DNA of 64,000 bases from Chamaelirium japonicum. Its lineage: Eukaryota > Streptophyta > Magnoliopsida > Liliales > Melanthiaceae. The translations under genes and the position numbers were made by a program. Of this stretch, positions 1 to 64,000 are shown in pieces (the first letter of the stretch is position 1; every line of letters starts with the position of its first letter). Location: the NCBI GenBank assembly GCA_947650365.1, contig OX393557.1:5308464-5372463 (forward strand). The letters are read 5' to 3'. Under the pieces are notes generated by a model that made no database searches, was not told where the DNA came from, and was given only the letters and a program-made list of their open reading frames with translations.

Positions 1-612
1 CGAGTTTTTTTTTTTTTTTTGTTCCCTCCTCCCGACCTGAGTTCGACTGCGATCTCCTCCTCCTCCTCCTCCTCCTCTTTCTCCTCCTCCTCCTCCTCCT
101 CGCGGTAGCCAGTTTTTTTTTTTTTTGTTCCCTCCTCCCGAACCAAGTCTGACTGCGATCAACGCCTCCTCCTCCTCCTCCTCCTCCTCCTCTTTCTCCT
201 CCTCCTCGCGCAGCTTGCCAGCTTTTTTTTTTGTCTCCTCTGTTCTGCAGCAAGCTTTTTTTTTTTCCTTTGTTCTTCCTCTCCTCCTCCTCCATTTCCC
301 TTCCTCATCCGGCAGGACCGGCACTGTCAGGCTGTCAGCAGGTTTTTTTTTTTTTTTTTTCTTCCTCATCCGGCACTGTCAGGCTGTCAGCAAGGTGTTT
401 TTTTTTTTTTCTTTCTCCTCTATTCTTCCTCTTCTTCCCCCGCCCCCCCTCCTCCTCCTCCTCCATTTCCCCTTCTCACGCTGTCACGCAGAGACACAGA
501 CACCAAGATTTTTTTTTTTTTCATTCTCCTCTGTTCTTCCTCTTCTTCCCCTCCTCCTCATTTCCCCTTCTCACGCTGTCACGCAGAGACGCTGTCACGC
601 AGAGACACAAAC
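1..612. repeat. Pyrimidine-rich nested tandem duplications
   Basis: The stretch is built from imperfect duplicated blocks, each with a poly-T tract of about 10-18 bases followed by CTC/CCT triplet runs and a short unique tag. Tags that recur include CTGACTGCGATC (near 150), CACTGTCAGGCTGTCAGCA (twice, near 325 and 375) and CACGCTGTCACGCAGAGAC (several times, 477-605). Long open frames exist here only because the CT repeats lack stops; they translate to Ser/Phe/Leu/Pro runs. I see no gene. It may be the eroded interior of the transposon whose end lies at 1073. Confidence 0.75.
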
Positions 613-1073
613 ATGGTGGAAGTTCATGGTGGAACCTTCTCCGACATATACCCAATGGAAGATGATGATGAAGTTATTCTTGATGAGGATGATGATGAAT
701 TCATGTGATCGTGACTTTGTGCCACCATTTGATTTGCCATATGACTCATATGTGATGTTTTAGTATTGGATGATATGGCTTTTTGGAACTTAAGTATTTC
801 GTTTTACTTTATATCATGTGCAAAGAATATTTCTAAATCGAGTATGAATATCATGGATTTTGGTTAGAATAATTGGCTTGTCTTATCTTTATTGTGTGTT
901 TGTGATTTATCAACCATGTATATAGGCCTAATATCTCCATGGTATATTTTGTATACTAATATTATTAATATTTATATTTTTAAAAATTAAAAAATCAAAA
1001 ATTCGTGGGGCTTACGCCCCGCCCCACAGTAGGCAAAACGCCCCGCCTTACGCCCCCGCCTGTGAAAACACTG
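613..1073. mobile_element. hAT-like element terminus (remnant)
   Basis: The segment ends in a GC-rich block of repeated GCCCCGCC motifs (1010-1058) and then TGTGAAAACACTG at 1061-1073. That resembles the CAGTGTTTTCA terminal repeat of plant hAT-type elements read inward. A short Asp/Glu-rich reading segment at 613-708, ending in TGA, could be the last codons of a transposase-like protein, but it is too short to assign. The opposite end is not visible, so boundaries and strand are uncertain. The stretch 1074-1280 is the 3' flank of the PPR gene and shows nothing else. Confidence 0.35.
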
Positions 1074-1280
1074 GTTGGAGCCCAAATAGATGGGACATGG
1101 TTTGGTTGTTATGGTTATAATGTATTATTAGGCAGTATAAGAGCAGTTAAGAAACAAAAAATATAAACCCCAATATAACATATTATGAGGACACAAAAGA
1201 AAATGCTTTCTAATTCATACACACAATTTCTTAAGAAGAACATTATTTTGACATATTGTTCTTCCACATCTAAACCAACC

Positions 1281-3725
1281 TCAGTTCATCACCTTGGACA
1301 AAGAGAACTGCTTAGGAGGGGAAAGTGATCGAACATCTGATGCGGAGCTTGGGAAAAGCACGTTAAGCTTGTGCATAAGAACGTCGGCCTTTGACGGAAT
1401 TTCATTCAGTAAGAACTGCTGGACTATCGGCTTCTTAAACCACTCCAAAACTGAATCCCCCGGTGCCCTCAGCACGACCTTGCTCACCTCGAATGGTGAC
1501 TGCACCGATTCAAGCACTTGGGCCACAACCATTTTAAGTGTTGGCCCTGTCACCAATTTGACGCGCCGTGGCACCACGCCATAGTACAGCATCCTCTTCC
1601 TGAACCTGTGTAAAGTGTGCACCGTAGCCACCAGTGCAGCCCCCACCGACAGGTTCCGAACGTCGAGCGACCACGCAATATGCTGGTCGAACACGATTGC
1701 CTTGGGGAACAATTTGTTCTCATAGGCCACCTTCCAAACACATCTTGCCCTGTTCATCTGGCCCATCAGCACTAAATAGTTGAGCAGCACATTCACGAAA
1801 TACCTTGTAGCACTCTCCTCCACATCGTAGTCGATGCCCTGGAAGAATTCCCTCACAAACGACAGCACAGGCTTCTTTCTCTGCTCCGGGCCGGTGAAAA
1901 GCCCGCACATGAACTCGTGCGCCTTGTGCCGTGTAACACTCATGATGTTCATAATAGCTCGCTCGTTCTTTTCATCCTGGCACCTTACAAGAAGAGCGAG
2001 AATCGATGTGTATAGAATCAAATCCACCTTTGCCGCAGAACCCACATAGGTCTCGAGCAGCGGCCTTGCGGAGTCGTACAGTCCGGCCTTCATGCAAGTC
2101 TCGAACAGCTGCCGTATGATGAAGTTGTTGGTCCTGATTCCGGCCGACCCCATGAAGCGGAGCCACCTCAACGCCAGCTCCGTCGATCCGTCCTTGATAT
2201 AGATCATCAGTATGTCGCTTGCATTCACATCCACTGAATACCCGACGGCCTTCATCTCGAGCAAGACCTTAGCAGCCAGATCCAAGAGCTTCTTGCCGGC
2301 CAAAACCATCAACAGTGACGTATACGTGCTCAATCCCGGCCTGAGGCCAGCATTGGTCATGGAGTTGTAGAGCCGCATTGCAGGGTCCACCTGCCCAGCA
2401 GCAGAGTGCATCTCGACGAGGCAGGCATAGGTAGAGGGGGTTGGGAGGAAGCCAGCCTTCTCCATGTCGGAAAAGAGTGAGGCGGCGGCCACAAGCCGTC
2501 CTGATCGTGCTTGGGCCTCCACCATCAGGGTGTAGAGCCCATAGTTGGGCCTGAACCCTCCGGCCCTCATCTCGTCCCAGAGCTTCAGGCCTGCATCGAG
2601 CTTGCCGGCCTTCACCAAAGACTCGACCATGGACGTGTACATTGTGACAGACGGCCTGTAGCCTGCGGACTGCATCTCGCGGTACAACCCCATGGCGGCG
2701 TCCAGCCGCCCGGCCTTGCCCATGGAGTCGACGAGGGCCGTGTAGATCGGGAAGGCCGGCCGGGCTCCCCCGCCATCCCGGCCCTTCATTTCGTCGAACA
2801 GGCGGAGGGCGGCATCGAGCCTGCCTGACTTGGCGAGGGCGGGGATCATGAGGTCGTAGGTGGAGGCGTCGAGGGAGCACCCACTCGCCTCCATCGACTC
2901 GTAGATCTCGAAGGCCTTGTATGGGAGGCCCTTGCCGAGGAATAAAGTGATGAGGGAGTTGTAGGTCTGGGTGGAGATTTTGTTAAACCCTAGGTCCCGG
3001 AGTTTCTTGAAGCAGCAAAAGGAGATCTCGAGCCGCCCGGCCTGGGAGAGAAGCTGGATCGCACGGTTGAGAGCGGTGGGGTACGAACCGCCGTCGCCGT
3101 CGCCGTCGCCGCCGCCGTCTTTGAGCATGTCGTCGAAGAGGGACTGGACGGCGTCAATATCGGCGGCGGAGGCGAGGCGATCGAGGAGGAGGGCGACGGT
3201 TTCGTCGGAGGGGGAGAACCAGGGCTGGCGGCGGGCCCAGCGGAAGAGCGCCAGGGAGGTGTCGGGATCGGGGATGAGGGGGAGGGCGGCGGAGACATGG
3301 GAGGAGTCGGGGGGGAAGGGGAGGCGGTCGAGGTGGGACTCGAGGTCGGGGCCCCAGCGCCAGCGTCGGGCGAGCTCGACGATCTTGGAGGCGGCGGCCG
3401 AGGAGGATATGGGGCGGCGGAGGCCTCCGGCCATGACGTGGGCGTCGAGGCCGGGCTCGGCGGGGCGGAGGCCCCGGCTGGAGCAGATGACACCGCCGGA
3501 CTCGTCCAGGTAGAGGACCTCGTCCGTCCATTCCGCGGGGCCGCCGCCGGAGGAGGAGAAGGGCCGAGAAGGGGGGCGCGGTGGTGTGGGGAGGATCCGG
3601 CGGCGAAGCAGGAATTGGGAGAAATTGGGGTTTGGGGGCTTTCCCGGCGGGGGAGGGAGGAGGAGGAGGACGGTTTGGAGAGAAGTTTGAGTGAGCTTGA
3701 GGTTTCTGAGGCTGAAGAAGAGCAT
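1281..3725 (-). CDS. PPR-SMR protein, EMB2217/At1g79490-like, organellar
   Basis: Intronless 814-residue protein. The N-terminus (about residues 1-60) is rich in Leu, Pro, Arg and Ser with almost no acidic residues, fitting a mitochondrial or plastid transit peptide. Residues about 212-500 hold tandem 35-residue PPR motifs (pattern TYxxLI..KxGRxxxAxxLFxxM...G), with weaker repeats to about 580; such helical pairs bind single-stranded RNA. Residues about 680-765 form a C-terminal SMR-like domain beginning LDVRNLSVGAALVATVH. Length, intronless structure and the divergent SMR motifs (LDVR instead of LDxH, TGPT instead of TGxG) resemble Arabidopsis At1g79490/EMB2217 as I recall it. The expected role is organelle RNA metabolism needed for embryo development. 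The first ATG (3723-3725) is used because the transit-like sequence follows directly. A Gly-Asp run near residue 205 comes from a CCGTCG microsatellite. The 5' half is far more GC-rich than the 3' half, as is common in monocot genes. Confidence 0.88.
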   Translation of the reverse strand: MLFFSLRNLKLTQTSLQTVLLLLPPPPGKPPNPNFSQFLLRRRILPTPPRPPSRPFSSSGGGPAEWTDEVLYLDESGGVICSSRGLRPAEPGLDAHVMAGGLRRPISSSAAASKIVELARRWRWGPDLESHLDRLPFPPDSSHVSAALPLIPDPDTSLALFRWARRQPWFSPSDETVALLLDRLASAADIDAVQSLFDDMLKDGGGDGDGDGGSYPTALNRAIQLLSQAGRLEISFCCFKKLRDLGFNKISTQTYNSLITLFLGKGLPYKAFEIYESMEASGCSLDASTYDLMIPALAKSGRLDAALRLFDEMKGRDGGGARPAFPIYTALVDSMGKAGRLDAAMGLYREMQSAGYRPSVTMYTSMVESLVKAGKLDAGLKLWDEMRAGGFRPNYGLYTLMVEAQARSGRLVAAASLFSDMEKAGFLPTPSTYACLVEMHSAAGQVDPAMRLYNSMTNAGLRPGLSTYTSLLMVLAGKKLLDLAAKVLLEMKAVGYSVDVNASDILMIYIKDGSTELALRWLRFMGSAGIRTNNFIIRQLFETCMKAGLYDSARPLLETYVGSAAKVDLILYTSILALLVRCQDEKNERAIMNIMSVTRHKAHEFMCGLFTGPEQRKKPVLSFVREFFQGIDYDVEESATRYFVNVLLNYLVLMGQMNRARCVWKVAYENKLFPKAIVFDQHIAWSLDVRNLSVGAALVATVHTLHRFRKRMLYYGVVPRRVKLVTGPTLKMVVAQVLESVQSPFEVSKVVLRAPGDSVLEWFKKPIVQQFLLNEIPSKADVLMHKLNVLFPSSASDVRSLSPPKQFSLSKVMN

Positions 3726-4789
3726 GTTGTTTCGTTCAGCGAGGGACGATAAATCAAACAGTTTTCACTTCCGCATTGGTTTAGCGTGTGCTATTAAAAG
3801 TCACATGACCCACATATTCACGCATGGCTTTCGTTAGGGTTCGAATAAGTGCTATGACATATTTTCTCTGACTCCGTCTTGGTGGCCCCTCTCTCACCCC
3901 TTAGTGGCGAGCCTTACAACATGTGAAGTTATTAAAATACTAGGATATTCAGATATTCTCTCACTCTTGTGGTGAGTTTCGATTCTTTATCTATCTTGTG
4001 CTGACGCACCAATATATGATGTACTAACCACATTTAGTCCTTTACATATAAAAAAAAAGTATTATAGAAGAAAAAAAAATGTCATAGGTTTTGAACCATG
4101 CAGTTTCGATTTTTAAACTATTTGTCCAATCGAGTCCAGGCGACAAGTTTTTTATGGTCTTCTGCACTCATAAAATTACCAACTTAAAATTAACCAACCA
4201 CAAACAACATAATACAGACAATCAAGGATTATGATTTTCACTGACGAAGGTTACAATAATCAGACAGTGGGTGACCGTTTGTTAAACCCCCGCACACCGT
4301 GTCTCTACCCTCTCTCAGAATAATACCGAGAGATGAAGCACCGAACAAGTTGCCAAAGTAGACAGTCGATGAATCTAGAAAAGACCCAAGAAGCAGAGAG
4401 TGTTAGGTCTCCTTATGTTGCCATTAATTTTTAAAGATTTAAACAAATCCTACTTTAGCGGTGTCGTTTTTAGCTGCGAGCTAAAGTCAAGAGGGTAGTG
4501 TTTAAGTTTGACATGTCTACGTCAAATATGTATTGTTGCGGCCAAGTCCATTACTACCATCATTTTCAACATGCTTAGGCATGAAAGGTAAACTGTAACT
4601 CTTTGGGTATCGAATTTACTCTAGTGTGTAGGAGTTTAGGATGCATAATTAGTCACCACACACTCATGTTTTACCAGTTTTCGATCGATTCATCTGCATG
4701 CATGGTCATTCTTTTAAATAAATTTGAAGGCTTATGGGAATCTTATATTTGTTGAATGTTCATATAAGCATATGCTAGGGGTTATAGGT
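3726..4789. other. Intergenic, upstream of PPR gene
   Basis: AT-rich DNA with short A tracts (near 4050-4078) and no open frame with recognisable similarity. The PPR promoter must lie at the left end of this stretch on the minus strand. I could not find a convincing TATA box, which is common for housekeeping PPR genes. Confidence 0.5.
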
Positions 4790-5623
4790 TTCTTCGTTCA
4801 GATCATAGGGTCAATGCCCTAAATTGTATATGTGCGCACTAGGCTAATCGTGCACACGACTTTGCTTTAGTCGTTTTTGGCTTCGGTTGCAAGACTAATC
4901 GTGTGCACGACATTCCTATGTCGTGCACACGATCCTAGTCGGCAGCACATGATTTGACATCCACCTTATGCTTCACATGGGACGGTCTTATAGCCGATCG
5001 ACATGTGGTCGATCGTGCGCACAATCCAACTTTAATCTTTCTTGAAGGGTTTAGTCGGTTGGCCCAACCAAGTGCAATTTGACACGTGGAGATCGTGTGC
5101 ATAACGTGGTTGGGACGGACCACTTTAAATCTTATCTCTTGATTGGTCTTAGGCATCCATGTAAAGGTTGCTTTGAGCTATAAATAGCCCACCCTTGCAC
5201 CCTATTGTAGCTAATGGGTATTTTGGTTTAGGATATTAATTAGAAAAGTTAGCCAAGGATTAATGAGTTTATCCTTGAACTCTATCATCTCTCTTCTTCC
5301 CCTTCTCCTCCTCTCTTCAATCTTCTACCAAGATCATCATTTGTGGAGGTTAGACTCATTGCTTGAATGACCACTTAAAAGTCTTCCACCTCCTTGTGTT
5401 CAATCAAATAAGAGAGATCAAAAGTAGCTAAGTATCTATGGTGTCATCCAACACCCAGATCTTGATCTTAGAGGATCGATCTAAGATCTTGATAGAGATC
5501 AAGATTATCATCTTCCTTAGTCACTCCTCTCATCCAAGCTTTCTCTTTTGCTTTGTTTTCCTCCACTTCACTTGCATACACCGTGTGCTCCCACTGTCGT
5601 GTGGAAGCCTCTTGCGAGTACGC
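4790..5623 (+). mobile_element. Unclassified LTR-like sequence, left part
   Basis: Non-coding sequence with the look of a retrotransposon promoter: inverted and direct copies of GTCGTGCACACGA at 4850-4935, a TATA box (CTATAAATAG, 5178-5187), then a pyrimidine-rich leader (5280-5340). It is interrupted at 5623 by the Copia element; its continuation resumes at 15453. No LTR ends of its own were identified, so class and limits are inference. Confidence 0.4.
5178..5187 (+). promoter_or_regulatory. TATA box of the LTR-like sequence
   Basis: CTATAAATAG followed about 90 bases later by a CT-rich leader. This is a plausible RNA polymerase II start region for the split LTR-like sequence. No host gene lies immediately downstream. 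Confidence 0.4.
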
Positions 5624-7577
5624 TGTTGGAATTGGATCCGCTAATCAGAGTTGCAGCGGAAGTAAAAGAAAGATCCGAAGATCATACGGTGTATGTTTCA
5701 TTACAATTTCGCTATAAAACAATCTATATGCAAATCTACGATCTTAGCATATGTGCGGACACCCTAGAGGCATACTACGATCTACGAAAGACATGAATGC
5801 ATCTAGTTAGGTGTTTAGATTCATCATACCTTATGGATCTATGATCCGGAGATGACGGAACGATGAAGAATCGCACTTGAATCGCAAGGGAAACTGTCGG
5901 ATAGCACCTTGTCCTTTCCGAATTGAAGAATCCTCGAAATCCCATCTCTGAGTGCAGGGATTACGAGCCGACGGAGGAATCCGTTGCAAAGACGATAGCG
6001 AGCCACGAGATTTTCTCCTCCTCTTTCTCCTTTCTTCCTTTTCCTTCCTTCCTCTTTCTTCTCCCTTCTTCTTCCTCTCTTTTCCTTGGCCGAAACCACA
6101 AAGATGAGGAGAGGGGAGAGGGTTCGGATTTTCTAGAGGAGAGGAACCCTATGGCCGGCCCTCCCCCTCCCTATTTCCTTTATAGGGCCGGTCTCCCGTG
6201 GCTCCAAGGAGGCTAGGACCGGCCCCTATGTGGATAGGGATAAGGGGGGGCAGTTTTTAGGGATTCCGGGTGTCTATCGTGAAGCTCGGACGAAAACGCC
6301 CTTCACGAAAAGCGAAAAACTGAAAGAGAGATTGAGTTAGGTGCGCCACTAGGAACCGAGTTCCGTCAGCGCCTGTGAGCTCCTGGAATTATTTCGCTCA
6401 ATCTAAGATCCATATTCAATGTGTTCTGAGCCATATTTCAGTATTTACCAAAATACCCCTATGGCCCGTAATACATGTGAATTAGGTTCTTAGGCTCCGG
6501 GCTTGCGCTCCATCGCGCTACTTCACATCCAACGTATCCAACTAGGTCGAGGAACAATTCCTATACGCAACGATAGGGTGGAACCTTCAGGGTTCGGGAT
6601 CTCTAGCTCCAACCGGATCCCTGATTAACTGTTCTGGTGACACACCAAAAGTTCCGTTAATCAGCCCTAATCCGATTAACCCGCGTAGCCACCCAGAGTG
6701 TGACGCGAGTTGAACTCTAGTGATCCTAAACTTATGTTACTCCCTCGTAACCCTGTTCTCTACTATACTCCGATAATCCTTAGTCCCTCCTATTACTGGT
6801 GTCATGACACGACTCGGGCGGTAGGGAGCACCGTCAGATCCCGATCGATCATCTGACTAGGGTTTGATGACTTATCATCTATAACACCACACACCTTCCG
6901 GTGCTATGCCTAGCATCCGAAACATTGTCAGTCATACTGACAACCACCAGACCTGGGTTAACTGTGTGGACAGATTGACTCATCAAAATGCACCCATCCA
7001 ACATTGGACGTTGGATAACCTGTAGGGATTACATGTCACTCAAGCGCCAGCCGGGTAACCCAATGTACCGTGATATTGGACTATGGAAGGTCCGCACACG
7101 TTGGCACATCAAAGCACCACACAACTAGTTGGCCCAGTGTACATGATCCCTCAGGGTTAAGGACAGATTATGTATAGTAGTAAGACGGTTTATGCACCAA
7201 TGTCTGAATCACTGAACTGTGCACCGTCTTGGTTCCTGTTCAACACGATCATCGTACTTGGTCAGGTGAATGGGAATCCCACGTTCCTGTGGTGGAGACT
7301 TCACCACATCCTCTACCTGCCAACAGCTTGTTCTCGGTGAAGCGACCAGCATCACCTAAGCTGTGAACTAGTTCTAGGTCTACACAGAACTGGTTCACTG
7401 GGTCTCCCAAGTATGGATCCTCCATGCGCCTCAGTGGCCTACTGTGTTCCCTAGGGTCCTTTTATTATATGAGTATTATCATATACCAGAGTAGTATTCT
7501 AATTAAAACAATAACCAAAGTCATCTTTATTAATGTTAATACAGAAATTCCATGCTAAGGACACACGAGCTACAACA
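5624..7577 (-). repeat. Copia 3' LTR
   Basis: Begins TGTTGGAATTGG and ends GCTACAACA on the plus strand. It is the same length as the partner at 13499-15452, with scattered, mostly C/T and G/A differences. The non-coding leftmost part contains a CT-rich stretch (6010-6090). The LTR would supply the poly(A) end of the element's transcript. Confidence 0.93.
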
Positions 7578-7591
7578 ATCTCCTACTTGGT
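7578..7591 (-). promoter_or_regulatory. Copia polypurine tract
   Basis: On the minus strand the sequence reads CCAAGTAGGAGAT immediately before the 3' LTR. This is the standard plus-strand DNA primer position of Copia elements. Confidence 0.8.
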
Positions 7592-10500
7592 TTAGCGAGG
7601 AACAACAATCTTAACTCCCATGGCATCCACGTGCTTCTTAAAAGCCTTGGTCGGTAACGCCTTTGTGAAAGAGTCCGCCATGTTATCTGCAGACGCCACC
7701 TGAGTCACTGCAACCTCCCCTCGCTTCTGCAAGTCTCGGATAATGTAGTATTTTCGCTCGATATGCTTGCTCTTCTGGTGATATCTTGGTTCCTTGGATT
7801 ATGCTATCGCTCCACTATTGTTACAGTAAAGGACAATATGATCTTGAGCTCCCGGTATGCATCCTAAGTCCGTAAGGAACTTCTTGAGCCACACCGCCTC
7901 CTTAGCTGCTTCGCACGCCGCAACGTACTCAGCCTTTGTCATCGAATCCGCGATGCATCCCTGCTTCACGCTCCTCCAACTGACAGCTCCTCCTCCTAAT
8001 GAAAACACAAACCCTGATGTCGATCTCCTGGATTCCGTATCTGATACAAAGTCAGAATCCGTATATCCAATCGGCATTAGTTCCTGTGAAGAGTAAACTA
8101 ACTCATAATCTCTCGTCCTACGGAGATACTTGAGTATACTTTTCACAGTAGTCCAGTGCCCTGGACCCGGATTTGACTGATACCTGCCCATCATGCCTAC
8201 TGCATAGCATATATCTGGTCTCGTGCACTACATAGCATATATCAGACTCCCTACAGCCGAAGCATAAGGTATCTTCTGCATCTCTACCCTTTCCTCAGGA
8301 GTCTTAAGACCCTGATCCTTGGACAATTTTATTCCATGTCTGAATAGAACCAGTCCCTTCTTGGAGTTGTGCATACTGAATCTGACCAAGATAGTATCTA
8401 TGTAGGCTGACTGTGACAGCGAGAGAGTCTTGTTCTGGTGATCTCGAGTTACCTTGATCCTCAGAACATAACTCGCTTCACCCAGGTCTTTCATGTCAAA
8501 TTGAGAGGATAACCACACCTTCACTGTAGACAACATTCCAACATCGTTTCCAATGAGCAGGATATCGTCTACGTAAAGCACTAGAAAAACTACTGCAGTC
8601 TTATCGCTCCTTTTATAAACACATAGATCATCCACGTTCTGCTCAAATCCATAAGACTGGATAGCCTGATCAAAACGCATGTTCCAACTTCTCGATGCTT
8701 GCTTCAGTCCATAAATGGACCTTTGCAACTTGCACACCAGACCTTCCTAACCTTTTGCGACAAAGCCTGGAGGCTGAGACATGTAGATGTCTTCTTCCAA
8801 ATCTCCGTTGAGGAATGCAGTCTTGACGTCCATTTGTCAGATCTCCCAATCATAATGGGCTGTAATAGACAAGAGGATCCGGATAGACTTAAACATAGCC
8901 ACTGGCGAAAAGGTTTTGTCATAGTCGATCCCTTCTCGCTGGGTACAACCGTTAGCGACTAATCTAGTTTTGTAAGTCTCAGCGGTACCATCCGGACCTC
9001 TTTTCCTTTTGTACACCCACTTACACCCAACATGCTTAATGTTGTGAGGTGGTGTTACAAGTGTCCAGACCGAGTTTTGGGACATCGATGTCAGTTCTGC
9101 CTCCATGGCTGCCTGCCATGCTGCATGGTCAGAGGATACCATCGCTTCATCATAGTTAAGAGGATCATCCTCCTGAAACTCTGGATCTACTATAAAGGCT
9201 TCTCCAATGTATCTACATGAGCACTTGTGGTCCTCCCACTGCGACGAGCCTGCGGTGGTTGCATAGGAGTTGATTCTACATTATCGTTAATCTTAGTGGT
9301 ATCGGCTCCCACTACGTTTTATGTCTGCGTACTCCCATCAGTACCAAGCAATTCTTCAAGAACTACTTTACTGGTGGGTCTATGGTCTATTAAATAATCC
9401 TGCTCCAGGAATACGGTGTTCGTCGAGACGATAACCTTTCGATTCGCAGGATCATAAAATAAACCACCCTTTGTCCCTTTTGGATACCCAACGAATAGAC
9501 ATACCTTAGTTTTTGACTCCATCATATCTCGCTTGTCCTTCCGCATATGTGCTGGACAACCCTAAATCCTAAAGTGCTGTAGGCTTGGTTTTCGCTTCAA
9601 CCACAGCTCCCAAGGAGTTAGGGGTACTGATTTTGATAGAACAAAGTTCAAAGTATACGCTGCCGTCTCTAGGGCATATCCCCAAAAACTAGGTGGCAAT
9701 GTTGCATAACTCATCATAGTCCGAACCATGTCTAACAAAGTTCGGTTTCTCCTCTCAGATACACCATTCTGTTGTGGTGTCCCTGGTGCAGTCAACTGGG
9801 ATACGATCCCATGCTCATGCAGGTACCCAATAAATTCATCCGATAGGTATTCGCCTCCTCGATCCGATCAAAGAGACTTGATATTTTTACCCGTCTGCTT
9901 TTCTGCTTCAGCTCTGAACTCCTTGAACTTATCAAAGGATTCAGACTTCTGCCACATTAGGTATATGTATCCAAACCTCGAGTGATCATCCGTGAAGGTG
10001 ATGAAATACTCGAAGCCTCCTATAGCACGGACACTTATGGGCCCACATATATCAGTGTGTACCAACTCTAATACCTCCTTAGATTTGTTACCTTTGGCTT
10101 GGAAAGATCTTTTAGTCATCTTGCCTTCCAAGCAAGACTCACACGTCAGTAGACTTTCTGAAATATCTGGACTTAAAAGTTCTACCTTAACCAACCTGTG
10201 AATCCTGTCTGAGGCTATGTGTCCAAGCCTTAGATGCTAAAGGAGTGTTGAATTATCTGAGGGATTTTTCTTTTTAGATGAATTAATCACACAAGCTTCA
10301 GTTGTGTTATCCTGCTTATGATTAGAGTTAATTATATAGAGACCATTCTGTATCTTTCCCTTACAAACAAATGAACCATTCAATTTAATTGACACACCAG
10401 AAGCATCAAATAAAACTGGCAAACCTTCATTATTTAATAAAAAAACAGAAATTAAATTTCGCCTCAAGGACGGTACATAAAGTATGTCTCTAAGTAATAA

Positions 10501-10700
10501 ACTTCTTCCATCAAGCAACTGCAAGACGACGTCTCCAACTGCTTCAGCCTCTGCCACGGCCTCAGTTCCCATGCTTAGGATTATCTCCCCATCACGCAGT
10601 TTCTTGTCTCCTTGAATCCCTGCAAATTATTGCAAGTATAATTAGTGGAACCAGAATCCACAATCCATGAAACTGGAGAACAACTGGATGCTACAAGGGA
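7592..10700 (-). pseudogene. Copia pol remnant: protease, integrase, RT, RNase H
   Basis: Read right to left: protease-region sequence ends near 10237; the integrase zinc and core region spans 10194-9562 (motifs CESCLEGK, HTDICGP, TDDHSRFGY); the integrase C-terminal region spans 9546-9319. RT follows at 9142-8228 with motifs KTRLVANG, YGLKQASRSW and the catalytic YVDD. RNase H runs from 8194 to the stop at 7592-7594 (motifs YCNNSGAIA, then KHIERKYY). Integrase and protease are in one frame and RT/RNase H in another, so at least one frameshift separates them. Several in-frame stops are also present, one of them after GAIA where family members have a glutamine. The enzyme set would have copied and integrated the element but is broken. 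Confidence 0.88.
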
Positions 10701-10766
10701 TTCCACTATGTGAATTTGAGATATACCTGTCTCAGCCTTCTTGGGAGCCGCGTGGCAGTCGCCCTT

Positions 10767-11558
10767 CTAGTGGCCCTTCTTGCCGCATCGGAAACATTTT
10801 CCTTTGGGCTTCGCCGGACCATTCTGCTTAGGAACCTGCAACTGCATCTGGCCCATCTTCACAGGCTTCTTAGACTTTCTTTTCTGAAACTTGCCCTTGG
10901 CTTTCAGAGAAGAATTCCACTCTATGTTCAGGGATTGGGCTCCTGCCTTCATCTCGTCCTCTGCCGCCTGGAGCGCCGCTAGAAGCTCTGCGTTAGACAT
11001 CTCCAACCGATTAAGGTTGAAGTTAGTAACGAAGCCCTTAAACGCTCATGACAGAGACGTGAGGAAAATGTCGGTCTGGATCTCTGCATCCAAAATGACA
11101 TCGAAGGAACCAAGCTCGTTCACATAGCCAAACAATTTCAGCATATGATCCCGAACTAAAGTCCCCTCTGCTATCTTCGTGGACACCAATTTCTTGATGG
11201 TCAGGTAACGAGTTACCCGACTACGACCCTCGAACATTTCCTTTAGGTAGAGCATCATGTCTGAAACAAAGGTCATATCTTCGACTTGCTTCTGAAGGAC
11301 GGTCTGCAAAGATACCACTATGTAGCACTTGCACATCTCATCAGCATCTAACCAGTCTTTCCATTCCTTTAATTGGGCCTCATTTGCACTTGGTCCCGGC
11401 ATGGCCGGTTGAGGGGTACTTAGGGCAATTATGTGTTTGCCAACCCTTAGAACGAGCATCAAGTTACGCTTCCAGTCCTCGTAGTTTGGTCCTATAAGTT
11501 TGTTATCATTAAGTATGGAGGCAAGGGGGTCGAGCTTGGTCATGATTTCTGTAAACAA
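10767..11558 (-). pseudogene. Copia gag remnant with zinc knuckle
   Basis: The N-terminal gag part (11558-11046) contains the plant Copia gag signature around NYEDWKRNLMLVL. After an in-frame stop, the same frame continues at 11006-10767 with the zinc knuckle CFRCGKKGH. The likely start is the ATG at 11543 or 11558. Gag would package the element's RNA in particles. The internal stop indicates decay. The next domain (protease) is in another frame. Confidence 0.85.
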
Positions 11559-13484
11559 TGGTTCAAAGCAAAATTAGGGTTTACTACAATCTATTTCATG
11601 GAATTTAGAAATAGATAATGTTTACTCCAGCCGCTATGTCTTCACTATCTCAAGTGGAGACATCCAGGAATCTAAATTCCCGGGGCTCGAGCACTGAGAC
11701 TATCGTCCTTGAATTTGAGAAAACATCTCGGTGAGAGCATGCAACCGCTTCTGCCAGCGGGGCTTTTACGGCCCCGTCTTCATCAGAATTACCCATGGTA
11801 AACTGAAAGACCTTCCAGTCTCTTTTTGGCCAGCTTTATGTGACCCGCGTGCGCAGCAACAGCAGCTTCACACAAGCTTTCGGATGCTTCCCACAAATCT
11901 AGGTGGTGTCGACAGGGGGGTTCATAGGCTCCCGCGGTGCAGGAAAAAACCGCCACCCACTGCCACCGGCATCTTCCATGTCTCGAAGGAAACCACTAGA
12001 TGAACCAGCATGGAAGGAAATACAGCTCTCACCCGGTGGGAATATCGAACTGCGTACCTCCCACCCAGACCCTTAGCCGGTTGATTGTGGAGGCCAGGGG
12101 CTCCCCTTTGGAGGGAACCTCTTACACATCCTTTCTTTATGAGATTTTATGCATATCTAGAAAGGTCACGGCCTCCTAGACATAGACCCTGGTCTACCGT
12201 GCTCCCACTAGGACTACAAACCCTCCTGCAAAGCATTAGTATCCTCGGAAAATATCATAGTCCCTACCTTGAATACTCAACTTTCGCCTTTCTTGCAAGG
12301 ATCACATTACATAGATTCCAAGGATCCCGATACTTCACTAGTTTGCCCATAATCCTAAGATCTGGAGCCTAGCCTAAGGTCAACGTGGAAAGGACTCCCA
12401 CTACGATGACGCCTCGTTCACAATTTGATGCCTGATGTCATAGTAGATCTCATCTCATTACAGGTTTCAATGTTGGTCAAATAGGGACATCCGACAACCT
12501 CCGCCGGACCTCAACCTAATGGTGGCATAACCAAATCATGATGAGTTCATACTACCATCAAACGTCATCTAGAAACGGGTATCACATAGTGAAATCCTAA
12601 CCTAACTTGGTCGTTAGGACCACATGGGGAAAGGGCATCCTACTAGGGTTATCATACTTCTTATGGAGACATTAGTTAATTATCTCTAAACAAATCTAAC
12701 ACTGTGTCTATCTCGGTGCACAGTACCTGGCTACCTGAACTACCACAAGGGCGGTTACCACCTTTTCTTTTAGCTAGCCATCGGATTCGCACGTGTTAGA
12801 AGCATATAGAGACACCGATGAATCTATAAGCTTAGTACTAACCCTAAGCCTAATCTAGAGACAAACTCACAAGCAAGATAATAAAATTATCATCGGGGTT
12901 CTCTAAACAATAAGTAAAGAGAGTCAACAGAAAAAACATCCAAAACTGAATCAAGTCCAGGGTCAGACCCCTGAACCTGAATAGCACAGCCAAGATATCC
13001 TGCTCTTCCGTTCTGCACGATCTCTGACGACGATCCCCATCATCGCCAACGTGCACGCTTTCGCCGGGTCTTTGCATGCCATGGTACCGCTTGCCCGAAT
13101 CGTGGATGAAACATCATCTCCTTATTTCTGTGACCGAAAAACTAACACGCTTCGAGCAAGTGCTCGTTCGTGTACAATTTCGCTAGAAAGAAAAGGAAAC
13201 AATCCAAGAAAACTGGCCAGGGAACCGAGGATGGTCAACCCCCACCCTCACCCATCTAGAGCCTCAAAAAACACAGACAATAATAATCAATGCAAAATTA
13301 AATCCGGGGTCCGACCCCCAGAAGCATGCAATCACATATTACTATTCAACGCGGTACCTGCAAAAAGACGATACATAGCACAATCCATATGCATGATCTA
13401 CGCCGAACCCCAACGAAAACATATGCCATCATATATTCACATGATGTTTTCACGAATTCATGCATGAAACATACACCAAAGCGT
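11559..13484 (-). other. Copia 5' leader
   Basis: About 1.9 kb between the primer binding site and gag, unusually long. It has short open frames only, and no recognisable domain or second insertion. I treat it as the untranslated leader of the element. Confidence 0.6.
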
Positions 13485-13496
13485 GCTCTGATACCA
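13485..13496 (-). promoter_or_regulatory. Copia primer binding site (tRNA-iMet)
   Basis: The minus strand reads TGGTATCAGAGC two bases after the 5' LTR, the classic complement of the 3' end of plant initiator-Met tRNA. Confidence 0.95.
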
Positions 13497-13498
13497 AT

Positions 13499-15452
13499 TA
13501 TTGGAATTGGATTCGCTAATCAGAGTCACAGCGGAAGCAAAAGAAAGATCCGAAGATCATACGGTGTATGTTTCATTACAATTTCACTATAAAATAATCT
13601 ACATGCAAATCTACGATCTTAGCATATGTGCGGACACCCTAGAGGCATACTACGATCTACGGAAGACATGAATGCATCTAGTTAGGTGTTTAGATTCATC
13701 ATACCTTATGGATCTATGATCCGGAGATGACGGAATGATGAAGAACCGCACTTGAATCGCAAGGGAAACTGTCGGATAGCACCTTGTCCTTTGCGAATTG
13801 AAGAATCCTCGAAATCCCGTCTCTAAGTGCAGGGATTACGAGCTGACGGAGGAATCCATTGCGAAGACGATGGCGAGCCACGAGATTTTCTTCTCCTCTT
13901 TCTCCTTTCTTCTTTCTCCTTCTTTCCTCTTTCTTCTCCCTTCTTCTTCCTCTCTTTTCCTTGGCCAAAACCACAGAGATGAGTAGAGGGGAGAGGGTTC
14001 GGATTTTCTAGAGGAGAGGAACCCTATGGCCGGCCCTCCCCCTCCCTATTTCCTTTATAGGGCTGGTCTCCCATGGCTCCAAAGAGGCTAGGGCCGGCCC
14101 CTAGGTGGATAGGGATAAGGGGGCGCGGTTTTTAGGGATTCTGGGTATCTATCGTGAAACTCGGACGAAAACGCCCTTCACGAAAAGCGAAAAACTGAAA
14201 GAGAGACTGAGTGAGGTGCGCTACTCGGAATCGAGTTCCGTCAGCACCTGTAAGCTCCTGGAATTATTCCGCTCAATCTAAGATCCATATTCAATATGTT
14301 CTGAGCCATATTTCAGTATTTATCAAAATACCCCTATGGCCCGTAATACATGTGAATTAGGTTCTTAGGCTCCGGGCTTGCGCTTCATCGCGCTACTTCG
14401 CATCCAACGTATCCAACTAGGTCGGGGAACAATTTCTATACGCAACGACAGGGTGGAACCTTCAGGGTTCGGGATCTCTAGCTCCAACCAGATCCCTGAT
14501 TAACTGTTCTGGTGATACACCGAAATTTTCGTTAATCAGCCCTAATCCGATTAACCCGCGTAGCCACCCAGAGTGCGACGCGAGTTGAACTCTAGTGATC
14601 CTAAACTTATGTTACTCCCTCGTAACCCTGTTCTCTACTATACTCTGATAATCCTTAGTCCCTCCTATTACTGGTGCTATGACACGACTCGGGCGGTGGG
14701 GAGCACCGTCAGATCCCGATCGATCATCTGACTAGGGTTTGATGACTTGTCATCTATAACACCACACACCTTTCGGTGCTATGCATAGCATCCAGAACAT
14801 CGTCAGTCATATTGACAACCACCATGCCTGGGTTAACTGTGTGGACAGATTGACTCATCAAAATGCACCCATCCAACACTGGACGTCGGATAACCTGTAG
14901 GGATTACATGTCACTCAAGCGCCAGCCAGGTAACCCAACATACCGTGGTATTGAACTATGGAAAGTCCGCACACGTTGGCACATCAAAGCACCACACAAC
15001 TGGTTGGCCCAGTGTATATGGTCCCTCAGGGTTAAGGACAGATTATCTATAGTAGTAAGACGGTTTATGCACCAGTGTCTGAATCACTGAACTGTGCACC
15101 GTCTTGGTTCCTGTTCAACACGATCATTGTGCTTGGTTAGGTGAATGGGAATCCCACGTTCCCGTGGTGGAGACTTCACCACATCCTCTACCTGCCAACA
15201 GTTTATTCTCGGTGAAGCGACCAGCATCACCTAAGCGTTGAACTAGTTCTAGGTCTACACAGAACTGGTTCACTGGGTCTCCCAAGTATGGATCCTCCAG
15301 GCGCCTCAGTGGCCTACTGTGTTCCCTAGGGTCCTTTTATTATATGAGTATTATCATATACCAGAGTAGTATTCTAATTAAAGCAATAACCAAAGTCATC
15401 TTTATTAATGTTAATACAGAAATTCCACGCTAAGGACACACGTGCTACAACA
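13499..15452 (-). repeat. Copia 5' LTR
   Basis: 1954 bp, identical in length to the 3' LTR. Its terminal dinucleotide on the primer-site side is mutated: the plus strand starts TATTGG where the partner has TGTTGG. The other end is GCTACAACA in both copies. Confidence 0.93.
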
Positions 15453-16103
15453 TATGCTCCATGACGCTGTTCACGTCAAGAACCCATAGCGACGTGCTCG
15501 CTTTGGGAACCTCTTTTAGAGTGGAAGCAAGTGGAGAAGAGGAGTGAAGAAGCAGGCGCAAGAGTCAACTCAGTTCAACACCTATGAAGTGAAACCGTCG
15601 TCTCTACTTCACCGTATTCGCGGGTCATGGATTTAGGAGGCTAAAGGCACCTATGAAGTGAGAGCATCCGTTTATACTTCACTAAAAGCGCAGGTCGCAA
15701 ACCTACCTAGGGAGCTAAGGGATAATCTCTATGTAGTCACTTCTAGCTTGCTTGTAACTTTGTTTGCAGCTTCATTAAGGAAGCTAGACCCTTCTGTGTG
15801 AATGATCTAGGTCCAGTTTCAACCAGAGGGTAGTTTTCATCCATGTTAAGGGTTTTCACCTTTTAAATGCTTGTGTATGCTCTTTAGCGTCATTTCTCGT
15901 TGATCAATACACGTAACTTTCGTTATCTATAAATTGTGCGTTCTAACCCGTGCTTGCATCTACCCATTATTGGGCACCTTACTAGCTTCGTCTAGTGAAT
16001 TTATTTTAGCACGGTTATTAAAGCTCCCTAATAGATAATTTCATAGAGAGATACCTAAAGAAGGACCTCTTCAATCTCTCTACTTCTTCTTCTTCCACTC
16101 TCT
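15453..16103 (+). mobile_element. Unclassified LTR-like sequence, right part
   Basis: Continuation of the sequence interrupted at 5623. It is non-coding, with a short repeated block CACCTATGAAGTGA (15577-15591 and 15649-15663). It ends in a CT-rich tract (16070-16100) next to the inverted LTR fragment. Class unknown. Confidence 0.4.
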
Positions 16104-16252
16104 TGTTGTAGCTTGTGTGTCCTTAGCATGGATTTTCTATATTAATATTAATAAAGGTGACTTTCGTTATTGCTTTAATTAGAATACTTTTTTGGTGTAT
16201 GTTAATTTATATCTAATAAAGGACCATAGGGAACACAGTAGGCCACTGAGGT
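16104..16252 (+). mobile_element. Inverted fragment of the same Copia LTR
   Basis: Starts TGTTGTAGCTTGTGTG and runs collinear with the reverse complement of the right end of the Copia LTRs (7577 leftwards and 15452 leftwards), through CTTTAATTAGAATAC to GAACACAGTAGGCCACTGAG. A small divergent patch lies near 16186-16215. Only about the first 150 bases of a plus-oriented LTR remain. It is therefore a truncated solo or recombined copy of the family, opposite in orientation to the full element 650 bp away. Confidence 0.75.
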
Positions 16253-16560
16253 GCCGGCGCCCGGAGTGAAAGACGTCGACGCCTTTCACTGCTGGTGTCG
16301 GCGCTTTGGTGTATGTTAACATGAAAGGCGCCCAAGATGCCCGGAGTAAAAAGTGCCGGTGCTCGGAGTGAATGTTAACATGAAAGGCACCGACGCTCAT
16401 TTTGGTGTATGTTAACATAAAAGGCACTGGCGCCCGGAGTGAAAGGTGCCAACGCTTTTCATTGCAGGCACCGACGCCTTTCACTGCGGGCGCGTGGGCG
16501 CCGACGCCTTTCATTGCAGGTGCCAGCGCCAACAGTGCTCACCCGCGGAACATCCTGCAC
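16253..16560. repeat. GC-rich short repeats (AAAGGCGCCGACGC type)
   Basis: Interspersed direct and inverted copies of blocks such as GCGCCCGGAGTGAAAG, GACGCCTTTCACTGC and GTGTATGTTAACATGAAAGG. No gene. The blocks recur at 17040-17110 and 17325-17375, so they belong to the same repeat as the foldback that follows. Confidence 0.6.
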
Positions 16561-16562
16561 CG

Positions 16563-17026
16563 ATGGGATTCACAAGAGATTTGGATGAACGGATGGGATT
16601 CACAAGCGATTTGGATCAACGGATAGGATTCTCCATTGTACCCCTAACATGACAAAAAAATATATATTATTATTGTAGCTGCTACAGTAACAGCGAATTT
16701 TTTTTGTCCTATTAGCTCTTTACCCATCACGAATCTCATCTGTCGATCCATCGGAACGATGAGATTCAGGGTGGGTGTTTTTTTTATCCTATTAGCTCTA
16801 CACCCACCACAAATCTCAACTGTTGATCCATCGGAATTCCAATGGATCAACGGATGAGATTCGTGGTGGGTGTAGAGCTGATAGGACAAAAAAATTTGAT
16901 GTTATTGTAGTAGCTACAGTAATAGTGATTTTTTTTCCTATTAGGTGTACAACGAAGAATCTATCCATTGATCCAAATCTCTTGTGAATCCCATCAGTTG
17001 ATCCAAATCTCTTGTGAATCTCAACG
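16563..17026. repeat. Foldback (long inverted repeat) element
   Basis: The left arm (about 16563-16642) and right arm (about 16945-17026) are inverted copies, each holding two units of ATTCACAAGAGATTTGGAT. Inside is a second palindrome centred on GAATTC at 16834-16839, with arms containing CCACCACAAATCTCA and its complement. A partial extra copy of the inner arm lies at 16699-16756. GTAGCTGCTACAGTAA (16676) and GTAGTAGCTACAGTAA (16908) form another inverted pair. Structure suggests a foldback/MITE-like element or palindromic amplification. No coding capacity. Confidence 0.7.
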
Positions 17027-17520
17027 TACCACCTGCTGGCGCCGGCACCAGCAGTGAAAGGTGCCGACATCTTTCACTGCGGGCGCCAGCGCCGTTCATT
17101 GCGGGCCGCAGTAGAATGCGCCGGGTGGTAGCCGATGGGGCAGCGAAGGTGGTGGCCAATGGGGCAGCGAGGGTGGTGGCTAGCTGTTTGTGAATCCCAT
17201 CTGTTGATCCAAATATGTTGTAAATCTCATCCGTTGATCCAAATCTCATCCGATGATCCGAATCCCATTCAACGCGTCCCGCAAACCATCGGTGCGGGAC
17301 GTCCCGCAGGTGAGCACTACTCGATTGCTGGTGCCGGCGCCTTTCACTTCGGGCGCCGGCTCCTTTCACTACGGGCACCGTCGGCCACGATGACGGTGGT
17401 GGGTGGTGTCCGACGGGGTGGCGTCGGCGACGGGAGGTGCTCGCCGGTGGTCGACTGCGGCGAGCGGGCGACGACGGCCGGTGGTGGGTTACAGTCGGTC
17501 GTGGTACTGGCATCCCTCTA
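17027..17520. repeat. GC-rich repeat flank of the foldback
   Basis: Contains more degenerate copies of the foldback unit (TGTTGATCCAAAT at 17190-17250), the palindrome GCGGGACGTCCCGC (17303-17316) and the AAAGG/GCGCC blocks. An open frame on the plus strand (17135-17521) is compositional and has no recognisable domain. Confidence 0.5.
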
Positions 17521-18244
17521 GGATTAATCCCATGGCACAATCGTGGCCATTGAAATGGGATGTACCATGTGTCTTTTCCTAAAACGTCAGCGATAGAAAG
17601 GGAAGACAGGTCATCAGTGAAGCAGAGTCAAATCCCTTTCAACTTGCGAGTGAAGTCCTTTATAAGTCTCTGGGGTACTTTAGTCCGAAACAAAAAAATG
17701 ATCAAAAAAGTAATGTAAAAAGCAACTGGATCTATTTCCAGCAATACGACAGAGTTGGAGGCCATTCTGGGAAAACCTCGAAAAGAGATGAGCCAAGCCT
17801 AATCAACTTTGGAATCTAGGACCAACTGGGCTTCAACCTTGTCTTGATCGTCCTCTTCCTCAGACACTAGATGTCTCCTCAGTCCGAACTCTAGGAATCT
17901 AGAGGATCACATGGAGCTGACCTATCGCTACTGCAAAGTTAAAGCTGGAGGGGGTAATGGCAAAAGATTGACAAAAACATTTTTTATTGGGGACTTGCTG
18001 TAGAAACATATCTTTGGTAGGGACTTTACACTAAACACAGATATTGTATGTCTAATAATAAAGTAAGATGCCAGTGAACGGTCAATAAACAAGTGCAATA
18101 TGCTTTAATGAAAATAGTTAAAAAGGATATGTGATCGACGCCATGAGTCGGCCCATTCTGCAGGGAATAATAGACGACATTGCTCGGGCATCTAAATAGA
18201 TCCTTAATTTAGGACACAACTTGCATAGTTAGAAATTGTATTAT
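17521..18244. other. Intergenic, nothing recognised
   Basis: No open frame of interest, no repeat structure that I can see, no RNA gene. Confidence 0.5.
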
Positions 18245-18605
18245 TCCATACACCCACCTAACAAATATTTACAATACAAATAACCCCCTAATATTTTAAG
18301 CTTTATAAATATATCCCTTACATACCTTGATCTTTGCAAAAACACCGATATGCACAACTTTATGACCATTTTATCCTTGACCATCACCCGTGCTCGTTCA
18401 TGCCACAGTCGTTAGTCAGTCGGGCATGGGGGGAGGGGGAGAGACACCAACGTGCACAATGACCGGGCAGTTCAAGGTTAAAATGGTCTAGAAAACTAGT
18501 TACATTTTTTTATAAAAAAAAAATCAAGATACGAGGTTATTAGTAAATCCTAAAAGGTGAGGAGTTCTTGGTAATATAAATATTTGTGAGGTGGGTGTAG
18601 AGTTA
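18245..18605. mobile_element. MITE-like inverted-repeat element
   Basis: The left end (TACACCCACCTAACAAATAT, from 18250) and right end (complement of ATATTTGTGAGGTGGGTGTA, to 18600) form a terminal inverted repeat of roughly 45 bases with a few mismatches. The interior is non-coding. The 9-base word AGTTAGAAA occurs at 18227-18235 and 18601-18609 and could be a target duplication, but the left copy is 14 bases outside the repeat, so this is uncertain. Confidence 0.55.
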
Positions 18606-18869
18606 GAAAGCCGCTTCATGCACAGACCGTGAGGGTCGTCTCCTTGGAATTGTCCTTTTTCCAAAAGTAACAGTTTTTGCTAACACAACTGTCCTTCCCT
18701 CCATACCTCCTATCCCCAGGTGGTGATCAGAGGTGGGAGAAGAAGACCCTCGCCGAAGGAGACAACGATGGGTTCATGGCTGATATTCTTACTCTGAGAT
18801 AACAAACAGCTCCTTCCTATCCTACTCTCCAAATCCCAAGGGGTCTTTGGAGATAGGGATAGGTAGGGC

Positions 18870-19480
18870 TGCAACTCAGGCAGGTTGAGTTGGGTTGGGG
18901 GTCAACCCAAGACCAACCCAGGTACTAAAACCCCAACACCAACCCAATTCGAGATGACCAGCTCAAGCCCAACCCAAGCAAAAATTTATATGCTCGGGTT
19001 GAGCTCTGGTTAGCCCAAGTTGGTAGGACGGATTGGATTGTGCAGGTTCGGATATACTATTGTTTAAAATTTTACCCTTTGAAGATCAAAACGTAATAAG
19101 AACTTATACTTGCCAACACTACCATACAATTTTTTTTGCATTTCTATCCATACAATTTACTAGATCATTAACTAATGTCTTTATTTGATAAGCAATTAAG
19201 CGGCAAATAAATAATATGGGACTAGGTGAAACGGATGACTGTGATTGTAACCCCTCAACATATGAGTACTCGGGATGGTTGTGATTGTTACCTCGCACAA
19301 ACTCATAGATATACATGAGTACTAGGGTTTGGGTTAGGTTGGGTTGCCCGACCTCTCAACCCGAGCCCAACCCATATCCAACTTGGGTTGTATTTTTTCA
19401 ACCCTAACCCAACCCAATCTTCAAATACATTAACCCAAACCCACCCAAAATTCGGGTTGGGTTGGGTCCAACCCGTCCAA
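18870..19480. mobile_element. CCCAACC-rich non-autonomous element remnant
   Basis: Both ends are dense in TTGGGTTGGG/CCCAACCCAA words in opposite orientation (18880-18960 and 19330-19475), with AT-rich DNA between. The left end TAGGGCTGCAAC resembles the start of plant hAT-type MITEs. A matching right end was not found, so the element is probably truncated. It is not a telomere (plant repeat TTTAGGG is absent). Confidence 0.45.
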
Positions 19481-19782
19481 GATCTCCCTTACATGCAAAA
19501 ATCCCTCGAAATAATTCAATCAAATCGACCTAAATACTTTCATGAAAAAGATCAGCCAGCTCTTCCAATAATCAAAACAACAGATCAAGGCTCAAATCAA
19601 AGGCAAGTTTACTAACAAGCATTTAACTGCAGTCCACAGGAAATCTCGAATGACAACATTTCACGACTACAACTCAGAATGACCAGCAACTGGTTAAAAA
19701 AGTGAAAAGGACCAACCGACAGTAACATAAGCAGAAGAAAGAAACTAACAGGTATCCCCAATCCCGCAGCCTCTTCGACTCT

Positions 19783-22700
19783 CTAAGCAGCAGTCAAGGT
19801 GTTCGCCACGTCGATGACGAAACGATATCTGACATCAGCCTTGGCGAGCCGCACCATAGCCTCGTTCACATAATCGATACCGATCAGCTCAATATCTGCA
19901 GTGATATTGTGCTTCCCAGCAAAGTCTATCATCTCCTGGGTATCCTTCATCCCTCCGATGCAGCTGCCCGCCAAGATCCTCCCAGCTGTTTACAAGATCA
20001 GGATAGTAGTCCTTATGAGAGCTGCCATTGAAAGAGAACGAATCTTAAACATGCCAAGGTGCAGCTCTGTTACTCACCCATGATCAAAGGGAAGACCGGG
20101 AGCTCCAATGGCTTCTCTGGTGCACCGAGCATTATCATCTTCCCGTGGGCCTTCATCAGAAAGATCAGTGGAGCGAGCTTGTGGACTGCAGACACAGTGT
20201 TGATGATTCCGTCCATTGTGCCCATAGCAGCCTAACAACAAGTAAAAATTTATAAGCATGCAAATGTGAGAGACGTGCAGCAGACAAATTTGATGCTAAC
20301 TCGAGGTTTGAAATTTCGGAATTTGGGTTCGGCTTGGATTGGCCCAAATCCGAAACTGTTTGGTGGTTCGGGGGATAGGAGTTCAGACGAACCCTCGAAC
20401 CATGCTTGAAATCGCATCTTTTTTCTTACCTGCATTTGCGCAGGGTCGCTGCTGACTAGGAAAGCATCAGCACCCAATCGCTCGATCGCCTCTTGCTCCT
20501 TGTTCGGGGATGAGCTGATGACCGTGACCTTCATCCCAAAGGCCTTGGCAAACTTCACGGCCACGTGCCCGAGCCCTCCAAGCCCGACGACCCCCAGATG
20601 CTTCCCCGGCTCGTCAAGCCCAAAGGTCCTCATCGGGCTGTAGACTGTGATCCCAGCGCACAGCAGCGGCGCACCCTTGTCAAGGGGCAAGTTCTCGGGG
20701 AATCGGACCACAAAGTGCTCGTTGACTACCACCATGTTGGAATAGCCTCCATAGGCGATCGTCCCATCCACATCGACCGAATTGTAGGTGAGTACCGCTT
20801 TGGGGCAGTAGTTCTCCAGGTCCTGTTTGCAGCTGTCACAGGAGCGGCAAGAATTAACCATGCACCCCACGCCTACCTTGTCTCCAGCTTTAAACTTTCG
20901 CACGTTGCTCCCCACCTCAGTGACAACGCCCACGATCTCATGCCTGCACATGAAAAGACATGCCGATGACTTCATACACCCATAGAATTAAAACACCCTC
21001 AAGAAGGCCAAATCCTCCACAAAACTACGAAATCTCTGTGAGATTTATTGCATGGTTCCATTCTAATGCCCGACAAGTAAAACATAATTGATGGTGATAT
21101 ATATTGTATGCTCTGAATATAACGGTCGAGGGTGCCAAAAAGTACGTACCCCGGGACAATTGGGTAGACGGTGTTCTGCCACTCGTTCTTGATCATGTGA
21201 AGGTCGGAGTGGCAGACTCCACAGTATAATATCTTGATGGTGACATCATCATCTCCAGTAGCCCTGTAGAGCAGCACAGCACACTACACATTAAGTTCAC
21301 TGTAATAAGGTTTCGTTCGTCAAACACCATCACAAGTTGGACAGTAATCGCACCAATTCATAACATTGAAATCATTTCTCATGATACAAGAGTATCATGA
21401 TGTTTGGAGAACTTTATTTTCATGTTGCTCGCAAAGAAATAACACATGTCTAAGACATAGTTGAGTTCTGGAATTAGAAGTCAATTATAAGCTACTCTAG
21501 TAATGGTGAAATAAGCCCCGATCCTGATGCAATTCAGCTGAATCAAGCCCAAAGCAGCTGAATCAGACATGAATTGATCAAATCGGACCTGATCAGCCGA
21601 ATCAGACCCGAGTTTCTGAAAAAAAAAAAAAACAATTTTGAAATTTTTTTTGCCGAAATGTCAGCAGACCGTTTGATTTTCGGTCAGTCCGAACCTGAAT
21701 TAGGTACGTTCCTTCAGTCAGTCCAAACCCGAATTCTCAAACTCTACAAATAGCCATCAGGCTTGGACGTTGATACTGTGAACTGAGAGAGAGTTTAAAA
21801 AATTGATATGGCGTGTTGGCATTGGGATGTTATGGTCCAGAAAGAATATGGAAACAGGACCAGCTAAGAACTCCATAAATAGCTACCCATGTGGTGGTTG
21901 TATATACGCAAGGTCTTGCCTGTGAAGAATTGATGGTGCATTCAATGATTTCATGCACAGCACATGATACTAATTCATCCCAAATTACGGAAAATGCTGC
22001 CTTCATGGAAAAACTAATACACAAGGTAACTAATCAGGACCCTTCTCTTAATCAGTTGCATAAGTGGAAATAACCAATCTGTGGCATACAATTTCATGAA
22101 ATACATGCGTAAACTCTGGAGAGCACCATCTATGTGTCCTTACCACAGTGTCCAGTAAATGGTAAGCTAGGGTAAAGAGGCATAGATGGTGCTCAAGTAA
22201 ATGGTATAAATGTAACCAAAAAGAAAAAAGAAAATGGTATAATTCTATGTCATACAATTTTTGTGTTGATCGAATCTGATGGACGCACAGACTATGAGAT
22301 GCTCAAACACGAAAGACACAAATGATGTCAAGAATAAGACATGCAAAAATATTGGTAAAGCAATGAGGAAGCAGAACATCCATGTCCAAGAAAGAGGTCG
22401 CTATTGCTGGCACCGATATGGTCTTATAAGGTTGTTGGGACTTGATTATAAAAAGAGAAACAGATATGAATTGATTGTTCTGGCTTTCGCTTTCACCTTC
22501 TTAGGATCCCAACAATATGAATCAATTAATCCTTCCACACCATTTCTCCAAAGTGGGGCAATAAGACCACCTTTTGTAATTTGACTAATAATCAAAAGAA
22601 GAAGAAAAGACATTTGGTTTTCATATCTTTGTGACTTTGTCTCTGTCAAATATAGAAGATTGTAGGGGTTGATTTGTAAAAAACCCTTCCAACAAATGGC

Positions 22701-23594
22701 TCATCCATCAACAACCAGCAGGGCTTTCTTGGATCTCAGATATTTGTCCAAGAAATTTCAAACAATTTAAAGGAGCTGATATTTCCCAAATAATTCTTCT
22801 TTTTTTCTATCTACCATTTTTCAAAGCAGAATTCACTTTCTCACATTAAAATTTTGAAGAAAAAAAATTAACAGAGACCCGAAAAAAAAAATTTCCGCAT
22901 CATGTCAAAAAAAAAAACCCAGTGAAAATTTATATGATAAGTTTATAATACCAACAAAAATAGAAAAATCATGCTAATGCTCGTAAAAATATCTTTACAA
23001 CGAAAGAAAACAAAGTTTCTTTGGTTTTTATGACCTTACCTCCCACTTAATTGGGGTAGCTAAAAAGCACCCCCTCTGCCCTTATTCTTTGAGTTTTACC
23101 CCCTAAAACCACTTTTCCCTTCCAGAAGGCCATCTGGATCCACCATTTTTACAGCAAAATCAATTTCTCCATTAAATCAGACGCCGTGTCTTCAACATCT
23201 CCAGGCGTTGTGCTTAAAAATGCAAAGAAAATAAAAAAGAAAAGCAACCGTAAACCAAAATTAAAAAAATCAGGAAAATATGTCAATGATCGGGGGGGTA
23301 AGGTAAAGCTAAAAAGGAAATCTCGCAGAGATCGGAAGAAAAAAAAAAAGAGCTGAATATAGTAATGGTAACAAGCAAACAATCAAAATGCATAGAAAAG
23401 GCTGTATAGAGAAACCAGAGGAGAATGGGAAAAGAAAGAGGACCGAATGAAAATACAGGAGAGAGTCTAGGGTTTCCGTACCTCCTCGTGAAGCCGAAGG
23501 GAGAGAGGACGCCGGAGAAGTGCCTCGCCGCCCACCCGAATGCCTCCCTTGGATGCTTCACTCCCGCCGACGTCTTAGCCCCGTTCTCCGCCAT
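19783..23594 (-). CDS. Cinnamyl alcohol/mannitol dehydrogenase (ELI3-type), 5 exons
   Basis: Medium-chain, zinc-dependent, NADP-type alcohol dehydrogenase, expected in the cytosol, reducing cinnamaldehydes or related aldehydes (family knowledge). Exons: 23594-23482, 21263-21150, 20943-20430, 20231-20078, 19985-19783. All introns are GT-AG and the phases join to exactly 1098 bp, 365 residues plus TAG. Catalytic zinc ligands: Cys55 (GVCHSD), His77 (GHE), Cys171 (LLCAG). Structural zinc: Cys108, 111, 114, 122 ([15 protein letters not shown]). The Rossmann motif GLGGLGH is at 196-202, with the SSS that favours NADPH about 20 residues on. Start is the ATG at 23594, followed by the conserved [11 protein letters not shown]. 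The sequence matches the ELI3/CAD6-9 clade better than the lignin-specific CAD clade. All key residues are present, so it looks functional. Substrate is not decidable from sequence. Confidence 0.93.
21264..23481 (-). other. Long first intron of the dehydrogenase gene
   Basis: 2218-bp intron with donor GTACGG and acceptor CTACAG. It holds no convincing gene. A perfect 14-bp inverted repeat (GAGCACCATCTATG at 22121-22134, complement at 22181-22194) and a repeated ATCAGACC/CTGAATCAG-type block (21525-21610) hint at small transposon remnants. T-rich tracts lie near 22790-22910 in plus coordinates. Confidence 0.7.
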
Positions 23595-23640
23595 TAGCGA
23601 TCGATTACAGAGAGCGACCGGACAGGAATGGAAAGGATCA

Positions 23641-23690
23641 AGAGAGAGAGAGAGTGAGTACTCGAAGGCCCAAGTCATTCCTTCTTATAG
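23641..23690 (-). promoter_or_regulatory. Core promoter and 5' UTR of the dehydrogenase gene
   Basis: The minus strand has CTATAAG (23690-23684) about 90 bases upstream of the ATG. A CT dinucleotide run (23656-23641) falls in the predicted 5' UTR. TATA spacing and pyrimidine-rich leader fit a typical plant core promoter. Confidence 0.6.
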
Positions 23691-23759
23691 AGGGGGAGGA
23701 GGCTCGGGTGCCGACGTCAGCAGTGACATTTGTGCGATATATGTGGTGAAAAATAGCCC

Positions 23760-23911
23760 AGATCTCCTCCAATCGATCGGCCCCCGTCGGTGCGGCCGGC
23801 GCGCATCACAGCCGCATGCAGTCGGCTGGAGGAGTGGGATTCACTTTCGGATTTCCTATCATCGTGCGGCTGTGATGCGTGCCGGGCCAATCGACCGACT
23901 GGAGGAGATCT
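23760..23911. repeat. 152-bp inverted repeat in the dehydrogenase promoter
   Basis: The left arm (23760-23816, AGATCTCCTCCAATCGATCGG onward) and right arm (23859-23911, ending CGACTGGAGGAGATCT) are inverted copies with few mismatches, sharing the core GCATCACAGCCGCA. The loop is about 40 bases. It lies about 70 bp upstream of the TATA box. Size and position suggest a MITE. No clear target duplication seen. Confidence 0.7.
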
Positions 23912-24384
23912 TAACTCGGTAAGAAAATGTGGAAATATATAAGAGCATTTACTATTCGTTCAACCTTTTAAAAAAAAATAACTCTAACCGGAATGACGTG
24001 TCAGTCAAAGTCAGCAGCGTCCCTTTGGCTGCCGGTCGGGGGCCGGGACTGGGGGCCTGGGGCCGCTGGGTTCAATGGACGGTTACGTTATGTTGGGACG
24101 TCACGTCACCCGTAAGAGCAACGGTTGGGGTGCGACTTGAGCGGGGAGCTAAAGCATGTGTCAATGAGAAATGATCCTAAAAGGGAGACCGGCACGTGTC
24201 GAAGGGGGAGTCGGACGAGGTGAGTAATTTGGACAAGCGGGACCCATGCCGTGGGACCCGAAACCATTGACGGGTGTAATTTGGGCGTCGTTGGGAGGTG
24301 GTGTCGTTTCTTTCATAAATGCTGCAAAATGATTTTGGGACGCTTTCCAGAAAAATCCGGTGGCCGGTAGGCAGTTGGGCAGGG
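23912..24384. other. Intergenic, nothing recognised
   Basis: Upstream flank of the dehydrogenase gene. No gene or repeat structure recognised before the 648-bp direct repeat begins. Confidence 0.5.
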
Positions 24385-25032
24385 AGAACGATTTTGTTCA
24401 CCATCCCTATGCACTGCATCAGAACCACACGATGGCAGCCACATGGACAGGTGTTTGGCACTCCTGTAGTTGGGGTTATATCAAAGTTTTTTGGGACGGA
24501 CTACAAATGGTCCTTTTTAAGGGATTCATTTTAGGACAGGTTCCGACAATCTTTTTCTCTAACTTTTTCAATAGATTAGTTACAATATCTCTTTTGGTTA
24601 GTGTAAGACTAAAATAGCCTTGGTTAAGTTATCGAATTTACCAACCTACTATTGTCTATATAATTTCATCCGATCTCTACGAAATGTATAGTATCGAGAC
24701 CTAGTGTGGGACCACTATAGCTGCTACTATGATTGCATCGTTGCAACTACAGTGAAATCACTATAGCGCTATAGTGATTCTGTTGTAGCAGCTACAGTGA
24801 CATCACTGTAGCGCTAAGTGATTCCGTTGTAGCAACTACAGTGAAATCACTATAGTACTATAGTGGTTTCGCTATAGCAGCTATAGTTAAATCACGGTAG
24901 CGCTATAGTGATTCCGTGGCTGCTAAAAAACATGTTGCTACATTGAAATTACTGTAGTAATAGTACTCATTTCAATTGATAATTATTGACATATATTTGA
25001 GTATCTTTGTGACAATGAAATAAATATAACTG
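24385..25032. repeat. Host direct repeat, copy A (left of Gypsy element)
   Basis: 648 bp starting AGAACGATTTTGTTCACC and ending ATAACTG. It is repeated nearly exactly at 38375-39021 (about a dozen differences by eye, one a 1-bp indel). It contains a cluster of palindromic words such as CACTATAGCGCTATAGTG (24700-24960). The Gypsy LTR starts immediately after it. Confidence 0.9.
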
Positions 25033-27072
25033 TGTATGCGCGGAAAAGGTACTGGTCGGCTTTATTGCGCAAAACCAGATTACAAGTGTGGCCGGGACCC
25101 GGGTGGCTCGGGTGTAGCGAGTCCGGGTTGCGACGAGTTTTGATCAGGGGATTTGTGGGAAAGATCTTCTGGAGGATCCCTTTGATCCGCGTCTCCACGT
25201 GGTGTTCGTGCGAGAGCTCTGAAGGAATTGCCCAGGACAGAGGTCTTTACAGGGTGAGGGTTTTGGAGAGGCAAAGGAATATCCGCTGTTTCTTCGGTCC
25301 CTTCCGTGCTTCGCGCTTTCTCGGCTAGGGGGGGTTCAGCTTCGTTCCTCGGTCTTCGTGTCTTCCTCGCTCCTTGCTTGACCTCGGCGTCCTTGATCGT
25401 CGGTTCGCGGCGTCGATCGTGCTCTTGGGCGTCGGCTTTCGGCTTTGGCTTTTTTGGCTTTGGCTTGGCTCCGGCGTGGCTCTAGCTTTTGCTTTGCTTC
25501 GGCGCTTGCGCTTGGACGTAGCCGGGAGAGACTTGCGATGCTTTCGTTCTTCCGGACTTCGCGTCGTATCGGCTAGAACGTGCGGTGCTTTTGCTTATGG
25601 CCGGTGTAGTCGCTTGGCTTTGGCACTTGCGTCGCTTTGGCGCGGGCTTTACTGGGGCTTTACTTTGGCTTCTTGCGTTGGCTTTAGCTTCAGCGTCAAC
25701 TCGGTCTTCTTCTTCGAACGACGTGGGCTACTTCTCCGGTGCTTCGACGGTTTGGGTGTCGGCTGGACTTCTCTTCTTCTCCGGGCTTCCTTGGCGTGAT
25801 CGGAGTCGAAGAATGCTTTCGAAGATAGTGGGGGTAGCATCGATCTCCGTGCGACGGTTGTAGCGTCAGCTTTTGTTGATGAAGACGGTGGGGGTAGCGA
25901 CGGTCTCCGTGCGACGGTTGTAGCGTCGGCTTTTGTTGATGAAGACAGCGGGGGTAGCGATGGTCTTCGTGCGACGGTTGTAGCGTCGACTTTTGTCGAT
26001 GAAGACGGCGGGGGTAGCGACGCTTCAGGCGGTCTGCTCCAGGCTTTCTTCTTCGTGGATGGCGTAGATGTTTGTCGAAGATGATGGGGGTGCTGACGCT
26101 TTGTTCCTCTCCTCCGGGCTTTGGAGCTTGATCGGGGTCAAGGATTTGTTGGAGTCGACGGGGTGATGCCGCTCCGAGCTTCTTCTCCGGCCTTTGCTTC
26201 TGGCGTCTTCGGAGTCGAAGGGTCTTCTTCTCCGAGCTTTCTTCTTCGTGCACGGAGTCGAAGTCTTGATCTTCGTGTGCAAGGGTCTTCACGTCGATGA
26301 GGGCTTTTAATGGACTAAGCCGATCCCGAAGGGACAGGCTTGCCCGTGCCTCGTGAAGCCTTGGGTCGATGAAGAAGTGTCTCCTCTTCTGCAGAGCTCC
26401 CGCACTTCGTCTTCAGTCTTCGACCTCTTGAGCCTTCCCCCTCCCCCTCTATTTATAGGCAAAAGGAGGGGGGGGAGATATGAGAAGTTCTTAATTTTAA
26501 ATCCCTTTAATATCTCCCGCTTAATTACCCGGGATTTATTCATCCATTGATGAGGGGAATAACATTTATTTGTTTTCCTTTTCTGGCGGGGCAATTATGG
26601 CTGGATTTTGCACACGAAATCGATGACGATCCGGCTTTTCTTCTTGTCCGTCGGATCGAGGGATCGGCGCAGATCCGCGTGTGCGCAGACGTCATACGCA
26701 ACCTCCCCCCGCACATGGCGCTGTTTATTTCCTTTTCTTTCTTCTCTTTCCTTTTCTTTTCTTTCTTTTTCTTTTCTTTCCTTTCTTTTCTTTTTCCTTG
26801 TAGGGCCGGCCGGCCCCATGGGGTTCGGGTCCAAGTAGGGGCCGGCCCCATGGGGTTCGGACCCTAGTAGGGGCCGGCCCCCCTTAAGTATGGGGTCCGC
26901 TCCTCTTTTGCTAGGTGCGAGTCGGGTCCGGGTCCGCACTGGTGCGTGCAAGTCGGGTTTGCATCCACGTTGGCACTCGTAAGTCGGGTCCGAGTCGAAG
27001 CGCGTGTCGGGTTTGCATCCGCGTTGGCACACGTAAGTCGGGTCCGGGTCAGACGAAATTCGCGTGTCTACA
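25033..27072 (-). repeat. Gypsy (Tat) 3' LTR
   Basis: 2040 bp, starting TGTATGCGCGGAAAAGG and ending CGTGTCTACA on the plus strand. The first 80 bp recur at 38295-38374 with a single visible mismatch. An internal 60-bp tandem repeat lies at 25826-26040, and a poly-pyrimidine tract at 26728-26800. Confidence 0.9.
25826..26040. repeat. 60-bp tandem repeat inside the LTR
   Basis: About 3.5 copies, period exactly 60, marked by GGGGGTAGCGA and GTGCGACGGTTGTAGCGTC. As 60 is a multiple of three it stays open in translation, but I see no evidence that it is coding. Confidence 0.85.
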
Positions 27073-27087
27073 AATGCCCCCTCAAGG
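27073..27087 (-). promoter_or_regulatory. Gypsy polypurine tract
   Basis: The minus strand reads CCTTGAGGGGGCATT directly before the 3' LTR, which is the expected plus-strand primer. Confidence 0.85.
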
Positions 27088-28860
27088 ACGAGTGCGTCGG
27101 TGAGAACGTGTAGGGATTGGACACGTAGGAATCGTAGAGCGCTTGTCCTTGATTCCTTTCTTGGATGGGCCTTGTGTCTTATTTAAGAGCCCCTACCCCT
27201 TTCATCCTATGCCTTGTTTTTTTTTTGTGGAAGGCTGGAGCTTGGAGACCGCCGTCGGAAGAGTGTTGCTTGGGGTTGCACGCGACTTGCTCCGTCTTCC
27301 CGGTGTCGCCTCTTTCGTCGGCGGCGGCGACGACGACCGCGGCGAGGATGGAGGAGCGCGGCTGAGGTGTTGCTTGCCTTCGCCTCCTTCTTCTTCTTCT
27401 TGTTCTTCTTTCTTTCTTCTCTTTTTTTTTTCTTTTCTTTTATTCTTTTTTTTTTCTTTTCTTTTTTTTTTTTTCTTTTTTTTTTCTTTTCTTTTCTTTC
27501 TCTTTTCTTTCTTCTTCTTCTCTGGTTCTGGGCTACGGAGGCGGCGGCGGCGGCGGCGGCGCGAGCAGCGGCAGCGCGGGCGGCGACGGGCGCGCGGTGG
27601 CTGGAGCTGGGTGGCCAGGTGCGGGGGCGGCGCGCGGGCGCAGGCGGCAGGCGGGCGCAGCGATGGCCGAGGCTGGGTGGCCAAGCGCGCGGGGGCGGCG
27701 CGCGGGCGCAGGCGGCTGCGTGGCCGGGCGCGGGTGGAGCGGGTCCGGTAGCTGTGTGGCCAGGCGCGGGGGCGGAAGGCCGAGGCGCGGGCGCGGTTCT
27801 TGGCAACTTCAGGCGGAGGCCGGAGGCACGGGCGCGGTTCTTGGCGGCTTCAGGCGGAGGCCCCGACCGGGGTGGCCGGGGTTGCGACTCCGACCCGGGC
27901 GGGCGCGAGGCCGAGACGGGCGCCCCCTCCTTCCCAGTTACGTAGGAGAAGGAGGGGGGCTGCGGGCCCCCCCATTTTTTTTTTCTTCTTCTTCTGGCTG
28001 TCGGGCGCCAATTGGGGAGAGGGGGCTGCGGGCCCCCCTTCCTCTTTGTGCGGAAAGGGGCTGCGGGACCGGCTGCTGCTGCTGTGTCCAACTTTTTTTT
28101 TTTTTTTGACTCTTTTTCTTTCCTTTCCTTTTCTTTTCTGTTTCCTTTTTTTTTCTTTCTTTTTTTTTTTGTCGGTCGGGTTCGGAGAATAGCAGCAGCA
28201 GCTGTGCATGGCGCGCGGGCTGTGGCGCGGCATGGCGGCATCCGGCATGGGCGCAGGGTGCGATGCAGGCACGGGCTATGGCCGGAGTACAGCGGCGGCA
28301 TATGGCGCGGGCGCCGGACGAGCGCGGGGCGCAAGCTGCGGCACGGCGCGCGGGGTCGAGTGCAGGCGGCATGGGCCGAGCTGCGGGCGGCACGTGTACG
28401 TGGCGCAGGCGACGGGCGTGTGGAGCGGCGACGGTGCGGCATAGGCGGGCGGTGGCTAGGCTTCAAGCGGCGCGAGTAGTGTGCGGACACCGTGCGGCGC
28501 AGGGGTGCCTTGAGCGGGTTGGCGAAGGCCGGGCTGGCAGGCGGCTGTGGCTCCGGCTTGGCGGCGAGTGCAAGCCCCAAGCAGTGGCCGACTGCATAGC
28601 TCAGGCAACATAATTTCCAACACGGGCGGAGCGATGGGCGCGAGGCTAGAGTAGTTGGCCGGCACGGGTGGTGTGCGGACCCCGGGGGTGCGGCGCAGGC
28701 TCCAGCTTAGTCGGGGCTCCCTGATCGGATAGGAGAAGAAGGGGGCTGCGACCCCTACCATCCGTACGGGTCTGGATGGGAAAAGAGGGGGCAGCGGGCC
28801 CCTTGAATTTTTTTATTTTTTTATTTACTCCTCTAGCCTGTCTTGACTTGATTGTTTCCC

Positions 28861-29090
28861 CTTGTGTCTTTTCAGGATTCGAGCTTCGGGGGTTTGGCCT
28901 CGCCGGGGTGAGTCGCTGAGGACTTCTCCTACGGGAGTGGCGCCTTCACTTCCCCCTGTGCCTTTGCAGGATTCGAGCTTTGAAGATTTTGGCTTCGCCG
29001 GGGTGAGTTGCTGAGGACTTCTCCTACGGGAGTGGCGCCTTCGCTTCCCCTTGTGCCTTTTCAAGATGCGAGCTTTCGCTTGACCCGGTA
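28861..29090. repeat. 94-95-bp tandem repeat
   Basis: Copies begin with CAGGATTCGAGCTT at 28873 and 28967 and a degenerate third at 29062. They share CGCCGGGGTGAGT and GACTTCTCCTACGGGAGTGG. Confidence 0.85.
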
Positions 29091-29154
29091 GGGTGTCGAC
29101 TCCTGGCCTCGGGGGGGCGTTTAGTACCTCTGCGGCTTCAAGATGAAGGATTCT

Positions 29155-29415
29155 TCGATGGCTTGGAGGTGGAGGACTCTTCGACGGCTCAGAGACGAAG
29201 ACTCGCTTGGCGGCTCGGAGGTGGAAGACTCTTCGATGGCTTGGAGACGAAGGCTCCTTTGGCGGCTTGGAGGTGGAGGACTCTTCGACGGCTCGGAGAC
29301 GAAGACTCGCTTGGCAGCTCGGAGGTGGAGGACTCTTTGACGGCTTGGAGACGAAGGCTTCTTTGGCGGCTTGGAGACGAAGCATTCTTCGGTGGCTTGG
29401 AGTCGAAGGGTTCTT
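29155..29415. repeat. Short interspersed tandem repeats (CTTGGAGACGAAG)
   Basis: Alternating units of about 27-36 bp containing GGAGGTGGAGGACTCTTCGA or TCGGAGACGAAGACTCGC, in higher-order pairs of about 60-120 bp. No gene recognised. Confidence 0.75.
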
Positions 29416-29778
29416 TAGCGGAGTGTTGTCGCCTTCTTGATGCGGGAGCGCAATGACAACGGCACGGTGAGAGGACAAGACGAAGCCGAGTGTGGTGACG
29501 CTCGCTTGGTGCGAGGACGAGTCGGAGACTTCGGAGGCCAGGGAAATTGGCTCCTTTGTCTTTTTCCTTCTTTTTTTTTTTTTTGAGGTCGCGAAGGATA
29601 CGGTCATTGCCGATGTATCCGCCTATCTTTGGGTTACTGCATTTGACTCCAGTGGCAGGCCCAATCCTTTGGGTTTTTGTCTTTGAGGGACTGACGACCT
29701 TCGGATGGGCTCGAGCTTTTGCACGAGCCTGGCGGATTTCAAGGTGGACGACTTTTTGCAGAGTAGACGCACACCTTC

Positions 29779-30057
29779 TTGGAGGGTGGCGAGCTCCGTT
29801 GCTTGCGACGGTCTTTGCTGGAGGATGCTTCCTTGGGCTTAGCTGCGACCGAGGGAGAGAGGCGTCGGCTGTCGGGGCATCGCACGCTTGCTACTGCAGA
29901 CTTGGTTTGGATGCAGAAGAAGGTGGAGGCCGTTCGTGCGTCGCTTCAAGAGTCGGAGTCCCGTTTGGGGAAAGCTCAAGCGACCGAGAAGACTTCTGGA
30001 GTAGAGCTTGCAAGGCGGCGTGAAGAGCTGACGAAATGCCGGAAGCTGGTGGAGTGA
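29779..30057 (+). pseudogene. Possible relic of antisense coiled-coil gene
   Basis: A 92-codon open segment, antisense to the element and tail-to-tail with pol. The last 45 residues have heptad-like charge spacing (for example KKVEAVRASLQESESRLGKA, then ELARRREELTKC), as in a coiled coil. The intact antisense gene at 56945-59690 in the second Tat element occupies the same position and also ends in a coiled coil. The upstream part here is scrambled by repeats. The link is inference from position and composition, not from alignment. Confidence 0.4.
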
Positions 30058-30407
30058 TCGAGAAGGCTTCCGGAGCGATCCTTGCGAAGCAGCGTGCATA
30101 GCTAGCGACGCGTCGGAAGTTGACGGCTTCTCTACCCCGAGAGTTGCAGCGCGTGTAGGCCGCAGGAGGCGAGCTGCTTTAGCGCCTCAAGGACTTTGAC
30201 TTTCTTGTCAGCTTTTGATTTGCTAGCTGAACTTGTGGATCTGGACTCGTTTTTCTCTGGGCCGGCCTTCTTGGAACGATGTTGGGATTTTTTTTTTTTT
30301 TTTGTCTGGACTGAATCTTTGTAGGTTGCCTACGTACCCTACTGAGAGGGATCAAGTCGCACGTAGTTCGTTTTTTTTTTTTTTTACACAAAGGGTGTGG
30401 CCTTGCT

Positions 30408-33400
30408 TTAGGCATAGTACCTTTTGAGGTATTTGCCGTTGATAGGGCCGAGTGTCAGCCCTTCTGGTGTAGTGAGGAGATAGACGTCGTTGGAGTAGAC
30501 TTCCTTGACGGAGTGCGGGCCATCCCATTTGGCATCAAATTTCTTCCCTCCTCGATGCGAGAGGATGATGGGGCGTTTGACTGCCAGCACCAGTTCCCCT
30601 ATCTGGAATGATCGAGGATGGATCTTCTTGTTGAAGGCGCGAGAGAGCCTGGCCTGGTAACACTCCAGACGTTGTTGAGCTTCGAGGTGTCTTTCATCCA
30701 ATGCTTCCAATTCTGCCAGGCGGAGCTGGGCGTTGTCGTCACTGGTGAGGCCTTCCTGGACTGCTATCCTGAGTGATGGGATCTGGAGCTCGAGTGGAAG
30801 AACAGCTTCTACACCATAGACGAGGGAGTATGGTGTTGCTTGCGTTGGCTTGCAGAAGGATGTCCGGTAAGCCCATAGTGCTTCGCCCATGCGTTCGTGC
30901 CAATCTTTCTTTGTCTTCGAGACGGTTTTCTCCAACAGCTTGCACAGGGTCTTGTTGAAGGCTTCTGCCAGCCCGTTGGCCGGAGCGTTGTACATCGTCG
31001 AACAATTCTGCTTAATGTTGTACAATGCGCAGAATTGGCTGACGGCAGCATTCTTGAATTGCTTCCCATTATCTATTACGATATAGCGGGGGACTCCATA
31101 GCGGAAGATAATGTCATTCTGGATAAAACTGATGACGGAGTGCTTTGTAACTTCCCGCAGAGGCGTTGCTTCAGCCCACTTGGAGAAGTAGTCCATTGCC
31201 GCCAAAATATAGAGATGTTGCTTGGATGACTTGGGCAGGGGACCGACGATATCGAGTCCCCACCCGTCGAAGGGCCAAGACTCGATTGTTGGGTGCAAAG
31301 GCTCCGGAGGTTGACGGATGTAGTCCCCGTGCATCTGGCAAGCTTAACATCTCCTCGCGTACTCCAAGCTGTCCTTGATCATGGTAGGCCAGTAGTATCC
31401 CATCCTCCTGACGCGGAAGTAAAGTTTCGGACCGGACTGGTGCGATCTGCAGATTCCAGCGTGTACTTCTTCCAGTGCGGCTTCTGCTTCTTCTTTCGCG
31501 AGGCACCTCAGGAGTGTGCCATCGTAGCTTCGACGGTACAGCTCGCCGTTGAAGTGGTAGAACCTTAGAGATCGTCGACGGATGTCACCTTTGCGCTTCG
31601 GATCTTCGGGGAGTTTACCATGAACGAGATAATCCACAAAAGGCTGCCTCCAGTCTTGTTCTTTAATCTCGAGGACGTGCACCGCGTTGGCTTGAACTGG
31701 GATTTCGAGCGGACCTTCTTCTTCGGTAATCACGAATCTTCTGCAGACGGGGACGACGAGTGAACGTTCATCTGGAAACGGGAGTGTAGCCGCCAGATTT
31801 GCGAGTGCGTCAGCTTGCTGGTTGAGGTTCCTGGAGACGTGCTAAATGGAAGCAGCCTTGAGTTTACCGAGGAGCTCCACAGCCTGCGCATGCAACGGCA
31901 CCAGGTCTTCTTTGTTGACTTCGTATGCCCCCAGGACTTGCTGGATCACGAGTTGGGAGTCTCCAAAAATCTCTAGTCCTTGAAGCTTCATTTCGTCGGC
32001 CAGCTCGAGACCGATGAACAAGGCTTGATATTCTGCCACATTGTTGGAACATGATTCCGACAGTAGGAATGAGAAGGAGAGTATTTTGTTGTCCGGAGTG
32101 ACGAAGATGACTCTGACTCCCGCTATGTCTTGCCTTGCTGCGCCGTCGAAGAACATTTTCCAGGATGGGGCGACGTCGACGGAGAACACTTCTTCATTTG
32201 GGAGATCTTCTGACAACTCCCATTCCGTCGGGAGAGGGTATTCTGCGAGGAAGTTCGCGAGGGCCTGCCCTTTAACCGCTTTCTATGGTACGAAGGTGAT
32301 ATCAAATTCAAGTAGCAGCAAGGCCCACTTGGCTAGATGTCCGAAAAGCACTGGTCTTGACATGATGTACTTGAGGGGGTCAGCCTTCGAGACGAGTCTG
32401 ATGGTGTGAGCCAGCATATAATGTCGCAGCTTTTTCGTGGCGAAAATGAGCGCTAAGCAGACCTTCTCGATTGGGGAGTAATTCAGCTCTGCGCCGACGA
32501 GAGTGCGACTCAAGTAGTAGCAAGCTGTCTCCATGCCAAGTTCATTGTTCTGAGCCAGGAGTGCCCCCAAGGATTGCTCCTGGGCAGCAATGTAGAGGAT
32601 GAGCAGTCTTTCTTGAACTGGTGCTGATAGAACTGGTGGCTTCAGTAGATATGCTTTGATGTTTTGGAGTGCCTCTTGGCAAGCTTCATCCCATTTGAAA
32701 GACGCTCCTTTCTTCATGAGGCGACTAAAAGGGTGACACCTTCCGGCCAGGTTGGCGATGAATCTTCGGATATACGCCAAGTGCCCTTGGAGGCCTCTGA
32801 GGTCTCGCACTGTCTTTGGTGCGGGCATATTGATAATAGCATCAATTTTGGACTGATCTATCTCAATGCCACGATATCGGACGACGAAACCGAGGAACTT
32901 GCCTGAGGAGACCCCGAACGCGCACTTGAGTGGATTCATGCGGAGTTGGTACCTTCGAAGCCATTTGAAGATTAGCTCGAGATCTTATAGATGTGCCGAC
33001 TTCTTCTTGGATTTCACCACGAGGTCATCGACATAACACTCCATATTTTGGTAAAGAATGTCGTCGAAGATTTTCTGCATAGCTCGCTGGTAGGTGGCTC
33101 CTGCGTTCTTCAAGCCGAATGGCATAACTTTGTAGCAGTAGATTCCTTTCAGTGTGCGGAATGCCGTGAGCTCCTCGTCCTTGGGTGCCACCCGAATCTG
33201 ATTGTAGCCTGATGATCCGTCCATGAAAGTTAGCACCTCGTGACCTGTCATCGCGTCCACCATTAGCTCCGTGATTGGCAAGGGAAAGTCGTCCTTTGGA
33301 CATGCGTTGTTCAAGTCTCTGAAGTCCACGCACACTCGGATTTGGCCGTTCTTCTTTTTGACTGGGACGACGCTAGAGATCCATGTCGGGTATTTGACCT

Positions 33401-34340
33401 CTCGGATGAAGCCGACCTCGATCAACTTATTGACTTCGCCTTCTATTTGGGGTACCAGTTCCGGCCGGTAGTGTCTTTGTCCTTGCTTGATAGCGTTGGC
33501 TCCGTGTTTGACGCTGAGCTGGTGTACTGCAATTTTGGGATCGAGGCCCGATATCTCCTTGTAGGACCATGCGAAGACGTCTCTGTATTCTTTAAGCAGT
33601 TTGATATATGCGGCTTCTTCCTCAGAGATCAAGAGTGTGCTGACGAATGTAGGTCGAGGCTCCGTTTCTGTGCCCAAGTTGATTTTCTTCAGGTCATCAA
33701 CGGTGGACTGCCCCCTTTCTTCGAGGACTGGTGGGGCGTCTGGCAACTCGTCGTCCGAAGTAGAAGTAGCACCGTGGTCGGGATCCGTGATGGAGATATG
33801 ATTGACGGCCGCCATGGGTGGGTGGGTGGGTGTTGAGACGAAGTCCTCGATTGGCATTCCCAGGCGATCGAACACTGACTTCTTCTTTGATTGCTTAACT
33901 GGCTCGAGCCTTTCGAACACGGATGTACGCTTTAGATTCGACTGGTTTCTACCACCTCTGATTTGCTTCTGGAGCAAGGCTTGGCATCGAGCTCGTCGTC
34001 GTCTTTTTCTGCTGTCGGGACGGCTTTCGTAAGCAGAGCGTGCATCGGAGATTGTTGATCCTTCAGCTAGTTCGTCTACCATCTTCACCCCGATGTAGTT
34101 GGAGGTGAAGGTCTTCTTCGCTGCGGTTCTGATGACCAACGGAGCTTGACTGGAGCCGATGCCTCGGCGGTTCGGGAGAATTTGTTCACCATTTTGAAAC
34201 AACCGAGCTTGAGTTCTCGTCATCCCATATGGAGTTGCTGCTGGGGGAAGTGTGCCCATGGCGCTTTCTCTGTCGTAACCGGCTTTGAACAGCAACTTAG
34301 CAGTATTTTGCCCCCAACTTCCTTTCGGCTTAAATGCAAG
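30408..34340 (-). pseudogene. Tat-type pol: RT, RNase H, integrase (stop-riddled)
   Basis: Right to left: RT at about 33560-32950 (FMDGSSGYNQI, MPFGLKNAGATYQRAM, catalytic YVDD at 33024-33035); the connected RT-linked RNase H region follows to 32283; a second, archaeal-type RNase H at 32216-31842 (MFFDGAARQ); integrase zinc region about 31470-31320; integrase core 31270-30800 (GLDIVGPLP, VIDNGKQF); C-terminal region to the TAA/TAG at 30408. All pieces are in the same frame as gag, with in-frame stops at 32985, 32283, 31842 and 31344 and one at 34341 upstream. No frameshift seen. It once encoded the replication and integration enzymes of the element. Confidence 0.9.
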
Positions 34341-34343
34341 CTA

Positions 34344-36140
34344 ATTGGGGTCGATTGATTCGGTAGGCCCGCTCGGGTTCGGAGCTCGCGTCAGACTAGG
34401 TAATGGCAATGTCATTTCTTGCAGGGTGATGACATTGGCCTGTGATAATGACGGGGCCAGCTTCCTTGTCGGAGTAGAAGGCGATCGCTCAGATTTACGG
34501 AGCCACTGAGGTGCGAGACGCAGGACTGGCGTCGCTTGGGCGGGCAACGGGGTATGTTGCACGGCTCTTGACTCGGGGCTGATGCGCATCCTTTGTCTAA
34601 ATTTCGGTGCTTCTTGGACCTCAAGTCTTGCTTTGTCAGAAGGTCGTACTGGATTTGCGGGAAGAGGAGTCTTATCCTGCTTCACTTCTTTAATTTTATG
34701 GACTCGAGGGGCTTTAGCTGGAAGAACTTCCGCGACTAGGCCCTTTGCTTGGTAGAACTTAGTGTCGGCCAAGTGTGCCTCGGCCTCGTTGAATGGCTTG
34801 TTGTCCGCAACTATGCACCTCTCTATGCCTTCTTCGTAGTACTTGAGGCACTGATGCCAAGTGGATACCACGATGCCATTCTCGTGCAGCCATGGTCTTC
34901 CTAACAGGAGGCAATATGACGTCTGGCAATCGATGATGTGGAAGAGGACCGTTGTATCTAGCGGGCCAATGGAAAGCTTTAAACGGATGATTCCGACGGT
35001 GGACTGTCCGCCCTGGTTGAACCCTTGAATGACCAACTGACTTGGCGAGAGCTGGTCGTTGGTGATGCCGAGTTGCCGCATTGTCTGGATAGACATGATG
35101 TTGATGGCGGAGCCACAGTCCAACATGGTTCGATTCACTGGCTTTTCCTTGATGTATCCCGAAACGTAGACAGGCCGGTTATGCAACCGTGTCCCGAGTT
35201 GTAAGTCCTCATCCGAAAAGGTTATCGTCGCATCACACGAGGCCACAGCTTTGCGCTTCTGGTCATCCTTCCTTTTTCTCTTGTAGCTGTCTGGGTCGGC
35301 CAAGGCCACAGCCATTGCCAGGCGAGCCTTCTTCGGGAGATGCAAAGCTTCCACGAGTGGCAAGTGCAGGATTGCTTCGTCATGAGAGGCAGTGCCCCCT
35401 TGGTCGAAATTGTCTTCCTCATCGGTGGAGTCGCCTTTTTCAGAAGTTTCGCTTTCGTTCTTTCCTTCCGACGCCTTATGAACTCCGACCATGCAACAAG
35501 ACACTCTGATGTGTTGGTCAACTGGGAGAAAGTGATCCGGGAAGAACTCTTGCAAGGTTGTCGGCTCTAGAAGGCTCTGCTGAAGGAGATCATCTCGGCT
35601 TGCTGGCAGCACTTTGAACACCTTCCTTCCTGGAGTCTTGCTTTTCTTCTTGTAGGTTTGGCGTTCTGGAAATCTCCTCATCACACGGTCCTGCTTCTGT
35701 TGCCTTTCTTGTCGTAGCTTTCGTCGCCGTGGTAGCATGACCCATACCTCCTCGTCGGTGGATTCCCCTCCGCTAAGATCATGATCGATAGCAGCAACTG
35801 GTTCCCTTGAAGGCACTTGTTCTTCCAGAGGCTCTACTGACTCGTCTTCCGATCCCCAACCGGTGGGCTTGATTTCTTCAGCTAAAACCGATGGAGGCTT
35901 TGAATAGAGGACGTAATAGTCGAACTTCCCCGAAGGCTGGCCCAGCAGACCGACTTCTGGATCTCCTTGCTTGTATCTTTCCCGAAGGGCGCGTTGGGAC
36001 GTGGCTTGACTGGAAGGGGTTTGCTCTTCTTGAAGCTCCACTGGCTCGTCTTTCGATCCCCAGCCGGTGGGCTTGATTTCGTCGATTGAAACGGACGGAG
36101 GCCTTGAGTAGAGGACGTAATAGTCAAATTTGCCCGAAGG
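34344..36140 (-). pseudogene. Tat-type protease region with linker duplication
   Basis: Same frame as gag and pol. The protease has the active-site motif LDCGSA (near 35110-35128) followed by the ILLGRPWL-like segment CLLLGRPWLHENG. Upstream of it is a highly charged linker with a 204-bp (68-codon) tandem duplication: the block containing GDPEVGLLG and SGKFDYYVLYS occurs at about 35830-36030 and again at about 36034-36230. One copy has a stop (36141) where the other has an intact codon, so the stop is secondary. Confidence 0.85.
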
Positions 36141-38222
36141 TTAGCCCAGCAGACCGACTTCTGGATCTCCTTGCTCGTATCTCCTTTGGAGCGCTCGTTG
36201 GGATGCAGCATTGCTTGGAAGAGGTGCTGGCGTGAGTGATGGTTGCCCCCAGGGCAACGGTGCTTCTTCCTCGGTGAGCGCAGGAGTACATTGACGTCGC
36301 TTCGAGACTTTTGGCTGAGAAATTGACTTAGCGGTTGGCGCTTGACGGTTGATGCGCAATTTGGGCATGCTTCGCCGAGCAGCAATGAGTACCGACGAGA
36401 AGGAGCCGAAGGTGATGGACGTCATATTGGCCATAGCAACCTCTCCGGAGTCGATCTCTATCTTCCCTTGCTTTATGAGCGCCATGATTCTTTCCTTGAA
36501 GACGAAGCATCTTTCGATGGGATGACTTACCACCCGGTGGTATTTGCAGAAGAGAGGGTCATCGACGCGATGCATCTGCTCGGGCCTCTTCGAAGGAGGG
36601 AGCTCTATCATCTTCTCTTGCAGCAGTTGGTCGAACATGGAGGAGACTTCCGAGTCTGGAAAGGGATACTCCTTAGCTTCGAGCTCCTCGAGAGTCATCC
36701 TTTGTCTTGGCGGCGGTATGGCGACTCCCTTCTTTTGATCCGGCTTGCCACCGATTTTGAGCGGTTTGGAGGTTGAAGCGACGTCCGCAACATTGACTTG
36801 TTTCGGTTTCAGTGCCGGTGGCTTGTCCTTCTTCTCCACCTTCAAGAAGTCTTTGTTCTTCGAGTCCCCACGGCTTGCTAGGCTGAGTTCCATGTCGTGA
36901 GCCCGAGTCGCGAGTTCTTCGAAAGACCAAGGTTTGATACCTTTGAGGATGTAGAGCAAGCCCCAGTGCATGCCTTGGGTGCACATCTCGATGGCCGAGT
37001 CTTCAGACAAGCGGTCTCATGAATTCAGCACGAGGTTCCTCCATCTGTCGATGTAGTCGATCACCGGCTCGTCCTTCCTTTGCTTGACTGCAGTAAGCTC
37101 GGTCATACTGACAGTTTGTCTAGTGCTGTAGAAGCGATTGAGGAACTCCCTCTCCATCTGATCCCAGCTGTCGATGGTCCCTGGAGGAAGATCAATGTAC
37201 CAGTCGAACGTGTTGCCTTTGAGGGTGCGAACGAATTGCTTCACCATCTCGTCACCATATGTGCCGGCATTATTGCAGGTCTCGATGAAGTGGGCGACGT
37301 GCTATCTTGGATTTCCCTTTCCGTCGAAGTGTTGGAACTTTGGTGGCTGGAATCCGACTGGGAAGCGTAGATGCTGGATCCTCGCAGTGTAGGGCTTCGA
37401 GTATGCCGCCGTGATTGGAGGAAGGCCACTGTCGTGGGAACGCATCATGTCGGCTATCAACGCTTGGACTTGCTGAGCATTCATCGTTGCTGTTGCCGGA
37501 GGTTGTGTGGCCACCGAGGCTGGCGCTGGGGAGATGACTTCCACTGGGACGGGAGCCGAGGAGAGCGATGGAGTAACTGCTTGAATCGTCGGAACAACCT
37601 CTGCAGGAGCAGAAGTTGAAGACGGAACTGGAGCGGCTACTGGAGAAGCGACGGGTTGGCCGATTGCTGCAGCGTCCTTTGCGCTTAGCTTTTGGAGCAG
37701 AGTGTTGATGTGACGATCCTTCTCCTCCATTAGCCGAGTAATTTGCACCATATGTTCGCTCATCTGCATGACTTGGAGCTGAAGAGCGGACGGAGGATGG
37801 TGACGGAGAACGTCTCGGTGTTGTATGTTCGCGTCCTCGCCGTTATCATCGGAGACGTAGTTACGCCGACTTGCTTCTGGCTGATGATTGATGTTTGCCC
37901 CCTACAGAGGAGGTGCAACGTCCGCTGGAGAACCCGAACGGGCCCGGGGCTGGGGCTGGTCCTCCCCAAACTTCTGGACATGGACTCCAGGATCGAGGCT
38001 CGTTTCTTCATGCACCAGGGCCTCGTCGGCGCTTTGGCGAGCATCTTCGGCAGTAGCTTCTGGCACAAAGACGTCCGCAAGAGTCCGAGTACGCCGAGTG
38101 TAGACGCGTACCATCGGGGGAGGATCACCCTCCAGATTTACTGGATCACCGTGTCGGAGTAGAGGAGACTCGGCGATTGGTGAGAGGCTTGGAGGAAACG
38201 CATCGTTGTTTGTTCCGGCCAT
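36141..38222 (-). pseudogene. Tat-type gag
   Basis: Starts at the ATG 38222 (protein begins MAGTNNDAF), about 50 bp downstream of the primer site. The gag core is around 37320-36830 (LKGNTFDWYIDLPPGTIDSW, then EREFLNRFYS). In-frame stops at 37902 (TAG), 37302 (TAG), 37017 (TGA) and 36141 (TAA) break it, all without a change of frame. The zinc-knuckle region is not evident, as in many Tat gag proteins. It would have formed the particle shell. Confidence 0.88.
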
Positions 38223-38270
38223 TGCAAACTTCAAGCAGCTTCTTCAGCCGTACGGATGAAAGGAGAAGAG

Positions 38271-38288
38271 GTCCCACCGGGTGTGCCA
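38271..38288 (-). promoter_or_regulatory. Gypsy primer binding site
   Basis: The minus strand reads TGGCACACCCGGTGGGAC six bases after the 5' LTR end. The TGGC start and the distance fit a tRNA primer site. The tRNA species was not determined. Confidence 0.75.
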
Positions 38289-38294
38289 GAAATC

Positions 38295-38374
38295 TGTATG
38301 CGCGGAAAAGGTACGGGTCGGCTTTATTGCGCAAAACCAGATTACAAGTGTGGCCGGGACCCGGGTGGCTCGGG
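38295..38374 (-). repeat. Truncated 5' LTR of the Gypsy element (80 bp)
   Basis: Only the primer-site-proximal 80 bp remain, collinear with 25033-25112. At 38374 it joins directly to the host segment AGAACGATT, the two partners sharing GGG at the junction. The promoter part of this LTR is gone, so the element cannot be transcribed from it. Confidence 0.9.
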
Positions 38375-39021
38375 AGAACGATTTTGTTCACCATCCCTAT
38401 CACTGCACCAGAACCACACGATGGCAGCCACATGGACAGGTGCTTGGCACTCGTGCAGTTGGGGTTATATCAAAGTTTTTTGGGACGGACTACAAATGGT
38501 CCTTTTTAAGGGATTCATTTTAGGACAGGTTCCGACAATCTTTTTCTCTAACTTTTTCAATAGATTAGTTACAATATCTCTTTTGGTTAGTGTAAGACTA
38601 AAATAGCCTTGGTTAAGTTATCGAATTTACCAACCTACCATTGTCTATATAATTTCATCTGATCTCTACGAAATGTACAGTATCGAGACCTAGTGTGGGA
38701 CCACTATAGCTGCTACTATGATTTCATCGTTGCAACTACAGTGAAATCACTATAGCGCTATAGTGATTCCGTTGTAGCAGCTACAGTGACATCACTGTAG
38801 CGCTAAGTGATTCCGTTGTAGCAACTACAGTGAAATCACTATAGTACTATAGTGGTTTCGCTATAGCAGCTATAGTTAAATCACGGTAGCGCTATAGTGA
38901 TTCCGTGGCTGCTAAAAAACATGTTGCTATAGTAAAATTACTGTAGTAATAGTACTCATTTCAATTGATAATTATTGACATATATTTGAGTATCTTTGTG
39001 ACAATGAAATAAATATAACTG
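38375..39021. repeat. Host direct repeat, copy B, with empty site
   Basis: 647 bp, near-identical to 24385-25032. It reads through the insertion site without interruption (AAATATAACTGCTATAGTGA at 39011-39030), so it represents the pre-insertion allele. Confidence 0.9.
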
Positions 39022-39480
39022 CTATAGTGATTTTTCGTGACTGCTAAAAATACTTTGCTATAGTAAAATCACTATAGTACTCAATATTAGTCGCAATAAT
39101 ACTCAATAAAATTGAGTATTATTTGAACAAAATTGAGTACTTTACTATAATGATTCACTATAGGGAAGCCTTTTTAGCCGGTACATTGAATTTCATTGTC
39201 GCAGCTTTAATGAAATCACTATAGCAAACCGTGCATGTTACTCAAATAAATAAAATAATACTCAATTCAACTTAGTAATATTTGCATAAAATTGAGTACT
39301 TTGCTACAGTTATTTTACTGTAGAAATATCTTTTTAGCATCAACGATTAAATCAAGGGTTGCTATAGTGATTTCACTATAGCAGCTACTGCGAAATCAAT
39401 ATAGTAGCTACAGTGAAATCACAGGTTGCTACAGTGAAGCTGTAGCAGTGAAATCACTGTAGCAACCTGTGCCACTATTG
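39022..39480. repeat. CACTATAG/CTGTAGC palindromic cluster
   Basis: Many inverted pairs of words such as GCTATAGTGATTTCACTATAGC and AGTAGCTACAGTGAAATCAC, interspersed with CAAAATTGAGTACT repeats. It continues the same AT-rich repeat as inside the 648-bp segment. Non-coding. Confidence 0.65.
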
Positions 39481-40099
39481 CTGTAAAAAAAATGTGTCAT
39501 ATATCATCTACTGTTATTTAATGTGGGAAGATATTATAGGTATTCATGGTATTTTAAAAACAAACATTATCTAAAATGGTTAAGATCGGATCATTTGCAA
39601 TCAAAACAATGGACAAATAATCAGGCTTTATGCAATAGTTATACTGATGGACTTTTTATAAATAGGAACTTAAGATAGGACTAAATGTTATATGAACTAT
39701 CTTTTTTTGGACCTAACAACAATTTCCCAAGTTTATTCCCCTCGGAAACTACTATCCTCATGTGCTGGGCCCGACTCTGCTCCATTAACGAAATCAAAAT
39801 ACTATTTTTTCCCATGGTTGATGGATAAACAGAATGATGTGTCACGATCACAATGATCCATTGCACTCAGCTCTAACCGAAGAATCTCACTTAGCCCTGA
39901 TTGGTAACAAAGGGATGTTGTGATTGGATGCCACGTCCATTATTAAAGTACCTACTCCCTCCAAGTTCTATATTGCATTAGAGCAACTCCATCAGTCTCC
40001 ACATCCTCAAAGTACAATTGAAAAGGCCAAAGACAACCACTTCAGTATTTGAGGAAGAGGAATATTAGGCATTTTCAGTGGTCTCCCCTTCCTCCTCCT
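39481..40099. other. Intergenic, nothing recognised
   Basis: AT-rich non-coding DNA. No gene, repeat or RNA recognised. The left end of the plus-strand Gypsy LTR should lie at its right border, but I could not fix it. Confidence 0.45.
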
Positions 40100-40390
40100 C
40101 TTCAACAGTTCTGCGTGTACCTTAGCAAATAAAAAAAGAAGAGCAAACCGGGGGAAGTCAACCAGTCAGTTGACCATAAGGAGTCAACCGATCGTGCAAC
40201 TTGTGGGTACAAAATCTGGCTAACGTCCGACAATGGGACCTGCAGCCCTGACTGGGGCCCACAGAGATGACGGTGAGACCCGCAGCCCTGCCTGTGGACC
40301 ATACTTACTATCCAGGGCCAAGTAAACATCCCAGACAGTTACCTAAACCCTGGGTATTCCCAGAAATATTCCCCAAATATTCCTAAACCT

Positions 40391-40400
40391 CTATAAATAG
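40391..40400 (+). promoter_or_regulatory. TATA box in the plus-strand Gypsy LTR
   Basis: CTATAAATAG, followed by a plausible leader and the 27-bp minisatellite. Sense orientation relative to the gag at 49015. Confidence 0.5.
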
Positions 40401-40729
40401 CCAACCCTGTAAGTAATCCAGATCGAATTTCATTATTTCGAACTCCACTTTTCTGTTTTCCAGAGCTCCTTGAGCCTTCTGGTCTTCAGACTCTCAAGCC
40501 TACTCCAACCTCTATCTACTTATAAGAAGCACTCCTCGGCCTGTCGAGAGTAGCGCTACTTTACTATGAGATAGTGGATTCAAAGGTTGTGTCTTACCGC
40601 ACGGAGACATAGGCTTCGGCTGAACTTTGTCATCATATCCTGTGTCAACTTTCTCTATCTCCCTCTCCCTCTCTATCTCAACAGTGTCTGAGTGATAGCT
40701 CAGCATTCGACAGTTCAGCGCGCCACAAC

Positions 40730-41370
40730 ACAGCAGAACTTAACCGACCGTGTAACTCAGCAAGAGTCGACCGACCATGTAACTCAGCAGGAGTCGACCT
40801 ACCATGCAACTCAACAGGAGTCGACTGGCCGTGCAACTCACACTAGCCATGCAACTCAGTACTGGCCGTGCAACTCACACCAACCATGCAACTCAGCAGA
40901 AGTCGATCGGCCATGCAACTCAGCAGGAGTCGACTGACCGTGCAACTTAGCAGGAGTCGACCGGCCGTGCAACTCACATCAGTCGTGCAACTCACACCGA
41001 CCGTGCAACTCAGTAGGAGTCGATCGGCCGTGCAACTCAGTAGGAGTCAACCGACCGTGCAAGTCACACCGACCTTGCAACTCAGTGGGAGTCCACCACC
41101 ATGCAACTCCACAGGAGTTGACCGACCATGCAGCTCAGCATGAGTCTACCGGTCGGGCAACTCAGCATGAGATTACCGGCCGTGCAACTCAGCACGAGTC
41201 TATCGGTCGTGCAACTTAGCACGAGTCTACTGGCCGTGCAACTCAGCGCGAGTCTACCGGTCGCAAATTCAGCACGAGTCTACCGGCCATACAACTCAAC
41301 ATGAGTCTACGTACCGGTCGTGTAACTCAGCATGAGTCTATCAGCCGTGTAACTCATGACCCCACTACTC
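40730..41370. repeat. 27-bp minisatellite in the LTR
   Basis: About 23 degenerate copies of a unit containing CGTGCAACTCAGCAGGAGTCGACCG. Some units are shortened to the CGTGCAACTCACAC form. The period of 27 is a multiple of three, giving a repetitive open frame that I do not regard as coding. Confidence 0.85.
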
Positions 41371-43025
41371 AGTAGTAGTCGGCCGGCCAATCGACCTATG
41401 AGACTTGGCTTGCCAAGGTATAAATGAATCAGAGGGGTACTCCATTTTCTCTGCCCCAAATCTATCCCAAAAGCAACTCCGACATTCACGCAAAGATTTT
41501 GACCCAAAAATCATGCACCAAAATCCGTCAGTAGTTATGCCCAAAAATCTTAGCCGAGCGATAATTACGGGAGGACAGCCCACGACCCGAGATTTTTGGT
41601 CAACCTATAAGGCAATAAGCACCTATGGCCATAACTACTAGGTGCCTGCTAAATGACACGCCGCCTACTTGCGAGGCGGTTACATAGATTGTTGGGGGAA
41701 ATTTTCGTTGGCTCGTGAGCTCAACCTACAAGGCAAAGAAGACATGAGAACGGCTGGCTCCGTGAGGAGCGCAGACCCTCCGATGCTCAAGTCAGTGAAG
41801 GTTCGGACAAGGGAGAACTGGAGTAGTCAGAAAGTGTTAGGGTTTTTGAGTTTCGAACTTGTACTTTAGAGTCGGGGGTTGTACCTTTATAGACTTTCTG
41901 CAGACCGCCAGAGTTTGACACATGGTGGCTTCTTCCCGTACCTTCTACGCCCCCATGTGTTAGCCCATATAGGTCTTTAATGGCCTTTGTCGTTTAGCCT
42001 GCCAAGCGGTGGTGATGGGGGACGTGCCAGTCTTGTCCGTGCCAGGTGAAGGTTCTGGAAGTCTCTAGTCGAGTGTCTGAGACCGACTCGAGATGGCTCA
42101 TGTGGCTTGTAGTTGTCCACGTTGCTTCACGGGGGTGGTGACACCTGTCGGCTTGGTACCGCCTTACTGTAGGCGACTCGGTAGGAAAAAGAGCAAGCTC
42201 CTAGTTAGGGGGGACCTTCAGAACCTCTACTATCAATAGGCGAACTCTTTGACTGTTGCATGATTGGGTGAGCTCCTGAGCGAGCTGTGGGTGTTGCGTC
42301 TTCTGAGGGGTTCTTTGAATTCTACCAGGAGCGATCTCATCCACGGGCGAGCCAATCGCGTGCGGACTGAGCGAGCTCCTTGGCGAGCTATTGGATACAG
42401 GCAGTGATGGGGGTATTCTTCCCAACTGGCAAGTTGCGTAGAGAGCTTTGACTCGCAGTACCTTATGAATGAGGTCTCGAGGAAGATGTTGTTTTGTCCA
42501 AGGGACACAACGATCCGCTACTGTAAGCTCCGAGCGGGCTGTAAGCACCAGTTGCAGATGACTTCTTCCGCATGCGAGCTGATCGTATGTGATCAGGGTA
42601 ACTTCGGGCGGGCTGTGAGCACCAGCCATGGGCGGCCTTTTCCACATCCGAGCTGATCGCATGCTGTCAGCGTAAGTTTCCGGGAGGGCTGTGAGCACCA
42701 GGCACTGGCGGCCTCTTCCACGTGTGAGCTGTTCGCATGCGATCAGGGTAAGCTCTGGGCGTGCTGGGGGCACCTGCCGTAGGCGACCTCTTCCGCATGC
42801 GAGCTGATCTGTGACGACCATGATCCAATAGGCCAAGAGCCAAGAACCAAGACTCCTGAGGCTGGGATGCCAGGATGGATGAGGTGAGGTGAGGTGAGGT
42901 GACATGTACAAGGCCACGAGTTAGCCCCACATCGTCTGGAGAGAAGGAGATCATGAGTTACTTATATAATTTTCTCTCCCAAACATAGAAGATATGTTTT
43001 AAAACCGTTCGCCGCTACGAAATTC

Positions 43026-43100
43026 GTAAGAACTCCGTAGTTAAGCGTGCTCGGGCGAGAGTAGTACCAGGATGGGTAACCACCCTGGGAAGTTCTCGTG
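43026..43100 (+). repeat. 5S rRNA-like segment in Cassandra 5' LTR
   Basis: Includes GAACTCCGTAGTTAAGCGTG and AGTAGTACCAGGATGGGT, matching the internal pol III promoter half (A box to C box) of plant 5S rRNA, but without the 5' part of the gene. It is a retrotransposon component, not a 5S gene. Confidence 0.88.
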
Positions 43101-43425
43101 CGGGCACGGGCAAAACGGATAAAATATTGTGTGTTTAGGGCGGATATTACAATCAAAGCCGATTCTCCTCGCAATGGGGGGGGGGGGTCTAACCCTACAC
43201 GAGGACGTGTAGCCCTAAGGGGGGTGGATTGTGATGACCAAGATTCAATAGGCCAAGAGCTAAAAGACTCCTGAGGTTGGGATGCCAAGATGGATGAGGT
43301 GAGGTGAGGTGAGGTGTACAAGGCCACGAGTTAGCCCCACATCGTCTAGAGAGAAGGAGATCATGAGCTTTTTCCCCTCCCAAACATAGAAGATGCTTTT
43401 TAAAACCATGCACCGCTACGGAATT

Positions 43426-43502
43426 CGTAAGAACTCTGTAGTTAAGCGTGCTCGGGCGAGAGTAGTACCAGGATGGGTGACCACCCTGGGAAGTTCTCGT
43501 GC
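43426..43502 (+). repeat. 5S rRNA-like segment in Cassandra 3' LTR
   Basis: Second copy of the same 5S-derived segment, with small differences (GAACTCTGTAG, GGATGGGTGACC). Confidence 0.88.
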
Positions 43503-43964
43503 AGGCACGGGCAAAGCGAACAAAATCTTGTGTGTTTGGGGCGGATGTTACATAATTGCATACGGGCAGGGTGTGCTTCGAGCGGGCTGTGAGCACCAGC
43601 CATGGGCGACCTCTTCCGTGTGCGAGCTGATTTGTATACGGTCAGGGTAACTCCGGGCGAGCTGGAAGCACCGGCCACGAGCGATCTCTTCCACATGCGA
43701 GTTGATCATTATGGTCAGGGCAAGCTCCTTGGAAATGTTCTTTGAATTCCAAGACATATCCTAATCACAAGGCCACTTGTCCAAAATCGCAGTTGACCTT
43801 GAGTCTCGAGCCCCTTGGAGGGGTGATTCCTGCTTTGATCACCCGAGGTCACCCAGGGTGTGCCCAAAGACAAGGACGATCTCCCTGAGGTTCTATCATC
43901 TCGTCTTGTCCTTCCCTGTTGCTGCCACATGGACGATGACCCAGTGACATTTTTGGCACCATCA

Positions 43965-43979
43965 TTACCCCCTCCTGAG
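43965..43979 (-). promoter_or_regulatory. Polypurine tract of the gag-only element
   Basis: The minus strand reads CTCAGGAGGGGGTAA immediately before the 3' LTR. Confidence 0.8.
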
Positions 43980-44099
43980 GGGGCGGTCAGGCGCAGCTCC
44001 GTCCGCTCAGGAGCCCTACAAGGTCGTCCATGTAGACCAGTTAGATCCTTCCGTCGGCTGACCAGCTCCAACTAAATGGTATTCCGCTCTGCGAAGTTG

Positions 44100-44640
44100 G
44101 TTACAGAGTGTGACATCAGGCCACATATGGTTTCTTCATCATGCCTGCCCATGATATCACTAGGTCGCTTAATGAGCTAAGCTGCGTGGCATCAGGCCGC
44201 GTAAGTTTTCTCCGTCGTGTCTGCCCGTGATGTCACCAGGTCGCGTAAGTTGTCTCCGTCGCGTCTGCCTATGATGTCACCAGTTCGCTCAACGAGCTAA
44301 GCTGCGTGGCATCAGGCCACGTAAGATGTCTCCATTGCGCTTGCCCGTGATATCACCAGGTCGCTCAACGAGCTAAGCTGTGTGGCATTAGGCCGTGTAA
44401 GGTGTCTCCGTCGCATCTACCTATGTTGTCACCAGGTCGCTCAGCGAGCTAAGCTGCGTGGCATCAGGCCGCGTAAGGTGTCTTCGTCGCGTATGCCCTT
44501 GATGTCACCAGGTCGCTCAACGAGCTAAGCTGCGTGGCATCAGGTCATGTAAGGTGTCTCCGCTGTGTCTGTCCGTGATGTCACTAGGTCGCTCAACGAG
44601 CTAAGCTGCATGGCATCAGACCACGTATGTGGTTTCCTCG
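44100..44640. repeat. 76-bp tandem array
   Basis: GAGCTAAGCTGCGTGGCATC recurs at 44174, 44294, 44370, 44446, 44522 and 44598. The period is 76 except for the first interval, which carries an extra partial unit of 44 bp. Non-coding. Confidence 0.88.
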
Positions 44641-45356
44641 ACGATTCAAGGACCATACCCTAGATAAGGTAGTTAAACCGATAAAAAAATAAACGACATC
44701 GCAAAAAGATCGATATGCATGAAATTCGACTTGTGCGAAATAGTGGGGCCCTATAACTCGACAAAAATACAAATCAATAGAAATTGAATCAAAACAGAGC
44801 ATAAAGGCCAAAGGGTGGAAGTTTGACAAATGATAAAAAAATCAAAAGCTAGCTACCCCCTGTCCGGTTAAGGATCCTCAGAACCCCGGTTTTGCTTATC
44901 GCGTCCGCATGACAGCAGACAGTGGCCTTACCCCTAGCCTTCGATGTTAGTGGCTTTCGCATTTCTTTTTTGCGGCCTCACCAAGTTGCCAAGCTTCGAG
45001 GGATTACCAAGAGATTTTCAGGTCGCCTAAATGGGTGGTCACCCATTCAGATCCCCTTAGATCACCCCGGGGTGCTTCCTATCACAACATATGAACGTGA
45101 AGGACCCCTGTCATGTTTAAAGTCCCCTAAACAACAGACTACCCCGGTGATCTTAAGGTTATTCGAGATGGCCACTGAGAATCCCGGTCTTGCTTTAAGT
45201 CCATACGACGACGGACTGTTCTTTGAGGACACTGCGTGCGAGCTGTTCTTGCGGATCACTATCGAGCACAGATTTGAAAAGACTCATTTAGTCCAAAGAC
45301 CCTTTATTTCATAAAATGGTCTACAAGAGGACACCTACACGTAATGTAGGAGGAGG
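44641..45356. other. Non-coding interior of the gag-only element
   Basis: Where pol would be expected downstream of gag there is only unassigned sequence. A 130-codon open frame on the plus strand (44922-45314) has no recognisable domain and I do not call it a gene. Confidence 0.5.
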
Positions 45357-46440
45357 CTATTGCTCGACAATCTTCCCCCGGCGATCGAACACCACATCTT
45401 CAAGCTTAATGTGTTGCTGGACCAAGGCGAAGAGCTCGACCATGGTGCGGGGATCAAAAATAATAATAGCATCATAAAGCTCACCTCCTTTGGGGAGCGC
45501 ATTCCGAAAGGCACTCACAACTGTCCGGTCTCGCCCGGTTGAGTTCTCGAGGGTGAGGTAGGCGTTCCAGAATCGCATCGAAAATCACCGGAGGGTCTCT
45601 CGTGGGCCCATGGTGAGATCGAACAGTGATTCAATTTGCTTCGGAGGTTGTCGATTGCACCGGTACTATTCCAGGAACAGCCCGGATAGAACAGTGAATC
45701 TCGGGATCGAGCCCAGAGGTAACTTATGAAACCAGTCCAGGGCCGAACCCGCCAAGCTGCTCGGGAAGGCACGACACAGAACATGGTCCTAGTCACAGAA
45801 AAATAAGAACTTCTGGTAGGCCAAGAGGTTGTCTACAAGGTCCTGTGATCCATCGAACAGCACGAACTTCGGTGGGGTCCAGTGTTAAGGGAAACCCCCC
45901 TGGTGTACATCATGTGTGAAGGGCAAGCTTCCTCTATGGGCAGCGAGATCTTCTAAGAGGCCGACGGGCATGTTAGGCAGCTGCCAGTGCCCGGGATGAT
46001 CTCCCAAAGGTGGCTACATGGACCCTAAACGATCATGCACGCTCCCTCTGGGCTGGTCTTCTCCCCCGCTGCAGCGGTGCTCGGGGGCAACATCCTGGCG
46101 GCTACTATATCGCTTCTTAGGTACCCGCCTGGGCGCTAGGAAAGGTCGGTGCAAGGCAGTCCTCTCTCGGGCTTCCGCATGGGGTAACTCCTCCATGAGA
46201 TCCTTCTCGCATCGATGGCGCGGGTTGCTATCTCGCCCTCGAGACCTCGCCTTGTACTCGTCCGAGTCCGCACTTTGGCTTCGTCAACGACGAGGGGCCA
46301 TAGGTGGGGTCGGCTAGTTATTAGAACATTGGGTGACAAGTTGCTGAACTCGCTCGTGAGCCGTCCCTCTCGTCCTGCGTGCCACTACATCTTCCACAGG
46401 GGGCTCCTGATGGGATGCCAGCCACATGGGCGCCAATGTG
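45357..46440 (-). pseudogene. Decayed Gypsy gag
   Basis: In fragments on the minus strand. The core at about 45900-45357 has gag-like features (a YQKFLFF-type helix, ALDWFHKLP, then FRNALPKGGELY) interrupted by stops and frame changes. The N-terminal part (46340-46020) is basic and low in similarity. No zinc knuckle seen. Would have encoded a particle protein. Confidence 0.65.
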
Positions 46441-46827
46441 GGTTGATGTGACGTTGGGACCGGGGGAGGTCACGCAGGAGGAGTGGTCCCTGTTGACACT
46501 ACTGGATGTCGGGGTTGAATCACTGATCCTTCCCTCCGCGGGTCAAGCCCGGGGAAGAAGAGATCAGTTCTTCTGCTCGTCGATGGAACTTGGCGCAGTT
46601 CGTCCATCATGGCCCGCTAAGTGGCCAACATCTCCAAAAGGAGCTGGTCACTTAGCGGGACAGGGGGTTGGGAAGCTTGAGTGAGCGGCCCGCTTCACTC
46701 AGACTCGGTGCGGGCTTTCGCCCGTCTCTATCCCCTCGTGGCCGGAGCCATCAGGGTATCCTCTGGAAGCGTGGTTTTTGACCGCGTGGTTGCAAGCGTC
46801 CTCGCAGGAACCAGTCGAAAGATCTCA

Positions 46828-46841
46828 CAGACGACGCCAAA
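46828..46841 (-). promoter_or_regulatory. Primer binding site of the gag-only element
   Basis: The minus strand reads TTTGGCGTCGTCTG directly after the 5' LTR, the TGGCGxCGTCTG form common next to plant Gypsy LTRs. Confidence 0.75.
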
Positions 46842-48350
46842 TGTTGGGAGAAATTTTTGCTGGCTCGTGAGCTCGACTTGCAAGGCAAAGAAGATGTGAG
46901 AACGGCTGGCTTTGTGAGGAGCACAGACTCTCCAATGCTCAAGTCAGTGAAGGTTCGAACAAGGGAGTGCTGAAGTAGTCGAAAAGTGTTAGGGTTTCTG
47001 AGTTTCAAACCTGTACTTTAGAGCCGGGGGTCATACCTTTATAGACTTTTCTGCAGACCGCCAGAGTTTGAGACGTGGCGGCTTCTTCCCGCACCTTCTA
47101 CACCCCCATGTGTTAGCCCACATGGGTCTTTAATGGCCTTTGTCGTTTAGCCTGGCAAGCGGTGGTGAGGGGATGTGCCAGTCTTGTCCTTGCCAGGTGG
47201 AGGTTTTGGAAGGCTCCAGTCGAGTGTCCGAGACCGACTCGGGATGGCTCCTATGGCTTGCAGTTGTCCACGTTGCTTCATGGGGGTGGTTATACTTGCC
47301 GGCTCGATATCGCCTTACTGTAGGCGACTTGGTAGTAAAGAGAGTGAGCTCTTGGTCAGGGGGGACCTTCAGAACCTCTACTATCAACAGGCGAACTCTT
47401 CGACTATTGCATGATTGGGTGAGCTCCTGAGCGAGCTGTGGGTGTTGCGTCTTTCTGAGGGGTTCTTTGAATTCTACCAGGAGCGATCTCTTCCGCGGGC
47501 AAGCCAATCGTGTGCGGACAGAGCGAGCTGCCTGGCGAGCTGTTGGATACTGGCGGTGACGGGGGTATTCTTCCTAACTGGCAAGTTGCGTAGAGAGCTT
47601 TGACTCACAGTACCTCATGAATGAGGCCTCGAGGAAGATACTGCTTTGTCCAAGGGATGCAACGATCCGCTACTGTAAGTTCCGGGCGGGCTATGAGCAC
47701 CAACCACGGGTGACCTCTTCCACATGCAAGCTGATCGTATGCGGTCAGGGTAACTCTGGGCGGGCTGTGAGCACCATCCATGGGCGGCCTTTTCCGCATC
47801 CGAGCTGAACGCATGCGATCGGGGTAAGTTCCAGGCGGGTTATGATCACTAGCCACGGGCGGCCTCTTCCGCATGCGGTCAGGGTAAGCTCTGGGTGGGC
47901 TGGGGGCACCATCCGCGGGCGACCTCTTCCGTATGCGAGCTGATCGCATACGGAAAAGGTAAGCTCCGGGCGGGCTGTGAGCACTAACCACGGGCGACCT
48001 CTTCCACGTGCGAGCTGATCGTAAACCGTTAGGGTAACTCCGGGCGGGCTGGGAGCACCGGTCACGGGCGACCTCTTCCACATGCGAGCTGATCGCGATG
48101 GTTATGGCGAGTTCCTTGGAAATGTTTTTTGAATTCCAAGACCTATCCTGGCCACAAGGCTACTTGCCCAAAATCGTGGTTGACCTTGAATCTCGAGCCC
48201 CTTGGAGAGGTGGTTCCTGCTTTGATCACCCAAGGTCACCCAGGGTGTGCCCAAAGACAAGGCAATCTCCCTGAGGTTCTATCGTCTTGCTGTGTCCTTC
48301 CCTGCTGCTGCCACGTGGACGACGAGCCGGTGATATTTTTGGCACCATCA
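46842..48350 (-). repeat. 5' LTR of the gag-only element
   Basis: 1509 bp. It lacks the Cassandra insertion and thus shows the empty site. It ends CACCATCA next to the target duplication TAGAT. Confidence 0.92.
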
Positions 48351-48507
48351 TAGATCATGGGAGCACGTCATCAATCCCGTCTAGCTCGGAGCGCCCCAAC
48401 TGTTAGCTTGATGCGCTATAAAAAAAGGGCTACCCCCTCACAGCAGAAGGGGGATCCAATTTCTGGAGGGGGAGGTGTTACCCATTGCATTCTAGAGTTT
48501 TTGGAGC

Positions 48508-48508
<1 letters not shown>

Positions 48509-48546
<38 letters not shown>
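48509..48546. repeat. GA microsatellite
   Basis: About 19 uninterrupted GA units inside the right part of the plus-strand Gypsy LTR. Confidence 0.95.
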
Positions 48547-48550
<4 letters not shown>

Positions 48551-48777
48551 GAAAGGTCGGCATTTGGGAGGCCAATCCTCTCTGGGTGTAAATGGGTCAG
48601 GGTGAAAGCTTGTAATCTGTCTGACTCATTAGTGTATTTCTTGTCCCACCCCATGGTTTTTTCTCATTTGACGTCAAAAAGGGGGTTTTCCAAGTAAACC
48701 CGATCCAGTCTACTTGTTCTTTGGATTGTTAGATTATGTCTTCCAATCGAACCGCTTCAACCAGAACCCCCCCAATC

Positions 48778-48795
48778 TTGGCATCGTTTGTGGGA
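48778..48795 (+). promoter_or_regulatory. Primer binding site of the plus-strand Gypsy element
   Basis: TTGGCATCGTTTGTGGGA follows the CCCCCCAATC end of the LTR. It resembles the TGGCGCCGTTTGTGGGA sites of plant Gypsy elements with one or two changes. Confidence 0.65.
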
Positions 48796-49014
48796 TTGTC
48801 TTCGAGACTTTCTACTAGAATTCTTGATCGGTCAGTTTATTAGAACATATCGGTCAACTCCTTCCGCTCTATACAGTTTCATTCAACCGACATGTGACTA
48901 TGCAGTCTCGACTGACCGACCTGTAACCTCTTCTAACTGCCGACCAGTTGACCCGTAGGTGTGGACCGGACAGCCAGTATAGAAGTCACCACCACAACCA
49001 CATAGTTAAGTGTG

Positions 49015-49978
49015 ATGGCTGGCGGACCGTATCATACCCGTTCAACCTCACAGCTTCAACCCAACATTGTGGTACTCAATGACGCCGACAATGTCAGAAA
49101 TCCGGCTCAACCACCCCCTAATTCAGAGCACACCATCCCCCAAGCAAACCCTGTGCTGGGGGTCGGGGAGTCAAGCCAAGCCCCTGCAGTAGATGTGGCC
49201 ACTCAAGGAGGAGGCTTATCTGCGGCCTTTTCTCACAATAACGATAACTTCGTAACAAGCATTCATGGCTCAGTTGCAAATGATTCAACGTGACCATGAT
49301 GAATTTCGTAACATCATCAAAGTTGCACCACCCGAGGCCCGAGATGACCCAGTTACCAACGGCTCGGACAACAGCCCCACACATCATGCACCGCATGTTC
49401 AGCAAAACAAGGATGTTAAGGAGCTACCGACAACCAACCCGTAAAGATGAGCAGGGGTCGACACCAAGCATAATCGACCCAACCTACCCGCACTTCACTA
49501 CCGACTGGACAGAACCAGGACTATCAATAAACTCCTGAACAGTTAAGTGTCTGGACTTGACTAGGGCCGCGCGGAGGTCGGCCCGTTGTTTCGCATTATC
49601 ACCACTCGGGATCCAGCTCAATTGAGTCTCGATTCCGAGCACATGGAGGAGACTGTCGCCACCGACCCCACGAGAATCGTCACTCACCACTCGCCAGCTT
49701 GCAATTGGTGCGGGATACCTATAGAGGAAATGTGCAAGACTAACTCAACTGACCGGTACAATACCGACTGGGGGTCACACCGAGCGAGTACAAGATCGCT
49801 TGGGGGGTCACATCTCAGATCACCTAGAGGAGGTCACCATCAGAGGAGCTGATCGGTCTCCACTCGCCCTATAACTCCTTAAGAGGCCCTTTCCCTGTAG
49901 TTGGAATCCGCCCCACCTTCCAATGTTTGATGGGACCAATGACCCTATTGAACATATGCTTGCCTTTCGGGATGCCTT
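49015..49978 (+). pseudogene. Gag relic of the plus-strand Gypsy element
   Basis: Starts MAGGPYHTRST at 49015, which is typical of a Gypsy gag N-terminus, and is open to 49291. It then degrades through several frames and reaches the gag-core start MFDGTNDPIEHMLAFRDAF at about 49923-49978, where it is cut by the Copia insertion. Non-functional. Confidence 0.7.
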
Positions 49979-52900
49979 TGTAACGTCTTGTATTTTTGGT
50001 AATTAGAAAATAAATATTTTATTTAGAAAATGACCTTTTTGGCCCTTATTAACTAATGTTTTCTTCCATGTTGAATTGCGGAGGAATTACACGTAAACAT
50101 ATTATAAACTCCATGTCCACTTAATCCATTTTTTCGAGAGCTTTACGATGACACCTTATGCGCATCGATCCAACATGTATGAAAAGTTATGATGTTAGGA
50201 CGATTAGTCATTTTCTAGTACGGTCGAGCGGGCGATCAAAACATAGCAAATCTTATATGGTTGTGTTCGTCTCGACGAGACCTTTATAAATGATATTTTT
50301 GGAGAATTTTCTGACGCCCGTTTGGAGTATTGTAGCCCAATATCCATTTTTATCATTTTAGACATGTTGATTGACCAAGTAGTTGACACCTAGTCAAACC
50401 TATTCCATTAGGCCCGCGCCGACAAGACCAATCCAATAACAATTCCTGTGCTGGAATCGAATCTACGGATTGTGAGATATTGTCGATTCTTTTCTTCGGG
50501 TTGTTTCGATAATCGATTCGGGGGACGCAGGACTTGGGCCCAACCGAATCGGAACAGACAGTGAGCCCAACAGAAGCCCATGGCAGCCCACTTCATCCCA
50601 CCCTCTCTTTATATTCAAATTAAAATTTGAGATGGGTTAGAAAGGATTTTAAACCATTTTCTCCCCTTATATATCCTGCTATAACCGTCTAAATAGATTG
50701 TCCATGACCCTTCCGTGATTTCGGCCGTAACCCTTGTCCTATTAGATTTACTTTTGATATTTTTGTTTTGGGGTTTTCCAACGGGTTTTGACCAAGTCCT
50801 TTGGTCAGTTGTGAGTTGGCTATTTTGGTGGCCACCTTCTCATAGCTGATACTCTATGGGGGAGCAAAAACTAGAGAAGAGAGTTTTTGAGAGGAGCTTT
50901 TGGGTTTTGGGGGAAAAAAAGAAAAAGCAAAACAGTACCCTTCTTCTTCTCCATCTTTAATTTTCTTGGATATTCTCCATCTTTCGAAGGGTAAAAAAGG
51001 GTGGTTCGAGAACTCGTCTTTATGCACAAGACGGCGAGTTGTGTGGTCGTCGTATCTTGAAAAAAAATTGTCAGATTTTTCTGTGCAAAGAGGACGAATT
51101 TCCTTTACGAAAAACGTTTTTAACGTGCTTCGACCGTCAAGTAAAATTTCTCTAACCCTTCTTTCTTGATCTCTCTTTCTACAGAGTTCTTTTAGTAGTG
51201 GAAGATATTGGATCAAGAAATTTGCAAGTCGGGTATGTTTAGTTTGCAAATGTGTAAAATCTGAATATTTATTAGATATTTTACCATTGGTCTTATTGAA
51301 ATATGTTGAACTAATCATAGGTTCTCAATTTTTTGACAACAATCATAAAGGAAATTCCTTTGTTAATATGATTAGTTTAATTTTAATCATGAATATCATC
51401 CTAATATATTTATTTTTCGGGAATAAGTATATACATCGATTAGCAATTGAAATTTTTCAAGTTATATTGAATACTCTCATATCTAACATCTACTTCGATT
51501 TTTTTATATGCAATGAAAATTGAGTTTTGATGATTTATGCCGTGGCTTATATTCTTGTTATTTGCTTTCAGTAGTTATACTCAAAAATGGCCACTGAGAA
51601 ATCAGTTGTTCATTCCTCGAATCCAACACCTGAACGTTTCGGTGGGCAGAATTTCAAATGCTGGCAAGCACGTATGAAATTCTGGCGTACCACGTTAGGC
51701 CTTTTCTCGATAATCAATAATTTCCCCATTTCTAACGCTGAGGAAGAACCTGGTCACATTGCTGCTTTTGAACTTAGGAAGGAGAGGGATTTTCTCTGTC
51801 ACGTCCGTATTTATAGCCATTTGGAAGACCAACTTTTTGACATCTACCATCCAATTCCTTCTGCCCATGACCTATGGTATGCCTTGGATAAAAAGTACAG
51901 CACCGAAGATGCTGGACTTGAGAAGTATTATGTGGACAAATACCACGACTTCAAAATGGTAAAAAACAAATATGTAGTTGACTAGAACACCAACTTTTAG
52001 TCCATGAGCTTAACTAAACAGATATCCCTATCCATGAAAAATTTATTATAGGCGTCATTATAGAAAAGCTACCTAAATCTTGAAAAAACTATGATCTTTC
52101 CCTGAAACATAAGAAAGAACCAATTTCCCTAGATAACCTTCTTATGTTCCTTCAGATAAAAGAGAAAGCCCGAGAAAGAGATCATATCTCTGAGGGGCAG
52201 ACTTCTGAGTTTCATGCTAAAGCTAATATGTTGGTAGGTCAAAATCCCAAATTCAATAAGAAAATCTTTCAGAAGAAACCAGTAAACCTTAAACCTATTC
52301 CTAAGGTTAAAAAGGACAAGAGCAAAATTGAGTGCTATATGTACCATAAAATTGGGCACTATACTAAAGAGTGCTACCAGAACAAGATTAGGAGAAAAAA
52401 ATCAGTTAATGAGGGCCAGGTGAATATGGTGATTGTAGGTGACTCCACTTCAGGAGGAGGGTATATTTCTTGTCATTCTCAAGTTCATATTATCTACCAA
52501 CCAGAGAAATGGTGGGTGGATACTAGTGCAAATGTATATGTTTGTGCTGATTGGTCTGCATTCATGTCGTATTAAGAATCTGATGACAACGTGACCATGG
52601 GGAATACTACCGCTGCATGGGTGCTTTGACAAGGACGAGTAGACTTGAAGTTGACTTTAGAGAAGGGCCTTCAGCTATATCATGTGCATCATGTACCAGA
52701 GCTTTACAAGAACTTGATTAGTGGGTCCCGTCTAGTACAAGACGGCTACAAGTTAATGTTTGAATCTAATAAAGTAGTCTTGTCTAAGTTTAGTACTTTT
52801 ATAGGCTTGGGATATGTATGTGTTGGCATTTTCAAACTATCTATTTTTTAAAATTTGAATTTGAATAAAAGTGTATATTTGTTTCATCAAATGTTGATAA

Positions 52901-53891
52901 TTCTACTATATGACATGCTAGATTATAACATATTAATATTGACACTCTGAAACGTATGATGAATGATAGTTTAATTCCTTCTTCTAGCATAGATTATAAA
53001 GACAAATGTCAGATTTGTGTACGGGCTAAGTAAGCTCATAAATCTTTTTCTTCTGTTGAACGTAATTCTAGCTTGTTAGAGTTAATCTATAGTGATCTCT
53101 GTGAGTTCAATAATGTTCTTACCCGTGAGAGAAAAAAATATTTTATTTACTTCATCGATGAATTTTTAAAATTCTGCTATGTTTATCGTATTAAGACCAA
53201 GGATGAGGCTTTGGATATGTTTACTACCTATAAAGCTGAGGTTAATAATCAACAAGGGAAAATGATTAAAATCCTTAGATCGAATCGTATGGAGGAATTT
53301 ACTGCTGCGTATATGTCATAATTTTGTGAACAACATGAGATTATCTATGAAGTCACAACGATCTTTTTTCTCCCCAGTCCAATGGGGTAGCAGAAATGAA
53401 GAATAGAACTTTTAAGGACATGGTAAATTCCATATTGAGTAGTTCGAGTATACCCTATAACTTGTGGGCGGAGGCGTTGTTGTCAGTATATCATATCCTT
53501 AATCAGATTCCATTTAAGGATAATGACAAGACTTCCTATGAGTTATGGAAAGGTTGAAAACCTAGCCTCAAACACTTTAAAGTATGGGGGGTGCTTGGCT
53601 ATTGTGGTCGTACTAATGAATAAGAAGCGAAAATTAGGTCCCTAGTTCGTTGACTGTCTCTTTTTAAGATATGCACATAGTAGTGCAGCTTTTAGATTTC
53701 TGGTCGTCAGATCCGAGGTGAGTGATATTGCTGAAAACTCTATTATGAAGTCTAGCGATGCCAAATTTTTTGAGAATGTGTTTCCATTCAATAATAGGCA
53801 TAGTAGATCTATAGTTTATTCTTCTAACATTCCTTTTTCTAGTGGGTCTGTACCAGTGGCAGTAGAATCGGTTGAACCTAGAAGGAGTATC
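49979..53891 (+). mobile_element. Second Ty1/Copia element, 5' part, truncated
   Basis: The probable 5' LTR starts TGTAACGTC at 49979 and contains a TATA box (CTTATATATCC, 50666-50676). A leader and a gag-pol relic follow on the plus strand. It is interrupted at 53891 by the second Tat element, so its RT, RNase H and 3' LTR are outside the window. The LTR/leader border is uncertain (about 51200). Confidence 0.75.
51587..53640 (+). pseudogene. Copia gag, protease and integrase relic
   Basis: Gag begins MATEKSVVHSSNPTPERFGG and contains CWQARMKFW (51587-51985). The zinc-knuckle region is CYMYHKIGHYTKEC (about 52336-52377). The protease active site is WWVDTSANVYV, with Ser where Gly is usual. 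Integrase spans about 53000-53640 (CQICVRAK, IYSDLCEF, then QSNGVAEMKNRTFKD). At least two frame changes and several stops make it dead. The reading segments are AT-rich, unlike the GC-rich Gypsy DNA around. Confidence 0.85.
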
Positions 53892-54287
53892 TGTGGGGGA
53901 AAATCTTCGTGCCGACCCGAAGACCTTCGCAGCACCAGTCAATTGGAGTCGAAGTTAATGTCGAAGATCGTTGGTCGATCGGTTGGTTGAAGTTGTTGCT
54001 TTTTTTGATATGTAAACAGAAAAGCAATCAGAGAGAGAGAGATTTTGACACAAGAGAAGTGATCTCGGAGTTCAGCCGAAGCCTACGTCTCCGTGCTATA
54101 GGGAGCAACCCGAATTCACTAACACTTATGTTGAAGTGACCTCGACAGGCCGAGTATCACTGAAAGCTCCCTGATCTCTTCGAAAGAGAGAAGAAGATCG
54201 AAGAGAGATGGTAGATCAGAAGTTGAAAATCCCAGAGTTCTGGTTTTTAGAACTGAGAATTCGATCCATTTACATTCAAAGGCTATG

Positions 54288-54297
54288 CTATTTATAG
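54288..54297 (-). promoter_or_regulatory. TATA box in the Tat LTR
   Basis: CTATAAATAG on the minus strand, in the sense direction of the element. In the 5' copy this would drive the polyprotein transcript. Confidence 0.6.
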
Positions 54298-54357
54298 GCA
54301 TTCTGGGTGGCGAATGGCGGTTTCTGCTGCAGTATCTGGGGATCCTCCAGGTAAAGT

Positions 54358-54640
54358 TGCGGGCCCTGCGGTTGTCTTCGGGGGTCCACCAGGCAGGGCT
54401 GGTGGGTCCCGCTGTAGTCCTCGTGGGCCCACCAGGCAGGGTTGGTGGGTCCCGCTGTAGCCCTCGTGGGCCCACTAGGCAGGGCCGGTGGGTCCCGTGG
54501 TAGTCTTAGTGGGCCCACTAGGCAGGGCCGGTGGGTCCCGTGGTAGTCTTCGTGGGGCCACCAGGCAGGGCCGGTGGGTCCCATGGTAGTCTTCGTGGGC
54601 CCACCAGGCAGGGCCGGTGGGTCCCGTGGTAGATTTATAC
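54358..54640. repeat. 43-bp tandem array in the LTR
   Basis: GGTGGGTCCC recurs at 54401, 54444, 54487, 54530, 54573 and 54616, a period of exactly 43. Copies differ mainly in CTGTAG versus GTGGTAG. Confidence 0.92.
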
Positions 54641-54657
54641 CAAAATTTGCACCCACA

Positions 54658-54672
54658 GTTACCCCCTCCAAG
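54658..54672 (-). promoter_or_regulatory. Polypurine tract of the second Tat element
   Basis: The minus strand reads CTTGGAGGGGGTAAC directly before the 3' LTR. Confidence 0.85.
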
Positions 54673-54779
54673 TTAGCTAGGGTGCATTCTGGCTGGCTTG
54701 GACTTGGTGCAAAAAATAGCAACTTCCTGTTTTGAAAAACGGACACGAAGAAACTTGTCGCATGTTAGAGAAAAAAGTG

Positions 54780-55085
54780 ACTGATCGGTCAATTTGGACC
54801 GATCGGTCAAATTTGACCGATCGGTCAAATTTTGACCGATCGGTCAAATTTTGACCGATCGGTCAAAATTCAACCGGTCAAGAATCGGGTGATCGGTCAA
54901 AAAACAGGGTTTTTTAACCGATCCAGTAGTAATTTTGACCGATCAGCTGAAATTTGACCGATCGGTTAAATTTTGACCGATCGGTCACTTTTGACCGATC
55001 GGTCAAATTTTGACCGATCGGGCAAAATTCAACCGGTCAAGAATCGGGTGATCGGTCAAAAAACAGGGTTTTTTGACCGATCCAG
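54780..55085. repeat. Dense GACCGATCGGTCAAA palindromes
   Basis: Copies of TTTGACCGATCGGTCAAA spaced about 17-20 bp (54781-54870), repeated in a second block (54930-55030). A roughly 160-180-bp higher-order unit ends in CAACCGGTCAAGAATCGGGTG. It grades into the 118-bp array. Confidence 0.88.
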
Positions 55086-56460
55086 TAGAAATTTGACCGA
55101 TCAGATAACTTTCGCCGATCGGACATGTTTGTCCGATCGGTGAAAAATATCCGGTCAAGGTTCGAGTGATCGGCAAAAAACCTTAGTTTTTTGCCAGATC
55201 CAGTAGAAATTTGACCGATCAGATAACTTTCGCCGATCGGACAGGTTTGTCCGATCGGTGAAAAATATCCGGTCAAGGTTCGAGTGATCGGTAAAAAACC
55301 TTGGTTTTTTGCCAGATCCAGTAGAAATTTGAATATCCGGTCAAGGTTCGAGCGATCGGCAAAAAACCTTGGTTTTTTGCCAGATCCAGTAGAAATTTGA
55401 CCGATCAGATAACTTTCGCCGATCGGACATGTTTGTCCGATCGGTGAAAAATATCCGGTCAAGGTTCGAGCGATCGGCAAAAAACCTTGGTTTTTTGCCA
55501 GATCCAGTAGAAATTTGACCGATCAGATAACTTTCGCCGATCGGACATGTTTGTCCGATCGGTGAAAAATATCCGGTCAAGGTTCGAGCGATCGGCAAAA
55601 AACCTTGGTTTTTTGCCAGATCCAGTAGAAATTTGACCGATCAGATAACTTTCGCCGATCGGACATGTTTGTCCGATCGGTGAAAAATATCCGGTCAAGG
55701 TTCGAGCGATCGGCAAAAAACCTTGGTTTTTTGCCAGATCCAGTAGAAATTTGACCGATCAGATAACTTTCGCCGATCGGACATGTTTGTCCGATCGGTG
55801 AAAAATATCCGGTCAAGGTTCGAGCGATCGGCAAAAAACCTTGGTTTTTTGCCAGATCCAGTAGAAATTTGACCGATCAGATAACTTTCGCCGATCGGAC
55901 ATGTTTGTCCGATCGGTGAAAAATATCCGGTCAAGGTTCGAATGATCGGCAAAAAACCTTGGTTTTTTGCTAGATCCAGTAGAAATTTGACCGATCAGAT
56001 AACTTTCGCCGATCGGACATGTTTGTCCGATCGGTGAAAAATATCCGGTCAAGGTTCGAGCGATCGGCAAAAAACCTTGGTTTTTTGCCAGATCCAGTAG
56101 AAATTTGACCGATCAGATAACTTTCGCCGATCGGACATGTTTGTCCGATCGGTGAAAAATATCCGGTCAAGGTTCGAGCGATCGGCAAAAAACCTTGGTT
56201 TTTTGCCAGATCCAGTAGAAATTTGACCGATCAGATAACTTTCGCCGATCGGACATGTTTGTCCGATCGGTGAAAAATATCCGGTCAAGGTTCGAGCGAT
56301 CGGCAAAAAACCTTGGTTTTTTGCCAGATCCAGTAGAAATTTGACCGATCAGATAACTTTCGCCGATCGGACATGTTTGTCTGATCGGTGAAAAATATCC
56401 GGTCAAGGTTCGAGCGATCGGCAAAAAACCTTGGTTTTTTGTCAGATCCAGTAGAAATTT
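55086..56460. repeat. 118-bp tandem array (about 11-12 copies)
   Basis: Monomer of 118 bp with CCGATCAGATAACTTTCGCC, the palindromic pair CCGATCGGACATG/TTGTCCGATCGG, ATATCCGGTCAAGG and CAAAAAACCTTGGTTTTTTG (itself an inverted repeat). Copies from about 55390 on are almost identical. One copy near 55326 has lost about 78 bp. 118 is not a multiple of three, so reading frames shift each unit and the array is not coding. It ends about 485 bp before the antisense gene's start codon. Confidence 0.95.
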
Positions 56461-56794
56461 ATAAAGATGAGTTGAAAGTTTTGAACCTGCCCTCAGAGAG
56501 GTTTCATAACTTTTCCTTTCTTCGATCTTCCGGAAGAGTTTTGATTGGAGTTTGATCTTTTCTGTTTTTGACTCTTTGGTTGGCTTGAACGCGGATTTGA
56601 ACCGGCGGTCCGGTTTATTTAGACCGGCGGCCCGCTTGGACCGTTGGTTCACGTGGACCGGTAGGTCCGACGTTTCGTCTGGTCCGACGGTTCGCCTGAT
56701 TTTGCGCTTGCTACGGATGGATGCCACGTGTACCTGCAAAAACACGCGATTTGATATGGTGAAGACACGTGTCTTCTCGATTTGCGTACCTGTT

Positions 56795-56865
56795 TTACCC
56801 TGGGTACAAAAGCTTTCACCGGCTGTTTTACCCTGGGTACAAAAGCTTTCACCGGCTGTCATTTT
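56795..56865. repeat. 33-bp tandem duplication upstream of the antisense gene
   Basis: TTTTACCCTGGGTACAAAAG plus 13 more bases is present twice in succession, just upstream of the chosen ATG. Each copy includes the palindrome GGGTAC/GTACCC half-site. Confidence 0.85.
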
Positions 56866-56944
56866 GCCTCACGCTTCCAAAATTTTTCGAAGTCCAGACT
56901 CTCTGCTCCCGATTTTCAGCTCTTGTTCTCGTTCGATCGGTCGA

Positions 56945-59690
56945 ATGGCTTCATCAGGCAGTTCGCAGAAGTCTGGTACGGTTCCTTCGAAGAGAAAGGG
57001 GAAGGAAATCGTCGAGGTTCAATCTCCTCCGAGGGGCCGTGGCAAAGGCAAGGCTGCTCTCGCTGAACTTGGCCAACTGGGCAAGAGGCACCAAGGGGTA
57101 GGTTTTGCCTCAGCGCCATCAAGGCCAGAATTCATCCCCAAAGTGAAGTTTGTTCTGGGTCCGCTTATGCCCCTGACAGACGAGACGGAGTATATGTACA
57201 ATGTTGGTGGTGAGTTCACAGATACGAAGAGAAAGAAGTGGCAAGCACTTCTCTCTTACTTCACTGAAGGGAAGGGAGCGCAGCCTTCACTCCCTAGCAT
57301 CCAGACGGCTTTCGGCATCGACAAGAAGACCGTCTTCACCAATTTTGCCAGCAACGAGAAGGTCATGGGAACCATCGTGACCATCGGCCAAATGAACTGC
57401 GGCCTACGTCTGCCTCTGCCACCCTTTGCTGCAAGACTACTGAATACATCTGGCCTTTGCCCGGGGCAAGTCACAGGGAATGCCTGGCGAATCATCTATG
57501 CGTTCTGCCGGGTGGAATCAGATTTTCAAGAGGACTTGAGGGCTTGTTACTCCAGTATCCCGGAAGGTGAACTTGCCAGGATTGAGCTCGGATACTTCTT
57601 CTTTCATTATCGATGGAATTACAGGAAGGACAGCCCTTTCTATAATCTGACTGGAGTATCTCCCCTGCGCCCGCTCACCGATACAGTCCCTTCGGACAAG
57701 TTGTACACGGACTGGCCTATTTCTGTATCTGGCGCCTGGACGTCCATGTCAGTGCCCGACACCCCCCGAGACAGCGTGCACGAGGCGGTGAAAATGTACA
57801 GCGCTGGAGGCATCTTCGCCTGGAATTCTGAGAGGGCGGGAGCCATAGATAACTTGTTCCTCGAGCTAACCTGTGGAACCAGGTCGTGGAAACAGTTTTC
57901 TAACTGTCCTGTGAGATATGGCAAGGCCAATCTCCTCCACAGATCAAAAGACAGGTATAAGGACAACGAAGTCCTATATTCTGACTATGAAGAGGATCCC
58001 AACTCGGGCAAGGTCATCCGGAAGGTTCGGACCGAGAAGAAAATCTACACTGCGAGGCGCCGGTTACCTACCATGGACGAGAAACTGGTGCTCCAAAGAG
58101 GCCCAGTGAAGAAGAAGCGAAAAACTCTTGTCAAGCCTAAGGAAGATGAAGACCAAGACAAGAAGAATGAAGATGAAGAAGAAGAAAAGAAGAATGAAGA
58201 AGAAGAAACTGAGAATGCCAGCCACGACAACAGTGGCAATGGCGAAGATGAGGACGGGGACGGCGAGGACGATCCGTCTTCTACCCCCTCCAGTGGGGAT
58301 GATGAGAATGGGGGTGGTGAGGAAGAAATTCCTCCCACCCCCACTGGTGGTGCAACGGGGGAGGACTCGATCCCTATTCCCATTGACGAGGTTAAAGCCC
58401 GTCAGATGGAGGAAATTCTCGACACAGAAGGCGACGGCAAAAAGGTGGTTCCCACCTACAAATTTGACGAATTGAAGAGGCCGATGCGCCTGAAAATAAA
58501 GCTGTCGAGGAGTGGTGGGGTTGGAAGCAACCCCACACCCCTCGATCAGATTCCCCCCGACGTTCCTCGCATTGAGGGAGCAACAATGAGTGGGGGTGTA
58601 GAGGTTGAGCAACCCCCTCCCCCCTCTCACTCTCTGCTCAACGAGGTGGAGGCCATGCTGGCCGGGCTCATCCAGCCAGGCGGGTCGCAAGAAGAGAGAG
58701 CCTCACCTCCCAGGAATGCTTCCCCCCCTGCTAATTTGGAGAGGGGAAGTCGAGTGGGCGATGGGGCTCCTCAACCTCAACCAGCGCCAACCCCGATTCA
58801 GGAGAAATCGACTCCTAAGAGTGGCTCTGATCGTCGGAAGGGCAAAGAGCCGAGGGTCGAAACATCAGGTAATTGAACTTAACTTGCTTTGAATGTCTTG
58901 TCTCTGAAGTTCGAAAATAATCTAACACTTTGATTCCCTTTGATTGCAGGTGCGCCTGCTGGATTGACTCCAACAATAAGGAGCTTGGGTGACGTTGATA
59001 TCAACCGCCCCACTGCTGCGATCAGAAAACTCATCAACCTTCTGAGTGCCACTTTGGATGAAGCTTTCGATAGAATTAACCTGTTGGTAGGTGCATCTGC
59101 TTGATCGATCATTTGAATCGTATCTTTCTTCAGAATAATTCAACTCTTTTGTTCTTTTGCAGAACTCAGCACTTATGAATGTTGCAACCAAACTCTCTTT
59201 GAGGGCGGGAGCAAAAGAAGCTGTAGCTGAAATAAATCAATTGACCGCGGAGAGAGATGAGCTGAGAGAGCTCCTGACTTCGAAGAAAGCCTCTCTCAAA
59301 TCCAAGATTGAGGAACTTCGCAAGGGAAGGCTGGAGATCAAGGGGCTGAAGGATCGGTGTGAGGCACAGAGTCACGAGCTCGAATCCCTGAAGACTCGAC
59401 TCTCCAGGGTTGAGGACGTGTCCTGTGGCCGCACCATTGAGATTCAAGAGCTGAAGCAACAACTTGCAACTCAGCACGCTGCCTTCACTGCCAGAGAGGA
59501 GACTTCCAAGAAGGCAATGGAGCATGCGCTGTCAGAGTGCAAGGTTTACAAGGAAACTGCAGAGAAGGCAGCAGAAGCGCTCAGGACTCATGTAGCTAGC
59601 GTCCGATCCTCCAAGGCATCAGTGGCGAGTAAAGCTCGTCCTGGATCTGAAGGGGAGAAGTCGCATGCGAAGAGTGTGGCCAAGCCCTGA
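56945..59690 (+). CDS. Antisense extra gene of Tat element, spliced, 862 aa
   Basis: Three exons inferred: 56945-58868, 58950-59086, 59163-59690, with donors GGTAATTG and GGTAGGTG and acceptors TTGCAG. They join in frame to 862 residues without a stop. Start chosen at the ATG in CGAATGGCTT (good plant context); the frame is open upstream to 56552. Residues about 145-235 (CGLRLPLPPF, then GNAWRIIYAFCRV) resemble the Pfam 'putative gypsy type transposon' domain. A basic patch KKKRKTL near 388 could be a nuclear localisation signal, followed by an acidic Glu/Asp-rich stretch (about 395-460) and a Pro-rich region. Residues 688-862 form a probable coiled coil. Function unknown; extra antisense frames are documented in Tat-lineage elements. 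It runs tail-to-tail with pol. Not a host gene, in my view, as it sits inside the element. Confidence 0.78.
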
Positions 59691-60327
59691 GACTTTTCTT
59701 CTTCTTTGTTGTTGTACTTGTAAATTTTTGAAATGTAACAGCTCCTTGTATCTGACATATTTTGATGATAATAGAAGTTGGTATTTGAAACTTGCACTTC
59801 TTTTGAGTTGAATGTCTTTGAATGTTGAGTTCTGGAATGCTATTTGACATGATTGAGTATTCATAAATTTGAACATAATTTGAATACGCATATACTTGAA
59901 TGTAAGGGGTTGAGTCGCTACTCAATCACCCAAACTTGTAACTTTGAAAATTGAAAATTGAATTTGAATTCGAATAACATTTGAATGTAAGGGGTCGAGT
60001 CGCAACTCAGACTCCCAAACCTGTTAGACGATATCGAATTGATTGAAATTGGATATTGAATTTCGAAGGTCAGTTTAACATTCGTTAGTAAGGGGTCGAG
60101 TCGCAACTCTAACACCCAAACATGTTAAGACCTGGTAACTTGAAAATGGTCAGTTTTTAACATTTGCTAGTAAGGGGTTGGGTCGCAACCCTAACACCCA
60201 AACTTGTTAAAAGACCTGGTAATTTGAATATGGATAACTTGAAACTGCTTCAGAACTTGGATTGAAAATCAGAACACTTGTACACTTGAACATTTGAAAG
60301 AGAGCTTTATTCATCACAGAATTTACA
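59691..60327. repeat. Spacer with about four 84-100-bp repeats
   Basis: TAAGGGGTTGAGTCGC-type blocks followed by CTCAACACCCAAACTTGTTA-type blocks recur near 59900, 59985, 60085 and 60168. This is the convergent 3' zone between the antisense gene and pol. Each block can pair internally (GAGTCGCAACTC), so it may act in transcript ending. That is inference. Confidence 0.65.
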
Positions 60328-63300
60328 TTATGGATAGAACAACTTGAGGTGTCTAGAATTCCAAGCTCGAGGCAATCTATCTCCTTCTGGTGTGATCAGT
60401 CTGTAAGAACCTTTGCCTCCAACTGACTCAATGATATATGGACCTTCCCAGTTGGGAGCAAGCTTTCCACTGCTGTGCTCTTTGGTATTGTAGAAAACTG
60501 CTCTGAGAACTAAACTACCCACTGGGAACTGTCTCTTGTGGACTTTCTTGTCATAGGCTCTTTTGATCTTCTGTTGATATTTGGCCACACGAAGTGATGC
60601 TAGATCTCGTAGTTCTTCAGAGAAGTCTAGATCATTGATCCAAAGTTCTTCATTGACTCCTTCTTCAACAGCTTTGGTCTTCAAAGTACTAGATATATTT
60701 TCTGTTGGGAGTATTGCTTCTGATCCATATGTTAGACGGAAGGGTGAGAACCCTGTTGATCTTCTCGGAGTTGTGCGATACCCCCAAAGAACTTCGGGTA
60801 GGACTTGCTCCCACAATCCTTTCTTGTCGTTGAGTTTCTTCTTGAGTATATCAAGTATAGATCTGTTTGAGGCTTCAGCTTGACCATTGCATTGAGGATA
60901 TCTTGGAGTTGAATAGAATAACTTGATACCGTTGTTCAGACAGAACTCTCGGAATTTGTCTGAGTCAAATTGAGCTCCATTGTCAGCAACAAGAACTTGA
61001 GGTGTGCCAAATCTTGAGAAGATGTTGTGCCGAATGAATTTGATCACTTCGTCGTCAGTCTCTCGAAAGAGGGGCACAGCTTCAACCCATTTGGTGAAGT
61101 AATCAGTAGCCAGCAGTAGATATTTCTTCTTGCTTGGAGTTGGAGGGAAAGGACCCAAGAAATCTAACCCCCATTGATGGAAAGGCCAAGGACTTGATAA
61201 TTGATGAAGTTCATCTGCAGGGAGATGGATAGCTCGAGCGTGTCGTTGGCAAGGCTCGCATCTTTGAACGACTTGTTGAGCATCCTTTGCCATTGTTGGC
61301 CAGTAGTACCCTTGTAGCTTCGTCTTGGCTTCAAGAGATCTTCCTCCTGAATGATTTCCACAAGCTCCAGAGTGGATATCAATCAGGATTGCTTGTGCTT
61401 GTTCAGGACCAAGGCACTTGAGTAACATCCCGCTGTGAGATTTGAAATATAAATCTTCACCTTGTAAAGTGTAGCATGGGAGCTTCCTTTGAAGCCTTCG
61501 GGCTTGATTTGGATCTTCTGGTATTTTGTCATGTTTGAAGAAGTCGAAAATTGGTCTTCTCCAGTTTTCAAGCTGATTTCCACCCCCAGATCCTTTTGTA
61601 GTAGTAAGAATCTATTGATCGGGGATGGTCTTGGGCACTTCTTGATAATCGATCTGTATTTGCCTTCCTCCGAGTGAGTCTCCAAGAACTGAGGCGGCAT
61701 TAGCTAAGGCATCTGCTTCTCGGTTCTCTACTCTGGGGATTTGAATGAATTCAGCGCTAGTAAAACGTTGTTGAAGACGTCGTACTAAGGCCAAGTAGAG
61801 TTGCATTCTTTCTTCTCGAGCTGTGTACTCTCTATTGATTTGCCTTATGATCAGTTGGGAGTCGCTGTATATGATGATCCGATCTACCCCCAGAGATTCT
61901 GCCATTTCGAGTCCGGAAATGAGTGCTTCATATTCAGCTTCGTTGTTGGTTGCATTAAACCCAAGGAGAGTGGCCTTCTGGAGATGATCGAGTTCGGGGG
62001 ATATTAAGACTATCCCAGTTCCCGAACCGATCGAACTTGATGCTCCATCAGTATAAAGCTTCCATGGAGGAGTTGCAGAAATAACTTCAAGACTTGGATC
62101 AATTTTTGTTGCAGGATTGATCGGAGGAGTATCCTCATCTTCCAAGCGCATGTCGACATCCTCTTCCCAAGTGATGGGGTCTTCAACTGGAAAGTCAGCT
62201 AGAAAATCAGCAATTGCTTGACCTTTGATAGAAGTGCGAGATTCGAATTGAATCCCCAGAGCACTCATTTCGATCACCCATTTGGTCATTCGACCAGCTC
62301 GACCAGCTTTGTCAATGATATCTTTGAGTGAGTGTTCTGAAATGACAGTAATCTGGTGGGAGACGAAGTACGGTTGAAGACGACGCGAAGCAGTGAGCAA
62401 GGCCAAGATGACCTTCTCAGTTTTTGAGTAGCGAGTCTCAGCCGGAAGGAGAGTGTGGCTGATGTAGTAGACTGGATGTTCGATGCCTTCTCTTCTACTG
62501 ACTAAGACCGCGCTGATTGCTTGATCGGTCACGGCAAGGTAGAGCCACAAGTCTTCTTTTGGAAGTGGAGCAGTCAGGATAGGAGCTTGCACCAGATATT
62601 TCTTGATACTTTGAAATGCTTCTTCACAGGTTGGACTCCAACCGGAGGTATCCGCCTTTCGTAGTTTGTTAAAAAGTGGCTTGCACTTGTCTGAGGACTT
62701 TGAGATGAATCGATTGAGTGCTGCTAACCTTCCAGTGAGACGTTGAACTTCTTTTCGATTTGTAGGTGAAGGCATATCGATGATGGCTCGAATTTGATCA
62801 GGATTGGCTTCAATACCTCTCCTGGTCACAAGATGACCCAGGAATTTGCCAGATTGAACTCCGAAGGCGCACTTGGCTGGATTGAGCTTCATTCGATACT
62901 TTCGAAGGACTTGGAAGGTTTCAGCTAGATCAGATAGATGCTTCCCTCTAGTGAAGCTCTTGGTAAGGAGATCATCTACATAGACTTCGACATTGCGACC
63001 GATCTGATCTTCGAACATTTTGGTGACTAGCCTTTGATAGGTGGAACCAGCATTTTTGAGGCCGAATGGCATGACATTGTAGCAATAAAGGCCTCGGCTA
63101 GTCACAAAACATGTCTTCTCTTGATCATCAGCGTGGAGTGGAATTTGATTGTATCCGGAATACCCATCCATGAAAGACAATAGCTCGTGGCCAGCAGTGG
63201 CGTCAACGAGTCTATCTATCCTTGGCATGGGAAAAGGATCTTTGGGGCAAGCCTTGTTGAGATTGGTAAAGTCGATGCAGACTCTGACTTTCCCATTCTT

Positions 63301-63963
63301 TTTTGGAACAGCCACTATATTAGAGATCCAAGTTGGATACTCTACTTCTCGGATGAATCCGGCTGCGAGTAGCTTGGTAATTTCTTCTTGAACAGCAATT
63401 TGCAGCTCTGGTCGAATGGTGCGAGGCTTTTGCTTGACGGGCTTCACCTCTTCTTTGATCGCAAGTCGGTGACAAGCGTCATCTGGATTGATCCCAGGCA
63501 TGTCTTCGAAGCACCATGCGAAGACGTCGATATTGGACTGGAGGAAGGATACCATGTCTTGCGCTTCTGCGTCGCTAAGACCGGTACCAATAAATGTTTG
63601 TTGAGGGAGATCTCCGCTGCCTATGTTGATCGGGATGATTTCTTCAATTGAAGGTGATACTTCCCATTCGATTGGCGGAGGTTCGGTCAGCGGAATCTCC
63701 TTTGATTGCTATTTAGAAGAGGGACCAGCTTCATCTCGTGGCCGCTTTGGAGGAGCAATATTGATCTTTCGATCTGTTTTAGCAGCAGCAGCTTCACAAG
63801 ATCTTCCAGCTTGCTGATCGCCTCGAATGCAGACGATGCCTTCTCCAGTTGCAAACTTGAGTAGTTGATGGTAAGAGGAGGAGATGGCATTGATCTGATG
63901 GAGGAATGGTCGCCCAAGAATGGCGTTGTAGCTAGACATTCCTTCGACGATTGCAAACCTCAC
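60328..63963 (-). pseudogene. Tat-type pol with two amber stops, continues off window
   Basis: One continuous frame from before 63963 to the stop at 60328. The protease C-terminal part is at the edge (AILGRPFLHQINAIS). RT has FMDGYSGYNQI, MPFGLKNAGSTYQRL and YVDD at 62971-62982. The RT-linked RNase H follows, then a second RNase H (LYTDGASSS, near 62050; YSDSQLIIRQI). The integrase zinc region is about 61360-61240 and its core about 61180-60750 (GLDFLGPFPP, VADNGAQF). Only two stops interrupt it, both TAG, at 63709-63711 and 61612-61614, with no frameshift. It is much less decayed than the Tat element at 25-38 kb. Confidence 0.9.
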
Positions 63964-64000
63964 CGAGACTCGAGTCTCTCGGCTGAGGTCGATAGTAAAT

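Follow-up and report, generated by a model that had tools for sequence, protein, structure and literature searches.

In the genome of Chamaelirium japonicum, a long open frame is found inside an LTR retrotransposon, on the strand opposite to its pol gene. The question that this locus raises is whether such a frame is a genuine gene and, if so, what its product does for the element that carries it. The window analysed here is the whole stretch of 64,000 nucleotides (contig OX393557.1, positions 5,308,464 to 5,372,463 of the forward strand), in which a preliminary description, made from the letters alone, had placed an intact, spliced gene running tail-to-tail with pol. All coordinates are those of the window.

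The host element and its antisense gene

The element is, as judged from its domain order, the length of its regions and its LTRs, a young Retand-type (Tat) Ty3/gypsy LTR retrotransposon inserted on the minus strand (Table 1), and the antisense gene sits between its pol gene and its 3' LTR. Its two LTRs are 99.6% identical, with 3 differences in 769 aligned positions. With 1.3e-8 substitutions per site per year, such a divergence dates the insertion to about 0.15 million years ago. Both ends of the element are flanked by the 5-bp target-site duplication GTATC, and a TGGCGCC motif is found 3 nt past the 5' LTR, where a primer-binding site would be expected. The domain order (gag, protease, RT, RNase H, additional RNase H, integrase) is that of the Tat clade. 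The additional RNase H (RVT_3, residues 563-672) comes after the RNase H of the RT and before the integrase ORF, as is the case in Retand elements. The region between pol and the 3' LTR (54659-60327) is 5.67 kb long and carries an antisense ORF, which is also a Retand trait, and the length of the LTR together with that of the target duplication fits the same group. Indeed, the accessible part of a survey of these elements (PMC11963269) gives 2.9-6.6 kb for this region and 315-1194 bp for the LTR, and 5 bp as the usual length of the target duplication in plants.

Table 1. Features of the element and of its antisense gene, in window numbering
Feature	Position	Strand	Description
3' LTR	53892..54658	-	767 bp, TG...CA
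Tandem array, on the 3' LTR side of the antisense gene	54778..56460		main unit 118 bp, 29 palindromic CCGATCGG dyads
Conserved block upstream of exon 1 (candidate promoter)	56645..56894	+	CACGTG boxes, TATA-like site
Exon 1, antisense gene	56945..58868	+	1924 nt; TRP28 (Transposase_28) region, KKKRK (residues 389-393), acidic stretch, proline/serine-rich stretch
Intron 1	58869..58949	+	81 nt, GT-AG
Exon 2	58950..59086	+	137 nt
Intron 2	59087..59162	+	76 nt, GT-AG
Exon 3	59163..59690	+	528 nt; coiled-coil-like C-terminus and stop codon
Four-unit array between the convergent genes	59895..60227		units around GGGGTTGAGTCGCAACTCAAGCACCC, can fold into a covarying hairpin
AATAAA	60306..60311	-	17 nt past the pol stop codon, sense strand; 17/20 copies
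Integrase end of pol	60328..61611	-	Pfam
RT, RNase H, additional RNase H (RVT_3) of pol	61612..63708	-	Pfam
End of gag-protease ORF	63709..64000, continuing to 66177 past the window	-	closed by TAG 63711-63709
5' LTR	66325..67091, outside the window	-	LTR alignment

Other repeats are found in the window. A direct repeat of 1.95 kb (5626-7577 and 13501-15452, 95% identity) looks like an LTR pair, and a second gypsy-type pol region lies on the minus strand at 30408-37901, in several open pieces. A degraded gag-pol remnant on the plus strand (51575-53900), presumably copia-like from the look of its protein, adjoins the element.

On recomputation, the three exons, their phases (1, then 0) and the 862-codon frame closed by a stop codon proved to be exactly those first described, and both introns have the canonical splice sites. 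These introns are AT-rich and of a size that is ordinary for plants, with a GC content of 33-36% versus 48-54% in the exons. The stop-free run reaches 788 codons, the longest obtained in 2000 dinucleotide shuffles being 321, while the exon 3 run of 183 codons was equalled in 11 of 2000 such shuffles. A period-3 signal is seen in exons 1, 2 and 3 (4.8, 10.7 and 5.7) and is absent both upstream of the ATG at 56945 and downstream of exon 3 (0.5-1.1). Further in-frame ATGs are found upstream, at 56717 and 56756; the ATG at 56945 is the likely start, because the coding period-3 begins there and is absent in the open stretch before it. A start at either of the upstream ATGs was rejected on the same ground and on the better conservation of the upstream block. 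Should intron 1 be retained, translation would end two codons into the intron and give a product without the coiled-coil-like tail.

The antisense frame had also been described as free of stops while the polyprotein of the same element has two. Both stops are present in the frame of pol (63709-63711 and 61612-61614), but they are not of the same kind. The second is private to the window copy (0/15 relatives). The first, which is located between protease and RT, is also found in all 15 relatives holding the place, and it is therefore not damage. It is set in a TAG CAA YYA context in 16/16 copies that hold the place (TAG CAA TCA in the window), and CAR-YYA is the type I leaky stop of tobamoviruses, according to the accessible part of PMC2754532. 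This conserved context suggests a programmed readthrough to make pol. The contrast between an intact antisense gene and a broken pol is thus weaker than it first appeared, since one of the two stops is of a conserved, recoding type.

Conservation, selection and exchange across copies

A Transposase_28 search of the window's own genome (1.52 Gb) gave 137 matches among the 150 scored of 5979 candidates. From these, 20 places (score ranks 1-20) were taken with their flanks as a divergent set, which became 19 once L017 was dropped as too partial; these copies were ranked by score, and the counts that follow are those of such a sample. The ATG and the TGA are kept in 19/19 copies, as is donor 2, and donor 1, acceptor 1 and acceptor 2 are kept in 18/19 each, so that all four splice dinucleotides are found together in 16/19. 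Exon 2 measures 137 nt in 18 copies and 136 nt in one, and the introns vary from 74 to 95 nt (intron 1) and from 70 to 77 nt (intron 2). The frame is open from start to stop in 8/20 copies, window included, the other 12 not being intact.

For the young family, a whole-gene search was used, in which all 40 scored places match end to end, these being the window and 39 others at 98%. We sampled 12 of the 39, spread evenly down the list, and added the window: 11/13 are open throughout (10/12 without the window) and 13/13 have both introns, with GT-AG ends. An 80-nt query spanning the exon 1/exon 2 junction (787 candidates) gave a contiguous, intronless match at none of the 40 scored places; both halves were found at 40/40, always separated by the intron. 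This is the outcome to be expected from the layout: reverse transcription would copy the RNA of the other strand, from which these introns could not be removed, and they would thus outlast it.

The gene is under purifying selection. In intact divergent pairs with unsaturated dS (0.21-0.50), dN/dS is 0.16, 0.17 and 0.18; silent sites are saturated in pairs with the window (pS 0.62-0.64), and very close pairs scatter between 0.20 and 0.75. When one common method was applied to 56 chosen pairs, the median dN/dS was 0.16 for exon 1 (50 usable pairs) and 0.19 for exon 3 (55), compared with 0.10 for the RT (37) and 0.11 for the integrase (55). In the young family, pN/pS amounts to 0.13 when the changes counted are those found in at least two copies, and to 0.20 for singletons. 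A comparison of dN/dS across copies had been proposed at the outset, and the values obtained are far below 1. From these comparisons, the purifying selection on the antisense gene corresponds to a dN/dS of about 0.16-0.19, that is, a constraint about half as strict as that on pol.

These results bear on two other readings of the frame. Long frames can arise opposite coding DNA, by chance or as the shadow of selection on the sense strand, but the strand opposite to this one has no long sense frame, the frame is far longer than in shuffles, its splice sites are kept across copies and its dN/dS is low; this reading is refuted, with virtually no probability left. It could also be imagined that the antisense transcript works mainly as an RNA that pairs with the sense RNA and feeds small-RNA silencing, the protein mattering little. 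The transcripts of two convergent genes could indeed overlap, an idea raised in the accessible text of PMC7264820. However, a dN/dS of 0.13-0.20 in several comparisons and exon lengths that keep the frame demand a protein, and the AATAAA conserved in 17/20 copies is predicted to be able to end part of the sense RNA before any overlap. We consider a mainly RNA function to be quite improbable. The first description of an intact, spliced gene lying tail-to-tail with pol is supported both by the gene model and by its conservation across copies, and on these sequence comparisons we regard the antisense gene as almost certainly real, selected and spliced.

The gene does not share the history of the element around it. 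When the window is compared with 14 copies, or 15 if the more distant L028 is counted, the candidate promoter, hairpin array, integrase and RT are 79-95% identical, and the antisense gene only 65-80%. In 14/14 window pairs, dS of the RT is 0.31-0.48, while pS of exon 1 is 0.59-0.72, which is near saturation. The order is reversed in the pair L009-L014 (RT 0.33, exon 1 0.13), and between the window and L014 exon 1 and exon 3 are discordant (2.08 versus 0.49). The existence of reversed cases argues for exchange rather than a faster mutation of this gene alone. Judged from these discordant distances, the antisense gene has its own history and is exchanged between families as a cassette, by recombination. 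To read the high identity of the upstream block as the effect of constraint alone was rejected as too simple, the antisense gene itself being the part that diverged.

Some of these elements have no pol. The RT match is absent in 4/19 copies (L011, L015, L022 and L024). Three of these (L011, L022 and L024) pass directly from about 60485 to 64493 (window numbering), with borders that are near-identical in all three. Past the jump, they hold part of gag through to an LTR; the gag frame stays open over about 573 residues in L011 and L022, and in L024 it is cut short by an early stop. The antisense gene is intact in these same three (3/4 of the copies without RT, L015 being the exception) and in 4/15 copies with RT. 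Non-autonomous Retand clusters that keep TRP28 are already known from the accessible part of PMC11963269. We gave up taking these intact genes as proof of selection within a pol-less lineage, the gene of the pol-less L024 being very close to that of the pol-bearing L009 (dS 0.045). Since genes are exchanged, their intactness testifies to the carriage of the gene by pol-less elements and is no proof of selection within them. Together with the cassette exchange, it nevertheless suggests a benefit that would be independent of the pol of the same copy.

Candidate promoter and repeat arrays

The block upstream of exon 1 is a candidate promoter. It contains CACGTG boxes at 56725 (19/20 copies) and 56766 (18/20), and a TATA-like TACAAAA at 56805 and 56838, doubled by a 33-bp duplication that is found in the window copy alone. 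TACAAAA is present in the window and in the 8/8 young copies read there, TATATAAG in 10/20 copies, and TATATA or TATAAG in 13/20, about 100 bp before the ATG. Across the alignment of 20 rows, the majority share averages 0.926 in the block, 0.881 in exon 1 and about 0.86 in the introns, which is a modest difference. To see a promoter in this block is the natural reading, and it agrees with the accessible account of gene23 of the maize element Grande (PMC7264820). Another candidate TATA box, TTTATAAAG, which immediately follows the tandem array at 56458, was rejected: conservation is higher in the block at 56645-56894, and period-3 starts only from 56945.

Two arrays border the gene. In the larger one, the 29 CCGATCGG dyads compare with an expectation of 0.02 on shuffling. 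Several other copies carry both dyad arms as CCGAACGG/CCGTTCGG, the two arms changing in step, which would fit a dimer site or a hairpin. The units of the smaller array were analysed for covariation on 32 of 40 distinct units (the 31-nt ones only, out of 78 units in total). One inner pair is never broken, occurring as AU, UA or GC, but the pair of columns 6-19 is unpaired in 17/32; the covariation score is 0.171, versus 0.090 in shuffles, some columns being fixed by the search pattern. These units may be an RNA signal or a DNA site. Rfam gave nothing at gathering level over 53800-64000, and a scan of the hairpin region for bacterial-type terminators found 0, its model not being informative for plant DNA. 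As for the AATAAA that follows pol, its position is such that it could end the gag-pol mRNA before the antisense gene.

The protein, its relatives and its probable role

The preliminary description had seen a gypsy-type-transposon-like domain in the protein and proposed a search against Transposase_28. In the window protein, the match to PF04195 occupies the first half of exon 1 and scores 21.6 bits, below the Pfam cut-off of 26.2. Of the relatives tested, 5/5 pass this cut-off, among them L051, whose domain shares 98% identity with that of the window. The KKKRK motif, which we take to resemble the nuclear signal of SV40, is found in 17/18 rows that reach the place, and the acidic stretch that follows it counts 31 D+E in 79 residues. 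Exon 3 matches only Pfam families of coiled-coil type, all below cut-off. AlphaFold gave no usable model, from the single sequence or with the 20 rows (pLDDT 31.6 and 30.6). Among solved structures, the best match was to TFIIS (E 0.063), the rest being worse, and homology to TFIIS was rejected, as this match covers the charged stretch only. No relatives of the antisense protein or of the integrase were found in viral contigs, bacterial genome contigs or plasmids.

The idea of a nuclear DNA- or chromatin-associated protein is only partly sustained by these data. A nuclear role is the likelier part, given the conservation of KKKRK and the nuclear location of GENE23 of Grande, which is transcribed from its own promoter (PMC7264820, in its accessible part); for binding to DNA or chromatin, AlphaFold and the structure search brought no support. 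From its sequence, the protein probably acts in the nucleus. That it would act directly on the DNA or chromatin of its own element is a possibility that we put forward tentatively. It could be imagined instead as a structural protein of the particle, an env-like or gag-like partner made from the antisense mRNA and packed with the RNA. The coiled-coil tail could assemble, and pol-less elements retain part of gag alongside the antisense gene. The conserved nuclear-type signal, however, speaks against such a protein, Pfam gives it no gag or env family match, and we find this alternative improbable.

The gene belongs to a known kind, and the likeness to antisense frames of other Tat and Retand elements that had been expected is borne out by TRP28, position and orientation. 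In the accessible text of the survey of Vicient (2025, PMC11963269), 97% of the Retand clusters carry an antisense Transposase_28 ORF, which has in common with the present gene its orientation, its place between pol and the 3' LTR, TRP28, the tandem arrays and the length of the region. By description, gene23 of Grande in maize, ORF4 of Retand in Silene and the antisense ORF of RIRE2 in rice are antisense genes of the same group (PMC7264820, accessible part). ORF2 of pvRetro in common bean (PMC4093653, accessible part) likewise lies antisense between the retrotransposase ORF and the 3' LTR and encodes proteins of 211-939 aa, some with an SMC-type domain. The differences lie in gene structure. 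The survey deals with single ORFs and the word "intron" does not occur in its accessible text, whereas three exons are found here; it counts 57 TRP28 and 11 Smc-type ORFs among 104 antisense ORFs, whereas TRP28 and a coiled-coil tail form one gene here. The pvRetro ORF2 are also single ORFs, "intron" and "splic" being absent from the accessible text, in contrast to our spliced model. A literature search of partial coverage found no described intron in an antisense Retand gene, and an earlier description is possible. What is new is the exon structure, as far as the literature was searched, the cassette exchange and the detail of the promoter.

The introns and the putative own promoter are host-gene-like, so that a recent capture of a host gene by a single element could be thought of. 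However, TRP28 is matched at 137 of the 150 scored places in this genome, and the accessible part of PMC11963269 reports it in nearly every Retand cluster, with nothing similar outside transposable elements. Such a capture, already disfavoured, is very improbable.

The best explanation, which we hold to be likely, is a spliced antisense TRP28 accessory gene that probably encodes a nuclear regulator of its own Retand-type element. An internal promoter would drive the antisense transcript, whose three exons would be spliced into an mRNA for the 862-residue protein, made of the TRP28 region, the nuclear-type signal, the acidic stretch and the coiled-coil-like tail. The introns would persist through retrotransposition, as it is the sense RNA that would be copied and antisense introns could not be removed from it. 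The protein would then enter the nucleus and regulate its element, by way of its transcription, the state of its chromatin or the steps of integration that take place in the nucleus, rather than serve in the particle. A comparable arrangement is known in HTLV-1, where the retro-element gene HBZ lies antisense, has a spliced mRNA and encodes a protein found in the nucleus (PMC1459196 and PMC3185765, accessible parts); no sequence relation is claimed, and HBZ starts in the 3' LTR while the candidate promoter here is internal.

A bolder proposal can be made by analogy with VANC of the VANDAL DNA transposons, an element-encoded anti-silencing protein whose targets are tandem repeats that differ between related elements (PMC5735166, accessible part). 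The element class is different and the likeness is in the idea only. The antisense protein would bind, in a sequence-specific way, to the palindromic array next to its own promoter, with its 29 CCGATCGG dyads, and would act there by anti-silencing or activation, keeping the element and its pol-less relatives transcribable; a coiled-coil protein could bind these dyads as a dimer. We consider this proposal unlikely. If true, it would mean that a VANC-like system arose independently in LTR retrotransposons, with a protein cassette swapped between families.

The antisense ORFs of Retand and Tat elements have, in the literature accessible to us, been catalogued for years as single ORFs with no role assigned. 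That the three-exon model is borne out in diverged copies implies that surveys of single ORFs may overlook such a gene or divide it, and the exact junctions (58868/58950 and 59086/59163) are now defined for RNA data. The purifying selection, the retention in pol-less elements and the exchange of the cassette imply that the protein does something that these elements need, and the many young intact copies present in one genome make this role testable.
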